Below are positions 1 to 64,000 of a stretch of DNA of 64,000 nt, one piece after another (position 1 is the first letter of the stretch; each line of letters starts with the position of its first letter). This DNA comes from Tetracentron sinense (lineage: Eukaryota; Streptophyta; Magnoliopsida; Trochodendrales; Trochodendraceae): the NCBI GenBank assembly GCA_015143295.1, contig CM026574.1:15874938-15938937 (forward strand), read 5' to 3'. The translations under genes and the position numbers were made by a program. Under the pieces are notes generated by a model. It saw only the letters and a list, made by a program, of their open reading frames with translations. It did not search any database and had not been told where the DNA came from.

Positions 1-132
1 CTTGATGCTTGCTCTGATGCCTGTGCTCGCACTGTCTGCGTCAACCAACATCAAGTACCCAACTGGAATGATATCTGTCTTAGGAGATGTCAGAGCGAAT
101 GCCTTAAACTTTCTGCTTCATATTCTTCTTAG
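1..132 (+). CDS. C-terminal end of a conserved Cys-rich plant protein (partial)
   Basis: Frame 1 is open from the window edge to TAG at 130-132, giving 43 residues. It contains a regular cysteine pattern (DACSDACARTVCV, then NDICLRRCQSEC) and ends in KLSASYSS. I recognise this Cys-rich tail as typical of a conserved uncharacterised plant protein, but I cannot name it or give a function. Codon use is smooth and there are no internal stops, so this is probably the last exon of a real gene whose 5' part lies left of the window. The 3' UTR should follow from 133. Confidence that it is coding is fairly high; the product is unknown. Confidence 0.65.
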   Translation, partial: LDACSDACARTVCVNQHQVPNWNDICLRRCQSECLKLSASYSS

Positions 133-1181
133 TTCTCTTTTGTTAATTTCCAGATAATTTTGTAATATACTGTTTTAATATAATGTTGGATTATCCGATT
201 TTCATTTCATTTTCTCCAAATGTGATTGGGTTAGGGATGGATTATGGGTTGTGTTATTTTGCATGTTTGCAGTGAACTGCAAATCAAATTTGTGGTCAGA
301 TTTCGAGTTCCTGTATTTTGATACAATTCTTGGGCCATGGTTCTGGGACAGTTTACCAATGATACGTCCAGAAAGAATGCCACAAAATATATGGCAACAC
401 ATGAAGGTGACAGAACTGTATCCCACATGGAGAAAAAGTTCTTGGTGTAACAAATATTTCATCTTTGTCCAGCAGGTTTTTATCAGTTAATCAACATGGT
501 AATTGTTGGTTATGAAGTGTTCCATGTTTCTGGCATTTGATTGGGCTTTTTAAAGTCTTTTCATATTGCATGTTATATTATTTTCTCTTCACCTGTCTCT
601 TAGTTGAATTCAGTAAACTTTTGAATTTTTTAGCACCCAACAGATGAGGATAGCTCAAAACCACATGAACTTCTCAATCCAGGTAAGATTCAATCGATAA
701 TCCTTTTATCCAAGTTCATTCTTCTGGTTTATCTTTGATTCTAGCTTCCATTCTCCTGTCATTGAAATGCAACTGTAACCATTGAAATGCATTTTATGTT
801 TCCTTTGTATCTTAAATATATTGCATTTTGGGTGCAAACTACACACATCTGCTGCAATGTAATTGAAACAGATCATTCCAATGCTTTAAACAGTTCATTC
901 TAATGTTATATTAAATATTAAAAAAATCCCTATGAGACACTGTTTTTAGGGAGGCAGCCGATCTGAACCATTCGGCAGTAAGTACTGAAATGAAAAAGTA
1001 AGAATCTAATATATCTAAGTGAGCAGACACTCATACATATGTAAATATTGGCTTGGAGTATTTGAATATACATGGAATGGTAGACACAATATAAATGATC
1101 GGAATACTGCCAATCTTAGCTTAGGATGTATGTTTTCGACATTTCCACCCTGCTGACTAGAAGCACTATTGATACAATTAT
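133..1181. other. 3' flank of the first gene; no convincing gene
   Basis: AT-rich non-coding sequence. The one notable stretch is 634-682: it is preceded by a T-rich run ending in TTTTTTAG and followed by GTAAGA, so it looks like a 49-nt internal exon (reading HPTDEDSSKPHELLNP). It could be a 3' UTR or alternative exon of the gene ending at 132, but no partner exon could be joined. Short ORFs here show no family features. Confidence 0.4.
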
Positions 1182-1423
1182 GGGGTGTTTGGAATAGATA
1201 TTTTTGGCCAAAAATCAATTATGGTAAAATTGATTGTGTAGAAATTAATGGTCAAATAATCATTTTTTCAAATAATAGTGTTTGGAGAATACGTAGGTGA
1301 GTCTCTCACTGTGTTCTCCTAACACTAGTATTTGAAAAAATAATTATTTAATCATTAATTTCTACACAATCAATTTTATCAGAATTGATTTTTGGCCAAA
1401 AAAATCCAATACAAACGCCACCC
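1182..1423. mobile_element. Foldback MITE with long terminal inverted repeats
   Basis: The left half, from GGGGTGTTTGGAATAG, is the imperfect reverse complement of the right half, ending ATACAAACGCCACCC. Shared arm motifs include TTTTTGGCCAAAAATCAATT, GATTGTGTAGAAATTAATG and the TTCAAATA..TAGTGTT core, leaving only a short centre near 1300. There is no coding sequence. The terminal GGGGTGTTTGG resembles termini common in plant Harbinger or hAT MITEs. No perfect target duplication is visible, so the superfamily is open. Confidence 0.75.
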
Positions 1424-3681
1424 TTCTCATATGAGCCCGATTGTGTTATTTTTTACTTTATGCTACCTTTGAGCTTAGTTTTTTGCTTTTTTTTTTGTCA
1501 GTGACTTTTCCTAACAACGTGATTCTTTTCCGCCATTTTGTGTCAAGAGCCAACCTGAGGTAACCCTCCTCCATCCCGGCAATACAGGTAGAACTTATTC
1601 TAGTCTATCAAGAGCCAACCTGAAGTATAGCCCCTCCACCAGCAATGCTGAGTGAATCACAGCATTCAAAGTTTTTCTTTGTTTCTTATTGGTATTTTAT
1701 GATTTTTTATACTAACTAGAAAACAATCATATTCAATCTTTTATACATGTCTGCAAGTTGTACTGATGAGGAATTTGTCGTGTACAACAGCTTTGGATGA
1801 TTGAGAAATGAAACCTGGTGCTGGCGGTGCATTGCTCTATTCAGAGCATTTCCCCAAACAACACCTTAGACATTAAAGATCAAACCATAATGACCCATTT
1901 GCCATGGGAAGACATGGCGTGGAACTGTCTGGGGGTGATGGGGCAGATGAATGCTTGGTGAGGAGATTTTATGTCAAAATTTCACCCTCGAATCAAGAAC
2001 ATCAAGGACATGAATTGCAGTTATCAAGGTCGTTGAGCTGACTCTCTTAAGCCTTCAAAACCTGAAACTTTAAGGCATTGAGAAGTCTGCAATTATCAAA
2101 GTTGGTAGTGTTTATGGAAGGATGACATATACCTGTCTTTGTTAGAAGGAAGACCATTGTGAGAGTTGGCATTTTCTCTAACTCTTGATGGAGATCATCA
2201 TTTGAGAAAGGAAATTGTAGAAGGCTAGAATGTCAGAAGCGCTTGCAGTTGAGCATTATCTTCTTCTTCTTTTTCCCCATTTTTCTGGTAGGTGCTGTCG
2301 ATGATCAAATCCTATGAAGAAGAAACTACTGGTTCAACCCATTTGCGAGTCGGTGAGCTGCTTGGGTCTCTGCCAAAATACTCTTGGATTGAGGAACTGC
2401 AAGATCATTCTCAGTCTCTCTCCCCTGCATGTCATTCATTATATCTGTTTAAAGATATCAATATACAAGTACAGCCTAAACCACCTAAATGACCCTTAAA
2501 TTAAAAACATGCTAACAAAGCTTTAATTTTGATCGTTCTGCATTTGAATCATCTCCTGTCTCAGAGATACTCTCCTCCTTTGCCTCATCGGCTGTCTTGT
2601 ACACCCCTTGTCCAACTACCTTAGCCACCGATTTACAGTTACTTTTGTTATTTCCATATTCTTTGCCGCAGCCTCTTTCATCCTTTCTCCAGCACCAACA
2701 GCTCCACCACCACTATCACCACCAGAGTGGGCTTCATCATTGCTCCTAAAAGCTAATCCCAAATTTCAAAATAAACTGAAAAATTAGAGGAAAAAATGAT
2801 TTTAAAAAAATATCATGATAAAAAAAAAAAAAAACCAGAATTGGCAAAACCAAGTCAACTATCCAGCTTGGCTTGAGTGTAGCCCTATGTACAATGTAAA
2901 CAAGTCATCAAATGGCATCAGAGATCTGTTAGTAGAGAATAAAAATCCTGTCCAGCTTAATCCCACAAATCTGACCTTCACAAATTCTACACCCTCTGCT
3001 GGGTACCACCTAAGAATTCTACACCAAATTAAACCCAGCATGGTCATAATAGCAATCTGTTTTGACAGATTCTTTGTAGACCACCCATTTTACCTTTTAT
3101 AAGAATGCCAATCTTCAGTATCAGGCATCCAATCTGCAATTGCAAACCCTCTCCTATACTTTCTGAAATTCTGTTAAAATGATTTAAATGCATTTTTAGA
3201 GGAAACAACACTACATCCCATCAGTTGGAAACAAAATGCACTTGTTATGCTAGTAAATGGCAGTTCATAGTCTGAATTCTTCTTAATGCATTTATCTATG
3301 AATTAGTCTAATCAATGACTAATGGGGATAATGTGTAGATGCAAACCATACCCCCTACTCCAATATATCAATGACCATTTTTAATTTCAAGTCACCAAAA
3401 CTTTGGCTTGTGGGTGGTTTCTGAGCAGGTTCTGTGTGAAACTTCTCAACCTAGGCAGAAACCCATGTTCAAGCCTCAAGGACACCTTGGGTATAACCAA
3501 GGCCATGGTCTTTGACAGAATATCTCACAGATCTTTTGCCGCTTTAACCTCAGATATTAGATCAAAATATGTGTTTCCATTTTGTGTACACATGGGTAAG
3601 ACTTAAGAGTACCTGGCTCTGGGTTGGCGCCCTTTGGTTTAATTACAGTGGTTGGTTTGGGTCAAAAACAGAAGGTATCTG
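1424..3681. other. Intergenic; no intact gene seen
   Basis: This lies between the first gene and the 3' end of the ABCF gene. A short direct repeat (TCAAGAGCCAACCTGA) occurs near 1545 and 1608. On the minus strand around 2750-2530, two frames give Gly/Ala/Lys-rich text (GAGERMKEAAAKNMEITK, then GQGVYKTADEAKEES) resembling a LEA-type protein broken by a frameshift; this is weak. A poly(A) run sits at 2820-2833. ORFs of 60-95 aa here have no recognisable motifs. Confidence 0.4.
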
Positions 3682-6600
3682 TCATTTCCAACGTTTTGCA
3701 TTCTTCAATGATTTCGCTTTTGCGTTGGCCCGCCGAAATGCCATAATTCGCTGTTTCTTGTAGGCTTCCTTCTGTGCCTGTTGGTTACAATTAAACATGA
3801 AATTTCAGCATTTGTTCAGTTGCCTCTCGACAGATCTAGGCGTCTTTCTTCCCTTCATTAAGATATATAAGCCAGTAATACTTACCTTTGACATCTTACG
3901 CTTGGGTTTTACTTTAGGGCCCATCTCCTCAACCCTTGCCTCCCATTCCAGCTCCTGCTCTCTAGCGATGAGATTCTTCTCTAAATAATACTGTCAAGTG
4001 TGTGTGATTTTTATATAATCAGAAACTGTCAACAGACTTGTACTAGGATAATATGGCTGGGCTAGCTTTTGAACTGATAACAAAAATTAATTGAAGCAAG
4101 TAAAATAAGGTAACCCATAAAAGTTCGATTCTTATACCTAGAGAAATATGCAACAAAAAGATTGAAGATAAGGATTGATAATTCATGGGCCCAATTCAAA
4201 TTAGAAAGAAAACACCGGACTCACTGCTTGTGCCATGCCCATGGGATGCATGCAGGAGCTCTAGTTCCCACCATTCAATAGGTCTCACCAAGGAGATCTA
4301 TGTCAAAGAAATGGGTGATCATAAACCAATCAGATCTAGACTTTTTTTTCCCTTTAGACCATACCCGTCACATTTCTCCACATCCAAAAGCATGCCATGG
4401 ATTGGATAGCCTGATCAGGTCGATTTCGGCCTACCCAAATATCCTCAGTGGACGGCCCAACCGGTGCATGTGCAGATGATACAGAAAGGAAGGGCCCGGC
4501 CTCCATCCTGACATGAGAAAACCTAAAAAAAAATATTCTGCCAATAATATGATCTAAAAGGAAATACAGAATAAGGAGACAGACTTACATTGTAATCGCC
4601 TACATAATCTTCTAAATTGTTGTCCTTAATCTCCACTACTCTATTAACTATTTGCTTTATGAAGTATCGATCATGAGAAACAGTGATGACAGTGCCATTG
4701 TACTTCCTGATTGCCTCCTGTGAGGATATCAGAGTTCTCAGAATGATTTATGCCCGGTTCTGAAGCAGAATGTTACAATATCCATAATAGTTGAACCTTG
4801 AAGAAAATGAGAATAAATAGAAGTGTTATATTGGAGAGAAATATATAATGAGATATCCACACCTCAAGCATCTCTTTTGATGGTACATCTAAATGATTGG
4901 TTGGTTCGTCCAAGACTAGCAAAGTCGATGGTTTCACAATGAACTTGCAAAAGGCGAGACGTGCCTACACCAATCAACAGGAAAATATGGTTATAAGCCT
5001 ACCTTAACGAGTATAAAGCTGAATAAAGAAGGTGATTGATGAAAAGGAAATGTTAACGTTCAAAACTGAACCAGAAATGCTAGGTTGTTGTTTATTTTAT
5101 TGTTAAAATTATATTCATCAGACACAACACTAATGATCAGTTCAACTAGGAGATCTGAAGATCCTACACTAAAAGCATCTAATAACAAAATGAGCAACCA
5201 GAAGAAACAAACCAACATTTTGTTCAAGATACATTTCCTGAACTCATAATACACAACACAAACCATTGGCTTCTTCAATTATACAGCTAATATTTGATAT
5301 CATAGCCACCCCTTCACCCAGGAACCCAGTCATAAGGCATGGAAAATAGTGTCTCTATATCTTCAGTTTGATGTTAAGCATTAGAACTCAAAAGAATGTG
5401 AAATCTAAAAGAACTATAAAAAACAAGAACATGGATTGTGGAAGAGAGATAACAGAGCACCTAAATTCTTGTAAAACCCATACACTTGCCAGCATTTGGC
5501 ATACAGTTGACATGATAATTAATATAACATTGATCTTAACATCAGTGTTACAAATCTCGTTCTCTGGTTTTTAAACGGCCGAAGAAGTGTTTCTCGGGAG
5601 ATTTTCAAATTTAAAATTTTCCAGATATTTCTCGCATAAATATCGGCAATGATTAAAATATATATTAAAATTACAAAAAGTAGTAATAAATATCACCAAG
5701 TAATAAATTCATAAAACCAATAACATTGTGTATTTCTCGCAATATTTTTTAAATCTCAATTAATCTCGCGATATTTACGGGATAAAAAGGGAAAATTAAA
5801 TTTCTCCCGAGATTTTTTAAAATTCCACGAAAAAAACAGAGTTTTTAACTTTAGATGTTTTTCTTGAGAGAAATTGGGTATTACTTGGGAGATTGTAACA
5901 AACAATGTTTAACATAATCCTATATCTTCTTCTTTTTATCGGTTTAACATAATCATCATTATCAATGACTCATCCAAAATATTTGGTGCTGGGCCATTCA
6001 ACTGCTAAATATAAGTACATTTTGGTATGCTATAATTCCTTTATTTTTTAAATCAATCTTTTTGGAATGTAAAATATTTGATGCTGGGCCATTCAACTGC
6101 TAAATATAAGTACACTTTGGTATGCAATAATTCCTTCATTTTTTAAAATCAAATTTGTCCATAATTAGCTATTTTCATTTTAATTGAAGATTAATCAATC
6201 TATAAACATGAAAACTTAAAAGAAAATAAAAACATAGAGAAGGGAACAAAGGTAAGAGTAAGACCTTAAGGAGACTATGCTGATTAATGATTATCACTAA
6301 GAATTCAAAAGAAAGTGGAAGAGCACATGCAAGTACAACTGGTAAAACGAAAACAAAAAGGAGGATAGAATGAACTAGATCTAGAAGAGGGGAGATGTGT
6401 GGCAGTGACCAGAAATGATCCAAGTTGGCAGGGTTAGATTATGGTGATGACATCTTTACTGACATGTCTCTGTCTGCAAGTCATAGAGCTTAAAATCACA
6501 ATTGTGGAGCCAAGGAAAACCAAGACACAGTGATGGAAAATGTAGCTTTAGTGCTTAGTCTTAGGGACATAAATTTCTCCAAATGGTCATGCGGCTAACA

Positions 6601-9600
6601 GACTTAATACTCAGATGTTCATCTGGTAATGAATTCAGTTCAAATTTGTTCTCAATAAGCTAGCAGTGAGATGCCCAAGAAACCACAGGTGCTAATGACA
6701 CCAGCTTCCTAGCAATACTCAACAAGATAAAGAAATGGAGATCATGACAATTTAAAAGCTTCCTTTATAGTTTCTTCTATACAGGTGAAAATGTAACAAG
6801 GGTGAGGAGTTCACCAAGGGAAGAGAAGACGCGTTGTCTGGCAACTATTCAATTGAAACTGATGAATTGAATTGGGGAAACACAAATGTATTATGCAAGT
6901 AGACTAATTAGGCTTACCTTCTCCCCACCGCTCAAAAGGGAGACCTTCCTATCGAGCATATCTGACTTGAAATTACGACGACCAAGAAGTTCCTTTATAT
7001 CGCCAATGTTCCTGCCCTTTGCAACTTCTTCCACTGTCTGAAGCACAGTTTTATCCAAATCAAGCGCCTCAGCCTGGTAGGGAGGAGATTAATGTCATTC
7101 AGAAATACAATGTACGCACATAACAATGGAACTAACAGCTAAGAAAGAAACAAAACCACCATTATCATCCGAACAATGAAAGAAGTGCATTCCTGCTGAT
7201 AGTGACAGACCTGATTCTGCTCAAAATAGTTTGGAAGAACATTATGCTCCCCAAGCAGAACTTCACCGCGTCTTGGCTTCTCCAAACCCAAAATCAATCT
7301 AAGCAAAGTACTCTTACCACATCCATTTGGGCCAATAATGGCAATTTTTTCACCCCTTTGAATTATAAGATTTGCCCTGTTAAACAGCTCCTGCCAATCA
7401 ATAGATGTGAGATGAAGAGGCACTAAAAGTAATAAAATTTTACTACTTTGTAGTTCCACACATTGTAGAGTATTTCTATGCACCTTATTCTCGTAGCCAA
7501 AATATAGATTCTTAATCACTAATACAGATTTTCCGCTTTTTCCATGCTCAGGAAACCTGAGCTTTATTTGTTTCCGTTCAAATGGCTTCTCAATTTGGTG
7601 GTCATCTTCTTGAAGTTTTTGCAGCTTCTGTAATTACAAAAACATTCCGGTTACTGTTAGTTTAGGAAGAAATCTTGCGAGGTAATATTACAAAGCTTAT
7701 GGCGTTTCATAGAAATTAAATTACTACATCACGATATGTAACATGTGGAATTAGATGATACTTGCTGTGATTCCGAACCAATTGTCTGAAGTAGAAAATA
7801 ATAAGCTTAAAAAGTATAGAATAAAATCACGAATCTAGAATATCTATTTGCTTCTTGACTGTCTTTTAGTCTTTTAAATGCTAACTGATAATGTCATTAA
7901 GGTAGCCTGTCTTTCCTTTCACAGCTCTAAATTGATGACAAAGCAATCCTTTTACTTAAGTGGTACCAAGTAAAATTCCATTTGGTTCTCTAAAATCAAA
8001 ATAACAGGAGGACCTTTATACCTACTGTGGTATGTGAGAAGGTGCTCAAGTTTTTTCTGAAGCTATAACACCCCAAGTGATGGTGAAAATACATACATGT
8101 TTGCACCACTGTCTAATGGCGGTACTGTTTATTGTGACCGTGGTGAGTCCCTCCTTTTCCCCCCCGAAGTGCCGCTGCTATAATGCAGAAACGTAGCATG
8201 ACATTCAGCCTCTTCTCACATTGAAATATATGTGGTTTGGTTGATAAGTTCCAACCATACCTATTGTTTCTTAGGAAACCAGTGACATTCAGATATTAAA
8301 AGAGTTGCTTTTATATTTATTTTTCTACTATCTAAGACAAGGGTATTCCTCGGTGTTAAGAGATAAACAGATACTTCATTTGGATAACTGAATGCTATAT
8401 TACACATTGGTTAGCATACCAAATACCTTAGATGCTCGGCCAGCACTAGCACCTGCACTCAACTTGTTTGTTATGTCCTTTGTCCGCTCAATTTGCTTCT
8501 GCTGCTTCTCCCAGTCTGCATACTGCTTTTCTATCAATTCTGCCTTCTCAACAACAAAATTAGAATAATTTCCCTCATAAGTCCTGGATACACCCCTTTC
8601 AATTTCCACAATTTTTGTACACAGCAGATCTAGGAAAGCTCTGTCATGAGATATGATGATCATCGGTACATCTTGATTCTTAAGATAACCTTCAAGCCAC
8701 TCAATTGTGTCAACATCAAGGTGATTGGTTGGCTCGTCCAAAAGTAACAAATCTGGCTCCTGCAGGTGATCATATTTTGTCAACAATCAACCAATACCAG
8801 AAATTACATTCCAATGCAGGTTATATACTTATGCATATTCACAAGAACATGAGTCCAGGATCACAGTTCAAAGCCTCTGCACTTGCCACTTCAAGAATTG
8901 GGATCTTTAAAGTCAACATTACCTGAACTTCAATTTGGTTTCTCAACATTAACAACACTTCATCCTCACATCATTTTCTTAGCAATAATTCTAAGTTGTT
9001 TTAGCCATAGTTACCAGTAGGGCTGTATTCGGGCTGGGCTTGACCAAGCCCAACTCGGCTTGAAGTAGTTCGATCGAGGCCCGAAGCCCGGCTCGGCCCG
9101 AATTGATTCAAGCTCAAGCCGGGCTTGGCTTGGCTCGAGCTCGGCTTGAATCCCTTTTTTAAAAAATAAAATAAAATTTTATATTATTTATATATATAAT
9201 AATGATATATATAAATAATATATATATATATATATATATATTTTAAAAAATAAAAATAATTTTCAAGCTGAACCGAACCTCAATCGAGCCGGGCTGAGCC
9301 GCACAGGGGTGGTCTTGAGCTTGACTTGAATTAGCTTTCGGGCTTTTTTTTAGGCTTGGATTGGCTTGTTCGAGCCCAAAATTTCGGGCCGATCTCGGGC
9401 CGAGCCGCACCAATGGGCCAATCGGGCTTTGTGCAGCCCTAGTTACCAGAGCGAGAAGCAAAGCGAGAAGCGAGCCACAAAAAAACCTTAGGAAAGAGAA
9501 AGCAAGAAATAAGATATAAGCATCTTGTTTCCATTATGTTATTATGGGTAGCTATACCTTTTATTTTATATTACATGAGATTTTCTGAAATAGTAGGTGC

Positions 9601-11335
9601 CTTAGATTTCAAACTGACGATACTTGCTTAAAGTCTACATTCTAGGCAATAGATTGTGGTTTATCCCATCACTTCACACATACAACTCTATTTGACTACT
9701 AAATGGAACATGATGTCTACCCCATCACTTCACACATACAGTGCGAGGAATTTGGCTCGATTCCGTAAATCTTGGAGCACTGCTCAAGCGAAGCTGGGCG
9801 TCGCTCGAGCGGTTTCTCGGCAAACTATGCTAAAGGATCTGGAGCGATCCGTAGGCACCGCTCGAGCGGTCTAACGCGATTTTGAGTCCATTTTTGCTTT
9901 GGGAAACTTCTATTTCGAGAGGGGTTGTTTCTATTTTATCTAGGACTCTTGTTTATAAATATGTAGTTATGGGTCTAGGATTTGCTAAGTCAAAGGAGCG
10001 AGAGAGAATAGATATGGTTCAAGCATACTAGGGCTTGGGAAAAGGTTTAAGGGAGGATAGATAAGGATTCTTCTTTGGGTTTCATTAAGAATACGAGTTG
10101 AGAGTATTATTGTACTGGTTCCTCAATGTTTCTCTGAATAAGAAAGAAGCAATTGGATCTTGATCTATGGACGTAGGCAGGTTATTACCGAACCACGTAT
10201 ATCTCTTGTGTGTGTACTTGGTTCATCTTTTCCATCTAGGATTCGATTATTTTTCCCAACATATTGGACTACTAAATGGCACGTGATGGAAGCAAGCTTC
10301 CTATGAAGCGAGTCTGTCCGAGGAAGGAAGCGACATTAATGAAGAAGTCACATGGCTAGCAAATATAAACTCAACTTAATGAATAAACCCAGTTCAAGAA
10401 ATTCAAATTTAGTTACTGAAGTTTCAACAGCAGCATATCAATACAAACATACACACACATATATATATATATACCTGAAGTATAATTTTCACGAGTGACA
10501 TCCTCATCTGCCATCCACTGCTGAACGAGGCTACCAGCCGATCCAAATCTTCTGGAGAGAACCCAAGCACAGGCATCAGCTTATTGATCTTCGCGTCCAC
10601 TCCATCTAAATCAATAGCCTGTGCTCGCCTATGAAGCAAATCTAGTTCATCCAAAAGCCTTCCCATCAACTCCAAATCTTCCACAGAACACTCAAGCGCC
10701 TTCTGGACCTTCTCCAACTTAGCTGCAATCTCCATTTCCTCCTTGAAAGCAGTCAACAATTCTTCCTTCAATGTCCTACTAGGAGAAACATCAAATTCTT
10801 GACTCAAGAATGCAATTTTCATATTTGGGTTTGCCTTAATTACATTCCCTGAATCGGCCTCCTCCTGTCCCACGATAATCCTCAATAGGGTTGTCTTCCC
10901 TGCGCCATTAACACCAACTAATCCCACTCTCTCCCCTTCCTTCACTTCCAAGTTCACATTCTTCAGAACTGTCACCCGCTTATAGCTTTTACAAATGTTT
11001 TCTAACCTAACGCCCGAACAAACACTCGAAGCACCTTTCATCGAATGTTTACGATTCCGTTTCTTGTAATTTATATCGATCGAAGTCTCTGAGAACAGTG
11101 ATTCTATATCTTCGGTGCTAGTTTTAACGGCAATCGCTGAAACCCCATGGAAATCCTTTCTAGGGATGAACATGGTTCTGGTTCTAACTAAATCATCACT
11201 ACTAATCCTGGTCTGAGTTAGCGAAGCCGAAATTGGCCGGAAAAGAGGTCGAATGCTGGTTTTTCGAGCATCTAAAAAGGGTGGATCAGTGAAGAAACTC
11301 GATCGGAGATTGATAAACTTGCTAGCTAAATCCAT
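3682..11335 (-). CDS. ABCF5: ABC transporter F family member 5-like (plastid ABC-F ATPase), 9 exons
   Basis: Exons on the minus strand: 11335-10475, 8759-8427, 7627-7484, 7390-7211, 7073-6918, 4964-4863, 4717-4589, 3990-3886, 3777-3682. All have GT..AG introns in phase 0 and join into 701 codons plus TGA, close to the Arabidopsis ABCF5 length as I recall it. The Ser/Arg-rich first ~90 residues look like a plastid transit peptide (inference). NBD1: Walker [10 protein letters not shown] at 141-149, signature FSSGW at 271-275, Walker B LLLLDEP at 291-297 followed by TNHLD. NBD2: Walker [10 protein letters not shown] at 466-474, LLSGGEK at 552-558, Walker B LLVLDEP near 573-579, then SHDR. There are no membrane segments. 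ABC-F proteins are soluble twin ATPases, several acting on ribosomes; the plant substrate role is not settled. Oddities: Val282 where Gly is usual after the first signature (MSLVKI), and a gap of about three residues at the exon 2/3 join (GRASK-KLQKL). The gene looks functional. Confidence 0.93.
5976..6165. repeat. 95-bp tandem duplication in ABCF5 intron 5
   Basis: Two head-to-tail copies start at 5976 and 6071. They share AAAATATTTG, CTGGGCCATTCAACTGCTAA and ATAAGTACA, with a few substitutions. They lie in the 1953-bp intron 5, away from splice sites. The same intron holds AT-rich sequence with repeated TCTCGGGAGA/TCTCGCGATA motifs at 5590-5830, probably an old MITE. Confidence 0.8.
9018..9441. 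mobile_element. hAT-type MITE in ABCF5 intron 1
   Basis: It starts TAGGGCTG (9018-9025) and ends with the exact inverse CAGCCCTA (9434-9441). The perfect 8-bp duplication GTTACCAG flanks it at 9010-9017 and 9442-9449, as expected for hAT transposition. The 424-bp body is built of GGCTTG/CGGGC-rich inverted arms around an AT dinucleotide core at 9180-9240. No transposase is present, so it is non-autonomous. It sits inside the 1715-bp first intron, far from the splice sites. Confidence 0.9.
9742..10261 (+). mobile_element. Probable solo LTR (Copia-like) in ABCF5 intron 1
   Basis: The 520-bp segment runs TGCGAGGAA ... TTTCCCAACA (TG..CA). Near its end it contains TGGACGTAGGCAG..CCGAACCACGTA, a phrase I associate with the R/U5 part of plant Copia-type LTRs. 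No 5-bp target duplication is visible. The host flank is a short tandem duplication: CCATCACTTCACACATAC at 9667 and 9722, and GACTACTAAATGG at 9694 and 10267, with the LTR placed between the parts of the second copy. The superfamily is inference. Confidence 0.55.
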
Positions 11336-11939
11336 GATAGATATCTGAAGTGAAAGAAAATTTGTTATGATCGTTATGATTCAATCTCACACAAATGCAA
11401 ATAAAGAAAATAAGAAGAAGAAGAGATGCCGATTCGAGGTGGCCGATCCTCCAATTCTTCACTAAGAATTCAAAATAACAGTATGTTCTTCCTACCATTA
11501 AAGAAACTTACAAACAAAATAAACAACTTGCTAATTTAGAGAAGAGTAAATATAAGAAAGTTGGTCGTTGATGCTAATCAAGGTTTGAAATTCCTTTCAG
11601 TCCTTCAACCCGAACCGAAATTTCCAAATTTCGGTTATCTTGGCGGGATTTTGGTCTTCTTTTATTAATATTTTATTATTTATCCATCTTCCATCTATAC
11701 TATTACTATACGCCGGTGATTCACGTGACATGTCTCGAAAGCCTTCATCTCTGTATCATGTTGTTGCCATGTGTCAACTCTCCTTTAATTACCTTTTTTT
11801 TAAGGGAAATAGTTAAAGGAGGTGAAAGTCTTAGGTTAGCAAATGGGATTCATGGGTCCTACTCTTTTATAAAATCATACTTAATTAATAATGAATACCC
11901 TTATTATAAGAAGGGGTTATGCACCTCACATAATTAATA
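11336..11939. other. Upstream region of ABCF5 and spacer
   Basis: This holds the presumed 5' UTR and promoter of ABCF5 (minus strand), with AAG-rich sequence at 11400-11430. No clear TATA box could be placed. At 11909-11934 lies AAGGGGTTATGCACCTCACATA, which recurs beyond the Helitron at 12345-12366. No gene is seen. Confidence 0.4.
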
Positions 11940-12341
11940 CCAGTGGGTAGCACGTGCGATGCACGTGAGAGCAAGGGGAAGGAGTTAACCACAGTTAATA
12001 AGAGTTAAAAGGGAGACATGTTAACCGGTGGGTGCGATTGAACTCGCTAGTGGCACGTGCGATGCACGTAAGAGCGAGGGGAAGGAGTTAACCATAGTTA
12101 ATAGGAGTTAAAAGGGTCACATGTTAATCCGTGGGTGCAATTGAACTCTCCCTCAGTTCAATCGTGATTGGCTGTGATTCAAAATAGATAAATGAGCAAG
12201 GGTAGTTTCAAAATTAAATAAAAGGCAGGGGTAGTTTGGGAATTAAAGCAAATATTTAAATCAAAGTTTTGTTTGTATATAAGGGTAGTATGAAAATTTC
12301 GAAAAAATCAGCTACAGCCTCTCATATTATAATAGTAAAGA
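11940..12341 (-). mobile_element. Non-autonomous Helitron with duplicated 3' end
   Basis: Read on the minus strand, it begins TCTTTACTATTATAATATG at 12341 and ends in a hairpin GTGCATCGCAC followed by ACTGG, with the next base T (CTGG|T at 11940). That matches the TC..hairpin..CTRR|T rule. The last ~105 bp occur twice: a second hairpin plus CTAG ends at 12047. Both copies share GGGGAAGGAGTTAACCA and AGTTAAAAGGG. There is no RepHel protein. The two 3' ends in tandem suggest end read-through or insertion of one copy into another. Confidence 0.7.
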
Positions 12342-13899
12342 AGAGAAGGGGTTATGCACCTCACATAGATGAATTTATCTATAGTCTTCTACTATAAGCA
12401 AGACATTGTTTTGGTGACGTGGCACTCTCTCAAGACTGCTCTCATTTTCTCTCTTTAGTTAGATGTCACTTAAGCAATGTCAAAACCAATCTCTCTATCC
12501 TCAACGTGGACACAATGGCAAAGTATCTTCTCTCCAATGGTCACTTAAGTGAGCCCAAGTACATCTCCCTCTTTTTCATTAGCATGGTGGGACGAACCTC
12601 TTACTTTTCCCCATCTATAACACCTCCAACCCATCCCCCATTTTCATCTTTTTGTCTTCGTTCACAATCTCCATTTTTCATCTTTTTGCCTCATTCACCC
12701 CAGTAGTAACTATACATTCACTACTTTGTATCCCCCCATCTCCCATCTTCTCCCCAATCGTCACAAAATGAGACTCTTCTTCAATAGAGTTGCATACCAG
12801 AGAAAGGTAGCGGCATCAAGGCAGCATAGGAGAGGGTCGATAGTCATAGATTGAGCAAGCAAATCTACAATACAGTGGGTATCTAAAAGGGAGTGGACCC
12901 CATGAATATGCAAATCAGATACAGAGATGTTGCCAACCATATATAGGGTATGCTAATACTTGTCATTTTCTTTTTATTCATCATCAGTCCAATTTGTAGT
13001 ATATGCATATGTAAGTTCAGATTGATTTTTCTTTTATTATTTGACATCTTTAGTTACTTCAATGATTTATGTCTAATACTTTCATTTGATGGGTCCTATG
13101 GTGCAGGTAGGAGATCTTAATCCCTCACATGGGTGTTGCAATACATAAATTTCTTAATGATGAGATTTAACATTTTGGCTGACCAGGCTCTAAAGGTAAG
13201 ATCAATTTAAAGAAATGGGTTAGGAAAAATACACTTCATTTTTCCTTTCTTATTGAGTTTCTCTAAATATCAATTGGTAATTCATTCCCGAAGTTTAATC
13301 CACATTGGTTGTTTCCTATATATGTATATAAAATTGTGCACTTGGGGGTTGTACTCTCTTACAATTTCATACTTCTTCAATACTGAACCAAGCCATATGC
13401 TGCTTTAAATCTTTGTAGGCTGTCTATGTTCTTTATAGGGATGATCACGTCATGAAGCTCCCATACTTCATTGCGATAACTGGGTTTTATTGGTGCGATA
13501 TTCGCCTCTTGGGTTCAACATTTCGGCCACCTAGCCTTCGTATTTAATATGGATTGTTGTGCAATCTTAATACACGCATATTGGATATAAAATTAAGGGA
13601 AGATGAGTTTGAACATGGATTTTTGAGGTTGGTTACCTTAAGAGTTTTTTTTTTGGCCTTTTGATAACCTAGCCTTGGTGTGTGGGTGAGTGGGTGTGTG
13701 TGGTGCCCCGTGTGTGTGTTTCAAAGTAACAAGTTGTGGAAGTGAATGTGTTACAAAAAAAAAAAAAAAAAAAACGTGTGATGTGGGACCAAAAATAGTC
13801 TCATATCGGTTAAGAAATGTGGTGTTCAAGTGATGTTGACTATTAAATAGGTGTTGAGAAAGAGAGAAGGGCCAAGGCTCCAAGAGTTGGCCACTCATA
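12342..13899. other. No gene recognised
   Basis: Moderately AT-rich single-copy-looking sequence with short ORFs lacking motifs. It includes a GT-rich stretch at 13678-13725 (GTGTGTGGG type) and a 20-A run at 13754-13774. Nothing else could be supported. Confidence 0.4.
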
Positions 13900-14175
13900 T
13901 GCTCGGTTTGGTTCGATGAGAAGGGTCAAATGAGTTGGCAATTCCCTTATTTGGCTCAGCTTAGCTCAATCAAAAGAGATTTTTAAAAAAAAAATTAATT
14001 TAATAATTATTTATCATTAGGCTCGTTAAAAGCTCGAGCTCGTTTATGTTTTCACGAGCCGAGTTCAATCAATAGTATTTATGTTTGAACCGAGCTCGAG
14101 CCATAGTAAAAATTAGCGAGTCAAGTTCGAATACCTCACTACTCGGCTCGTTCGGCTCGACTATCACCCCTAACT
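13900..14175. mobile_element. Fragment of a GCTCGAG-rich hAT-like element
   Basis: Repeated CTCGAGCTCG, GAGCCGAG and CGGCTCG motifs resemble the intron-1 hAT MITE in composition. The right end reads TCGACTATCACCCCTA, a hAT-like CACCCCTA terminus. The matching left TAGGGGTG end was not found, so the left side seems lost or diverged. Confidence 0.4.
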
Positions 14176-14589
14176 ATGAGGCTATATTGTTATTATAAAA
14201 ACTAAGATTAGATAGATAAACCCTAGGGTTGCGTTCGGTTCGGGAAAGTGAGTGGGGAAAAGAAAATAGAAGAAAGGGAAAGAAAAGAAAAAGTACGAAG
14301 AAAAGTGAAAGAAAGTAATCTTTTGAAAGGGACAAAAATGCCCTTATAAGTGTAACCATTAGAAAATGTTGAAACTTGAAAGGGGTATAATAGTAATTTT
14401 CTTTTCCAACAACCTTGTTTTGTGGAGGAAATTTTTTTTTAGTAAAAGTTGTTGTACGGACACAACTATAGAAAAAGTTGGTTTTAGGAATTTGTGTCTT
14501 TCTCTTGTACCGAACACCAACCAAACAAAAGAAAAATAGAATTCTCTTACTTTACCCCCCCCCATTTTCTCTTTAACCGAACAAGGCTT

Positions 14590-14822
14590 AGGGGTGAGAA
14601 AATATTAACCATAGTTAATGAGTGTTAACTAATCTGAGGTTAATACTTTTTTATTTTTATTCTAAAAACCAAGTTAAGATGGATGAACCCTAGGGGTGAA
14701 TGAATCTTAACCGCAATTAATGAGTGTTAACTATTTGAGGTTAATACTTTTTTATTCTAAAAACCAGGGTTAGTTAGATGAACCCTAGGAGTGAGTCAAT
14801 CTTAATCATAGTTAATAAGCTA
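14590..14822. repeat. ~110-bp tandem repeat, about two copies
   Basis: Units contain GGGTGA..ATCTTAACC..AGTTAAT..AGTGTTAACT, GAGGTTAATACTTTTTTA, TTCTAAAAACCA and GATGAACCCTAGG. The same wording recurs in arrays at 53585-54217 and 55180-55390, near 60210, and inside foldback MITEs at 52019 and 61523. The next stretch, 14830-15190, is very AT-rich with no gene. Confidence 0.7.
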
Positions 14823-15189
14823 TTTAAAGCGGCATGTGGCAGCCTGGGATTCCAACCAGTGGAACGCAAAAGCAGAAAGAATCATTTCTCTTATATATAC
14901 CAAAATTTTGTATATTATAAAATAATATTTTATTAAAATTTAATATATTTATATAAACATTATTATTTATTTTTAAAAATAAACATATAAATTTTTGAAA
15001 TTTTGATAAAAATATCAAAATATTTTAGAATATTTCAGAATTTTAATAAAAATAATAATAAAACTATTTTGAAATATCATTGAAATTCCAAGATTTAGAA
15101 AATTTTGAAATCCCGTCTGAAATAGCGTTTCCCGAAATCTAAGTCATATCGATACTAGGTGGCTGGGTGAAACCGGATTTCGTGAAATT

Positions 15190-17603
15190 TCACGAAGTTG
15201 GAATTTTAAACCTTGAAAGGGATCTTGGTGGAGGGATTTATGGAGGGTTTGAATGGGAGGTGTTCTAGTGTCGCTTGGTGCATGGGATAATGGTGTGTGG
15301 TGGTATGGTGCACATCACTCCCCTGCCCTTGAAAAAGCACTTGACCTCAAGTGCAAAAATATAGACAGTGCTGCTAGATCTTTGATAAAATCAAAACTTT
15401 GGTAGTTTGGTCGCTTAACAAATCGATGATCAAGGATTGAGAGAAATACCACTTGAATCACACCATCGTCGTTGATTGGAGGCAATTCGAAGGAGAGTAT
15501 TGCACGTGAGCTTAATTTCTTCTTAAGCCAAGAGATATGAAAGACCAGGTGTATACGTGACCCTTCTGGGCCTCTATCAATTCAAGTTTATAAGCAACAG
15601 GTCCGATCCTCTCGAGAACCTTAAAACGGTCCAAAGAATCGGGGGACTAATTTTATTGAGTGGCAAAATGCAACTGTGGATTGGCGGTAGTATTTTATGC
15701 GTACGATAACCCAATCACCAATGGCAAATTCTCGTTCAATGCGTTTCTTGTTGGCTTGTAATTTCATACGTTCACGTGCCCCTAGTAAAATTTATTTCAA
15801 AATGCACAATATTAAATTTTGGCTTCATAATGTGATATCAACTTGATGAACCGGAGACCTGCCCTCCTAGGGAGCAAGGGAAGGAGACATTTTGCCATAA
15901 ACAACGTCATAAGGGGACATTTTAGTAGATTCATGATGCGAAGTTGTACCACCATTCAACCCGCACTGACCGGTTAACCTAGTTATGTGGTTTAGTGTCA
16001 ATAAAGCAACGTAGATACGCTTCTAAGGTACAATTGACCACCTCCGTTTGGTCATCGCTTTGGGGTTGGTAGGCCGTACTCATGCACAATTGACTGCCCT
16101 ATGATTGCCAACATTCATTCCAAAATATGCTAAGAAAGATGGAATCATGATCACTAACAATGGAGTAGGGTATGCCATGAAACTTTAAAATGTTTGTTAA
16201 AGGCTTCGCCAAAACACTTGAAGCGTGTAGGGATGTGCGAGGGGCACAAAGTGACCAGACAATTTTGGATAGGAGGTCCACCACAAAAAAAATAAGTCTG
16301 TTGTCGTTGGACTTAGGCAAGTAATCAATAAAACCAATCGAGAGGTCAGTCCAAAAGTGGTTAGGAATAGGTAGGGTTTGTAGGAGGCCGGCAGACACAT
16401 TTTCAGATTTACTCCGTTGACAAATATTACATTCCTAAATATAAAGCTTAACATTTCGATTCATACCTCACCAATAGAAGATGTTTGCCGCTCGTTTGTA
16501 CATCTTCTTGTACCTCGAGTGAACAATTGATGGAGTATCATGGATGTTTAAACGAAGAGATGAAGAAGAGCTAGCACAATGTGATCTTTTCGTCGTACGA
16601 GACAGTCATGAAAGGAGTAGTGGCAAAAATTCTCATTCTTGATTGTAAGACGATGGATGAGAGGTTGTAGAATGGGGTCATCCTTGTAGCCTTTCTTTCT
16701 ATCCGCCAACCCATCCCAAATGGTCTGAGATAAAGCATAAAGAGAACCACGATCAAAGCGTCGAGATAAAGCATATGCGGTAGTATTATCGGTACCCTTC
16801 TTATAAATAATTTCATAATCGTACCCCATCAATTTGGTTAGCCACTTTTGTTGAGTTGGAGTAATAATACATTGATCAAGGGAATGTCTGAGGCTCACAT
16901 GGTCGGTCTTAACAATGAAGCATCGACCCAATAGATTAGGTTGCCATTTACCCACGACGTGCACCATAGCTAGCAACTCCTTCTAATAAGTAGAATAACC
17001 AAGACATTTACTGGATAATTCCTTGCTAAGGAAGGCGATCGAGCGACCTTGTTGCATAAGGATGTTACCAATTCCATTAACGGAGGCGCCACACTAAAGA
17101 ATAAAAGGCATTGTGAAGTTGGGCAATGCAAGAACGGGGGCCTTGGTCATTGCATCCTTGAGGGACTGAAATGCTTTCAAAGCTTCATCGGACCAATGAA
17201 AGAAATCCTTGCGAAGGAGGACCGTTAAGGGGCCACTGAATTGTCCATTATGTGCAAGTAATTTTCGATAATAGACGACGAGACTAAGGATGCCATGTAG
17301 GACTTTAAGATTGCGTGGCGTGGGCCAATCCACCATGCAAGCAATTTTCTACGTGTTGGCACATACTCCTTCCTGGTTGATCACATGTCCAAGGTATTCC
17401 ACACTAGTATGGCCAAAGGTTCATTTGGAGCGTTCAGCAAAAAGTTGGTGGTGTTGTAAGAGCTCGAGAGTAATGGTGACGTGATGCAAGTGTGAGTTTC
17501 AATCCTTGCCGTAGATAAGAATATCATCAAAAAAGACCAATATGTACTTACAATGGTAGTGCCGAAAGATGTCATTCATTAAACTTTGGAAGGTTGATGG
17601 AGC
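15190..17603 (-). pseudogene. Ty3/gypsy pol remnant: rest of RT, RNase H, integrase, 3' end
   Basis: Read on the minus strand from 17603: RT (APSTFQSLMNDIF, ILVFFDDILIYGKD with the FFDD catalytic motif); connection (VDWPTPRNLKVLHG..YYRKL); RNase H (TDHVSLRHSL..QQKWLTKLMGYDYEI); integrase zinc region (ECNICQRSK) and core (FWTDLSIGFIDYLPKS, IVSDHD, STAYQPQSDDQTEVVN); then a post-integrase tail (FFGPF.VLERIGPVAYKLEL). Stops and frameshifts are scattered, so it is dead. It ends in a purine tract AAGGGCAGGGGAG just before TGATGTGCACC at 15317, which fits a PPT and 3' LTR start; the LTR remnant runs to about 15190. It is contiguous with 21034-21372 once the 3.4-kb insertion is removed. Confidence 0.85.
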
Positions 17604-18516
17604 ATTAGTATCACACCCCGAAAATATATACACAAAATACCTTATATTTATATAGGTTCAAAGACGTGAACTTGGGACATACCTCAAAAGTAAATGAAAT
17701 TCATGACAAATAAAAATCATTGAGATATATAGACGAGCAATTCTAAAGTCAAACAATAATAAAAGTGTATTTCTAAGTTCTCCTCAAAGTTCTTACACAA
17801 TCTCTCAACTCTCAATACGACAAAAAGAAATTTTCTTCTAGATTGCTCAGCTCCTCAAAAGCCCTAATTGACCTTCAGGTATTTCCTGAAAATATCAACA
17901 TAACAAGAGTGAGCCATAAACCCAACAAGATAAACACATAGTATACACGCAACACATTGATCAGCAGGTCATAATTACATTTTACTCAATATGAAATTAA
18001 TGATGGTTCAAGTGAATTTATTTTCCTCATTTGAATTACTTGGTCCACATCTGGCGGCCCCCTTGGCAACGCTTCACAGAATAGATGAAGTCACATGCTA
18101 ACATCTCTACGGCAGCCCCAACAATGCCCCACGACACGAATTAAGATTGTACATGTCCTCTTTTGGTAGCCTCTAGTCATACCTCACAGATGTAGATGAT
18201 CACACACCTGTCCTCTTTTATTGGTCCTCGGCAACACCTCATTGATGCAGATGAAATTGTACGCCGTCCACCCAAGGTCAAGTAATTTCTTATTTAAAAA
18301 TAATAATTACGTTATATCTTCTCCGCCACAGCGTCTCATACCACTTGTAGCAAAGGCCGATCTAACTTGTAAGTTAGTTATATCCTTCTCGCTACCGCAC
18401 TACAACGTCCTATAATACCATAACAAGATGAATCTAACTAAGCAAGGGCAAGGTCAAAGCATTTTGAGCAGTTCATACAATCATGCACATTATAGGATAA
18501 CAATGATATGAATGTA

Positions 18517-20176
18517 CTAGCAAAAACCCCGTGCAAATGCACTGAGTGTTGAAAGAAAATGAATAAAAAAAAATATGATGAGAAAATTGAAAATATATAG
18601 TAAGAAAAGAATATAAAAATAAAATAGAACAAAAATGATGATAGCTTAGTCATCTCTTGTGAGATTTTTCATATGTATCATATTAAAAGTAGCTAATTTA
18701 ATCATTTAAAAATTCATAATTTTATTGTTATATATAAATTTTTATCTTATTATTATATAACTTCAAGAAAGTAAGTTTGCATCATTATAAAAAAAATTAT
18801 CTCATCTCATCTAAAAATTTAACGTGTCAAAATTATTTAAAAGCTTTAGAGATGATGACATTTCTGGTAAATAAATAAGTTCTTTAAAAAATTCTATTTA
18901 AATAATTAGTTATTATAAAGAAAAGTTTACATAGAAGAGAAAATGTTAATCTCTTCCTATTCTTCAACCAATAACAACATCTAATTAAATCTTTTTCTAG
19001 TGGGACTCATTTTAACACTATCACTGATTTGCATAATATAACAAAATGCAAAATAAAAATCAAATAGAGATACTATGTCAAGAAACTCAATTTCTTATAG
19101 AGTATTTACTAATTAGAGAGTTAATATAATTAATTATAACATAAGTAAATCAATATAATTTATATTTATTTATATATAAGGAGAGATTTAGGATAGACTA
19201 TTATTTTAGGAAAAATCTATTTCCTTTGTTTATTATTGTTAATTTTTTTTTTTACAATTAATTGAGAGATGAAGAACCTTAGATGAAACCACTTGACACT
19301 TTAACATCAATGAATATCAAGAATAAATTAAATTTTATTTTGTACTCCTCATATCAATGATAGCATGAATCTCATTAATTTCAATGAGAATAATCTATGT
19401 TATTTTAAATTGTTACTGCAAGAGAAAAATAGAAAACCCAAAATAGTGCCTAAAATACAATAATACTCTGTCAAAGCTCCATGTAGAGACCCATAATTAT
19501 AAAGATAAGTAATGCCAGAACCACAGTTTCCAATAACATTGAATTACTCAAAATATAGTACCTGAAAATGCACTCATATCATAATGCACCAAGACTTAAG
19601 AACTTCTTAATAGTTGCCGTGAAAACAAACTTCTTAGGATTTCCACTCTAGATGCTCCAATGTTTAGGAAAAACCTCCCTGCTGAACCATACTAACTAAA
19701 ATGTACAACATATCAAATCCTTACAGGTTTGAGAATGAAAAGTGTTTTGTGGATTTGTTTACTATTTATAAGGGATTAATGAGAAGGCAGACCAAGAGTT
19801 AAAATTTGAGGGTGGTAGATGTTACAATTTTATAAATTGCAATTAAAAAATGAGAATGTGGAGGGAAGGAAGAAGAGACCTTTAGACTTCATATTGTTAA
19901 TAATTTAAATGTTACAACTTAATTAGTTGCAATTAAAGAATAGAATTAGAAGAAAAAATAAATATTTATTGTTACACTTAAAAAAAAAAAAATGTGAGTG
20001 AGTGAAGGTGAACAATTAACCCATCACTTTATTAAGAAGGAAGAGCAATAATTAAAAGGGTGACGTGACATTTTCTTATTTGATCAATTAGAAGTATGTT
20101 GCATGAACCATAATAGAATATAGAGGCCAATGAGATATGCCACGTGGAACCAACCAGCATATAGTATCAGTATAGA
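18517..20176 (-). mobile_element. Non-autonomous Helitron, ~1.66 kb
   Basis: On the minus strand it starts after host A with TCTATACTGATACTATATG at 20176. It ends with the short hairpin GTGCATTTGCAC, then GGGGTTTTTGCTAG at 18517, followed by host T. This matches A|TC...hairpin...CTAG|T. The body is AT-rich with no RepHel protein and no recognisable captured gene. Confidence 0.7.
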
Positions 20177-20375
20177 TTTACGCTCAAACCGGCATTATTA
20201 TCATTAAAAAAGGTGTATAAATTAAATAGAAAGGAAAAAATGTGATTATATTAGAAGGAATCCTAAACATACTTTATTTCTAACCCAAAACCTCCATAAT
20301 CAACCTCACTTCTTCCTTGATTGTTTCTAACCATTTAATACACTAAATGCATCATTAAAAACAAGGACTTTGCTA

Positions 20376-20511
20376 CTGAGACCCCATTAGGGCCGAGACC
20401 ATGCTCTAAGAGCATGGGATTTCAGGGGTCCATTTCACATGGTAGGCCCCACCTGAAATCCCGTGCTCTTAGAGCATGGCCTCGGTGGTCTCGACCCTAA
20501 GGGGGTCTCAG
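20376..20511. mobile_element. 136-bp palindromic MITE
   Basis: It begins CTGAGACCCCATTAGGG and ends CCCTAAGGGGGTCTCAG. The arms also share TGCTCTAAGAGCA and GGGATTTCAGG in inverse order, leaving a centre of about 20 bp. The right arm carries an extra CCGAGGCCA-like insertion. No clean target duplication is visible. Confidence 0.8.
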
Positions 20512-21033
20512 AAGCTTTATCCTAAAAACAATCCTATAATGATTTTAATACTCAAATATGTGTTCACTTGCCTCAACTCCTAGAGATTTAGGGTTTCTAG
20601 AAGAGGAAAGACCACCTAGATGGGTTTTGGTTTTGCTTGAAGGAAACAATCCCGCCACCAAGGAATCTCGCTCCTCGAGCCTCGAACCGTGATCTTCAAG
20701 CTTGGACAAACCCCAACCCTAGGACTCCTCTCCTCCGAAGCCTTCTCATTTAGTTTAGGTTTCTATGAATGTGCAAAATGAGTTATCATTAGCTATTTAT
20801 ACCAAACCCTATTTTGTGCTTTTACATAAATGCCCCTACCACTTGTTGTTTGGTTACAAACCTAAGTTATACTTTTAATGTGTTATGCTCCTTTTTAATT
20901 ATTTCACTTAAGATAATTAGTTTCTCATTGCCAAACAATTTACGTAGATATTTACTAAAATACCATTGGATTAGGGAAATGACATAAATACCCTTACTAA
21001 TTAAATTCTGAAATTTAGAATCACTACAATTAG

Positions 21034-21372
21034 TGAGTCCAAAAGACATGACAGAAAATTCATAATGCCCAACATGTGTGCGAAAAGCAGTCTTGGAGAA
21101 ATCCTCATGATGTATCCGAATTTGGTAAAAAAGCGAGACCCATGATATTCATCCAATAATTCATCGACGATCGGAATTGGATATTTAGCCTTGATAGTGG
21201 TGGCGTTTAAAGCACGGTAATCCATGCACATAAGCCAGGAGCCATCTTTCTTGAGAACTAAAAGCACAGGGAACGAGTATGGATAGGTGTTTGACCTAAT
21301 GATATTTGCATCAAGCATTTCTTGCACAATTTTTTTTAAATATGGGTACTTATAAAATCGTACATCGAAAAT
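21034..21372 (-). pseudogene. Ty3/gypsy reverse transcriptase, N-terminal part (remnant)
   Basis: Minus-strand reading gives YKYPYLKKIVQEMLDANIIR, then FPVLLVLKKDGSWLMCMDYR, ALNATTIKAKYPIPIVDELL and, after a frameshift, IRIHHEDFSKTAFRTHVGHY and EFSVMSFGLTN. The usual LDLRSGYHQ segment is missing, so there is a small deletion. This is the upstream half of the pol remnant at 15190-17603, separated from it by the ATTAG-flanked insertion. Confidence 0.85.
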
Positions 21373-21639
21373 ACAGGTACCTACAAGGTTACACGTTTGA
21401 AAATGCAGGTACCCAAAGTATTCCTTATTTTTTTTCTCAAAAATGCCCCTCAAATTTATATACTATGTATGCACGTGCACACCACATATATACGATATTA
21501 TTTTGATGCAATAATTTGTAGTTGATCTCACATACATCTCACTTGTGGCCCACTATTATATACCTTTACTATTATAAAAAGAATAAGCCAGTTAAAAACA
21601 TTGGTTGAATTTTGTCATAATGACAAAATTACTCTGATT
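21373..21639. other. Spacer with a Helitron-like 5' end fragment
   Basis: No gene. At 21562-21640 the text CTTTACTATTATAAAAAGAA followed by AAGCCAGTTAAAAACATTGG matches two more copies at 33257 and 33345. These look like 5' ends of one Helitron family, and one of them was the landing site of the Ogre-like element. Confidence 0.45.
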
Positions 21640-21644
21640 CTTAT

Positions 21645-24000
21645 TGTGAGCATGGGATTTTCCAACCCACTTTCACAATTATATGTTTTGACTTGAGTCG
21701 CCACCTATTCATTCTTAGGGATAGATCCCGGGTATTTGTTTGTTTGGATAAGGCAAATGGTCTTTACAGAGTTAGGGTAAGCGGTTCGATTAAGTCCTGG
21801 GGAAGGTATTAGGCACCCCAAGACCTCCGTTTTATAACGGTTACCTACTCCCTAAACTTAAGCCAATTATAATCTCAAAGTTTAATTAAAATGTCCAAAG
21901 TTTTTAAGTGAGTGCTAATCCAAGAAAAATAGAAAGCTAGATGGCTAGGGTCGAACCCGAATTGAGTTGCCTACGTACTCACATGGTGAGATCAGACCGA
22001 GCGTAGTTCTGGCACATGAGCCCGTGCCGAGGCTAGGGGGGAGTGTGTGTGTGCATAGGATGGTCAAAGGGTCTAGCCTAGAAGGCTATGGTTTAGTTGA
22101 CCGGGGAGGTCAAGTGCACAAGTGTTAAGTCTAACCGCGGTTAGAGGGTATTTATCCATGGTTAGATGAGCTAACCAAAGCTAAGAAGGTCCTACAAGTC
22201 TCTTTTTGGTCTTTTTGTATTTTTTATATTTTTTGAGATTTTTGGGGATATTTGAATGTTTTTTATATTTTGGTTATATTTGAATGTTTTTGGTGTTTTG
22301 AGATTTTATCATGTTTTTGGTATTTTGAGATTTTATCATGTTTTTGAATTTTCATATAGGTAAGGTTTTGACAAACTTAACTAAAGTCAAATTTAGTCCA
22401 AGAGTTTGGCTAAAAGATTATAGTTTAAGACATAAAGATGGATGTGCCTTATGAATAGTAAATGATCTATTACCAACACCTATTTTGTTGGATTGATGTT
22501 GATAATAGATCAAATACCATTGTCTTTAGTATGAAACATTTTTAAGAATGTTCTCTTTAAGTCCTTACACCATCATTTATCTTAAGTCCTTAAACCATCA
22601 CCTACCCATTCAACATAGAAGATGAAGGAAAAATAAAGAAATGAAAGAAAATGAAAACTCATCCTCTCCCTTTTAAGGTGGTTCATTTACACAATTATTA
22701 ATGATGTAATGTTGCTCTAAAGAATGTTAGGGAGGGGATGAGCTTTCGCAAAAAATTCTAGAAAGAGGACTAGAATCTCAAAAGAAAACAAAATGAAAAA
22801 GAGAGGTATAGCTTTAGCTTCCACTCTCCATGGGCCTACCCATATCCACACTTGTGGGTACATAAAAAAGAAGAAAATATGTACATGGAAAGGAAAAGAA
22901 AAAATGAGCATCTCCTTGCCTTTGATATGGGGTCCCTGTACACCATTAGATTGGTGCGGAGAGGCCCAACTATGCTTGAGAAATGAGAGATCAAGAAGAG
23001 AGTACCAAATAAAAAAAAAGATAAAAAAGAAGAGAAAATGAAAGAATGATTGCCTACTCCTCCAAGAATTCTCCTTCAATGCTCCAAGGGGTAGGGTTTT
23101 AGAATCCACAAAGGAAGAGAATTAGTGAAGAACTCTAAACTTTTAGTCTTAGAATTCTTTCCAAACTCTAAACCTTAGTTTCTTCTCCCTTCTTCAAACT
23201 CAAGAGAAACACAAGTGCGTGGGAACCTTCTAGGGGTCTTGAGGGATGGATCTAAGGAGCTAAGGGATTGATATTTATAGGAAAACTAAGAGGTTGGGTT
23301 GTGTCTTTTACATGGGGGATAAAATGAGCTAGTGGGTAAAGACTTGAGTGTTGTAAGGTGAGTTGATAGATTGAGTGTTGTAAGGAGTATAAGAGAGTTG
23401 ATGGTTGAGTATTGCAAGGGGTGTAAGAGAGGTGTAAGAGAGTTGGTAGGTTGAGTGAACTATGAGTTATATGGGTATGGGTTGGTGTAAGAGAGGTGTA
23501 AGAGAGTTGGTGGGTTGAGTGAACTATGGGTTATATGGGTATGGGTTGTAAGATATAGGGTAGGTGGATATAGATATATGGATTAGGTCTTATGAATCCT
23601 TAGTTATTAGTAGATGGGTCATGGGTTATGATTATTGGATTTTGACTATGACATTTGGGCTTGGGCTATGGAAATAGGCTTTGGCTTAGGCAATTGGGTG
23701 ATTGGATATTTGGGCTTGACTACTTGGGTTGGGTAATGAAATTAGGTAATTGGGTTTGATTGAGTTGTTTAGGTATAAGTTTGGTCAAATGGGCTTGGGC
23801 CTTGGGTATACCTAGGGCTTATTAGGGTTAGGCTAGGGCTACCTAGGGTTTGGGTTTAGGACTACCTAGGGTTAAGCTTAGGTTAACTAGGGTCTTAACT
23901 AGGGTTTAGTCTTATGGTTAAGGGTTTACCTAGGGTTTGGTTTGGACCATGGCTAAATTAATTAACCACGGTTAAGAGGTGTAAAAATAGGGTGCTGACA
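21645..24000 (-). repeat. 3' LTR of the Ogre-like element
   Basis: 2356 bp, matching 30810-33240 along its whole length. In plus orientation 23380-23530 contains a short minisatellite (GGTGTAAGAGA, GTTGGTGGGTTGAGTGAAC). This copy has fewer units than the other LTR, which explains most of the 75-bp length difference. ORFs of 80-130 aa inside it are shared by both LTRs, are low complexity, and are not genes. Confidence 0.9.
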
Positions 24001-24013
24001 GCTGCCCCTCTTT
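24001..24013 (-). promoter_or_regulatory. Polypurine tract of the Ogre-like element
   Basis: The minus strand reads AAAGAGGGGCAGC directly before the 3' LTR start TGTCAGCACCC. This is the expected plus-strand priming site for reverse transcription. Confidence 0.8.
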
Positions 24014-24089
24014 GTCGGAGAATGCGAAGTTGGAAATTGAACGACAAAGACTAGAATCACCGTATTTTTACACCAGAGCACGCAAGGTA

Positions 24090-25955
24090 GAGTGAGGTGA
24101 TGGTCGATCTCACAACCGCTTCACCGAAGATAGAATAAGGTGACGGTCAAACTCATAACCGCCTCACCAAAAATAGAGTTAGATGATGGTCAAACTCATA
24201 ACCCCCTCACCGGAGATAGAGCCGGGTGATGATCAAACTCATAACCGCCTCACCGAAGATAGAGTTAGGTGATGGTCAAACTCATAACCGCCTCACCGGA
24301 GATAGAGTAGGGTGATGGTCAAACTCACAACCGCCTCACCGAAGATTGAACAGGGTGATGGTCAAACTCATAACTGCCTCACCGAAGATAGAGTTGGGTG
24401 ATGGTTAAACTCATAACCGCCTCACCGGAGATAGAGTAAGGTGATGGTCAAACTCACAACCGCCTCACCGAAGATAAGAGTAGGGTGATGGTCAAACTCA
24501 CAACCGCTTCACCGAAGATAAGAGTAGGGTGATGGTCAAACTCATAACCGCCTCACCGAAGATTTAGTAGGGTGATGGTCAAACTCATAACCGCCTCACC
24601 GAAGATAGAGTTGGGTGATGGTTAAACTCATAACCGCCTCACCGGAGATAGAGTAAGGTGATGGTCAAACTCACAACCGCCTCACCGAAGATAAGAGTTG
24701 GGTGATGGTCAAACTCATAACCGCCTCACCGAAGATTGAGTAGGGTGATGGTCAAACTCAGAACCGCCTCACCGAAGATAGAGTTGGGTGATGGTTAAAC
24801 TCATAACCGCCTCACCGGAGATAGAGTAAGGTGATGGTCAAACTCACAACCGCCTCACCGAAGATAAGAGTTGGGTGATGGTCAAACTCATAACCGCCTC
24901 ACCGGAGATAGAGTAGGGTGATGGTCAAACTCACAACCGCCTCACCGAAGATAGAATAGGGTGATGGTCAAACTCATAACCGCCTCACCGAAGATAGAGT
25001 TAGGTGATGGTCAAACTCATAACCGCCTCACTGGAGATAGAGTAGGGTGATGGTCAAACTCACAACCGCCTCACCGAAGATTGAGTAGGGTGATGGTCAA
25101 ACTCATAACCGCCTCATCGAAGATAGAGTTGGGTGATGGTTAAACTCATAACCGCCTCACCGGAGATAGAGTAAGGTGATGGTCAAACTCACAACCGCCT
25201 CACCGAAGATAAGAGTAGGGTGATGGTCAAACTCCCAATCGCCTCACCGAAGATAAGAGTAGGGTGATGGTCAAACTCTCAATCGCCTCACCGAAGATAA
25301 GAGTAGGGTGATGGTCAAACTCACAACCGCCTCACCAAAGATTTAGTAGGGTGATGGTCAAACTCATAACCGCCTCACCGAAGATAGAGTTGGGTGATGG
25401 TTAAACTCATAACCGCCTCACCGGAGATAGAGTAAGGCGATGGTCAAACTCACAACCGCCTCACCGAAGATAAGAGTTGGGTGATGGTCAAACTCATAAC
25501 CGCCTCACCGAAGATTGAGTAGGGTGATGGTCAAACTCATAACCATCTCACCGAAGATAGAGTTGGGTGATGGTTAAACTCATAACCGCCTCACCGGAGA
25601 TAGAGTAAGGTGATGGTCAAACTCACAACCGCCTCACCGAAGATAAGAGTTGGGTGATGGTCAAACTCATAACCGCCTCACCGGAGATAGAATAGGGTGA
25701 TGGTCAAACTCAAAACCGCCTCACCGAAGATAGAGTAGGGTGATGGTCAAACTCATAACTGCCTCACCGAAGATAGAGTTGGGTGATGGTTAAACTCATA
25801 ACCGCCTCGCCGGAGATAGAGTAAGGTGATGGTCAAACTCACAACCGCCTCACCAAAGATTGAGTAGGGTGATGGTCAAACTCATAACCGCCTCACCTAA
25901 GATAGAGTTGGGTGATGGTCAAACTCATAACCGCCTCACCGGAGATAGAGAATGC
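24090..25955. repeat. 43-bp minisatellite, ~43 copies, in the 3' region of the Ogre-like element
   Basis: The unit core is GGTGATGGTCAAACTC followed by ATAACCGCCTCACC, then a variable GAAGATAGAGT(T/A)G linker. The length is mostly 43 bp, with 44-bp variants carrying GATAAGAG. A variant with GATGGTTAAACTC occurs seven times, spaced by 4-8 units, showing higher-order structure. Each unit has inverse ends (GGTGA..TCACC). 43 is not a multiple of three and the frames are broken, so it is non-coding. Confidence 0.93.
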
Positions 25956-26835
25956 AAAATGGTAGGTGACGGGTGCAAGACTAACATCACCGAGGCCGTA
26001 ACTGACGTCCGGTCACATGATCGGGACAGTACTCCTTTAACAGTGAGCTAGTCGAGCAGAGATAGAATTCACAAGAGGCCGCAACTGAAATCGACTGTTC
26101 CAGTGCTCCTTTAATAGTGAAGGGAGCGCAATGCTATAAGCATCTGCCCAAAAGATTAATAGGGATAATGAGGGTAAAGAGCCGCCCGACTGCTTTACCG
26201 AGATAGGATGCAATGCTGTAGGCAACCACCCGATTGCCTCGCTGGGGTGAATTTGATGTGGTAGTTGATAGGTATAAGTAAGAATTTGAGAAGCAAGATG
26301 GATCATATATGAGAGTGAGAGTCGTAGCCCTGAGCCATTGCACGAATCTCATGTCTCTGTGCATATATAAAGCCTGATGGATCTGACATGCCCCTTGGCC
26401 TGGATGATTCGACTGTATGTGCTTACCCCTTGGGATATACTGATCTTCAAACATTTGTACCACTCAGAATAGTTTGCCGACTTTACTCTGCTTTGGTTTC
26501 CCTGCTCCTCTTGCGCTAGCGGGAATGAGTAACTGACTCTAATGGGGAGTGAATTTTGACCGACTAATGATGACTTGATAAAAAGACAGATTGACTAACA
26601 GACAAGAGATGTGACAGACCTATTGAGGAGATGATGGAGTGACTGACAGATGATGGTAGTAGCCTGACAATTGGCAGGTGGACTGACTGTGTCTGAGATT
26701 GCTTACATTGGAAAACTTATCTAGGTTCCTTCTGCCTTCAGATGAACGATTATGCTAGGTATGATCATCCTTGTGGTAGACTCACATTTGCTAGGGAGGG
26801 ATGTCTGCAAAGCCTGTATTAGCGTATTTTCCCTC

Positions 26836-27055
26836 TTTTGCCCCTGGGCCTTTTCAGGTTTTCACCAGGACTGGGTTGTATGTTTTGATCTTTGTCCCTT
26901 TTTTGCCCCTGAGCCTTTTCAGGTTTTCACCAGGACTGGGTTCACGTAATTTTTGTGCAATAGCAAGATTGAATATTCTTTACTATGCCCGTGAAATTTG
27001 ATTTATCCCTTTTTTGCCCCTGGGTCCTTTCGGGCTTTTACCAGGACTGGGTATA
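26836..27055. repeat. Three dispersed copies of a ~45-bp motif in the Ogre-like element
   Basis: TTTTGCCCCTGGGCC followed by TTTTCAGGTTTTCACCAGGACTGGG (with small changes) occurs at about 26836, 26901 and 27013. The spacing is uneven (about 65 and 112 bp). The rest of 25960-28150 is non-coding element sequence with no pol similarity that I could see. Confidence 0.75.
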
Positions 27056-28151
27056 CAAGCTTCGCATTTTCTCATTGTCTACTCTTTTCTCTGATAATTC
27101 TCCAATCTACTCTCATCATTGCCTGTTGGTAATGGAGGTGAATGATTTTGACCATTGATGCTCAAGTCCTCTCAAAGATCAAGGAGGGCTTAGTGTTTGG
27201 GAAGAAACGTGGGTTGACTAGAAACGAGATAAGACTCAAAATTTTAGTTCTAGCAAGGGCAGGGCACCCTGTGATTTTGTTCGGTGTCGGGATAGAACCA
27301 GCTTATGCATTCTTGATCTTTTGGTATAGCTTTGCTGTGTAACCAAGTACCTTTTTCTTTATTTCTTTTTCTTTTTTTTTTGAGTTTTCTTTTCCTTCTT
27401 TTCTCTTTTTTTGTTTTTTTTTTTGGTACATGGTTGTCTTGTATTGTGGCACATTTGTTGTGCTATGACCGCACCTGATTTCAGGCTGCCTACGTACCCA
27501 AATAGGGATCAGGTCAAGACGTAGTTCGACCAAAAGGCTGCATTTGATGGTTGCTCTTTGCTAGTTGTTTCTCTTTTGAATTATCATTTTGACATTCAAG
27601 GGGTGCCCTTTGTGGGAGTTTTGAAAGAAAGGCTATTAGGCTCAAAGGTCTAACTAGCGGATATATACATAGTATGGGTGAGCGAGGTGTTGTGAAGGTT
27701 TATCCAAAGATGGCCTCCTATCCTATCCTTGATTGGTCGAGAGCATGTATGGTCATTGCATTGCCTCGTTTCAGTTGATTGTCCTTTGATGCTCAGAGAG
27801 ATCTTCACTGTTTCTGCATTTGTTTAAATAGTTGTTGAACTTCCCATTGAATGATCAAGTTGTCCCTTACAGGCATTAGGAACTAGTCCAGCTCCCAAAT
27901 TAAGCATCTCAGAACACAATAAAACTTGACTTAGATTTAAAACAACAATTTTCATTAAAATGTCAAAATGGATAGACTTGACAAAAAGACATAGCAAGGA
28001 CCTCTGGTCACTTGCTTGGACTGGACTGATGATAGGGATAGACATGGACCAACATGGCCGACTGAGGTACCAAGAAAAGAGGTACAAGATAGACATAACA
28101 AAAGTGGGATTGTTCAAAAGTCAACTACAGAACTATTCCGGCTGAAACGCC

Positions 28152-29717
28152 TTAGTTTGCAGGAGGAGAATGATCTGGGAGAGGAGCTTGATTGATGTCC
28201 GTATTTCCCGGTGCAAAGCAAATTATGTCGGTTTCCAGCAAGTCCTGGATTGCGTGTTTCAAATCATAGCACCTGTCAGTAGGGTGCCCTGGTGATTGGT
28301 GATACACGCAGTGCTGATCCGCCCTATAGTTCTTGGGAAGATTTACCGGTGGAGGCTGTGGATCTTTCTGAGTGATCAGTTTCTTGTCCAATAGGAATGA
28401 CAGGAGTGCCATCGGAGAGTATGGTAGTGGAGTGAATGCCCGGTTTCTCTTCTGTTCAAGAGTCATCTGGTGAGAGAGTAGCTTCCCCTGGGGTTGCTAA
28501 ACTTGCCGTGGTCGTTGAGCTTGTTGGCGAGGCAAGTTGGGCACCCGGACTGGTATGGCTGATACCGTGTGTCCATCGTCCTCTCTTTTTTTGTTTTCTC
28601 TTTTCGGATGGATGAGAGGTCGAGAGGAAGATGCGCCATTCGTTCCTTGAAAAATTTCGACTGACCCGCTGTCACCCAATGTCGTTTCAATTCTGGCACC
28701 ACACTTGGCCATGGTGTTAAAGTCAGAGATGGGCTGTGATGCTAGGAGAGTCTTGAGTGGGTGTTTAAGGGTGCGGAGGAAAGTTGTTACCAATTCTTCT
28801 TCCGCCAGAGGGGTGCTCATCTTGCCAGCCATTTCTCTCCACCGAACTGAATACTCGATGAAGGTTTCATTATTCCTCTAGGACATTCTTTCAAGATCTG
28901 CTCTTTGCGGGACCAGGTCAACATTGTAAGAGTACTGGGCAATGAAGGTTTCGCAGAGATCTTCCCAAGTTCGTACCTTGCTGGGGTCCAGCTTGGTGAA
29001 CCACTGTAATGCAGGTCCTTTCAGGCTTTTCTGAAATAATTGGACCAGCAGTTTATCTCCATGTTCGAGCTGGAACAATTCTCTACGGTATGCTCTCAAG
29101 TGTGTTTCAGGACAACTCTTCCCACTGTATTTTTCAAAATCAGGAACCTTGAAGTCCTTGGGCATTTGGATTCCGGGATGTATGCACATATCCCTGAAGT
29201 TGGTGGACTTACGGGATCCTTGATTTTGCTTCATCAGCTCTTCCAATTTCTCAATCATTTTCTGGTATACATCTGGGATTTGGGCAGTGCTTGAGGATAC
29301 ATGAGCGGACCCTGTATGAGGTTCACCGCTGGCTCTGGCCTCTTCTTCCTCGTAATGGTCTACGAGTGGTGGGGAGATATGGTGAGTAGGTTGTGGCTGA
29401 ATTGACGGAGGAGGGATGTTTGAGGTAAGTAATGGTTGGGTAGGTTGAATAGGTTGTGATGCGATGTTGATGGTGGGTAGAGAAGGGGTAATGTTGGTTG
29501 TAGATGGTGGGTTTGGTAGTGACGGCCTTATTGTCTCGACCGGTTGAGGGTTGGAGGAAGAGAGGGCCTGAGTCACTGCCCGCATAAAATCCTGAACGAT
29601 GTTTGTCAAATTTTCAATACTCCAGGCATTTTCTGCTAGTCTTGCTTCAAAATCCGGAACCTGAGGTTGTGATCTCGGGATATCCGGGTCAATCTCTTGT
29701 CCATCTCGAGGGTCCAT
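28152..29717 (-). pseudogene. gag: gag of the Ogre-like element, two in-frame amber stops
   Basis: One reading frame from ATG at 29717 to the terminal stop at 28152 is open except for TAG at 28880-28878 (after 279 codons) and TAG at 28499-28497. The full frame would be 521 residues. The N-terminal part is Pro/Ser/Thr-rich (about 50-130). The retrotransposon gag core follows (VPDFEKYSGKSCPETHLRAY, FQKSLKGPALQWFTKL, WEDLCETFIAQYSYN). Near residue 470 is a zinc knuckle of the form C-x2-H-x4-H-x4-C (CVYHQSPGHPTDRC). Gag would form the particle that packages element RNA. No frameshift was found; the stops look like recent point mutations. The ATG is chosen as the first in-frame Met of the open frame; the frame starts 1.07 kb inside the PBS. 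Confidence 0.85.
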
Positions 29718-30788
29718 GTCGTGTCAGGTATCTTACTTTTCAAATCCGTGCTTGGCTCAGAGTATGCTCCCTGAAAAGATGGGTGATATGGAGTGAGAGT
29801 TGAAATAGAATGTAAGAAATAAAGGAAGCATACAGGTGACCTAATAGTCTCGCTGACCTAGGGATAATGCCCATAGTCTGGAAATTGGAATGACATGCAA
29901 GAGAAGGGGAGGAAGTCGGAATGCATGCAAATGACCTAACTGTCTAATTGACATAGGGGCAATGCCCCTGATCTGGAGTTGAAAAGTTATGCAGGAATGA
30001 CACTATTTTGATTTTTGATTTTTTGATTTTTTTTTAAGGTAGGACATAATAGGTGTGACTCGATAGGGTAGGCGGAGAGAACTCCGTTCTACTAACCTGA
30101 GTTGTTGGTAACCAGGGCCTACTGGGGCAAAGTTGGAGTGGGTTAATGGGCTTACCCATTGCAACTTAGGGTGTGAATCTCACATGTATGTCTGGAGATA
30201 GGGTAGGAGGTCTTTTATTACAAGCACAAAAAAAAAGGCTCAGTACATGTCTCCTGGATGAGTGTTTATCTGGACAGAGTGTCCTGATGTTCAGCCATGA
30301 TTGGGGGACAGGTATATGGTACAAGCAGGTTAGGGTTTAGAATATCCCTCCAGGGTGGGCTGCTTGTAGACTATACCCCAGCCTATTCTATATGTATGCA
30401 TGTTGGGGTAATGCAGGGTGTTCCTAAAGGATGGGGGGATCACTTAACACCGTATATGCGACTCCCTGGTATAGAACATACCTGGGACGATTGGTGTAAG
30501 CGGGAGCGTTCAGAATCCTTCTCTGAGAGTAGTCACCCAGCAGGAGTAATTCCGCGGACCTCCAAGACTGTTAAGCCCCTGTCACTGAGGATAGTCATCC
30601 AACAGCCGTGAGCGTAATAAGTCTGTCTAATGGGTATTGGGTTGTTACACTAGTATGCTATACATGAAATGCACTGTACAAGAAACATCCCAAAAAGTAT
30701 AAAGAATCAACACTTAATTAAATACTTATGTATTTTAATTAATTTTGAGATTATTTGGCTTAAATTTAAGTTCGGGCTTGAACCTTAT
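29718..30788. other. Leader region between PBS and gag
   Basis: Non-coding leader of the Ogre-like element, minus strand. It contains a T-rich run at 30004-30036 and no ORF with family features. The packaging signal would be expected here but cannot be identified by eye. Confidence 0.55.
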
Positions 30789-30805
30789 CCCCAGCAGAGT
30801 CGCCA
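30789..30805 (-). promoter_or_regulatory. Primer binding site of the Ogre-like element
   Basis: The minus strand reads TGGCGACTCTGCTGGGG four bases inside the 5' LTR. I associate this wording with the tRNA-Arg-type primer of Ogre/Tat elements; the tRNA identity should be confirmed by alignment. Confidence 0.75.
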
Positions 30806-30809
30806 GAGC

Positions 30810-33240
30810 TGTGAGCATGGGATTTTCCAACCCACTTTCACAATTATATGTTTTGACTTGAGTCGCCACCTATTCATTCTTAGGGATAGGTCCCGGGTAT
30901 TTGTTTGTTTGGATAAGACAAATGGTCTTTACAGAGTTAGGGTAAGCGGTTCGATTAAGTCCTGGGGAAGGTATTAGGCACCCCAAGACCTCCGTTTTAT
31001 AACGGTTACCTACTCCCTAAACTTAAGCCAATTATAATCTCAAAGTTTAATTAAAATGTCCAAAGTTTTTAAGTGAGTGCTAATCCAAGAAAAATAGAAA
31101 GCTAGATGGCTAGGGTCGAACCCGAGTTGAGTTGCCTACGTACTCACATGGTGAGATCAGACCGAGCGTAGTTCTGGCACATGAGCCCATGCCGAGGCTA
31201 GGGGGGAGTGTGTGTGTGCATAGGATGGTCAAAGGGTCTAGCCTAGAAGGCTATGGTTTAGTTGACCGGGGAGGTCAAGTGCACAAGTGTTAAGTCTAAC
31301 CGCGGTTAGAGGGTATTTATCCATGGTTAGATGAGCTAACCAAAGCTAAGGAGGTCCTACAAGTCTCTTTTTGGTCTTTTTGTATTTTTTATATTTTTTG
31401 AGGTTTTTGGGGATATTTGAATGTTTTTTATATTTTGGTTATATTTGAATGTTTTTGGTGTTTTGAGATTTTATTATGTTTTTGGTATTTTGAGATTTTA
31501 TCATGTTTTTGAATTTTCATATAGGTAAGGTTTTGACAAACTTAACTAAAGTCAAATTTAGTCCAAGAGTTTGGCTAAAAGATTATAGTTTAAGACATAA
31601 AGATGGATGTGCCTTATGAATAGTACATGGTCTATTACCAACACCTATTTTGTTGGATTGATGTTGATAATAGATCAAATACCATTGTCTTTAGTATGAA
31701 ACATTTTTAAGAATGTTCTCTTTAAGTCCTTACACCATCATTTATCTTAAGTCCTTAAACCATCACCTACCCATTCAACATAGAACATGAAGGAAAAATA
31801 AAGAAATGAAAGAAAATGAAAACTCATCCTCTCCCTTTTAAGGTGGTTCATTTACACCATTATTAATTATGTAATGTTGCTCTAAAAAATGTTAGGGAGG
31901 GGATGAGCTTTCACAAAAAATTCTAGAAAGAGGACTAGAATCTCAAAAGAAAACAAAATGAAAAAGAGAGGTATAGCTTTAGCTTCCACTCTCTATGGGC
32001 CTACCCATATCCACACTTGTGGGTACATAAAAAAGAAGAAAATATGTACATGGAAAGGAAAAGAAAAAATGAGCATCTCCTTGCCTTTGATATGGGGTCC
32101 CTCTACACCATTAGATTGGTATAGAGAGGCACAACTATGCTTGAGAAATGAGAGATCAAGAAGAGAGAACCAAATAAAAAAAAAGATAAAAAAGAAGAGA
32201 AAATGAAAGAATGAGTGCCTACTCCTCCAAGAATTCTCCTTCAATGCTCCAAGGGGTAGGGTTTTAGAATCTACAAAGGAAGAGAGTTAGTGAAGAACTC
32301 TAAGCTTTTAGTCTTAGAATTTTTTCCAAACTCTAAACCTTAGTTTCTTCTCCCTTCTTCAAACTCAAGAGAAACACAAGTGGGTGAGAACCTTCTAGGG
32401 GTCTTTAGGGATGGATCTAAGGAACTAAGGGATTGATATTTATAGGAAAACTAAGAGGTTGGGTTGTGTCTTTTACATGGGGGATAAAATGAGCTAGTGG
32501 GTAAAGACTTGAGTGTTGTAAGGTGAGTTGATAGATTGAGTGTTGTAAGGAGTGTAAGAGAGTTGATGGTTGAGTATTGTAAGGGGTGTAAGAGAGGTGT
32601 AAGAGAGTTGGTGGATTGAGTGAACTATGAGTTATATGGGTATGGGTTCTAGGATATAGGGTGTAAGAGAGGTGTAAGAGAGTTGGTGGGTTGAGTGAAC
32701 TATGAGTTATATGGGTATGAGTTGGTGTAAGAGAGGTGTAAGAGAGTTGGTGGGTTGAGTGAACTATGGGTTATATGGGTATAGGTTGTAGGATATAGGG
32801 TAGGTGGATATGGATATATGGATTAGGTCTTATGAATCATGGGTTATTAGTAGATGGGTCATGGATTATGATTATTGGATTTTGACTATGACATTTGGGC
32901 TTGGGCTATGGAAATAGGCTTTGGCTTAGGCAATTGGGTGATTGGATATTTGGGCTTGACCACTTGGGTTGGGTAATGAAATTAGGTAATTGAGTTTGAT
33001 TGAGTTGTTTAGGTATAAGTTTGGTCAAATGGGCTTGGGCCTTGGGTATACCTAGGGCTTATTAGGGTTAGGCTAGGGCTACCTAGGGTTTGGGTTTAGG
33101 ACTACCTAGGGTTAAGCTTAGGTTAACTAGGGTCTTAACTAGGGTTTAATCCTATGGTTAAGGGTTTACCTAGGGTTTGGTTTGGATCATGGCTAAATTA
33201 ATTAACCACGGTTAAGGGGTGTAAAAATAGGGTGCTGACA
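30810..33240 (-). repeat. 5' LTR of the Ogre-like element
   Basis: 2431 bp, nearly identical to 21645-24000. It carries one additional ~65-70-bp minisatellite unit around 32650-32740 (GTGTAAGAGAGGTG, GAGTTGGTGG, TATATGGGTATG). Telomere-like GGGTTTAGG/CCTAGGG wording at 33050-33190 is shared with the other LTR. Confidence 0.9.
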
Positions 33241-33245
33241 CTTAT

Positions 33246-33500
33246 CTTCTACATTTCTTTACTATTACAAAGAGAATGGATCGGTTAAAAAACTTTGATT
33301 GAATTTTGTCGTAATGAAAAAATTACCCTTATGCTTATCTTCTAACTTTTTTACTAGTATAAAGAGATTTAGCCAGTTAAAAATGTTGATTGAATTATCA
33401 TAATGATAAAATTACCCCCACATGAGAGTCACTATTTTCACTCTCTTCTCCTCCCCTCTCTCTCACGTGCATCGCACACCAATAAATTTTAAGTTTAGTT
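33246..33500 (+). mobile_element. Helitron-like fragments
   Basis: Two tandem 5'-end-like starts, TCTTTACTATTACAAAGAG near 33257 and TTTACTAGTATAAAGAG near 33346, are followed by CAGTTAAAAA and GTTGATTGAAT. At 33466-33480 ACGTGCATCGCAC forms the usual short hairpin of the 3' end, but the final CTRR|T is degraded. It is the same family as 21562-21640. Confidence 0.45.
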
Positions 33501-33840
33501 TGTTGTATAAATAGAAAATTTACTCATAAAATTTAATACATTTTAATAAGGATTCGCTCATAGTAGCATTTTTTTTGGGTAGGTTCTGCTTTGTAATTTT
33601 TATTTTGGTAGGTGACATTATTTATCTTAGGCAGGGGCCGCTGAAGCCCTCCCAAAATTTTTTTTAATAAAAAATCCCTATAGTACTTAAGCGGATTGTA
33701 GCTTGTGATAAGGGCGAAATTGGGCACTCAAGCCCCCCTAAACTTATGAGACGCGGTAGTCCATGAACTTGGCCCTCAAATTTTTTTTCGGGGCTACACC
33801 CCCATTGTTAGCTCGCCCTAATCCTGGCTCCGCACGTGAT

Positions 33841-36166
33841 CTTAGGCTAATAGGAGAGGTTAAGAAATAGGTCAGAACAAATATGGGCCTTTGAGGGGCT
33901 AACAACCTACTTAAAATCGAGGCCTCCCAATTTATTTTTTTTACTAGGCAGGCAAGACGTGATCACAAGTCAAACTGTGGCTTGCTAGATAGGGATTTTT
34001 GTTTTGGTTTTTTTTTTTTCAAATAAAAAATGCTCATAAATTAGTGTTTTGAAATTCATACTGGACTTGGACTTGTTGGTTGAAGAAGTAAAATGGGAAC
34101 CGGCCAGTGAATTGGGGCCCGTTTGGCATCATTCCGGATCATTCCCCAGAACAGTCTGATTTTTTTGGAACATTTCTATTCTTAGAACCCGTTTGGATAC
34201 AATTAACCAAAATCTGTTCTAAGGAATAAAAATGGCAGAATCTCGTTTGGATGAAAAAAAAATAGAATCACATATATACTATAACTTGATTAAAAGACTT
34301 ATCTAGAGTGAAAGTGAAGCTAGATCCAACTACAAATCTAGGATATATATACCTCTAATAAACAAAATTTACTTTGCTTTTCTTTTTCTTCTACATGAGA
34401 CACTGATCTAAACCTTACTCACAAAGGACAAAACTTCAAGCGTAAACCTAACATAGTAGAATGTTTAAATTATTCGTAAAAGGATGTATGGTTAACAAGG
34501 AGATAGTCCACACACTCGAATCAACTCTTATTCAACTGTAAATTTATTGACCAAACAAGAACTGTAAATCAACTATCAGATATCAATAACCATTTCTATG
34601 GGTAGAATCAAAGAACATCATACAGACATTTTAAAATAACCCAACAAAATTGGCAAGCATATAGGTTCAAACATTAAATTGCCATTGCCATTGCCAAACA
34701 TATAGTTTTTTTTTTTGGTTAACTCAACTATACCACAAGGCAATAGGCAAGACAAAGGAAACACACACACACCATGCACTCACACACATACAACAAAATT
34801 GCCAAACATATAGGTTCAAACATTAAATTTAAAATATTCTTAATCCCACATCATAACACAACCAATTGGACAAATAAAATCTGAAATGGAAATTGGGTTT
34901 TTCTTTTGTCCTAATTGATAACAGAAACAAATATAATCAGAAGTCCTACATCAACTCAAATCAGATATGTTTCAGATAATTCAGCTGCCTTGTTCCAAGA
35001 ATTGATGGATTTCAATGGAAACTGTTTGGATTTATCAAATTGAAATAAAAATTCCATAATTTAATGATACTCCAGCCAAAATAAGGTAAAACGAAATCAG
35101 AACAACATCTGCATTTTCTCCAACAGATTTGGAAGAAACCCCAAAAAATAATCATTCACATTTCTGGAAGAGGAAACTCCCCATCTATTCACAGTTTTTG
35201 GAGAAACCCCCCAAAAAGTTGATTGATCATAGATCTACAAGAGGAAGAAAAAATCCTTCATAGATCTAGAAGAGGAATCCAAAAAAAAATAATTTGTTCA
35301 CAGATGTGGAAGAGGAAGCCCTCAAAAAATCGATGAAAGATCAAAGATTTGGACTCATCGTCTTCGTTCATGCATATGGGGGTCCGAACAACAAAGAAAA
35401 AAGAGTGAGAACGAGAGAGAAGAGTAACTCGTCACTTTCCGGAGACATTACCGGCGTTGTAGTTGCTACCGGAGTTCCAGTCATCTTCTTCAAGTTTCGT
35501 TGCTCGGTCTTGAGATCAAAACGACACCTGTGCGTTGAATTAAATCGAGAAAAAAATGAGAGAGAGAGAGAGTACCTTGTCGCCTTCCGGAATTGTTACC
35601 GGCGTCAGAAAGAACGGTAGGAAGATCAGTGAGAGAGGCTCTGTGTTGCTCGGTGTTGAGACTTTCAAATAAGAGACTTTGGTCTGTTTTTGTTTTTTCA
35701 CTTTTTATCGGGAACAATAATGTGCTGTTATTGGGAGCCTTTTTTTTTTTTTTTTTTGTTCCGTAAAAATCGTGTCGTTGGGTACCGTTTATCACTTGGG
35801 TTGAGATTGTAACCCATCCGAAACCCGTTTCTCATTCCTTGGGATGTTCTGGAACGCGGAATCATTCCGCAAGAATATGCCAAAAGGCTCTTAGGCTAGT
35901 AGGAGAGGTTAAGAAATAAATTAGAACAAACATGGGCCTTCGAAGGGCTAACAACCTACTTAAAATCGAGGCCTCCTAATTTATTTTTTTTACTAGCAAG
36001 CAAGACGTGATCACACGTCAAACAATGGCTTGCTTGATAGAGATTTTTGTTTTGGGTTTTTTTTTTAATCAAATAAAAAATGCTCATAAATTAATGTTTT
36101 GAAAATCAGACTTGGACTTGGACTTGTTGGTTCAATAGGTAAAATGGGAACCGGCCAGTCAATTGG
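33841..36166. repeat. 275-bp direct repeats flanking a 1.8-kb TIR-like element
   Basis: 33841-34115 and 35890-36166 are direct copies (CTTAGGCTA, GGAGAGGTTAAGAAATA, CTACTTAAAATCGAGGCCTC, GGGAACCGGCCAGT). Between them, 34116-35889 starts GGCCCGTTTGGCATCATTCC and ends with inverse TATGCCAAAAGGCTC, with several ATTCCG/GGAAC motifs near both ends. It looks like a non-autonomous TIR element sitting between two copies of a duplicated segment. ORFs inside are short and unrecognised. An LTR pair was considered, but the copies lack TG..CA ends. Confidence 0.55.
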
Positions 36167-36643
36167 TTTCCCAAACCGCCAAAGTTGAATTGTTTTAAAA
36201 ATTGGTTTTAAATGAAAGTAATTCAGTAATTAAACCATCATCAATCTATTTTTTTTGTTCTTTCATCTCAGGTAACCCATTTGAAGCAACCATTTATGAA
36301 GGAGAAAAGTGATATACAATCCTTCCTTAGTCCTATATTTTTCTTATTCACAGTTAGAAAGTTACGGATTCAATTCAAATTTTAGAAGAAGTTGCATCGT
36401 TATCTGCTTTATGATGATTTGCAACTGCGGCACGCAATCTGGAAAAGTCCGACAGCTATTAAAGTGTAAATGGTAGTTTCGTTATTATACATGAAAGAAG
36501 GGGCCTGTATGAGGAACGGAGAAAGTTCTCATCACTGCCAGGTACATGCGCCAACATGTTCTTATCGCGCTGTCACTCTAGATTTATTCAGACCTCAGAG
36601 CTCCACAATCAGTCCTGGTTTCAAACCCTAGAAATCTGATTCC

Positions 36644-39600
36644 ATGGATGACCGGAAGGAGGTGAAAACCTCGTTTTCTTTTTGTTTTTCGTCTGCTCTT
36701 TGCTTTCTGCTTTGAATTCTGCTTTATTAGTTCATTTTCTGTGAGGTTTTGTGGTACTGATGGATTTTGAAATGAAATAGGTTAATGATCGCTTGTTTGA
36801 TCTTGAAAATGAGTTTTCTTTTATGTTCTAAAGAGGTTTGAATCTCGATTTTCTTATTATATTTTGTTTGGAGTTCGAGTCCATGCCTCGCGAACTTCAT
36901 TTTGGAGAGATTTGAAGGCTTTCTGACTTTGAAAACAAGTTAAAAATCTGAGTTTTAGGAGTTCATTATGCTGTTCTTTCTCTAAAGTAGCCTTGCTGTA
37001 TCTAACTTCGAGTTTCCATTTTTTTTTTCTTAGCTTGATAACGTTGAGAATCGGCTAACTGTTGCTTAGTCTATAGATCTGCGTGGAGTTTTAAGGCTGG
37101 AAAAAAAAAAATTCAGGATCTTTTTTATTTTTTCGCATCACATCGATCTCAAATTTTGAAATCGTTCTGTTTTTCCATTTGAGAGAATCTAAGAAGCAAA
37201 AACATCATTTTTCTTTTAAAATGGCGAGAATAGGTCGAAGGTGTCACTTTTTAAGGATCATGAGCTGATCAAGTTAATGATCGTCCCATTTTTTTCTCAT
37301 TTCTCATTTCGTTTTCACTCGTATGTAGAAGAATTTGGTTCTTTTTATCTAAAGACAGGAATTTTAAGGCTCATGTTTTTGAAGCCTTTCTCTCTCTACA
37401 GATTTTCTAACTTCGATTTTTTAAAAACAAAGTATTAGATTCATTAATGAAATAGAAATGTGTTTTTAAGTTATGCGGGGGTTTGATTTAATATGTGCAG
37501 AAGAACGCATCGTGGATGTCCGTGCCTCAGTTTGGGGACTGGGACCAGAAGGGAGCCATGCCTGATTACTCCGTGGATTTCTCGAAAATAAGAGAGAATA
37601 GGAAGCAGAACAAGAGGGATATCTCAAGAGCCAGTCTCGGAAATGAAGAAGAGCTCATCTCCAACAACAGAAGCGATAACGATCCTCACCAGCTCCAGCT
37701 TAATGACCACCCAAATCTCCAAAATCACTCTCCAACTGTAAGATTCTCTTTGCTAGCTGGAGCGTTATCAAGTACTTTTCTTTTTCTTTTGTGGAACTTT
37801 ATCTAGCACTTGTATAGCCTACTTTCAATTTCTCAGAATAAGAGCATCAAGCATCTCCAATGTAAGTCTTCAAAATTGTAACGACCCCAAAACCCCACCT
37901 TGGACATAATGAGACTTTGGGTCCGCTATATTACTTATTCCTGCGTAACCTCAATGACAAAAGACATAACTAAAAGATAAATACTCCAAAATGCAACTAT
38001 AAAATTCTTTTAACATAAAAGGTCTTATTCAATATATCATAAACCAATATGTAACGACCCGGAATTTTAATACAATAAAATTATGTGTTTATGGGTCCTT
38101 AATGGAGGTTAATTAGTTAATTATTTGTTAAATTAATAAAAAGTGAACTTTGCTCGAGATTGAAGTGCACCGAGGAAATCTCAGTATCGTTTAGCGAAAT
38201 TCGCACACAGTGTGTCGGTCGACTGCCGGGACACACCCCTATCGTATCGGTTCCGTCATGTACCATTTCACGGGACCGCGGGGCCATTATGTGTGATAAA
38301 ATTGAGAAAAACAGGAACTTTTCATACTTCCAGAAATTAAGTGGGACCCAATATTTGTTAGAGATCCTAATAGAAATCCGTGCGTGCGTTGACACTAATG
38401 CGTGTCAGTCGGCCGTGGGGACTAATGTCTGTCGTCTCGGCAGTTATTTATCTCAAACGAAGAAACGGCAGCCTATTTTGTATTTGAAATAAGGAAATTA
38501 GTGGGTTTTGCAATTTTCTTCCGGACTAAAGTGTAGCTGTCAGAACTCAGTATTTTTCCCCGAAATTTTTACAGTATGTGTCGGACTGCTCCAAGCTCGG
38601 TCACCTAAAGTTTCGTCAAAATCGGATGTCATTAAGTAGGATTACGGAGGCCGTATATGCGAGAAAATACGGAATAATAGTCAAATGGTCAACCCGTTGA
38701 CTTGGTCAACGGGGACCATTAATGGTGGTCATGTGCATGGCACATGACCCTTGCATTATAAATAGGGGGCAGCCCCTTTTAATCTCACGGTTTTGCAACA
38801 GTGAGAGATTTCTGCCACAACAGATTTTAGAGAGAGAAAGTGAGGAGAGAGAAAGAGGAGAGAGAAAGAAGAGAGAAGTGGGTCCTTGAGGTTTTTCGAC
38901 GTCCTCGACTCGTTGGCGGCGTCCGTTTTTCTCTCCGGCGTCTCGTTTTGCGTGTAGAGAGAGAAAAAAAGGTAGAGAGAGAAAGTGGTGAGAGAAAGTT
39001 GCATGCGCTCTACCCCGGGGTTGATCGTCGTTGGGAACGCGTTGGTGACATCCGTTTTTGCCTACGAGGCCTCGAAACGCGTGAAACAGTAAACCCCTCT
39101 CTTTTCTTCTCTTTTTTCCGCTTATTTTGTTATATTATTTCATGTGATGTTTATGCATGTCTTTTGACGTGAATGAAAAAGGGGCGGAACCCCTATGTGA
39201 TGTTGTGATTTTATGTGGTCCCTCGGGAAGCCCAGATCGGGTCCCAGGTAAATTGTATCGCCACTCTAGGGTGACGAAAAATTGTTTTGCATGTCTTTTA
39301 AGGCTATGGAGACATCCATTAGCTTGAAAACGCTCCCTAATGGGACGGTGTGTTACTGGAGTTAGTTCACGGGCGCAAGGCCCAAATATTTCAGTTAATC
39401 AAGCGAGGCTTGAGTTAACTGGGGTTAACCTGTGGCTAGAAAATCTAACTAGGGTTAAGTATAGTCCGTGGTTCCTCTTTGACTAGGTCAGGAGAGACGG
39501 TGTCCAGCATGGCCCGGCGTTCCTCCGTGACTGATAGTCGGGAGATGTCGGTCTGTTTGTCTAGGACGTCCGTGGTGCCTCTTGGACTAGGTCAGGAGTG

Positions 39601-42600
39601 GCGGTGTCCTGCATGGCCCGTGGTTCCTCCGTGACTGGTAGTCAGGAGATGTCGGAGTCCAAGGGAGTTTAAAGTGGCTAAACATCAGATAGTGTATAGT
39701 CCGGGGTTCCTCTCTGGGTGGGTTAGAAGATGTCGGCACCGTGTCTATCGGGATCCCTTCTTGGTGGAACGTCAGGAGATGTCGGCATTGGTATAGATGT
39801 CGGGGTTCATCCGTAGACTAGCCAGAAGATGACGGTAGGCAGGTTGGTCGGGGTTCCTTCATAATTGATACCCAGGGCGATGGCGGCGAATACACGGTAG
39901 ATGTGGCCAGTCAATTGAATGGAAAAATGTTCTTATTGGGTGAATGCTCATGTTGTGTGTGTAAGCTTCAGATACGAAATGGTCTGAATTAGTATACTCA
40001 GGGTTAATGTATTTGTCTGAGTTGGTGGACTCATGGTTCGGTATGGAATCATCGGATTCCAGGTGAGTTGGGTTGGTATACCCAAGGTTTGGTCATGTTC
40101 AGGTGAAAGCCGGAACAACGTGTGTGAATCTAAATGAATCAATGTATTATGGTTATGATTTAGAGATTTTAAGCTAAACATTTGTGGGCTGTGGCCAATT
40201 AATAGAGTCTTAGGACTCGAAATGAAACATGATTGATGATCGAAACGATAATTTGGTAATATAATACATTCATAACTGAACCTCATAATTAGAAAGTAAT
40301 GTGAGGTCGGGAACCTCTGTTAGGTGACGTAACCCTAAGTGACCTTAGGTCACAATTTATTATATACTGTTCTATTTTACTGTAACATGCAAATTGAACT
40401 GCTTATTATATCATTATTGATGCGTGTTATTATGTGAAAAATAGTTTAAAAGGATTGTGGTTTTATTGGGTTTCATAGCTCACTGACTTTTTGTGTCAGC
40501 AGATCTTAGAGCTGCTGACTAGTAAGTGAAAAATCTATCTGGATATTTTGGAAGCTTGTACAAGTTGTACATGGCGTGATAGAGACGCCTACTTTTGTAA
40601 AAAAAACTTGATGTAAATAATACAGGTATATGGTTTGTATGATGGCTATTGTGATGACAGATATTATTTGCTTTTTGGGAGCATCTGATAAATGTTTAAA
40701 TTTCCCGTATTTTTGCGGGTAAAGTCTTCCGCTTGCATGATTTGACGAACGGACACGCGTCTCGGAACTTGATTCCCTAGGCGCGGGTTCGGGGCGTCAC
40801 ACAATATATGTCCAAATCCATAAACATGAACTAAAGCAACATCTACCATAAAAGCCTCAAGTCTAATACAAATTCTCTCCCAATAAAACTGATTTGAAAA
40901 GAAACTAATAATACGGGGACTGGTCAAGGTTCTAACCACCCTCAACGAAGGGATCACCTTCCATTTCTGCTTCTTCTTGATAGGCTTCCTCAACCCACGG
41001 TGCACCTGCAAACTGGTGCACCTGCAAACTCTTGACTCTAAACCTGAAGACAATAACAGGTCGACTGAGCCTTGAAACGCTCAGCAGATATCCAATCTAA
41101 CTAATAGTAGTAATAATATATGTACATGCTCAATATCCATTTCATGCGAAAATTACGTAATCAATAACAATTCCTTATAACCTGTACATAATCAGAGTAC
41201 GGAAACATGTGAGCATACCCTGACATCATCTTGACTCGTGTACTTGTGTGACTCTTGGACTTATAGTATGAATTTCATGCATGCTTGTTTTCCCATAAAA
41301 TAATAATTGAAGTCTTTGTATTAAACCAAGTCCCTAGAGTTTTTAGATACCAAATGTCCATGATAATTATCCAGGACTTGAAATCTTATCCATCGAGAGC
41401 ATCAACGATTACCGGAGCTATTTGAGATATCAGGGTCCTTGTAAAATCATGTAGTGTTCTTGTACTTTTTCTTGGTACTCATATACTTGTATTTCAATGT
41501 CCAGTGTTTAGTGTCCATGCAATGTCTGTGTCATGTTGGTGTACACGGGAGACTTGTAATCTATCACACATGTGAACTTGTGCTTAAGTGTCGTGATTAA
41601 TATCCGAACTCGGTCATTGCCTAGATTTCCATCTTCTGGCTAATAAATTCTGCTAGGTTATATCTCCCTAGTTAGAGAATTCTTGACGTGGAAGACTTCC
41701 TTTAGGCTTTGGCTTATCCGAATGTCAATCACCATGTAGTATAGATATGATATAATTTATCATGACATGCATTTATATCTCTTGAACATACTTAAACAAT
41801 TTCAATAACATCATTTTTACATTTTACAATTCAAAGCATTCATATTAATATATCTAATCCATTATCCGTGAACCATTGCCTTTCCTACATTATTCTCACT
41901 CTTATCATCTCTTCATATCCATCCACAAAACCATAACCATACAATCAAAACTCATCTATTATCATTTCCCTTTCTCCACAAATCATATCCATACCATTCA
42001 ACTCATCCATTATCATTTACATATATCCAATTCAATATAAACATCATCACATACTTTAATATAATATTAATTCCCTTTATCACGTTTCACAAAATCACCA
42101 AATATATTTAATAACTCATTTTAAATCTCAAGCATAGTAATCAACTCATTTTCATAATGAACATTCGTTCATTTAATAATCTTATCTAATCATGTAAAAT
42201 CATACAATAGATCAATAATTGAGTTAGATTAGAAGGGATATCAACCTTTGAGATTTTCCCCTTAGATCCAAATCGCTGGATGAAGCTTCTTGAAGCTTCA
42301 GGGTTGATCTCCAAGCTAATCTTCTTCTCCCTTGAGTAATTTCTTCCTCTTCAAGCTAAAATCCTTTTGAAAACCTAGGATTTTCTCTCATCTTTTGCTA
42401 AATTTGGTTAGAAATTAGAGCTTAAAACCTTTGAATTAGAAGTGCTATTTATAGCCTAAGAGTTTAAAACCCTGATTTTCGTAACTCTTTTAAAAACCTG
42501 AATCGCGATTTGCCATCGATCGTCATATTGGGCGATCGATTGTTGTTCGTCTGGAGATCGATCATCGCATCAGTTGCGATCGATCGTCTAAGAAACCGAA

Positions 42601-45600
42601 GCTTCCCAAATTTTCTGGTTCTGGACGATCGATCGTCACATTAGTGCGATCGATCGTCACATTAGTGCGATCGATCATTGCACAAAACAGGGGCTTACCC
42701 AAATTTAAGGTTCTGAGAGATCGATCGTTCTCATGCGATCGATCACAGACTCTGATTTTTCACCCTCTTAACACTTAAACATTTAAATCATTCTACATCG
42801 CTTAGATATAATTAAAATATGCCAAAAAACATAACAAAAGATCAAATTTTCCTTATTAAACAAGATAGATCAGGAAAATCAGATTTGGGTCTCCACAAAA
42901 ATGCATATCCAAAATGACATCTTCTTCAAATTTGGAGATGTTGGTCCCTCTAAAAAGTTTTTTCAACTCCAATCCACCCCCTCTCCAAAACACTATTCAG
43001 TCTCTAAATCGCTATCCATTTTTTTTTAATTCTCCACTTTTCCTTCCAAACTTAACTAGTCACCACTTTTCATCCAAAATTAAATAATTCATCCATAAAA
43101 TTGTCACTATTGATTAAAAATAAATAATTCAGTGTTCGACATGAACAGATTAAAAAGAACACTGTTTAAGTTTGCATCTTTTAATTAAAAAAATTGTCAA
43201 AAATACATTAAAACAAGACTAGTGAAATCACAAACATTAGTTTAAAAAAAAAAATTAAAAGCGTTAATAAGGTGGTAAGTCATCTTCCCCGTATCCCCTT
43301 TGATACTGGCTAACTGAAATCACCGTGACTAAAGGTAGCCGATGATCTACCTACTTGGGAATCACGAGAATTTGTCTACAATTTCTAATTTCTCACCTAA
43401 AAAATATTCATGTTCGATTGGAATGCTTATAGAATTAAGGTATTTTTCCATAAAATCTCGCTTGCCTTTCACGTTGAAGCTGTGATTAGTCAAACTCATT
43501 TTTAGCTTGTAACATCATGATATTGTAACGTATGGTTGCATTATTATTCATTTGAGTAAACCATTCTTTCCTTTTTATTTCTCCTCTTTTCCAAGTTTCA
43601 AGGATTGCACGATTTTTTTCGAACATACCAACAATGAGCTAACTCTTGTTAGCTGTTAGCCTCTTTCTCATCTTTTTTTTTCCTTCCCATAGGGTGACTA
43701 GAAGAATCAATGAACACTTCGATTGGCGTTCGCTTATCTTCAACTACATTCAAGTTAACAAATAATGACGTTTTCGGAGATTTGGATGTAGGAGTCATCG
43801 TTTAAGACCTTTCAGAGTACTCAAATCTTTGTCGTTGTTGGGGTATAACATTAGCTCACTTCTCGGCATCCTTAAGGATGAGTTACAAATGATCAAATAA
43901 AAACCCTTTTTTTCTCATCCAGATCTCGGCAAATAAGACTTTGGCATTACTCAACTACAAATTATACAAAAGAAGTCGATTCTTTTTTAAAAAAAAATAG
44001 TCGAGCAAGTATAAAATTGCATTTTTTTATAACTAATTGAATAAATACTTACAATATCTAACTTAGAAGCACAATTTGGATTAAGATTTTTGAGTTGATG
44101 AATGCATCCCCGAAATTTGTTGATGACCTTCATAATCGAATACATACGACATTAGATTGACTTCGGTGTTCGAGATGCTTAGCCATAGTTGAGTACGACT
44201 TTCAAAAATTTCAAAAATATGCTCTATAATCTATCTTTTTTTCGATTGACCCCGAATATGAGATCTTGAGAAATCTCAAACCATGCGTTACATAGGATCT
44301 TGTCTTCTTTAATTGAAAATGATCGATCACGAATCGGGGACTTTGCACTGGAACTTAATCCAATCGACTGAGATAAATTTATGATGACATTTCTATAAAG
44401 AGGTTGAATGCAAAAGAAGATTATAGTATTGAAAGAGAAAAAGTTGTGATTTTATAAGAGAAATATATCACTATTTATAGAGTATTTATTGTGAATTGTG
44501 TTGATAAATCCAATGATTAAAATGAGTTGTCCTTTACATCCAATGGTTATCATTAGAAGTTATGAGTTTTTTAAGTCTTGTGTTTGATGGATAAGACTTG
44601 TCAAAGATGTGTTGAATAAAGTGTAATTACAAGTTGACAATCCTATGGTGGAGATTTGTCTACTTTATAACCAATGGTTAGCATGAGAAGTTATGCGTTT
44701 CTTAAGTCTTGTATTTGATGGACAAGACTTGTCAAAGATTCATTTGATAGAGTATAACAATAAGTTGAGAATCTTATAGTGGAGATATCTTCTATTTTAT
44801 ATTTAATGATGGAGATGTGTTCTACGAATTTTTTTTTTGTCATTAATTCTCTCATATAACGTCAACACATCATAAACTCTACTTCACTATGTTACTCACC
44901 CAAATTTGTTGTAACTCTCTCACAGTCATCTTGAGCAATGAGTTCCAGAATATGCTAATCTCATCTGCTATTTTCAAATTTTGAAGACTTAACATATTTC
45001 TCTATCACATTCCCCTAATTATATAGCAGAAATAACAGAGTGAGAGGAGGAACACGCATTGTTAATTGGTTGATGTCCCAAACAACAACTTAATAGCTCA
45101 CTCTCTCGAATAGGATGATCAACCGAAACATAGAAGCTTAGTTCCTAGATAGGTTATACTCCACCGAGGGAGGGAAGAAGGTCATCTTCGATTATAGAAT
45201 AACTACTTTTCCGAAAATTCCATGTTTGGAGAAAAATTATTTCGTATACCATTTTCAATGTGCTATTCCTCTGTATTGTCGACGCAGTCAAAGATCATGA
45301 CAATTCTTTCATACAAAAGAAAGATGATATTGATAGACTTGGATTATCTACTTTGTAAAAAGTAATTGATGTGTTTCGAATATTGGCGTATGAAGTATCG
45401 ACAAATTCCACCGATGAATACGTAAGAATTGGCGAAAGAAAGTGAGATCAATATGTAACAATTCTTACGTATTCATCAATGGAATTTGTCGATGCTCCAT
45501 ATGTCAATATTCAAAACACAACTGTTTCTTTTTTACAAAGTAGACAATCCAAGTCTACCAATATCATATTTCTTTCGTCAATTCTTACGTATTCATTGGT

Positions 45601-48600
45601 GAAATCTATCGATGCTTCATACGCCAATATTCGAAACACAACCGTTACTTTTTGTGAAGTAGACAATCCAAGTCTACCAATACCATCTTTCTTTTGCATG
45701 AAAGAATTGTCATGACCTTTGATTGCGCTGACACTACGGAATAATAGACTTCGTATTCAGAATCGTTTACGAAATAAAATTTCTCCAAACATGAGATTTT
45801 CGAAAAAATAGTCATTCGATAATCAAAGATGACCTTCCGTCCTACAGTGGAGTACTGTATGTCCAGGAATCGAGTCTCTACGTTTCGGTTTATCGTCCTC
45901 TTCGAGAGAGTGAGCTATTAAGATGTTGTTGGAGAAATATGTTCATCTTTGGAATTTGAAGACGGTAAATGAGATTGGCCTGCTTTGGAACTCATTGCTC
46001 AAGATGAATGTGAGAGAATTCCAATAAATTTGGGTGAGAGTAAGATGGTGAAGTAGAGTTGATGATGTGTTAGACAATTTTTTTTTGAAACTTTATAAGA
46101 GAGAAATCGATGATGAGAAATAATTTCGTTGAACACCTCCACTTGTGGTTACACTCTATCCAACACATCTTTGATAAGTCTTGTCGATAAGACAAGAAAC
46201 TAATAAATTTCCATGTTAACCATTAGATATAAAGTAGAAGACATCTCCACCATAGGATTCTCAACTACTCTATCCAATGGATCTTTGGTAAGTCTTGTCC
46301 ATCGAACACAAGACTTAAGAAACCCATAATTTTTCATGCTAACCATTGGATATAAAATAGAAGACATTTCCACCATAGGATTTTCAACTTGTGGTTACAC
46401 TCTATCTCATACATGTTTGACAAGTCTTGTCCATCAAGAACAAGACTTAAGAAACGTATAACTTCTCATACTAACCATTGGATGTTAAGTACAATTCATT
46501 TTAACTATCGGATTCATCAATACAATCTACAACAAATACTCTATAAATAGTGACATCTTTCTCCTCCAAAATCACAATTATTTCTCTTTCAATACTATAA
46601 TTTTCTTTTGTATCCAACCTTTCTATAGAAATTTCATCAAACATGAATTTCCCTTAGTTGGTTGGACAAAGTTCCGGTGTAAAGTCTACGATTCGTGGTC
46701 GATCATTCTCAAGTGAAAAAGACAAGATCCTATGGTTAGTATGAGAAGTTATACGTTTCTCAAGTGACTTGACATTTCCCAAGATCCCATATCCCGGGCC
46801 AATAAAAATTGATAGATTATGGGAGCATATTTTTGAAAGTCGTAGGCCTAACTGTGGCCAAACGCTTTGAATACTGAAGTCTCTCCAATGTCGTATGTGT
46901 TCGATTATGAAGGCCATCAACACATTTCGGGGATGCGTTCGTCAAGTCGAAAATCTTAATCCAAGTGGTGCTTCTGAGTTGGATATTGTAAGTATTTATT
47001 CAATTAATTATGAGAAATACAATTCTATACTTACTCGACTATTTTTTTATTAAAAAAAATTGACTTTTTTTTATACTATTTGTATCATTTGTTGCCTATC
47101 TTTAAGGATGCCGAGAAATGAACTAATGACATTTCCTAACAATGACAATGGTTTGAGTACTTTGAAGGTTCTCAAACAGGGACTCCTACATCCAAATCTC
47201 TATGAATGCCATCATCCGTTAACTTAAATGCAGATGAAGATGAGTAAACGCCAATCGAAGTGCATATTGATTCTTCTAGTCGCCCTATGAGAAGGAAAAA
47301 AGAAGAGATGAGAAAGAGGCTAGCAACTAATAAGAGTGAAGATCTGCGGGTGGTGCTAGGATGGTGTCCTTGAGGGAGAGTTGTAGGTTAGGTGTAAGGT
47401 AGTTCTTGGTTTCAGTGTTTTGTGAGTTTATTACCTTGTAAACTCTCTTGGCTTGCTTTGCTCTTGTATCCTGCTCTTCTTTTTATAAAATTGCTTTACT
47501 GATAAAAAAAAAACTGACGAGTGAGCTCATTGCTGGTTTGTTCAAGGAAAATCATGCAATCATTGGGACTTGAAAAAGAGGAGAAATAAAAAAGAATGAA
47601 CGATTTGCTCAAATGGATAAAGATGCGATTATGCGTTACAATGTCATGATGTTACAAGCTAAAAATGAGAGTAACAAGTTACAACTTTAACGTGAAAGAC
47701 GAGAGATTTTATGGAGAAAAATTTTAATGCTATAAGCGATCTAGTCAAATGTGAATATTTTTTAGGCAAAAAATTGAAAATTGTAGAAAAAAGGACTCAT
47801 GATTCCCAAGTAGGTGGATCATCTGTTACCTTTAATCACAGTAATTTCAGTAGCTTTAATCAGTATCAAGGTGGATACGGGGGAGATGACTTACCACCTT
47901 ACTAACGCTTGTAATTTGTTTTTGTTAAACTAGTGTTTGTGATTTCACTAGTCTTGTTTTAATGTATTTATGTTAATGTTTTTAATTAAAAGATGGAAAC
48001 TTAACTATTCTTCTTTTTAATTTGCTAATGTCGAACAATGAATTATTTATTTTTAATCAATATTGACAATTTTATGGGTGAATTATTGAGTTTTGGAGGA
48101 AAAGTGATGAATAATTTAGTTTGGGAGGAAAAGTGGGGAAAAAAGCACATGAGTTCTTTTTAAAAAAATGAATAGTGAATTGGAGATTGAATAGTGTTTT
48201 AGAGACGGAGTGAGTTGAAGTTAAAAAACTTTTTAGTGGGGCCCAACATCTCCAAATTTGGAGAAGATGCCATTTTGAAGACTTGCGTTGGAGATGCTCT
48301 AATAGAGTAGTATCAGGTGGGTGCTAGTCTCATTCAGCTCTTATTGCACTATCCCCTTTTTGGGTCAACAAGACTAAGATTTTGTATCATATGTGGGGCC
48401 TACCACAAAAATCCTTGTGCTCCATAAAAAAAGGAAGAAAGCAATAAGAGAGTGTGCTAGCAAAATCCGGTTATTATTTGTGGTGAGTGCTTAAAAGAAT
48501 ATGATTAGTAGCTTGCACGTGGTAGGGTGGTGGGAGTGAATGAAACTTGGCAAAGCCAGGTTACATAGGACCAATAGCACGTTCACACGTTAGAAAAAAA

Positions 48601-51600
48601 TATGAAGTTTTTTTAAAATGTGCATATTTAATATTTTTCTAATGTGTCTGGTATGCTATTAGTCCTTTGTAACTCTACTATAAATTGTTGCCAAGTTTCA
48701 CTCTATAGGAGTGCCTGCGGTGATAGGTGTAGTGGGTCTAGATCTTTATCAGGTAGTAAAATGTGATGGAGATGTAGGCCGAACAAACAAGATTCACTAC
48801 GAGAGGGTGGCTACAAAAGACCTAAACCCTAAACCAAGCTTTCTTTTTGGGTGTCATGTCAGCATTTTTTAAAATCTAAGAAGGGAGGAGTTAATGCTAA
48901 TTTGTTGTAGTGGGAAGAGTTTTTTTATGGTTGTTTTCATTATTAGGGTTTGAACCTTAACACTATCCTAAAACACCATTCTCGCTCTAACATGTTAGCA
49001 TTAACTCCTTAGGATTCATGTTTCCCTCCATAAGTTTTAGAAAATGCTGACGTGACTCCCAAAAAATAAGCTAGGTTTAAGGTTGAACCAACCCGAGCTC
49101 AGTTCAGCTTGATCAAACTCAAGCTAAACCAAGTTTTTTTTTTGGTGTCTCCATAAGTTTTAGAAAATACTGACGCGACTTCCAAAAAACAAGCTAGGTA
49201 TAAGGTTGGGCCAACCCGAGCTTGGCTTGACTTTAATTAAGTTCAAGCTCGATCAAGCTTGTTCAAACCTGAACACCCGAGTTCAAATCAAGCTTAAGCT
49301 AAGCCCAAATTGAATTAGAGCATGTTCAAGCCAAGCTCAAACTTGGCCAAGCTCGGTTTTGCTCGGCTCGAATACAGGTCTAGGGAGTACCATTAGCATT
49401 CCCTTTCCTCTTCCTTATTTGTAGTGGCCATTATGCGACCTTGGGATCAGTTGTTAGTGTTAGGGAGTGAGGATTTGTTGGTAGTGTTAGTGTTAGAAAG
49501 TGGAGTGAGTCATCATGCCACATCACCACTGGAACTTTCATCTATCTAGTGAGAGTTGTATCCATTGCTTCAAATTCGAATTTGACAATTAGGGGGTTTC
49601 AATTGATCCTTTCCGGAGAATTAGATTGTCATGTCAGTCTTGAACTAGTTGTTGCTTCTCCAATTGTTGCTTTTCCATGGAAAGGTTCTAGGGTCTCATC
49701 GTAATGTGATGGGAACCAACTTTATTGATAATGCTTAATGATCACAATGAGATAGATTGTTGAAAACTCTCAATCTGGAATGATAATCATTAGAATCCTA
49801 ATCTATTCAAGAAACCTATCTAAGATTGTTATTGAGATACAATGAGAATGATACAGTATATCTCTTCACTTTATTACAAGAGATTTTAATTCCCTAATGC
49901 TCTCTCTCAAACACATGTGGATTGTAAGATCTTCATAAGTTTGACAAAAATCATAGCCTGGCTATCGTTGTTAGATCTCCATTGCATGTGTTGATGCCGC
50001 CTGGATGTGGTAGAACCGAGATAGAGCATGGATGAGCCTCTTATGGGCTGAGGAAAAAAAATAGAAAATAAAAAGAGAAAAGACTATGGCCAAAGGTAAA
50101 GAATGTAGCCTCTAGCGAGCCAGAGATGAGGGCCCTAATGGGCCACATAAGGGGCCTCTAATGGGCCAAGGACTGTGCCTCTAATCGGCCAAACATGTGG
50201 AGCTTCAATGGGCTGAATGAAAGAAAGGGCCTCTAAAGGCTAGCGCAAGTGGGCCTCTAGGTCAGGAGAAGTCGGACCTCTGCGAGCCAAAAGGAAGAGC
50301 TTCTAATTGGGCAAACATGGACCTCTATGGGCATAAAGAAAAGAAGACTGCAGTGGGGTCTATCTAGGCCAAAAAGGAAGTTTGGTGGTAGGCTGGAATG
50401 ATGAAAGCATAGAAGATAGCATATTAGATGTGCATGCGAATTTGAAATACACTAACAACTTGTAAAGGTGGAAGAACAACGTAACAATAAAAGAGAGAAG
50501 GTAAAGATAAGGTTTAAGGTAGGACTATGTAATGGCTCAAAATCTAGTGCGCTAAGATTAAGATTGGATTAACAATAACAACGAAAATCATAAAATAGCA
50601 ATCCTATCACAAATATCTAGTCAATAAAATTAAAGAGAGCAAATTTTAAGGATTCAGGCCACATCACAAACTTATAATACGGCCCTAGTTATATATGGAG
50701 GATTGTATGGAAGTCCATGCTTCCACAAGTTTAGGGATTAGCTCTTAATTCAATGCAGATTTTCTAATCCTTTCCGGGGTTTCAAAGGTTGAAGGATTTT
50801 GGTCTTGGGATTTTAATTTTTAGGGTTTTGGAAATTCGATGTAATAAGGTTTGGAATTGAATGAGGGTTTAGGGGTATAACTATTCTAGGGTTTTGCAAT
50901 GGCAGGAAATCTGTAATAGCAGTTGGGACTGCATTATGGCTGGGGTATGGAGGCTGTAACTGCAAACAAATTAGGGAAAAGGCTTTGGCAATCGAGGGAC
51001 AAGTTTGGGGAAGGTAGATAGGGCTGGGATAGTTTAAGAATATGGGTGTAGGCTTGTGGCAGCAACTAGGGATGGGACTAGGGTTTGCGACAATGCTTGA
51101 CAGGGCTGGGAATGGCTTTAGGTGGCTGCGGCAATCAAGGTCAGCAGGGGCTAGTGCAACTGGTGGCAGAGTTGGGAGGTGGAAAAAATGGGTGACAGCA
51201 AGGAGAATTGCAGAGGGGCTGTGGCTGAGGGGAAACTGCAGGAGGGACCTGCGGCTGAGAGGAATCTGCAGGGGAAAGGTTGTGGGTGGTTGCGGAAGTC
51301 AAGGTATTAAACTTCGGCTTCAGTATAAACTTCGGTTGTTAAAGAAGTTCACTCAATTCGAGGAAGTTTAAGGAAGTGTGAGGAAGTTATATAAAAATTA
51401 AAGAAGTATAGGAAACTTTTAGGAAACATTGGAATTTTAAGATGAAACTTTAGATATTCAATATTTAGGCATAAATACACATGTAGAATTCATTATATTA
51501 CTAGATGCAAGTTTGTAGAGTATCAAATGTGTGAATCATATTAGGTGATATGTGATGTCTGTTTGTTTATGCTGTAATTTCTTTTTGATATTTCTCTATA

Positions 51601-54600
51601 ATGTCAAATTTTTCTAACTATATTATATTCTCTTTATTAAGTGAAGGGAATATGTAAGGATATTTAAGTAATATTGAGTGAATTTTATATATTATTTTTT
51701 GGTAAAATAAGTTATATTATTTTGAAGATGTTATTATGTATATTGTTTAAAATTATTAGCTATTAATAATAGTAATATAACATTATTAAAATTTAGAACT
51801 GATATTAATTTATGAAATACTATTAATAAACTATTTAATTTTTTTTAGTATTACCAAAAAAGCCTTATTAGCATAATCATATTATATGAATATTAAGTGA
51901 AAAGAAAAAATACATGTAAAAATATTATTAGAATAATAAAATAACAATTTATAAATATAATAAAATTAATATTAGCAATACTATGAATGGATCACAACAT
52001 GTCTTTCCTTAAAACAAGGAGATTGAATCACAACCAATTATGTTGAACAATATAATTTTAGAGAGTTCAATCGTATCCACAGGCCAACACGTGTCTATTT
52101 TATCCCATATTAATCGTGGTTAAGATTCATTAGTCCGTGGGGTTCAACAATATAACTTTGGTTTTTGTAAAAAAATACTATAAAAATATTTAACTCTGGT
52201 TAGGAATTATAAACCCTTGTGGTTAAATTTTTTTTTTACCAATACCAATTTATATTATTGAACCCCAAGGGTTAGTGAATCTTAACCACGGTTAATAGGT
52301 ACATGTAGTGCCTGTGGGTGTGATTGAACTCTCCTCGAGTTCAATCGCAATTGGTTGTGATCCAATCTAATGATGGTTTAGAGCTAAGTAGCTTACGACT
52401 TACCATTTGTTGGGTGCTCAAGAAACAAAAAGAAGATGGGAGTGGTAATAGCATTACCCATACCCTTTTAATACTTAAGTTAAAATGTTAAAACCCAAAC
52501 CTAATTCTTCTCATTCACGAAATGGAAATGGAAATGGGAGAGGGAGAATGAGAGAAGTAGAAAAAACTTAGGGTTTGGCTCCTTGCAAGCGGCGATGGTG
52601 GTGGCGACGACGATGGCAGGTGATAGAAAACTAGATTTCTATTCCTTTAGGTTAGTATCGCCTAAACCTATTCCTCCTCAAATTCCTCTTCCGAGTGCTG
52701 CTCTCTCTCTCTCTCTCTTTTTGTAGGTCTATCATTCTTTTTCTTTTGGTTAGTGGGACTGATTTCAGTCTGCAAATCTCTCAGAACTCAAAAATGTAAA
52801 TTTTCAATTTTTTTTAAACGTTTCTGTAGACTTCGGTGAACTTCCACTGAAATTAAGTAATTTTTCTAATAAAATTTTCGGTTTCGATCGAAGTTAACCG
52901 AATTTTACCGAAGTTAACCGAATTGAGTCGATTTTTAACACCTTGGCGGCAGTGGAGAAGATGGCTAGGGTTTCAATGGATTAGGGTTAGGGGTTAGGTT
53001 GGTTAGGATTTTCAATAAATAATAGAAAAATAGAAAAGAACAATGGAGAACTGAGAGAAAATAGAACATACCTTAGACTTTTGAGAATCACTTCAATGGC
53101 ATCACACTAAACTCCAATGACATCACACCAAGTCCAATTACCGGAGAATGCTCAAAAGTTTTTTTTTCATTCATAAAATCAACTTAACTAAAATTTAGTG
53201 CTAAGGAGGGGTTAAAATAGGTTTAAACCCTAATTGTCAAATTAATGAAAAGACTAAAATACCATAGTAATGAAAAGACTAAAATGAGTGCAAATCTTCT
53301 AGTCGGTCTCTAATATCAAAATTGGTATTCCTATTAGGGGCCACCTACCCAATGAAATTTGTCCACCTCAAAAGCCCTCTTACATGCTCATTTAATGCTT
53401 TCAGCTCAAACAAAGGGCAGATAAGTAAAATACTTAATGCCCTTTTGTCTTCATATACGTATCTCCCTACTTCCTACTTCGCCTGTAGCCCAACCTTTGT
53501 TAATAAATTACTTTTAATGCCATTTTTTATTCTCATATCCCTTATCTCTCCACTTATGCTTATAGCCCAATGTTCTTTCTCTTGAACTATGGTTAATAAA
53601 ATTTAGCCCCGATGATTAATTTTTTTAATCTTTCCCTAAAACTCAATGTTAGATGCTTTAACCCTAAAGGTTATTGAATCTTAACCATAATTAAAGAGAG
53701 TTAAAAGGGGAGATGTTAATTTTTAATTTTTTTTTTTCTAAAAACCAAGGTTAGATGCGTTAAACCCTAAGGGTTAGTGAATCTTAACCATAGTTAAAGA
53801 GAGTTAAAAGGGACACGTTAATTTTTTTAAATACCAAGGTTAGATTCTGTAACTCTTAAGGGTTAGTGAACCCTAAACAAAGTTAATGGGAGTTAAAAGT
53901 CGGTTAAATTTTGATAATTTTTTTCCTAAAAACCAAGGTTAGATGCTTTAACCCGAAGGATTAGTTGATCTTAACCACAATTAAAGCGAGTTCAAAGGGG
54001 ACATGTTACATTTTAATTTTTTAAAAAAACCATGGTTAAATGCTTTAATCCTAAGGTTTAGTAAACCTTAACCACGGTTAAAAGGACTTAAAAGACACGT
54101 TAAAGGGAGTTAAAAAGGGACAAGTTAATATTTTTTCTAAAAACCAAGGTAAGATGCTCTAACCCTAAGGGTTAATGAATCTTAACCACCGTTAAAGGGA
54201 GTTAAATGGGGACACATTAATTTTTGGGTGGTGTTTGGCGCATCTCACTATTTACTTATTACACCCCAAGCTTAAAACAAAAGAGAATAAAATTTTCAAT
54301 TATGCCTAAAAAATATTTATAAGACAGAAATGTCCTGTCTCTTCTTCTTGAAGACTCCAACTAATGGCCCTACAACCCCTCTTACTCCGGCAAAGCCCTG
54401 ACAACCCTCTCACTTCGGCAAAGCTCCAGCAACCTTGTCACTCCAGCAAAGCCCCGTCCACGCTCTCCTCTTCCTTCTTCATGTCATCTTTGACCAACTA
54501 ATTCTCTAGCAATATCAACAAAAACATAAACCCTAATATCTATCTCATTACAATCAAACCCCTTCTATGACCTCTCATTACTTCCTTTTTAAAATCCTAG

Positions 54601-57235
54601 CGGGGATTTTAGGATCATGCCTTTGTTTGGAATTCTTTCTGAAACATGCTTTGATGATGTGCTTTAATTTGGAGAGAATGGTCTCTTTGATAACCAAAGA
54701 ATCATCTGCCCTAAGATTTAAAAGGGAAAAAATGATGTTGATGATTAGATCGACCAATACATGGATTTGGGTTTTTACACTCGCAATATGAATTTCGAAC
54801 TTCTCATCCATCTGTTGTCCCATGGTTCATGGATGGGTACTCCTCGATTTACAATAGCGCAAAACGTCATGTAGATAGTTGAAAGCTTGCAATCGTCTAG
54901 AACTAGGGCTATCAATAAGCGATCAGAATACACCCGCTGGTATGCTAAATGGTTGACCGGAAGAAGATAAAAATAACAAAGGGGTTATCGGGCAGCCATT
55001 TCGGTTCTTAAGCTTCTGTATAAATGTTTTAGTTGGAGACTACAAGACGAAGAAGATGGGCAATATCGTAATTGCACTTTTTGTTTTATGCATACTGAAA
55101 TTTTTAATTAGTTTTTTAAATTCTGGGGGTGCAATCATCATATTTTGAGGTGCGCGTAGCTCCACCCTAATTTTTTTCTCTTAAAAACCAAGGTTAGATG
55201 CTTTAACACTAAGGGTTAGTGTATCTTAACCACAGTTAAAAGAGTACACATTAATTTTTTTATAAACCAAGGTTAGATGCATTATCCCTAAGGGTTTGAA
55301 TCTTAATCATAGTTAAAAGGAGTTAAAATGGGACAAATTAACCACAAGGGTTAAAACTTTTTAACCATAGTTCAAGGGAATTTAAAGGCTTGTAAGGTGA
55401 TAAAGTATCTTAAGGGCATAATTGTCATTTTACTAACAATAACAACCGAAAGTGTTAACAAAACTTAGGGTTGAGGTTGTTTGTCTAACGGTTGCAAACC
55501 CATGAGTTAATTTGCAAAACTGTTCCACATGATAGTGTATTTGCAAAGTAGGTAGAACAAAGCAGGTAGAACGACGAAGCTGATATGCAAAAACCCCTCA
55601 AGTAATTTACTAACAAAGGTTGGGCTATAGGTGTAAGTAGGAAGATACGGATATGAAGACAAAAGGGCATTAGGGACTGACTAGAAGATTTGTACTCGAC
55701 TAAAATAACCAAACTAATGAAAAAACTAAAATAACCACACCAATGGAAAGATTAAAATAACTAGACTAAATCATATGGTAAATCAGCCTATGTGAACACC
55801 TTCCTATTGTGGGGTCTTCCTAATGAACCATGTGTGCACATGAGGTTTTTAATGGCCCAAATTATCACTCCAAAGTGACATGTGAGCCTTATACTTTTTC
55901 CTCTTCGTAAACCTAAAACTCCTCATGATGCTGGATTTCTGCATCAAGGTTTCAAATGGCAAAGATGTTGGCTTCCAAAGGCTGTTTCTGCAGTTTTGGG
56001 CTTTGGAGACTGGAGAATGTGGGAGAACGTTCTCTGGTTACAAGGAAAGAAGCTATAAAGACAAGGACAAAGTCAAGAGAAAAGAACATTGAGGGATAGA
56101 GGGATTAAAATAGCAGTTTGGAAGCAATGAAGCAGTAACTTAGAGGACAAAGACTGGGGCGATTATGAATGTTTCCACAGAAGGTCACATCTTCACCATC
56201 CCAACTTTTAGAGGGGCATGTGCCTCTTTCCTCTTTCTTGTGCAAGGGTTTGTTGAAAAGACAAGTGGAAGGTTCTTGATTAATGAAGTAGAGATAGGAT
56301 CCTTTCTATTGTTCTAAATACAATAGAGACCCCAATACTTCATAGAGCCATAAGAAGATTTGGGCCTATCAAGCATAAGATAATGGTGGGGAGGCCATAC
56401 AATTTTTTTTTTTGGTAAGTTCATGAGCTGCCTTATTACATTTTCTGGGATTGTACTTGGAACTTAAAACAACAAGAGGAAAAATCTCCCGGGAGCTAAG
56501 TTTAAGCGTGTCCAACACCACCTTCGTGCATCACACTGGTGTTTTCATGATGTCCGGTGCCAGCATCTTGGCAAAAGGAGCTTCTGCCAAAGAGCCACTG
56601 TTCTGTTTGAATAGCTGGTATTTCCCGAATTTGATTTGTCTCTGCTGCACAATGATCACCACCATCATTCCAAGTTACAATTATCACTGTAGCTTTAGAG
56701 TCAGGTTTTTGCTTCCATGATCCATCCATGTTAATTTTGTACCTGCCTTGGTTTCCAGTTTCTAATCATTCCATTAACCAAAAAAACTGCCTTTAGAGTC
56801 CCATTGACTTTTTTTTTTTTTTTATCCTTGTTGAGGTTGAAATCAAAATATGCAATTGGAAAGAAACTAAATTTCTCTCTGTAGTTTAAATGTTGTTATA
56901 AATTTAAAACTGATATACAAATACAAAAAATGAATAAAATTAGGGAGAGCCGATAGAGATAGAGTCAAATTTGCTGATGGAAGCAGTAGTTTGAAATATT
57001 GAATCAGGCCAAATGTAATTTTATGTGTTGGCAATCATATTTTTCTTCTGCTTTTAGAATTTTATGCGTTGGCAATCATATTTTTCTTCTGCTTTTAGAA
57101 TCATTCATTCTATTGAACTTTAGAAAATCAGCAGTGATTTGTTTTTTCTGATTTTAACATTATAGTGGTGAATTTTCTCTTTGGCAGACAAGGAGGAGCT
57201 TTCTCAGCTGCTTCAGCTGTTGTGTAAAAGCCTAA
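36644..57235 (+). CDS. RIN4-like/NOI-family protein with a 19.45-kb second intron
   Basis: Exons: 36644-36661 (MDDRKE), 37501-37737 (79 codons) and 57188-57235 (15 codons plus TAA), with GT..AG introns in phase 0, giving 100 residues. Residues 8-20 read NASWMSVPQFGDW. VPQFGDW is the conserved NOI/AvrRpt2-cleavage-site type motif of RIN4 proteins, followed by DYSVDFSKIRENRKQNKRD and ASLGNEEE. Exon 3 encodes TRRSFLSCFSCCVKA, the Cys-rich tail usual in this family and likely acylated for plasma-membrane attachment (inference). RIN4 proteins are negative regulators of immune signalling and targets of bacterial effectors; this short one has a single NOI motif. The reading phase and the tail support the distant exon 3 despite the intron of nested transposons. 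No transcript data are available, so the join is inference. Confidence 0.82.
38050..40801 (+). mobile_element. 2.75-kb solo LTR nested in the LTR insertion
   Basis: It begins TGTAACGACCCGG and ends GGTTCGGGGCGTCACA, flanked by perfect CAATA duplications (38045-38049 and 40802-40806). It contains a TATA box at 38757, a GAGAGAGA-rich leader at 38829-38995, GTCGG-rich repeats at 39480-39900 and no protein-coding content. Size and ends fit a long gypsy LTR, probably reduced by LTR-LTR recombination. The lineage is not assigned. Confidence 0.85.
38757..38766 (+). promoter_or_regulatory. TATA box of the solo LTR
   Basis: TATAAATAGG lies about 710 bp into the solo LTR, where a U3/R promoter is expected, in the same orientation as the RIN4-like gene. 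Activity is unknown. Confidence 0.5.
42515..42745. repeat. Cluster of nine ATCGAT sites in degenerate repeats
   Basis: GCGATCGATCGTC-like words recur nine times in about 230 bp, twice as adjacent copies of GCGATCGATCGTCACATTA near 42640 and 42660. They lie within the LTR-type insertion. Function is unknown. Confidence 0.7.
43262..44375 (-). pseudogene. Harbinger ORF1-like remnant, left arm
   Basis: The minus strand from about 44370 reads SIGLSSSAKSPIRDRSFSIK, EDKILCNAWFEISQDLIFGV and NRKK, the Myb/trihelix-type opening of PIF/Harbinger ORF1 proteins (also annotated in plants as glutathione S-transferase T3-like). Downstream text includes FRGC-like and NPSG-region wording and, near 43400, a C-terminal part similar to the right-arm copy. 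Frames are interrupted by stops and frameshifts. ORF1 normally assists the transposase in binding DNA; this copy is dead. Confidence 0.65.
45465..45710. repeat. ~120-bp tandem duplication beside the palindrome centre
   Basis: AATTCTTACGTATTCAT..GG followed by GA(A/T)..(A/T)TCGATGCT and CAATATTC(A/G)AAACACAAC occurs at about 45463-45570 and again at 45579-45690. An inverse copy lies at 45330-45440. So this segment is present three times around the centre of the foldback, one inverted and two direct. Confidence 0.8.
46640..47905 (+). pseudogene. Harbinger ORF1-like remnant, right arm
   Basis: The plus strand reads LVGQSSGVKSTIRGRSFSSE, then KDKIL, later LQCRMCSIMKAINTFRGCVR and QVENLNPSGASELDIV, typical ORF1/GST-T3-like wording. 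It ends with an open 64-codon stretch (47711-47905) finishing SFNQYQGGYGGDDLPPY. Frameshifts and stops separate the blocks. It is the inverse counterpart of 43262-44375. Between the ORF1 start and the centre (46145-46490) lie three ~125-bp tandem units containing AAGTCTTGTCCATC. Confidence 0.7.
48535..48703. mobile_element. Short foldback MITE
   Basis: Arms share TGAAACTTGGCAA at the left and TTGCCAAGTTTCA at the right, then GGACCAATAGC and inverse GCTATTAGTCC, around an AT-rich centre. No clear target duplication. It lies in intron 2 of the RIN4-like gene. Confidence 0.7.
48849..49060. mobile_element. Foldback MITE with GGGTGTCATGTCAGC ends
   Basis: The left end GGGTGTCATGTCAGCATTTT is mirrored by right AAAATGCTGACGTGACTCCC. 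GGAGTTAATGCTAA is mirrored by TTAGCATTAACTCC nearer the centre. The right end plus adjacent sequence is repeated directly at about 49150-49225 (CCATAAGTTTTAGAAAAT, CCCAACCCGAGC region). Confidence 0.75.
49080..49385. mobile_element. AAGCTTG/CGAGCTC-rich hAT-like fragment
   Basis: Simple words such as CAACCCGAGCTTGGCTTGA and CAAGCTTG recur with short inverse matches, ending TCGGCTCGAATACAGGTCTAGGG. Composition matches the intron-1 hAT MITE, but no intact ends or target duplication were found. Confidence 0.35.
50080..50350. repeat. Degenerate ~30-bp repeats with GGCCTCTAATGGGCC
   Basis: The words GCCTCTA(A)TGGGCCA, CCTCTAATCGGCC and GGGCCTCTAAAGGC recur about every 25-35 bp, eight or more times, with strong divergence. 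Frames are not open. The surrounding 49400-51990 contains no recognised gene; a Gly/Arg-rich ORF at 51042-51371 is low complexity. Confidence 0.6.
52019..52368. mobile_element. Foldback MITE, TTAACCATAGTTAA family
   Basis: Left AGATTGAATCACAACCAATT is mirrored by right AATTGGTTGTGATCCAATCT. Inner blocks GAGTTCAATCG..CCACAGG and TTAATCGTGGTTAAGATTCA are mirrored in the right half. It is the same family as 61523-61864. No coding content. Confidence 0.75.
53585..54217. repeat. ~110-125-bp tandem array
   Basis: Five to six units read CTAAAAACCAAGGTTAGATG, CTTTAACCCTAAGGGTTAGT, GAATCTTAACCA(T/C)(A/G)GTTAA, AGGGAGTTAAAAGGGGACA, ending in a T-rich run. The array continues after the hAT insertion at 55180-55390 with two more units. 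Confidence 0.85.
54226..55167. mobile_element. 942-bp hAT-type element splitting the tandem array
   Basis: Flanked by the perfect 8-bp duplication TAATTTTT (54218-54225 and 55168-55175). The ends are imperfect inverted repeats: left GGGTGGTGTTTGGCGCATCTCA, right TGAGGTGCGCGTAGCTCCACCC. Interior direct repeats contain CCGGCAAAGCCC/CCAGCAAAGCCCC at 54385-54455. No transposase was recognised. Because the flank is T-rich, the duplication is strong but not absolute evidence. Confidence 0.75.
56420..56758 (-). pseudogene. RNase H-like (RVT_3) remnant
   Basis: Minus-strand reading begins GRYKINMDGSWKQKPDSKAT, with the Asp of the KxNxDGSW motif, passes NDGGDHCAAETNQIREIPAI, shifts frame, and ends YNPRKCNKAAHELT, which is the usual C-terminal RNase H phrase of non-LTR retrotransposons and their cellular relatives. 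Frameshifts and a stop show it is dead. It lies about 430 bp upstream of the last RIN4-like exon, on the opposite strand. Confidence 0.65.
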
Positions 57236-58128
57236 AATCCCTCAGAGCCACTTGGTAACTTTGATATTTCTGTGCTCATTAACGAAATCGGAGATTATTC
57301 TCTTGATCATGTAATTTTTTTCATTTTCTTCGCTCATTTCCTTTTTGTAAGTGTGAAAGAATCAGGTATTCTTGATCAAATTGTTCTGCATTAGCTCCTC
57401 AGGTGAGAAGTGAGTGCTTATCCAATTTTAATGGGTATGTGCCTATATATATTAAATTGTAGAGTTCAAAGATGTATTACTGGTGGAAAATGTTTAGTTC
57501 TTATCAAACAGAACGGCAGTTATCCCAGTTTTTCATTCTTAAGAGGATAAGAGTAGTCATCTGCAGTACTAGGCTAGAATTTTTTGGCTTCTCAAAAGGG
57601 ATGTTTAGAGATGGTGACATTGCTCTATGCCAACTAAACTAGGAATTATTTCGATCTGGATCATAGTTTCGTCGTAGGGATATAAGTTTCGAAATAAGAT
57701 TTATCACTCGCCATAAAAAATGGTATGGTACAACTTGGAGGTTTGTAAAACACAGCAGTTTTTGGAACTTACTAATTTTACTGCCTCGGATCCAAGGGCC
57801 TCTCTTGATGATTACTTCTTGTGGTATTGCAGGGAAAACTCGTGTATATATATATATATATATCTATATACACATGTAGTTTTGGTATGATAAATGGGAG
57901 ACTCTTTTCTACAGTACATGTATAAGTAACCAGAAAAAAAAAACATGGATCAGGACAAAAAAGAAAGAATTGCTTAAGGGCATGTTTGTTGGAGAGCTTT
58001 ACTTACAAAACTGCATTTTCAGTCTTTAGATTTGTGACCTCTCTTAAAACAATTTATGTTCTTCCAAATGGTAAACAGCTTGCAATTTTATATGCAGCTT
58101 ATAAGATGTTTTGTTTCTTAACAATTTA
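57236..58128. other. 3' flank of the RIN4-like gene
   Basis: Probable 3' UTR just after TAA at 57233-57235, followed by AT-rich sequence without genes. A TA microsatellite is at 57845-57864. Confidence 0.45.
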
Positions 58129-58404
58129 CTAGCGGGTGACGTGTGCGATGCACTTGAGAGCGAGGGGAAGGAGTTAATCATAATTAATAGGAGTTAAAAG
58201 GGATACTTGTTAACCTGTAGGTGCGATTGAACTCTCCCCGAGTTCAATCGCGATTAACTGTGATTCTATTCTATAAATAGATAGATGAGGATAGTCTGGG
58301 AATTAAAGTAAAATATTTAATTAAAGTTTTGTTTTATATAAGGGTAGTTTAGTAATTTCAGAAAATTCAGGCTACGCCTGCCTCTCCCATTATAATAGTA
58401 AAGA
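58129..58404 (-). mobile_element. 276-bp non-autonomous Helitron with intact ends
   Basis: On the minus strand host A precedes TCTTTACTATTATAATGGG at 58404. The other end has the hairpin-like GTGCATCGCAC, then ACGTCACCCGCTAG at 58129 followed by host T. Its interior GGTGCGATTGAACTCTCC..GAGTTCAATCGCGATT and AGTTAATAGGAGTTAAAAGG match the arms of the MITEs at 52019 and 61523. Confidence 0.82.
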
Positions 58405-59140
58405 TGATCAGCAGATAAATAGTATGCTGCTAGCCATTTTAAAACCCTAGAATTTTTCCTCTGCTGTTAAAAACGTTCTCATGCTCCATTAAATTATTAT
58501 TTTTAATTAACTCCCATGTTCCTTAATCATCCCCATTTAATTATCTGAACCTAGTCGTCCTGATTAGATCATTAAACATTTTCCAATGGGAAGTCTGCAA
58601 GTTGGTTCTGCTGATTAGATCATCCAACATAGCCCATCACTATCCTAAATATTTCAAACGTGGGGGGCAGAAGCAAACTAACCAAATCTGGAATTCAATG
58701 TTCATTTAATCTAGGTCTGAGATTACCTTCCTTGCCCACTTTTTGGGGTCTTTGTTTCATGCTTGACCCCCAAATGCTTGACCCCCAAACAAGTGCATTG
58801 ATCGTCAAACAACTTCATGAGTTAAAGTAATGTTTTGGATAAGGATTTTGTTAGCCCGAGTCGCAAATCTTCCAAAGATGGAACTCGGGCATTACAAATG
58901 TCGAACATTCTCTTTAATTTTTTTTTTTTTTTTTAAACTGATAAAATATGAAACATTTCCACGTGTTAGCCCCAATCTTGTGTCTGAAAAAATCTAGAAT
59001 AAATGGGACTGGGGCTAGGGCTATCACTCCTCTTTGGATAAACTTCTAAACTGACTTTTAGTGACTACCGGCTCTTGGGAAGTCTGAAGTTGGTTTAGAT
59101 AAATTTCAGCAAGAGTTCCTTCACTTGAATGTAGCTATTT
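58405..59140. other. No gene recognised
   Basis: AT-rich intergenic DNA with short direct copies of GCTTGACCCCCAAA near 58762 and 58778, and a T run at 58918-58934. Nothing coding. Confidence 0.4.
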
Positions 59141-59327
59141 TAGATGGAATTTATTTTCTTCAATTACTTCTCAAGGTCATGGATTCAGACGACCCTCTCC
59201 TACATTTTTTTCTTCTAAAAACCAAGGTTAGATTGTAGATAGAATTTATTTTCTTCAATTACTTCTCAAGGTCATGGATTCAGATGACCCTCCAACATTT
59301 TTTTCTTCTAAAAACGAAGGTTAAATA
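59141..59327. repeat. 95-bp tandem duplication
   Basis: Two copies, starting at 59141 and 59236, share GAATTTATTTTCTTCAATTA, CTTCTCAAGGTCATGGATTC and TTTTTTCTTCTAAAAAC. The second runs into CTTAACCATAGTTA-type sequence of the family seen at 53585. Confidence 0.85.
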
Positions 59328-59533
59328 CTAACGGTAAGTAAATCTTAACCATAGTTAGTGGGTGTTAAAATGGACATGTGTTGACCTATGAGTGTGATTT
59401 AATATGATCCTAATTCAATTCAAACCATAGGTTTATTAGTAGTGCTCTGTTCTTGTCATTGCTTTGATTTTTCATAGCATATCGTTTCTTGAGAGGTGGT
59501 GTTTTGAACTCGATCAAGCAAAATCTTCCTTGG

Positions 59534-59714
59534 TTTTTTTTTTTTTTTGATATACGTGGATATCTTGAGCCTTTAAGACTTAGACTAGTCTCACGTGCTC
59601 CATAAGGAATACTCCCACCCCATACAACTGATATTAAGGAGAGCTTAGGAATCGACCTCGTGACCTCTGGGGTTTACGGTTGGTCCTTCGGCCACTGGGC
59701 TACACCACGGGGTT
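59534..59714 (-). mobile_element. tRNA-derived SINE
   Basis: The minus strand starts TAACCCCGTGGTGTAGCCCA, with an A-box-like TGGTGTAGCCCAGTGGC. About 30 bp on it has the B-box-like AGGTCGATTCC, then a ~120-bp body ending in a 15-A tail (T run at 59534-59548 on plus). AATCTT at both sides is a possible short target duplication. Its promoter boxes and tail together support a SINE. Confidence 0.7.
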
Positions 59715-60823
59715 AATCTTTCATATCTTTGGTATTGTTGCTAACAAAAGTAACTTTTTGCAAGTGCCAACTAAACGTGTATTTTGACTTTTTACTTTTA
59801 AAAATTAGCCTTTGCTCTTGCACATCATTTTTTTTAGTAATGTTATGTCTACTTTCCTACTCATCTATTTCCCCCTTTTGGAGACAACTTTTCTACTCAT
59901 CTATTTTCTCATTTTGGAGACAAGACGACATAAAATATGACAACTTTTTGTAGAGCCTACCATTAATTTTTTAGTCTTCTTCTCCATAAAAAGGAAAAGT
60001 GGTGGGGTAGAGGGAAAGCGGACCTAGTGATTTTTTTTTTCTTATGGCTGTTGTAGACTTCTTCAAAAGTTACTTATCTCAAAAGTTTTCTTCTTCTTTT
60101 TGAAAAAGTCCTCTTCTTAGAGAAGTTTATCCAAACAAGCCCTAAGCCATCTCTTAACTATCCACTTTATACCATTTTTTTTAATATTAAAAAAATAATT
60201 AATATTTTTTTTTAAAACCAAGGATGGGTGGATGAGCCCTAGGGGTGGGTGGATCTTAACCATAGTTAAGGAGTTTCAAAAAGGACATATGGCTACCTCA
60301 GGGGTGATTACCGGATTTGCCAAATCCAGTGATCCACTGTAAAGGATTTGGTCTCTTGATATTTTTGTTTTATGGTTTATACCAACTGAATTTCATAGAA
60401 GATGAAAAACCTTACAATTTTAGAATTATACTTTATCAATTTTGATTCTTAAGAAAATCAGATTTTTCATTCATTTTTTCCTTGTAGATTATTTTCCTAA
60501 ATTTGCACTATTCTCTTATAAAGTATATTTACTTTTTTAATGAAATTATTTTGGGGGTGCTTGATGTTTTGGTTTTAAGGTTTATATATCAACTAAAGTT
60601 TCAGATTTTAGATTTTAATTATAATTTTTTTTTAATTTTTTCTAATTTTCGTAATTGATTGGAAGATTACATTTCAATATATAAAGTTCATTATTCTCAG
60701 TTAATGTATTTTTTGTTTCATATCTCATTAGTTGTGATGATTTTCCTTCCTTATCTTGCACACGCATACAAACACACATATCTTAAAATATATGAACATA
60801 CATGTATATCTCATTCTACTTTG

Positions 60824-60853
60824 TGCCCGTGCAATGCGCGGGCGTTTTACTAG
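60824..60853 (+). mobile_element. Helitron 3' terminus
   Basis: GCCCGTGCAATGCGCGGGC forms a stem-loop (loop AAT), followed by GTTTTACTAG and host T at 60854. That is the classic hairpin plus CTAG|T end. The matching 5' TC end upstream was not identified. Confidence 0.6.
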
Positions 60854-60854
60854 T

Positions 60855-61514
60855 AGTCACTACTAGCATGTCCTTACGTACTTGGTTGCGAGGATGATAG
60901 GATCGCCGGGTCTTGGTAGTGGGGACTCATCCCATTGAGCTTTTGTGTATATGCGGGTTAGATTAAGATGTTCCCATGTCTTCTCCTGCAAGCCATCAAG
61001 GTTCCATTCCAGGTTAGTGCTGCAGCAATCTCAGAACATAACTGCATAATTCTTTTTCCAACCATCCAGGCAGCAATGGAAAGAAACTGCAGTCAGTGTG
61101 TGTAAGCCTCATCTCCTAAATTTACTGATCAGGAAACATGAAAAGCCATGCATAATATGAGCAATATTACAGATCCATAGATGGGCAATGCAAAATGACA
61201 CCACAAAAAGAATGTGAATTTGTTAATTCATGTTTAACAAATCTCTTCCTATGAAAAGAGAATACAGAGATATATAATATATTATTTCTTTGTTGAGTAT
61301 TGGAACAATATTACGTATTTAATTCAAGTGTGAAATAAAATACCACAACATTTGTATCTGGGAAATACATTTATTCTGAATCTATTTCAAATATAGGGAT
61401 TGTACCAAAGATTCAGTTCTTCGACACTGATTCTCGAGACATGAACCCTGATCTTCAGTCCTTAGTCCTTCTCCCCATGTCTCAAACTCAACAAAAATCC
61501 AGTATATGAGACTG
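60855..61514. other. No gene recognised
   Basis: Intergenic sequence without ORFs of note or clear repeats. Confidence 0.4.
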
Positions 61515-61522
61515 AATGCCAA

Positions 61523-61864
61523 GAGATCGAATCACAGCCAATCGCAATTGAATTCAGGGAGAGTTCAATCGCATCCACAGGTCAACACATGTCCCCTTTA
61601 ACCTCCATTAATCATGGTTAAGATTCTCTAACCCTTACTATTCAATAATCTAACCTTAGTTTTTTGAAAAAAATATTAATCCTAAGAGTAAAAAATTCTT
61701 AACCAGAGTTTCATTTTATTTTTGAAAAACTAAAGTTAGATTATTGAACACTAAGGCTAGAGAATCTTAACCATAGTTAATAGGGGTTAAAGGGGACACG
61801 TGTTGACCTGTGGGTGAGATTGAACTCCCAGAATTCAATCACGATTGGCTGTGATTCAATCTCA
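61523..61864. mobile_element. Long-armed foldback MITE with 8-9-bp target duplication
   Basis: AATGCCAA at 61515-61522 and 61865-61872 flanks it; a 9-bp reading would have one mismatch. Arms of over 130 bp mirror each other: GAATCACAGCCAATCG, CCACAGGTCAACAC, GTCCCCTTTAACC, TGGTTAAGATTCTCTA, TTCAATAATCTAAC. The AT-rich centre is about 70 bp. It is hAT or Mutator type; duplication length cannot decide. Confidence 0.85.
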
Positions 61865-61872
61865 AATGCCAA

Positions 61873-62302
61873 AGCTGCATACCTCTAAAAAGGTGGTTGT
61901 TAATTTATTCAGAAGGGTTAATTCAATTTCCCAACTGAAGGAAAAAACCCCTAGACCACTCACCACAGTCCTTGTCATCGAAGTCTAACTCCATCCTAGT
62001 TGGATCATTCAAGCTGAACTACAATAATATAAGTACTTCAACAGGTAGAATCAAGAATGGATATTAGCATGGAATAATAGAGTATTGGGTAGCTACTTAA
62101 TGAAATTGCAAGTAACAAGAGTATTGGGTAGCTGCTTAATCAAATTGCAAGTAACAAAAGAGTACTTTATAGATCTCTAAGATAATAGAATAGCAAAATA
62201 AGAGTATCAGGCTATCAGCCACATCAAAATATAAACTGATCCTACATAGTAGGCTATGAAAATGATGTATTAGTCGCATCAACAAATAAACCAAAACTAC
62301 TA
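61873..62302. other. 3' flank of the Myb/SANT gene
   Basis: Contains a 39-bp tandem duplication (GAGTATTGGGTAGCT..) at 62080-62157. Probable 3' UTR near 62300. No other feature. Confidence 0.5.
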
Positions 62303-63290
62303 TCACTCAAGACTCTTCAACAACAAAAGTCGTTTTTCTGCAGGCACGCTAACAAATGTCTCTCTCCAACCATTGTCTTGGAACATTCTTAGTGCCTTCA
62401 CGTACAAATCATCATTCACGTCATCAACCGCAGATAATAACTCACAACAACGCCTAATAGAATATGGATCATCCTTTGCATTTAATGATGGTGATATATA
62501 CTTCCTTTGTTGGATTAGTGTGAAGGCCCTACAAGCATCCGCGAAAGCCTCATTCAAAGACTCGCTTCCTCGACAACTAGTAGGAGTTCGAGAACGACTC
62601 CGCATGGATTGTACACCATCTTCAACATCAGCATCACCATTGATATCTTCTGCAACTTCCTCATATGAAGTTAAAGGAACACTGTCTAGATTGATGACAT
62701 CATTATTGACATCCACATTAATATTTGCCTCATCATCACCAGCATCCAGTGCTCCTTGGGTACAAGCTCCTGCATTTCCACCGTTTGCTGTGGTGTCACC
62801 ATATATCGTCATCAATTCGTCAAACATTGGACACTCTTTATTGCGAAAATGCCTTGCATTAGGATTTTTCTGAATATAACAAGTACTGAACACCTCTTAG
62901 TATTCTTATACAATACATGATATAAGAAATTGGTGCAATCTATGGTTTGTATCATACCTTTATATATGAATCCCATATTTCATCCGACGCTACAACTGTC
63001 GTGGTGATCGGGTTCCAACCAAATCCCATAGGGACATCGCGAAGCTTTTTGAACTCCCTAAAATGTTGCCTCAATTTGTTAAACTTGTTCTTAAACTGTT
63101 GATGCTTATATCTAAGACCTGTTTGTATGTAGAACTTTTCACGTATATCATTCCATGCCTTTTTTGAGAAGGTTGTGGTTGATCGGTTTCCTTTTTTCAC
63201 CTCTTCAGCCATTAGTTGTATAAAAATCTTTTCTTCCCTATGGTTCCACCTTGCGGTGACATCCCTTTCTTCTTGGTTAGTAGTTGACAT
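62303..63290 (-). CDS. Myb/SANT-like (L10-interacting MYB-type) protein, 2 exons
   Basis: Exon 1 63290-62958 (111 codons), intron 62957-62870 (88 bp, GT..AG, phase 0), exon 2 62869-62303 (188 codons plus TGA), giving 299 residues. Residues ~12-110 form a trihelix-like Myb/SANT domain with spaced Trp residues (TARWNHREEKIFIQLMAEEV, KKAWNDIREKF, IWDSYIK) and FNKLRQHFREFKKL. Exon 2 begins KNPNARHFRNKECPMFDELM, then an Asp/Asn/Gly-rich acidic linker, a basic Arg/Ser patch, and a conserved C-terminal helix region (ALRMFQDNGWRETFVSVPAE). It is predicted to bind DNA or chromatin partners. Such proteins exist both as plant host genes and as ORF1 of PIF/Harbinger elements. No HARBI1-type transposase lies within the window, so the status is open. 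There are no internal stops. Confidence 0.82.
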
Positions 63291-64000
63291 CTATAATACA
63301 TCTTAGATTATCAATACCAATTAAAGAAACATGAAAAGAGGAAAGAAATAGACAAAGCCAATCCCACAAATAAGTAAAAGAAAATAATAATAGAAGAGAT
63401 TATTGCAAAATCCATATTGTTGATTTTTCACCATTGCAAAATCCATAAAACAAAATACTCGTTACTGATTTTTCTTTCAGAACCCATATTGCAAAATCCA
63501 TAAACCACCACACCAACACTTAATGCTCCAAACAACAGTCTTAACAACAAGAGCAACAGAAGAATCAAACAAACAAGTACAAAGCAACACAAAAAAATAA
63601 AAAGAATTCCAAATTTAGTGATGCTAGAAAACCTTAAAAACATCCTCAATCTTCAACTATTTATACTCATTACCCAACTACCTTTTCTCCATTTGCAAAG
63701 AAAGGTAAGAAGAAGAAAACAAAATCAGCTTTTTACAAATCAGGGGGAAAAAAAGGAGCAAAAGCAGAACTCTGTTCCTGTTGATTACTTGGAACACTCC
63801 AAACAGAAATGTGACACCCTGAACAAGAACAGAAATGGGAAAGGAAAAATGAATCACAGATAATATAAAACAATTTCACATCTCAATTTTATATTTGGGA
63901 CATGACACGCGGTAGGCCGCAACCCCAGTTAGTTTTTTTAGTATCTGTTCTAGTTGATGAGTGGGCATATCAACTACCACTCGTTCCAAGGACTCGAACC
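63291..64000. other. Upstream region of the Myb/SANT gene; possible SINE or tRNA edge
   Basis: Presumed promoter and 5' UTR with purine-rich runs at 63700-63780. The last ~25 bases read, on the minus strand, GGTTCGAGTCCTTGGAACGA, which contains a perfect B-box/T-loop word. It could be a SINE or tRNA cut by the window edge. Confidence 0.35.

Follow-up and report, generated by a model that had tools for sequence, protein, structure and literature searches.

The window, a 64,000-nt stretch of the Tetracentron sinense genome, contains a PIF/Harbinger derivative with a fold-back structure, located in intron 2 of a RIN4-like gene of the single-NOI type. The two arms of the fold-back correspond to the ORF1-side end of the element, and each comprises ORF1 in decayed form, a set of tandem repeats, and the beginning of ORF2. 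The element is probably an old non-autonomous copy, now silenced and decaying, that affects other copies little or not at all. The reading as a decaying relic is supported by two layers of nested insertions, an arm identity of 83–84%, younger tips in the family tree, and a null pairing bias. The locus is organized as follows.

36644–57235, + strand: single-NOI RIN4-like gene (PF05627, E 1.7e-5; unbroken spliced CDS; paralogue L032)
36644–36661, 37501–37737, and 57188–57235, + strand: RIN4-like CDS exons, all GT-AG
37738–57187, + strand: intron 2 of the RIN4-like gene, 19,450 nt, housing the fold-back element
37842–48299: full extent of the fold-back PIF/Harbinger derivative, nested insertions included, target site duplication (TSD) TAA
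37842–37876, + strand: outer left terminal inverted repeat (TIR), compared with the right end and the TIRs of relatives; split off from the left arm
37877–42897: nested LTR-like insertion A in the left TIR region, ~5.0 kb, TG...CA ends, TSD AAAAT
38050–40801: nested LTR-like insertion B, inside A, 2,752 bp, TG...CA ends, TSD CAATA
42903–45441, − strand: left arm, with ORF1 remains on the − strand (44409–43267) and the 5′ part of ORF2 on the + strand (44862–45436), by tblastn with the frames of relatives
44532–44786: tandem ~130-bp repeats (D2) in the inter-ORF region of the left arm
45442–45578: junction, ~17 unassigned bp followed by R1 (45459–45575) and 3 bp
45579–48299, + strand: right arm, with ORF1 remains on the + strand (46625–47902) and the 5′ part of ORF2 on the − strand (46070–45556), by tblastn
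46144–46514: tandem 123–132-bp repeats (D1) in the inter-ORF region of the right arm
47339–47520: ~185-bp insertion confined to the right arm, with a run of A close to its end; approximate limits, from the alignment gap list

A single TAA duplication (37839–37841 and 48300–48302) flanks the entire fold-back. The outer left TIR consists of GAGCATC followed by a 7-bp near-duplicate, and GAGCATC is found at both ends of the element. An earlier note, made from the letters of the window, described two inverse arms with a short spacer at 42912–48299. The inverse arms are real (42910–45441 and 45459–48277), and the right end at 48299 is exact. However, the nested 5.0-kb insertion splits the left TIR from its arm, so the true left end lies 5 kb beyond the left limit given there. 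The spacer is not simple. It holds R1, an additional copy of the inner 117 bp of the right arm (84.6% identity). Since R1 is an extra inner-end copy, the meeting point of the arms proper falls somewhere from about 45436 to 45579.

PIF/Harbinger elements are defined by a 3-bp TTA/TAA target duplication, short TIRs, an ORF1 of the Myb/SANT, NAM-associated type, and a DDE transposase. The fold-back has the TAA duplication, the TIRs of the family, and ORF1 remains in both arms, bearing out the Harbinger identity and the two ORF1 copies proposed earlier. The copies L009–L024 of the same genome share with it the TIR GAGCATCTCCA with TAA/TTA flanks (22 of 24 GAGCATCTCCA TIR matches in relatives), the ORF1/ORF2 sequence, and the inter-ORF tandem repeats. 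The frames of these relatives match NAM-associated PF14303 and PF04827 Plant_tran (E 1.4e-79), the latter a domain linked to PIF/Harbinger; their ORF1 frames also match PF13837, below its curated cut-off. By tblastn, the arms lack the catalytic domain of the DDE transposase and retain only the ORF2 start: their match to the ORF2 frame of L021 stops by residue 85, and the Pfam match in that frame starts at residue 100. The fold-back is therefore a derivative of PIF/Harbinger rather than an autonomous member. It differs from L009–L024 in layout, as these have a single-copy arrangement, and a fold-back layout in the arm region is found in none of the 16 relatives (the best 16 of 38 other places scored). 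In addition, a junction query returns at least 29 matches, three of which are the window's own, and none besides these spans the junction (14 candidates scored). Like Harbinger-derived MITEs, the fold-back is palindromic, Harbinger-ended DNA that is foldable as RNA, but MITEs typically measure a few hundred bp, whereas each of its arms spans ~2.6 kb and contains remnants of genes.

The host gene encodes 100 codons plus stop, with one NOI domain and a CCVKA end, and its paralogue L032 matches it in exon 2 and the last exon. The two NOI domains of RIN4 proper are absent from this CDS. In the genome, PF05627 has 29 matches at E up to 10, and a single one of these lies on C24. Thus, the element does lie within an intron of a RIN4-like gene, as the earlier note had it, but the gene is of the single-NOI type. 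Because the CDS is intact, we infer that the gene is transcribed. Rfam and tRNA scans of the 64-kb window give no matches.

The parent element carries divergent ORF1 and ORF2 with the tandem repeats in between. After a break within the 5′ part of ORF2, this half was probably joined to a second, inverted copy of itself, and such an inverted rejoining would leave an ORF1-side TIR at both ends and remove the catalytic part. Alternatively, two separate copies could have met head to head, by independent insertions or recombination. In the alignments with relatives, the arms are 82.4–83.6% identical to each other, no higher than the 82.7–85.7% between the arms and L009/L010. The free tree topology groups both arms, but with weak sister support (23/57); because that tree already groups them, the AU test does not discriminate here. 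Moreover, states exclusive to the two arms are not in excess: they occupy seven columns, compared with eight for the right arm and L011, seven for the left arm and L011, and seven for the right arm and L009. These comparisons, from which 5 of the 16 relatives (L012, L014, L016, L017, and L024) were left out as too short, as they were from the polarised-change, deamination, and G:U counts, are as expected for separate copies. However, L, R1, and R2 stop at an almost identical position in ORF2, the outer TIRs are all from the ORF1 side, and the single TAA duplication surrounds the whole. Four deletions are exclusive to the arms, although four are likewise common to the left arm and L011. A meeting of two separate copies is therefore unlikely, and a single inverted duplication is preferred.

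The arms have diverged, with an identity of 83.1% (1979/2382 aligned sites) or, with a second aligner, 84.1% (1997/2375), corresponding to a mismatch of 16–17%. The RNA can nevertheless fold end to end, as was proposed earlier: a stretch of 5,407 nt folds as one hairpin with a predicted energy of −2883 kcal/mol, far beyond four shuffles (−1178 to −1227 kcal/mol) and four other stretches of the same length in the window (−1226 to −1457 kcal/mol). Watson–Crick plus G:U pairs make up 90.6% of aligned sites. Because the arms still pair to this extent and fold as a single hairpin, the element cannot be called dead. If the RIN4-like pre-mRNA crosses both arms, it would form an imperfect hairpin with ~2.5-kb arms, which may supply some Dicer products locally, before or during intron splicing. 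Production of small RNAs from the arms is possible. Perfect arm–arm 21-mers are few, however, with 44 among 2,535 positions of the left arm.

Selection preserving the pairing was considered and dropped. G:U exceeds A:C in the arm–arm alignment (163:122, p = 0.018; second aligner, 154:111, p = 0.0097), but the multiple alignment gives 130:104 (p = 0.10), and a similar excess is seen in some pairs that never fold (left arm versus L009, 130:108; versus L011, 124:101), though it is absent from others (left arm versus L013, 122:127). Polarised changes show no bias towards pairing (141:133, p = 0.67).

Transposons that have undergone natural inverted duplication have been proposed to trigger heritable silencing, with Mu killer (Muk) of maize MuDR as the worked case in the accounts cited here (PMC3440606, PMC8224964). 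As described there, Mu killer, like the fold-back, is a class II element partially duplicated in inverted orientation, with both TIRs of the same end, and it adjoins a host gene and is proposed to give a long hairpin RNA (PMC3440606, PMC8224964). By analogy, read-through from the RIN4-like promoter could yield a Dicer-cut hairpin, the small RNAs of which silence Harbinger ORF1 and ORF2. The layout (both TIRs of one end and a partial inverted duplication of the element gene, as reported for Mu killer in PMC3440606), the location in a host-gene intron, and the strong predicted fold are consistent with such a trans-silencer. In accordance, when arm 21-mers were sampled against four relatives, 17–35% had a match with ≤2 mismatches. 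The CHH-to-CG deamination ratios of the arms (0.88 and 0.72) are the highest of 13 copies, the other 11 ranging from 0.18 to 0.66, and past CHH methylation would be expected to leave such ratios. The contrast with all 11 other copies is 141:25 versus 289:99 (p = 0.007), and the CHH rate exceeds that of L009 and L011 (141/929 versus 88/888, p = 0.0009) with CG unchanged. However, the contrast with the four older copies alone has p = 0.095, so the raised CHH deamination, which varies with the copies compared, is only suggestive of a footprint of RNA-directed methylation.

Mu killer is nearly identical in sequence to its target mudrA, a feature that the arms lack, being 79.5–85.7% identical to the 11 aligned relatives and having few perfect 21-mers to young copies (L013, at 38 left-arm and 55 right-arm positions; L015, at 36 and 61, respectively). 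Near identity of Mu killer to its target elements is described for TIRB in one of the accounts (PMC8224964), and in one study its read-through transcripts from the flanking gene are found in non-silencing plants (PMC3440606). The fold-back further differs from Mu killer in belonging to another superfamily, in lying inside an intron, and in the divergence of its arms from each other. Silencers of the Mu-killer type are characterized by a hairpin transcript giving 21–22-nt RNAs and by heritable silencing in trans, for which the fold-back would be a candidate. Moreover, some family copies are clearly younger than the arms in the tree, indicating that amplification of the family continued once the arms had separated. 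The mismatch of 16–17%, the few perfect 21-mers, the null result for pairing selection, and the younger copies all weigh against the long hairpin as a working silencer, and the case for trans-silencing of relatives by the arms is weak. A trans-silencer of the Mu-killer type is therefore very doubtful here, and a Mu-killer-like PIF/Harbinger locus that is driven by the RIN4-like promoter and has the CHH deamination as its footprint is scarcely plausible.

The hairpin could instead be incidental, with the silenced element altering splicing or the choice of poly(A) site of the RIN4-like gene, as intronic transposons reportedly do in Arabidopsis. The 19.45-kb intron with its nested transposons would suit such an effect, and one account of Arabidopsis thaliana states that proper transcription depends critically on the heterochromatic state of intronic transposons (PMC4417168). 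However, the splice sites and CDS of the RIN4-like gene are intact, and we consider an effect of this kind quite improbable.

As a relic in long-standing decay, the fold-back presents a Mu-killer-like layout in another superfamily and within the intron of a gene that is itself intact, and thus shows a possible old-age form of such loci. If the locus did act in the manner of Mu killer, expression of an immune-family gene would also feed the silencing of a transposon family. The fold-back offers a concrete site at which to ask whether arms with 16% mismatch still give small RNAs.

As the earlier note proposed, the inverted repeat lies in an intron of a RIN4-like gene: intron 2 (19,450 nt), which encloses the entire element. 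The repeat, placed by that note at 42912-48299, is real and its description right in essence, but its boundaries need revising. The right end lies at 48299 with TAA directly after it. Its left counterpart, with TAA directly before it, is at 37842 rather than at 42912. The relevant features of the window (positions 15874938-15938937 of contig C24; genome searched, 1.16 Gb), whose genes and transposons are those of a plant, are:

36644-36661, 37501-37737 and 57188-57235: coding exons of the RIN4-like gene, giving an uninterrupted 100-codon protein
37842-37876: left terminal inverted repeat (TIR), separated from its arm by insertion A
37877-42897: insertion A, bounded by TG...CA and flanked by a duplication of 5 bp (AAAAT)
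38050-40801: insertion B, inside A, with duplication CAATA

Because A splits the left TIR from its arm and B sits within A, one intron holds three insertion layers. The sequence split by A is uninterrupted in relatives. By their ends and duplications, A and B are putative LTR-type insertions. Elsewhere in the window, a 2.4-kb direct repeat (21645-24000 and 30810-33240, 95% identical), probably retrotransposon LTRs, brackets a gag match (28881-29723, minus strand) and a tandem array of ~43-bp spacing and about 1.9 kb (24084-25950). ABC transporter domain matches (PF00005) lie at 7142-7633 and 10427-11380 (minus strand), and MITE-like short self-palindromes at 61523-61863 (82%), 52020-52368 (68%) and 1184-1419 (85%).

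The host protein carries one NOI domain (PF05627, E = 1.7e-5) and ends in CCVKA. Searching the genome with PF05627 at an E-value limit of 10 yields 29 matches, a single one of them on C24. Therefore, the gene is RIN4-like/NOI, as named before, and not a two-NOI RIN4. In its paralogue L032, the NOI exon and the last exon are ~3 kb apart. PMC9514647 states that the functions of the 14 Arabidopsis RIN4-like/NOI proteins besides RIN4 are unknown, and the later PMC10869442 assigns two two-NOI members a role in immunity. Calling the host gene an immune regulator is an extrapolation.

The arms align over 2382 sites with 83.1% identity (1979 identical, 285 transitions, 118 transversions, 28 gap openings; K2P = 0.197). 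A second aligner, with slightly refined ends, gives 84.1% (1997/2375), and 90.6% of its aligned sites can pair when G:U is included. Identity is evenly spread lengthwise (79-88% per 200-column bin). Four gaps reach 25 bases or more: 185 and 70 bases present in the right arm only, 63 and 77 in the left arm only. The ~185-bp right-arm insertion (47339-47520), with an A-run close to its end, is possibly a short retroelement. The longest Watson-Crick run is 36 (48 with G:U), and a perfect match in the opposite arm exists for only 44 of 2,535 left-arm 21-mers and 22 of 2,532 24-mers. The predicted structure of the 5,407-nt stretch is a single hairpin (-2883 kcal/mol), in which 2,129 pairs join arm to arm and 169 do not. 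Four shuffles (our own script, swapping segments between identical letters so that dinucleotides are kept) give -1178 to -1227 kcal/mol, and four equal-length stretches elsewhere in the window -1226 to -1457 kcal/mol. An RNA duplex of the arms would be long and imperfect.

The arms are compared with related sequences at the best 16 of 38 other scored places in the genome. Four relatives match the TIR at both ends and measure 4.0-4.8 kb from TIR to TIR (locus coordinates):

L009: 3963-7980
L013: 3820-8017
L015: 3910-8709
L018: 3850-8299

Shorter members (L012, L014, L016 and L024) have 1.2-1.7 kb between TIR matches. TAA or TTA adjoins 22 of 24 TIR matches in relatives, the exceptions being both in L024. 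Long copies carry divergent ORF1 and ORF2 with tandem repeats in between; the relatives' frames match Plant_tran (PF04827, 1.4e-79), NAM-associated (PF14303) and, under the curated cut-off, Myb/SANT (PF13837). A 112-aa open frame in the window (62955-63290, minus strand) matches Myb_DNA-bind_3 (5.1e-26), a domain that also occurs in transposon ORF1 proteins.

Tblastn finds ORF1 in both arms, as the earlier note held, directed outward, and the start of ORF2 directed inward. Against the L021 frame, the ORF2 match reaches no further than residue 85, short of the PF04827 match, which starts at residue 100. Past the arm's inner end, another 1.5-1.6 kb is common to 6 of the 8 relatives examined; it terminates in a second TIR in 5 of the 6, and L021 is interrupted there by a further GAGCATC element. 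With ORF1 and an ORF2 start per arm, and relatives continuing to a second TIR, the element is, on its sequence layout, read as an inverted duplication of one end. R1 (45459-45575), an extra copy of the right arm's inner 117 bp at the junction, suggests messy repair. The tree and shared states (13 rows) do not separate one inverted duplication from two meeting copies. The common breakpoint and single target duplication favour one event.

The fold-back occurs in none of the 16 relatives, each of which matches the arms on a single strand; the inverted repeats listed for them (up to 8 per locus) are different and shorter. A junction query (45250-45760) gives at least 29 matches from 14 scored candidates, both counts being lower bounds. 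The window covers all 511 bases, and two further matches are the window paired with itself. None of the remaining 26 listed spans the junction: they stop at query base 187 or start at 325 or 330, one beginning later or finishing earlier, inside those limits. The outermost 138 bp have at least 38 other scored matches outside the element (130 candidates, 40 scored).

Eleven of the 16 relatives are long enough to align. Arm-arm identity over gap-free site pairs is 82.4% (inner) and 83.6% (outer), and arm-relative identity 79.5-85.7% (L009, 82.7-85.7%; L010, outer part only, 84.8-85.5%). In a tree of 13 rows and 2,217 columns, the arms group on a branch of 0.0055 (support 23/57). Their tips are long (left 0.117, right 0.096) compared with 0.012-0.030 in L013, L015, L019 and L021; the remaining tips are intermediate, but L020 (0.101) exceeds the right arm. 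On this contrast, the arms diverged close to the root of the sampled family and other copies multiplied afterwards.

Selection for pairing is not supported. G:U is in excess in pairwise arm alignments (p = 0.018 and 0.0097, two aligners), but the excess shrinks to 130:104 (p = 0.10) when the multiple alignment is used, vanishes on polarised changes (141:133, p = 0.67), and is similar in some pairs that never fold together. CHH deamination affects 80/475 and 61/454 arm sites; the arms' CHH/CG ratios (0.88 and 0.72) lie above those of the 11 other copies (0.18-0.66). The arms' CHH rate (141/929) exceeds that of L009 and L011 (88/888, p = 0.0009), with p = 0.55 for CG and 0.15 for CHG. The CHH:CG contrast has p = 0.007 (141:25 against 289:99) and p = 0.095 against four older copies (L009, L010, L011 and L020, 133:39); CG-site saturation in old copies can produce the same pattern.

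Maize Mu killer offers a parallel: part of PMC3440606 describes two mudrA-side TIRs and two partial mudrA copies inversely ordered, and argues from transcripts against a read-through model, and a passage of PMC8224964 says that the transcript gives a hairpin cut into 21-22-nt RNAs. According to part of PMC10760457, fewer than half of annotated maize PIF-Harbinger elements, yet thousands, have miRNA-like structures; thus, folding of a Harbinger element is not special in itself. No Harbinger fold-back hairpin locus is named in titles or abstract openings of the listed open-licence papers on inverted-repeat or hairpin siRNA loci, Harbinger and fold-back elements.

Each of the 16 relatives shares 2-75 perfect 21-mers with the left arm and 10-136 with the right; with up to two mismatches, 17-35% of arm 21-mers, sampled every seventh base, match four relatives tested. 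Silencing of the family by a hairpin siRNA locus, as the earlier note suggested, is possible though unproven, and is made less likely by the decay of the arms and the later spread of the family.
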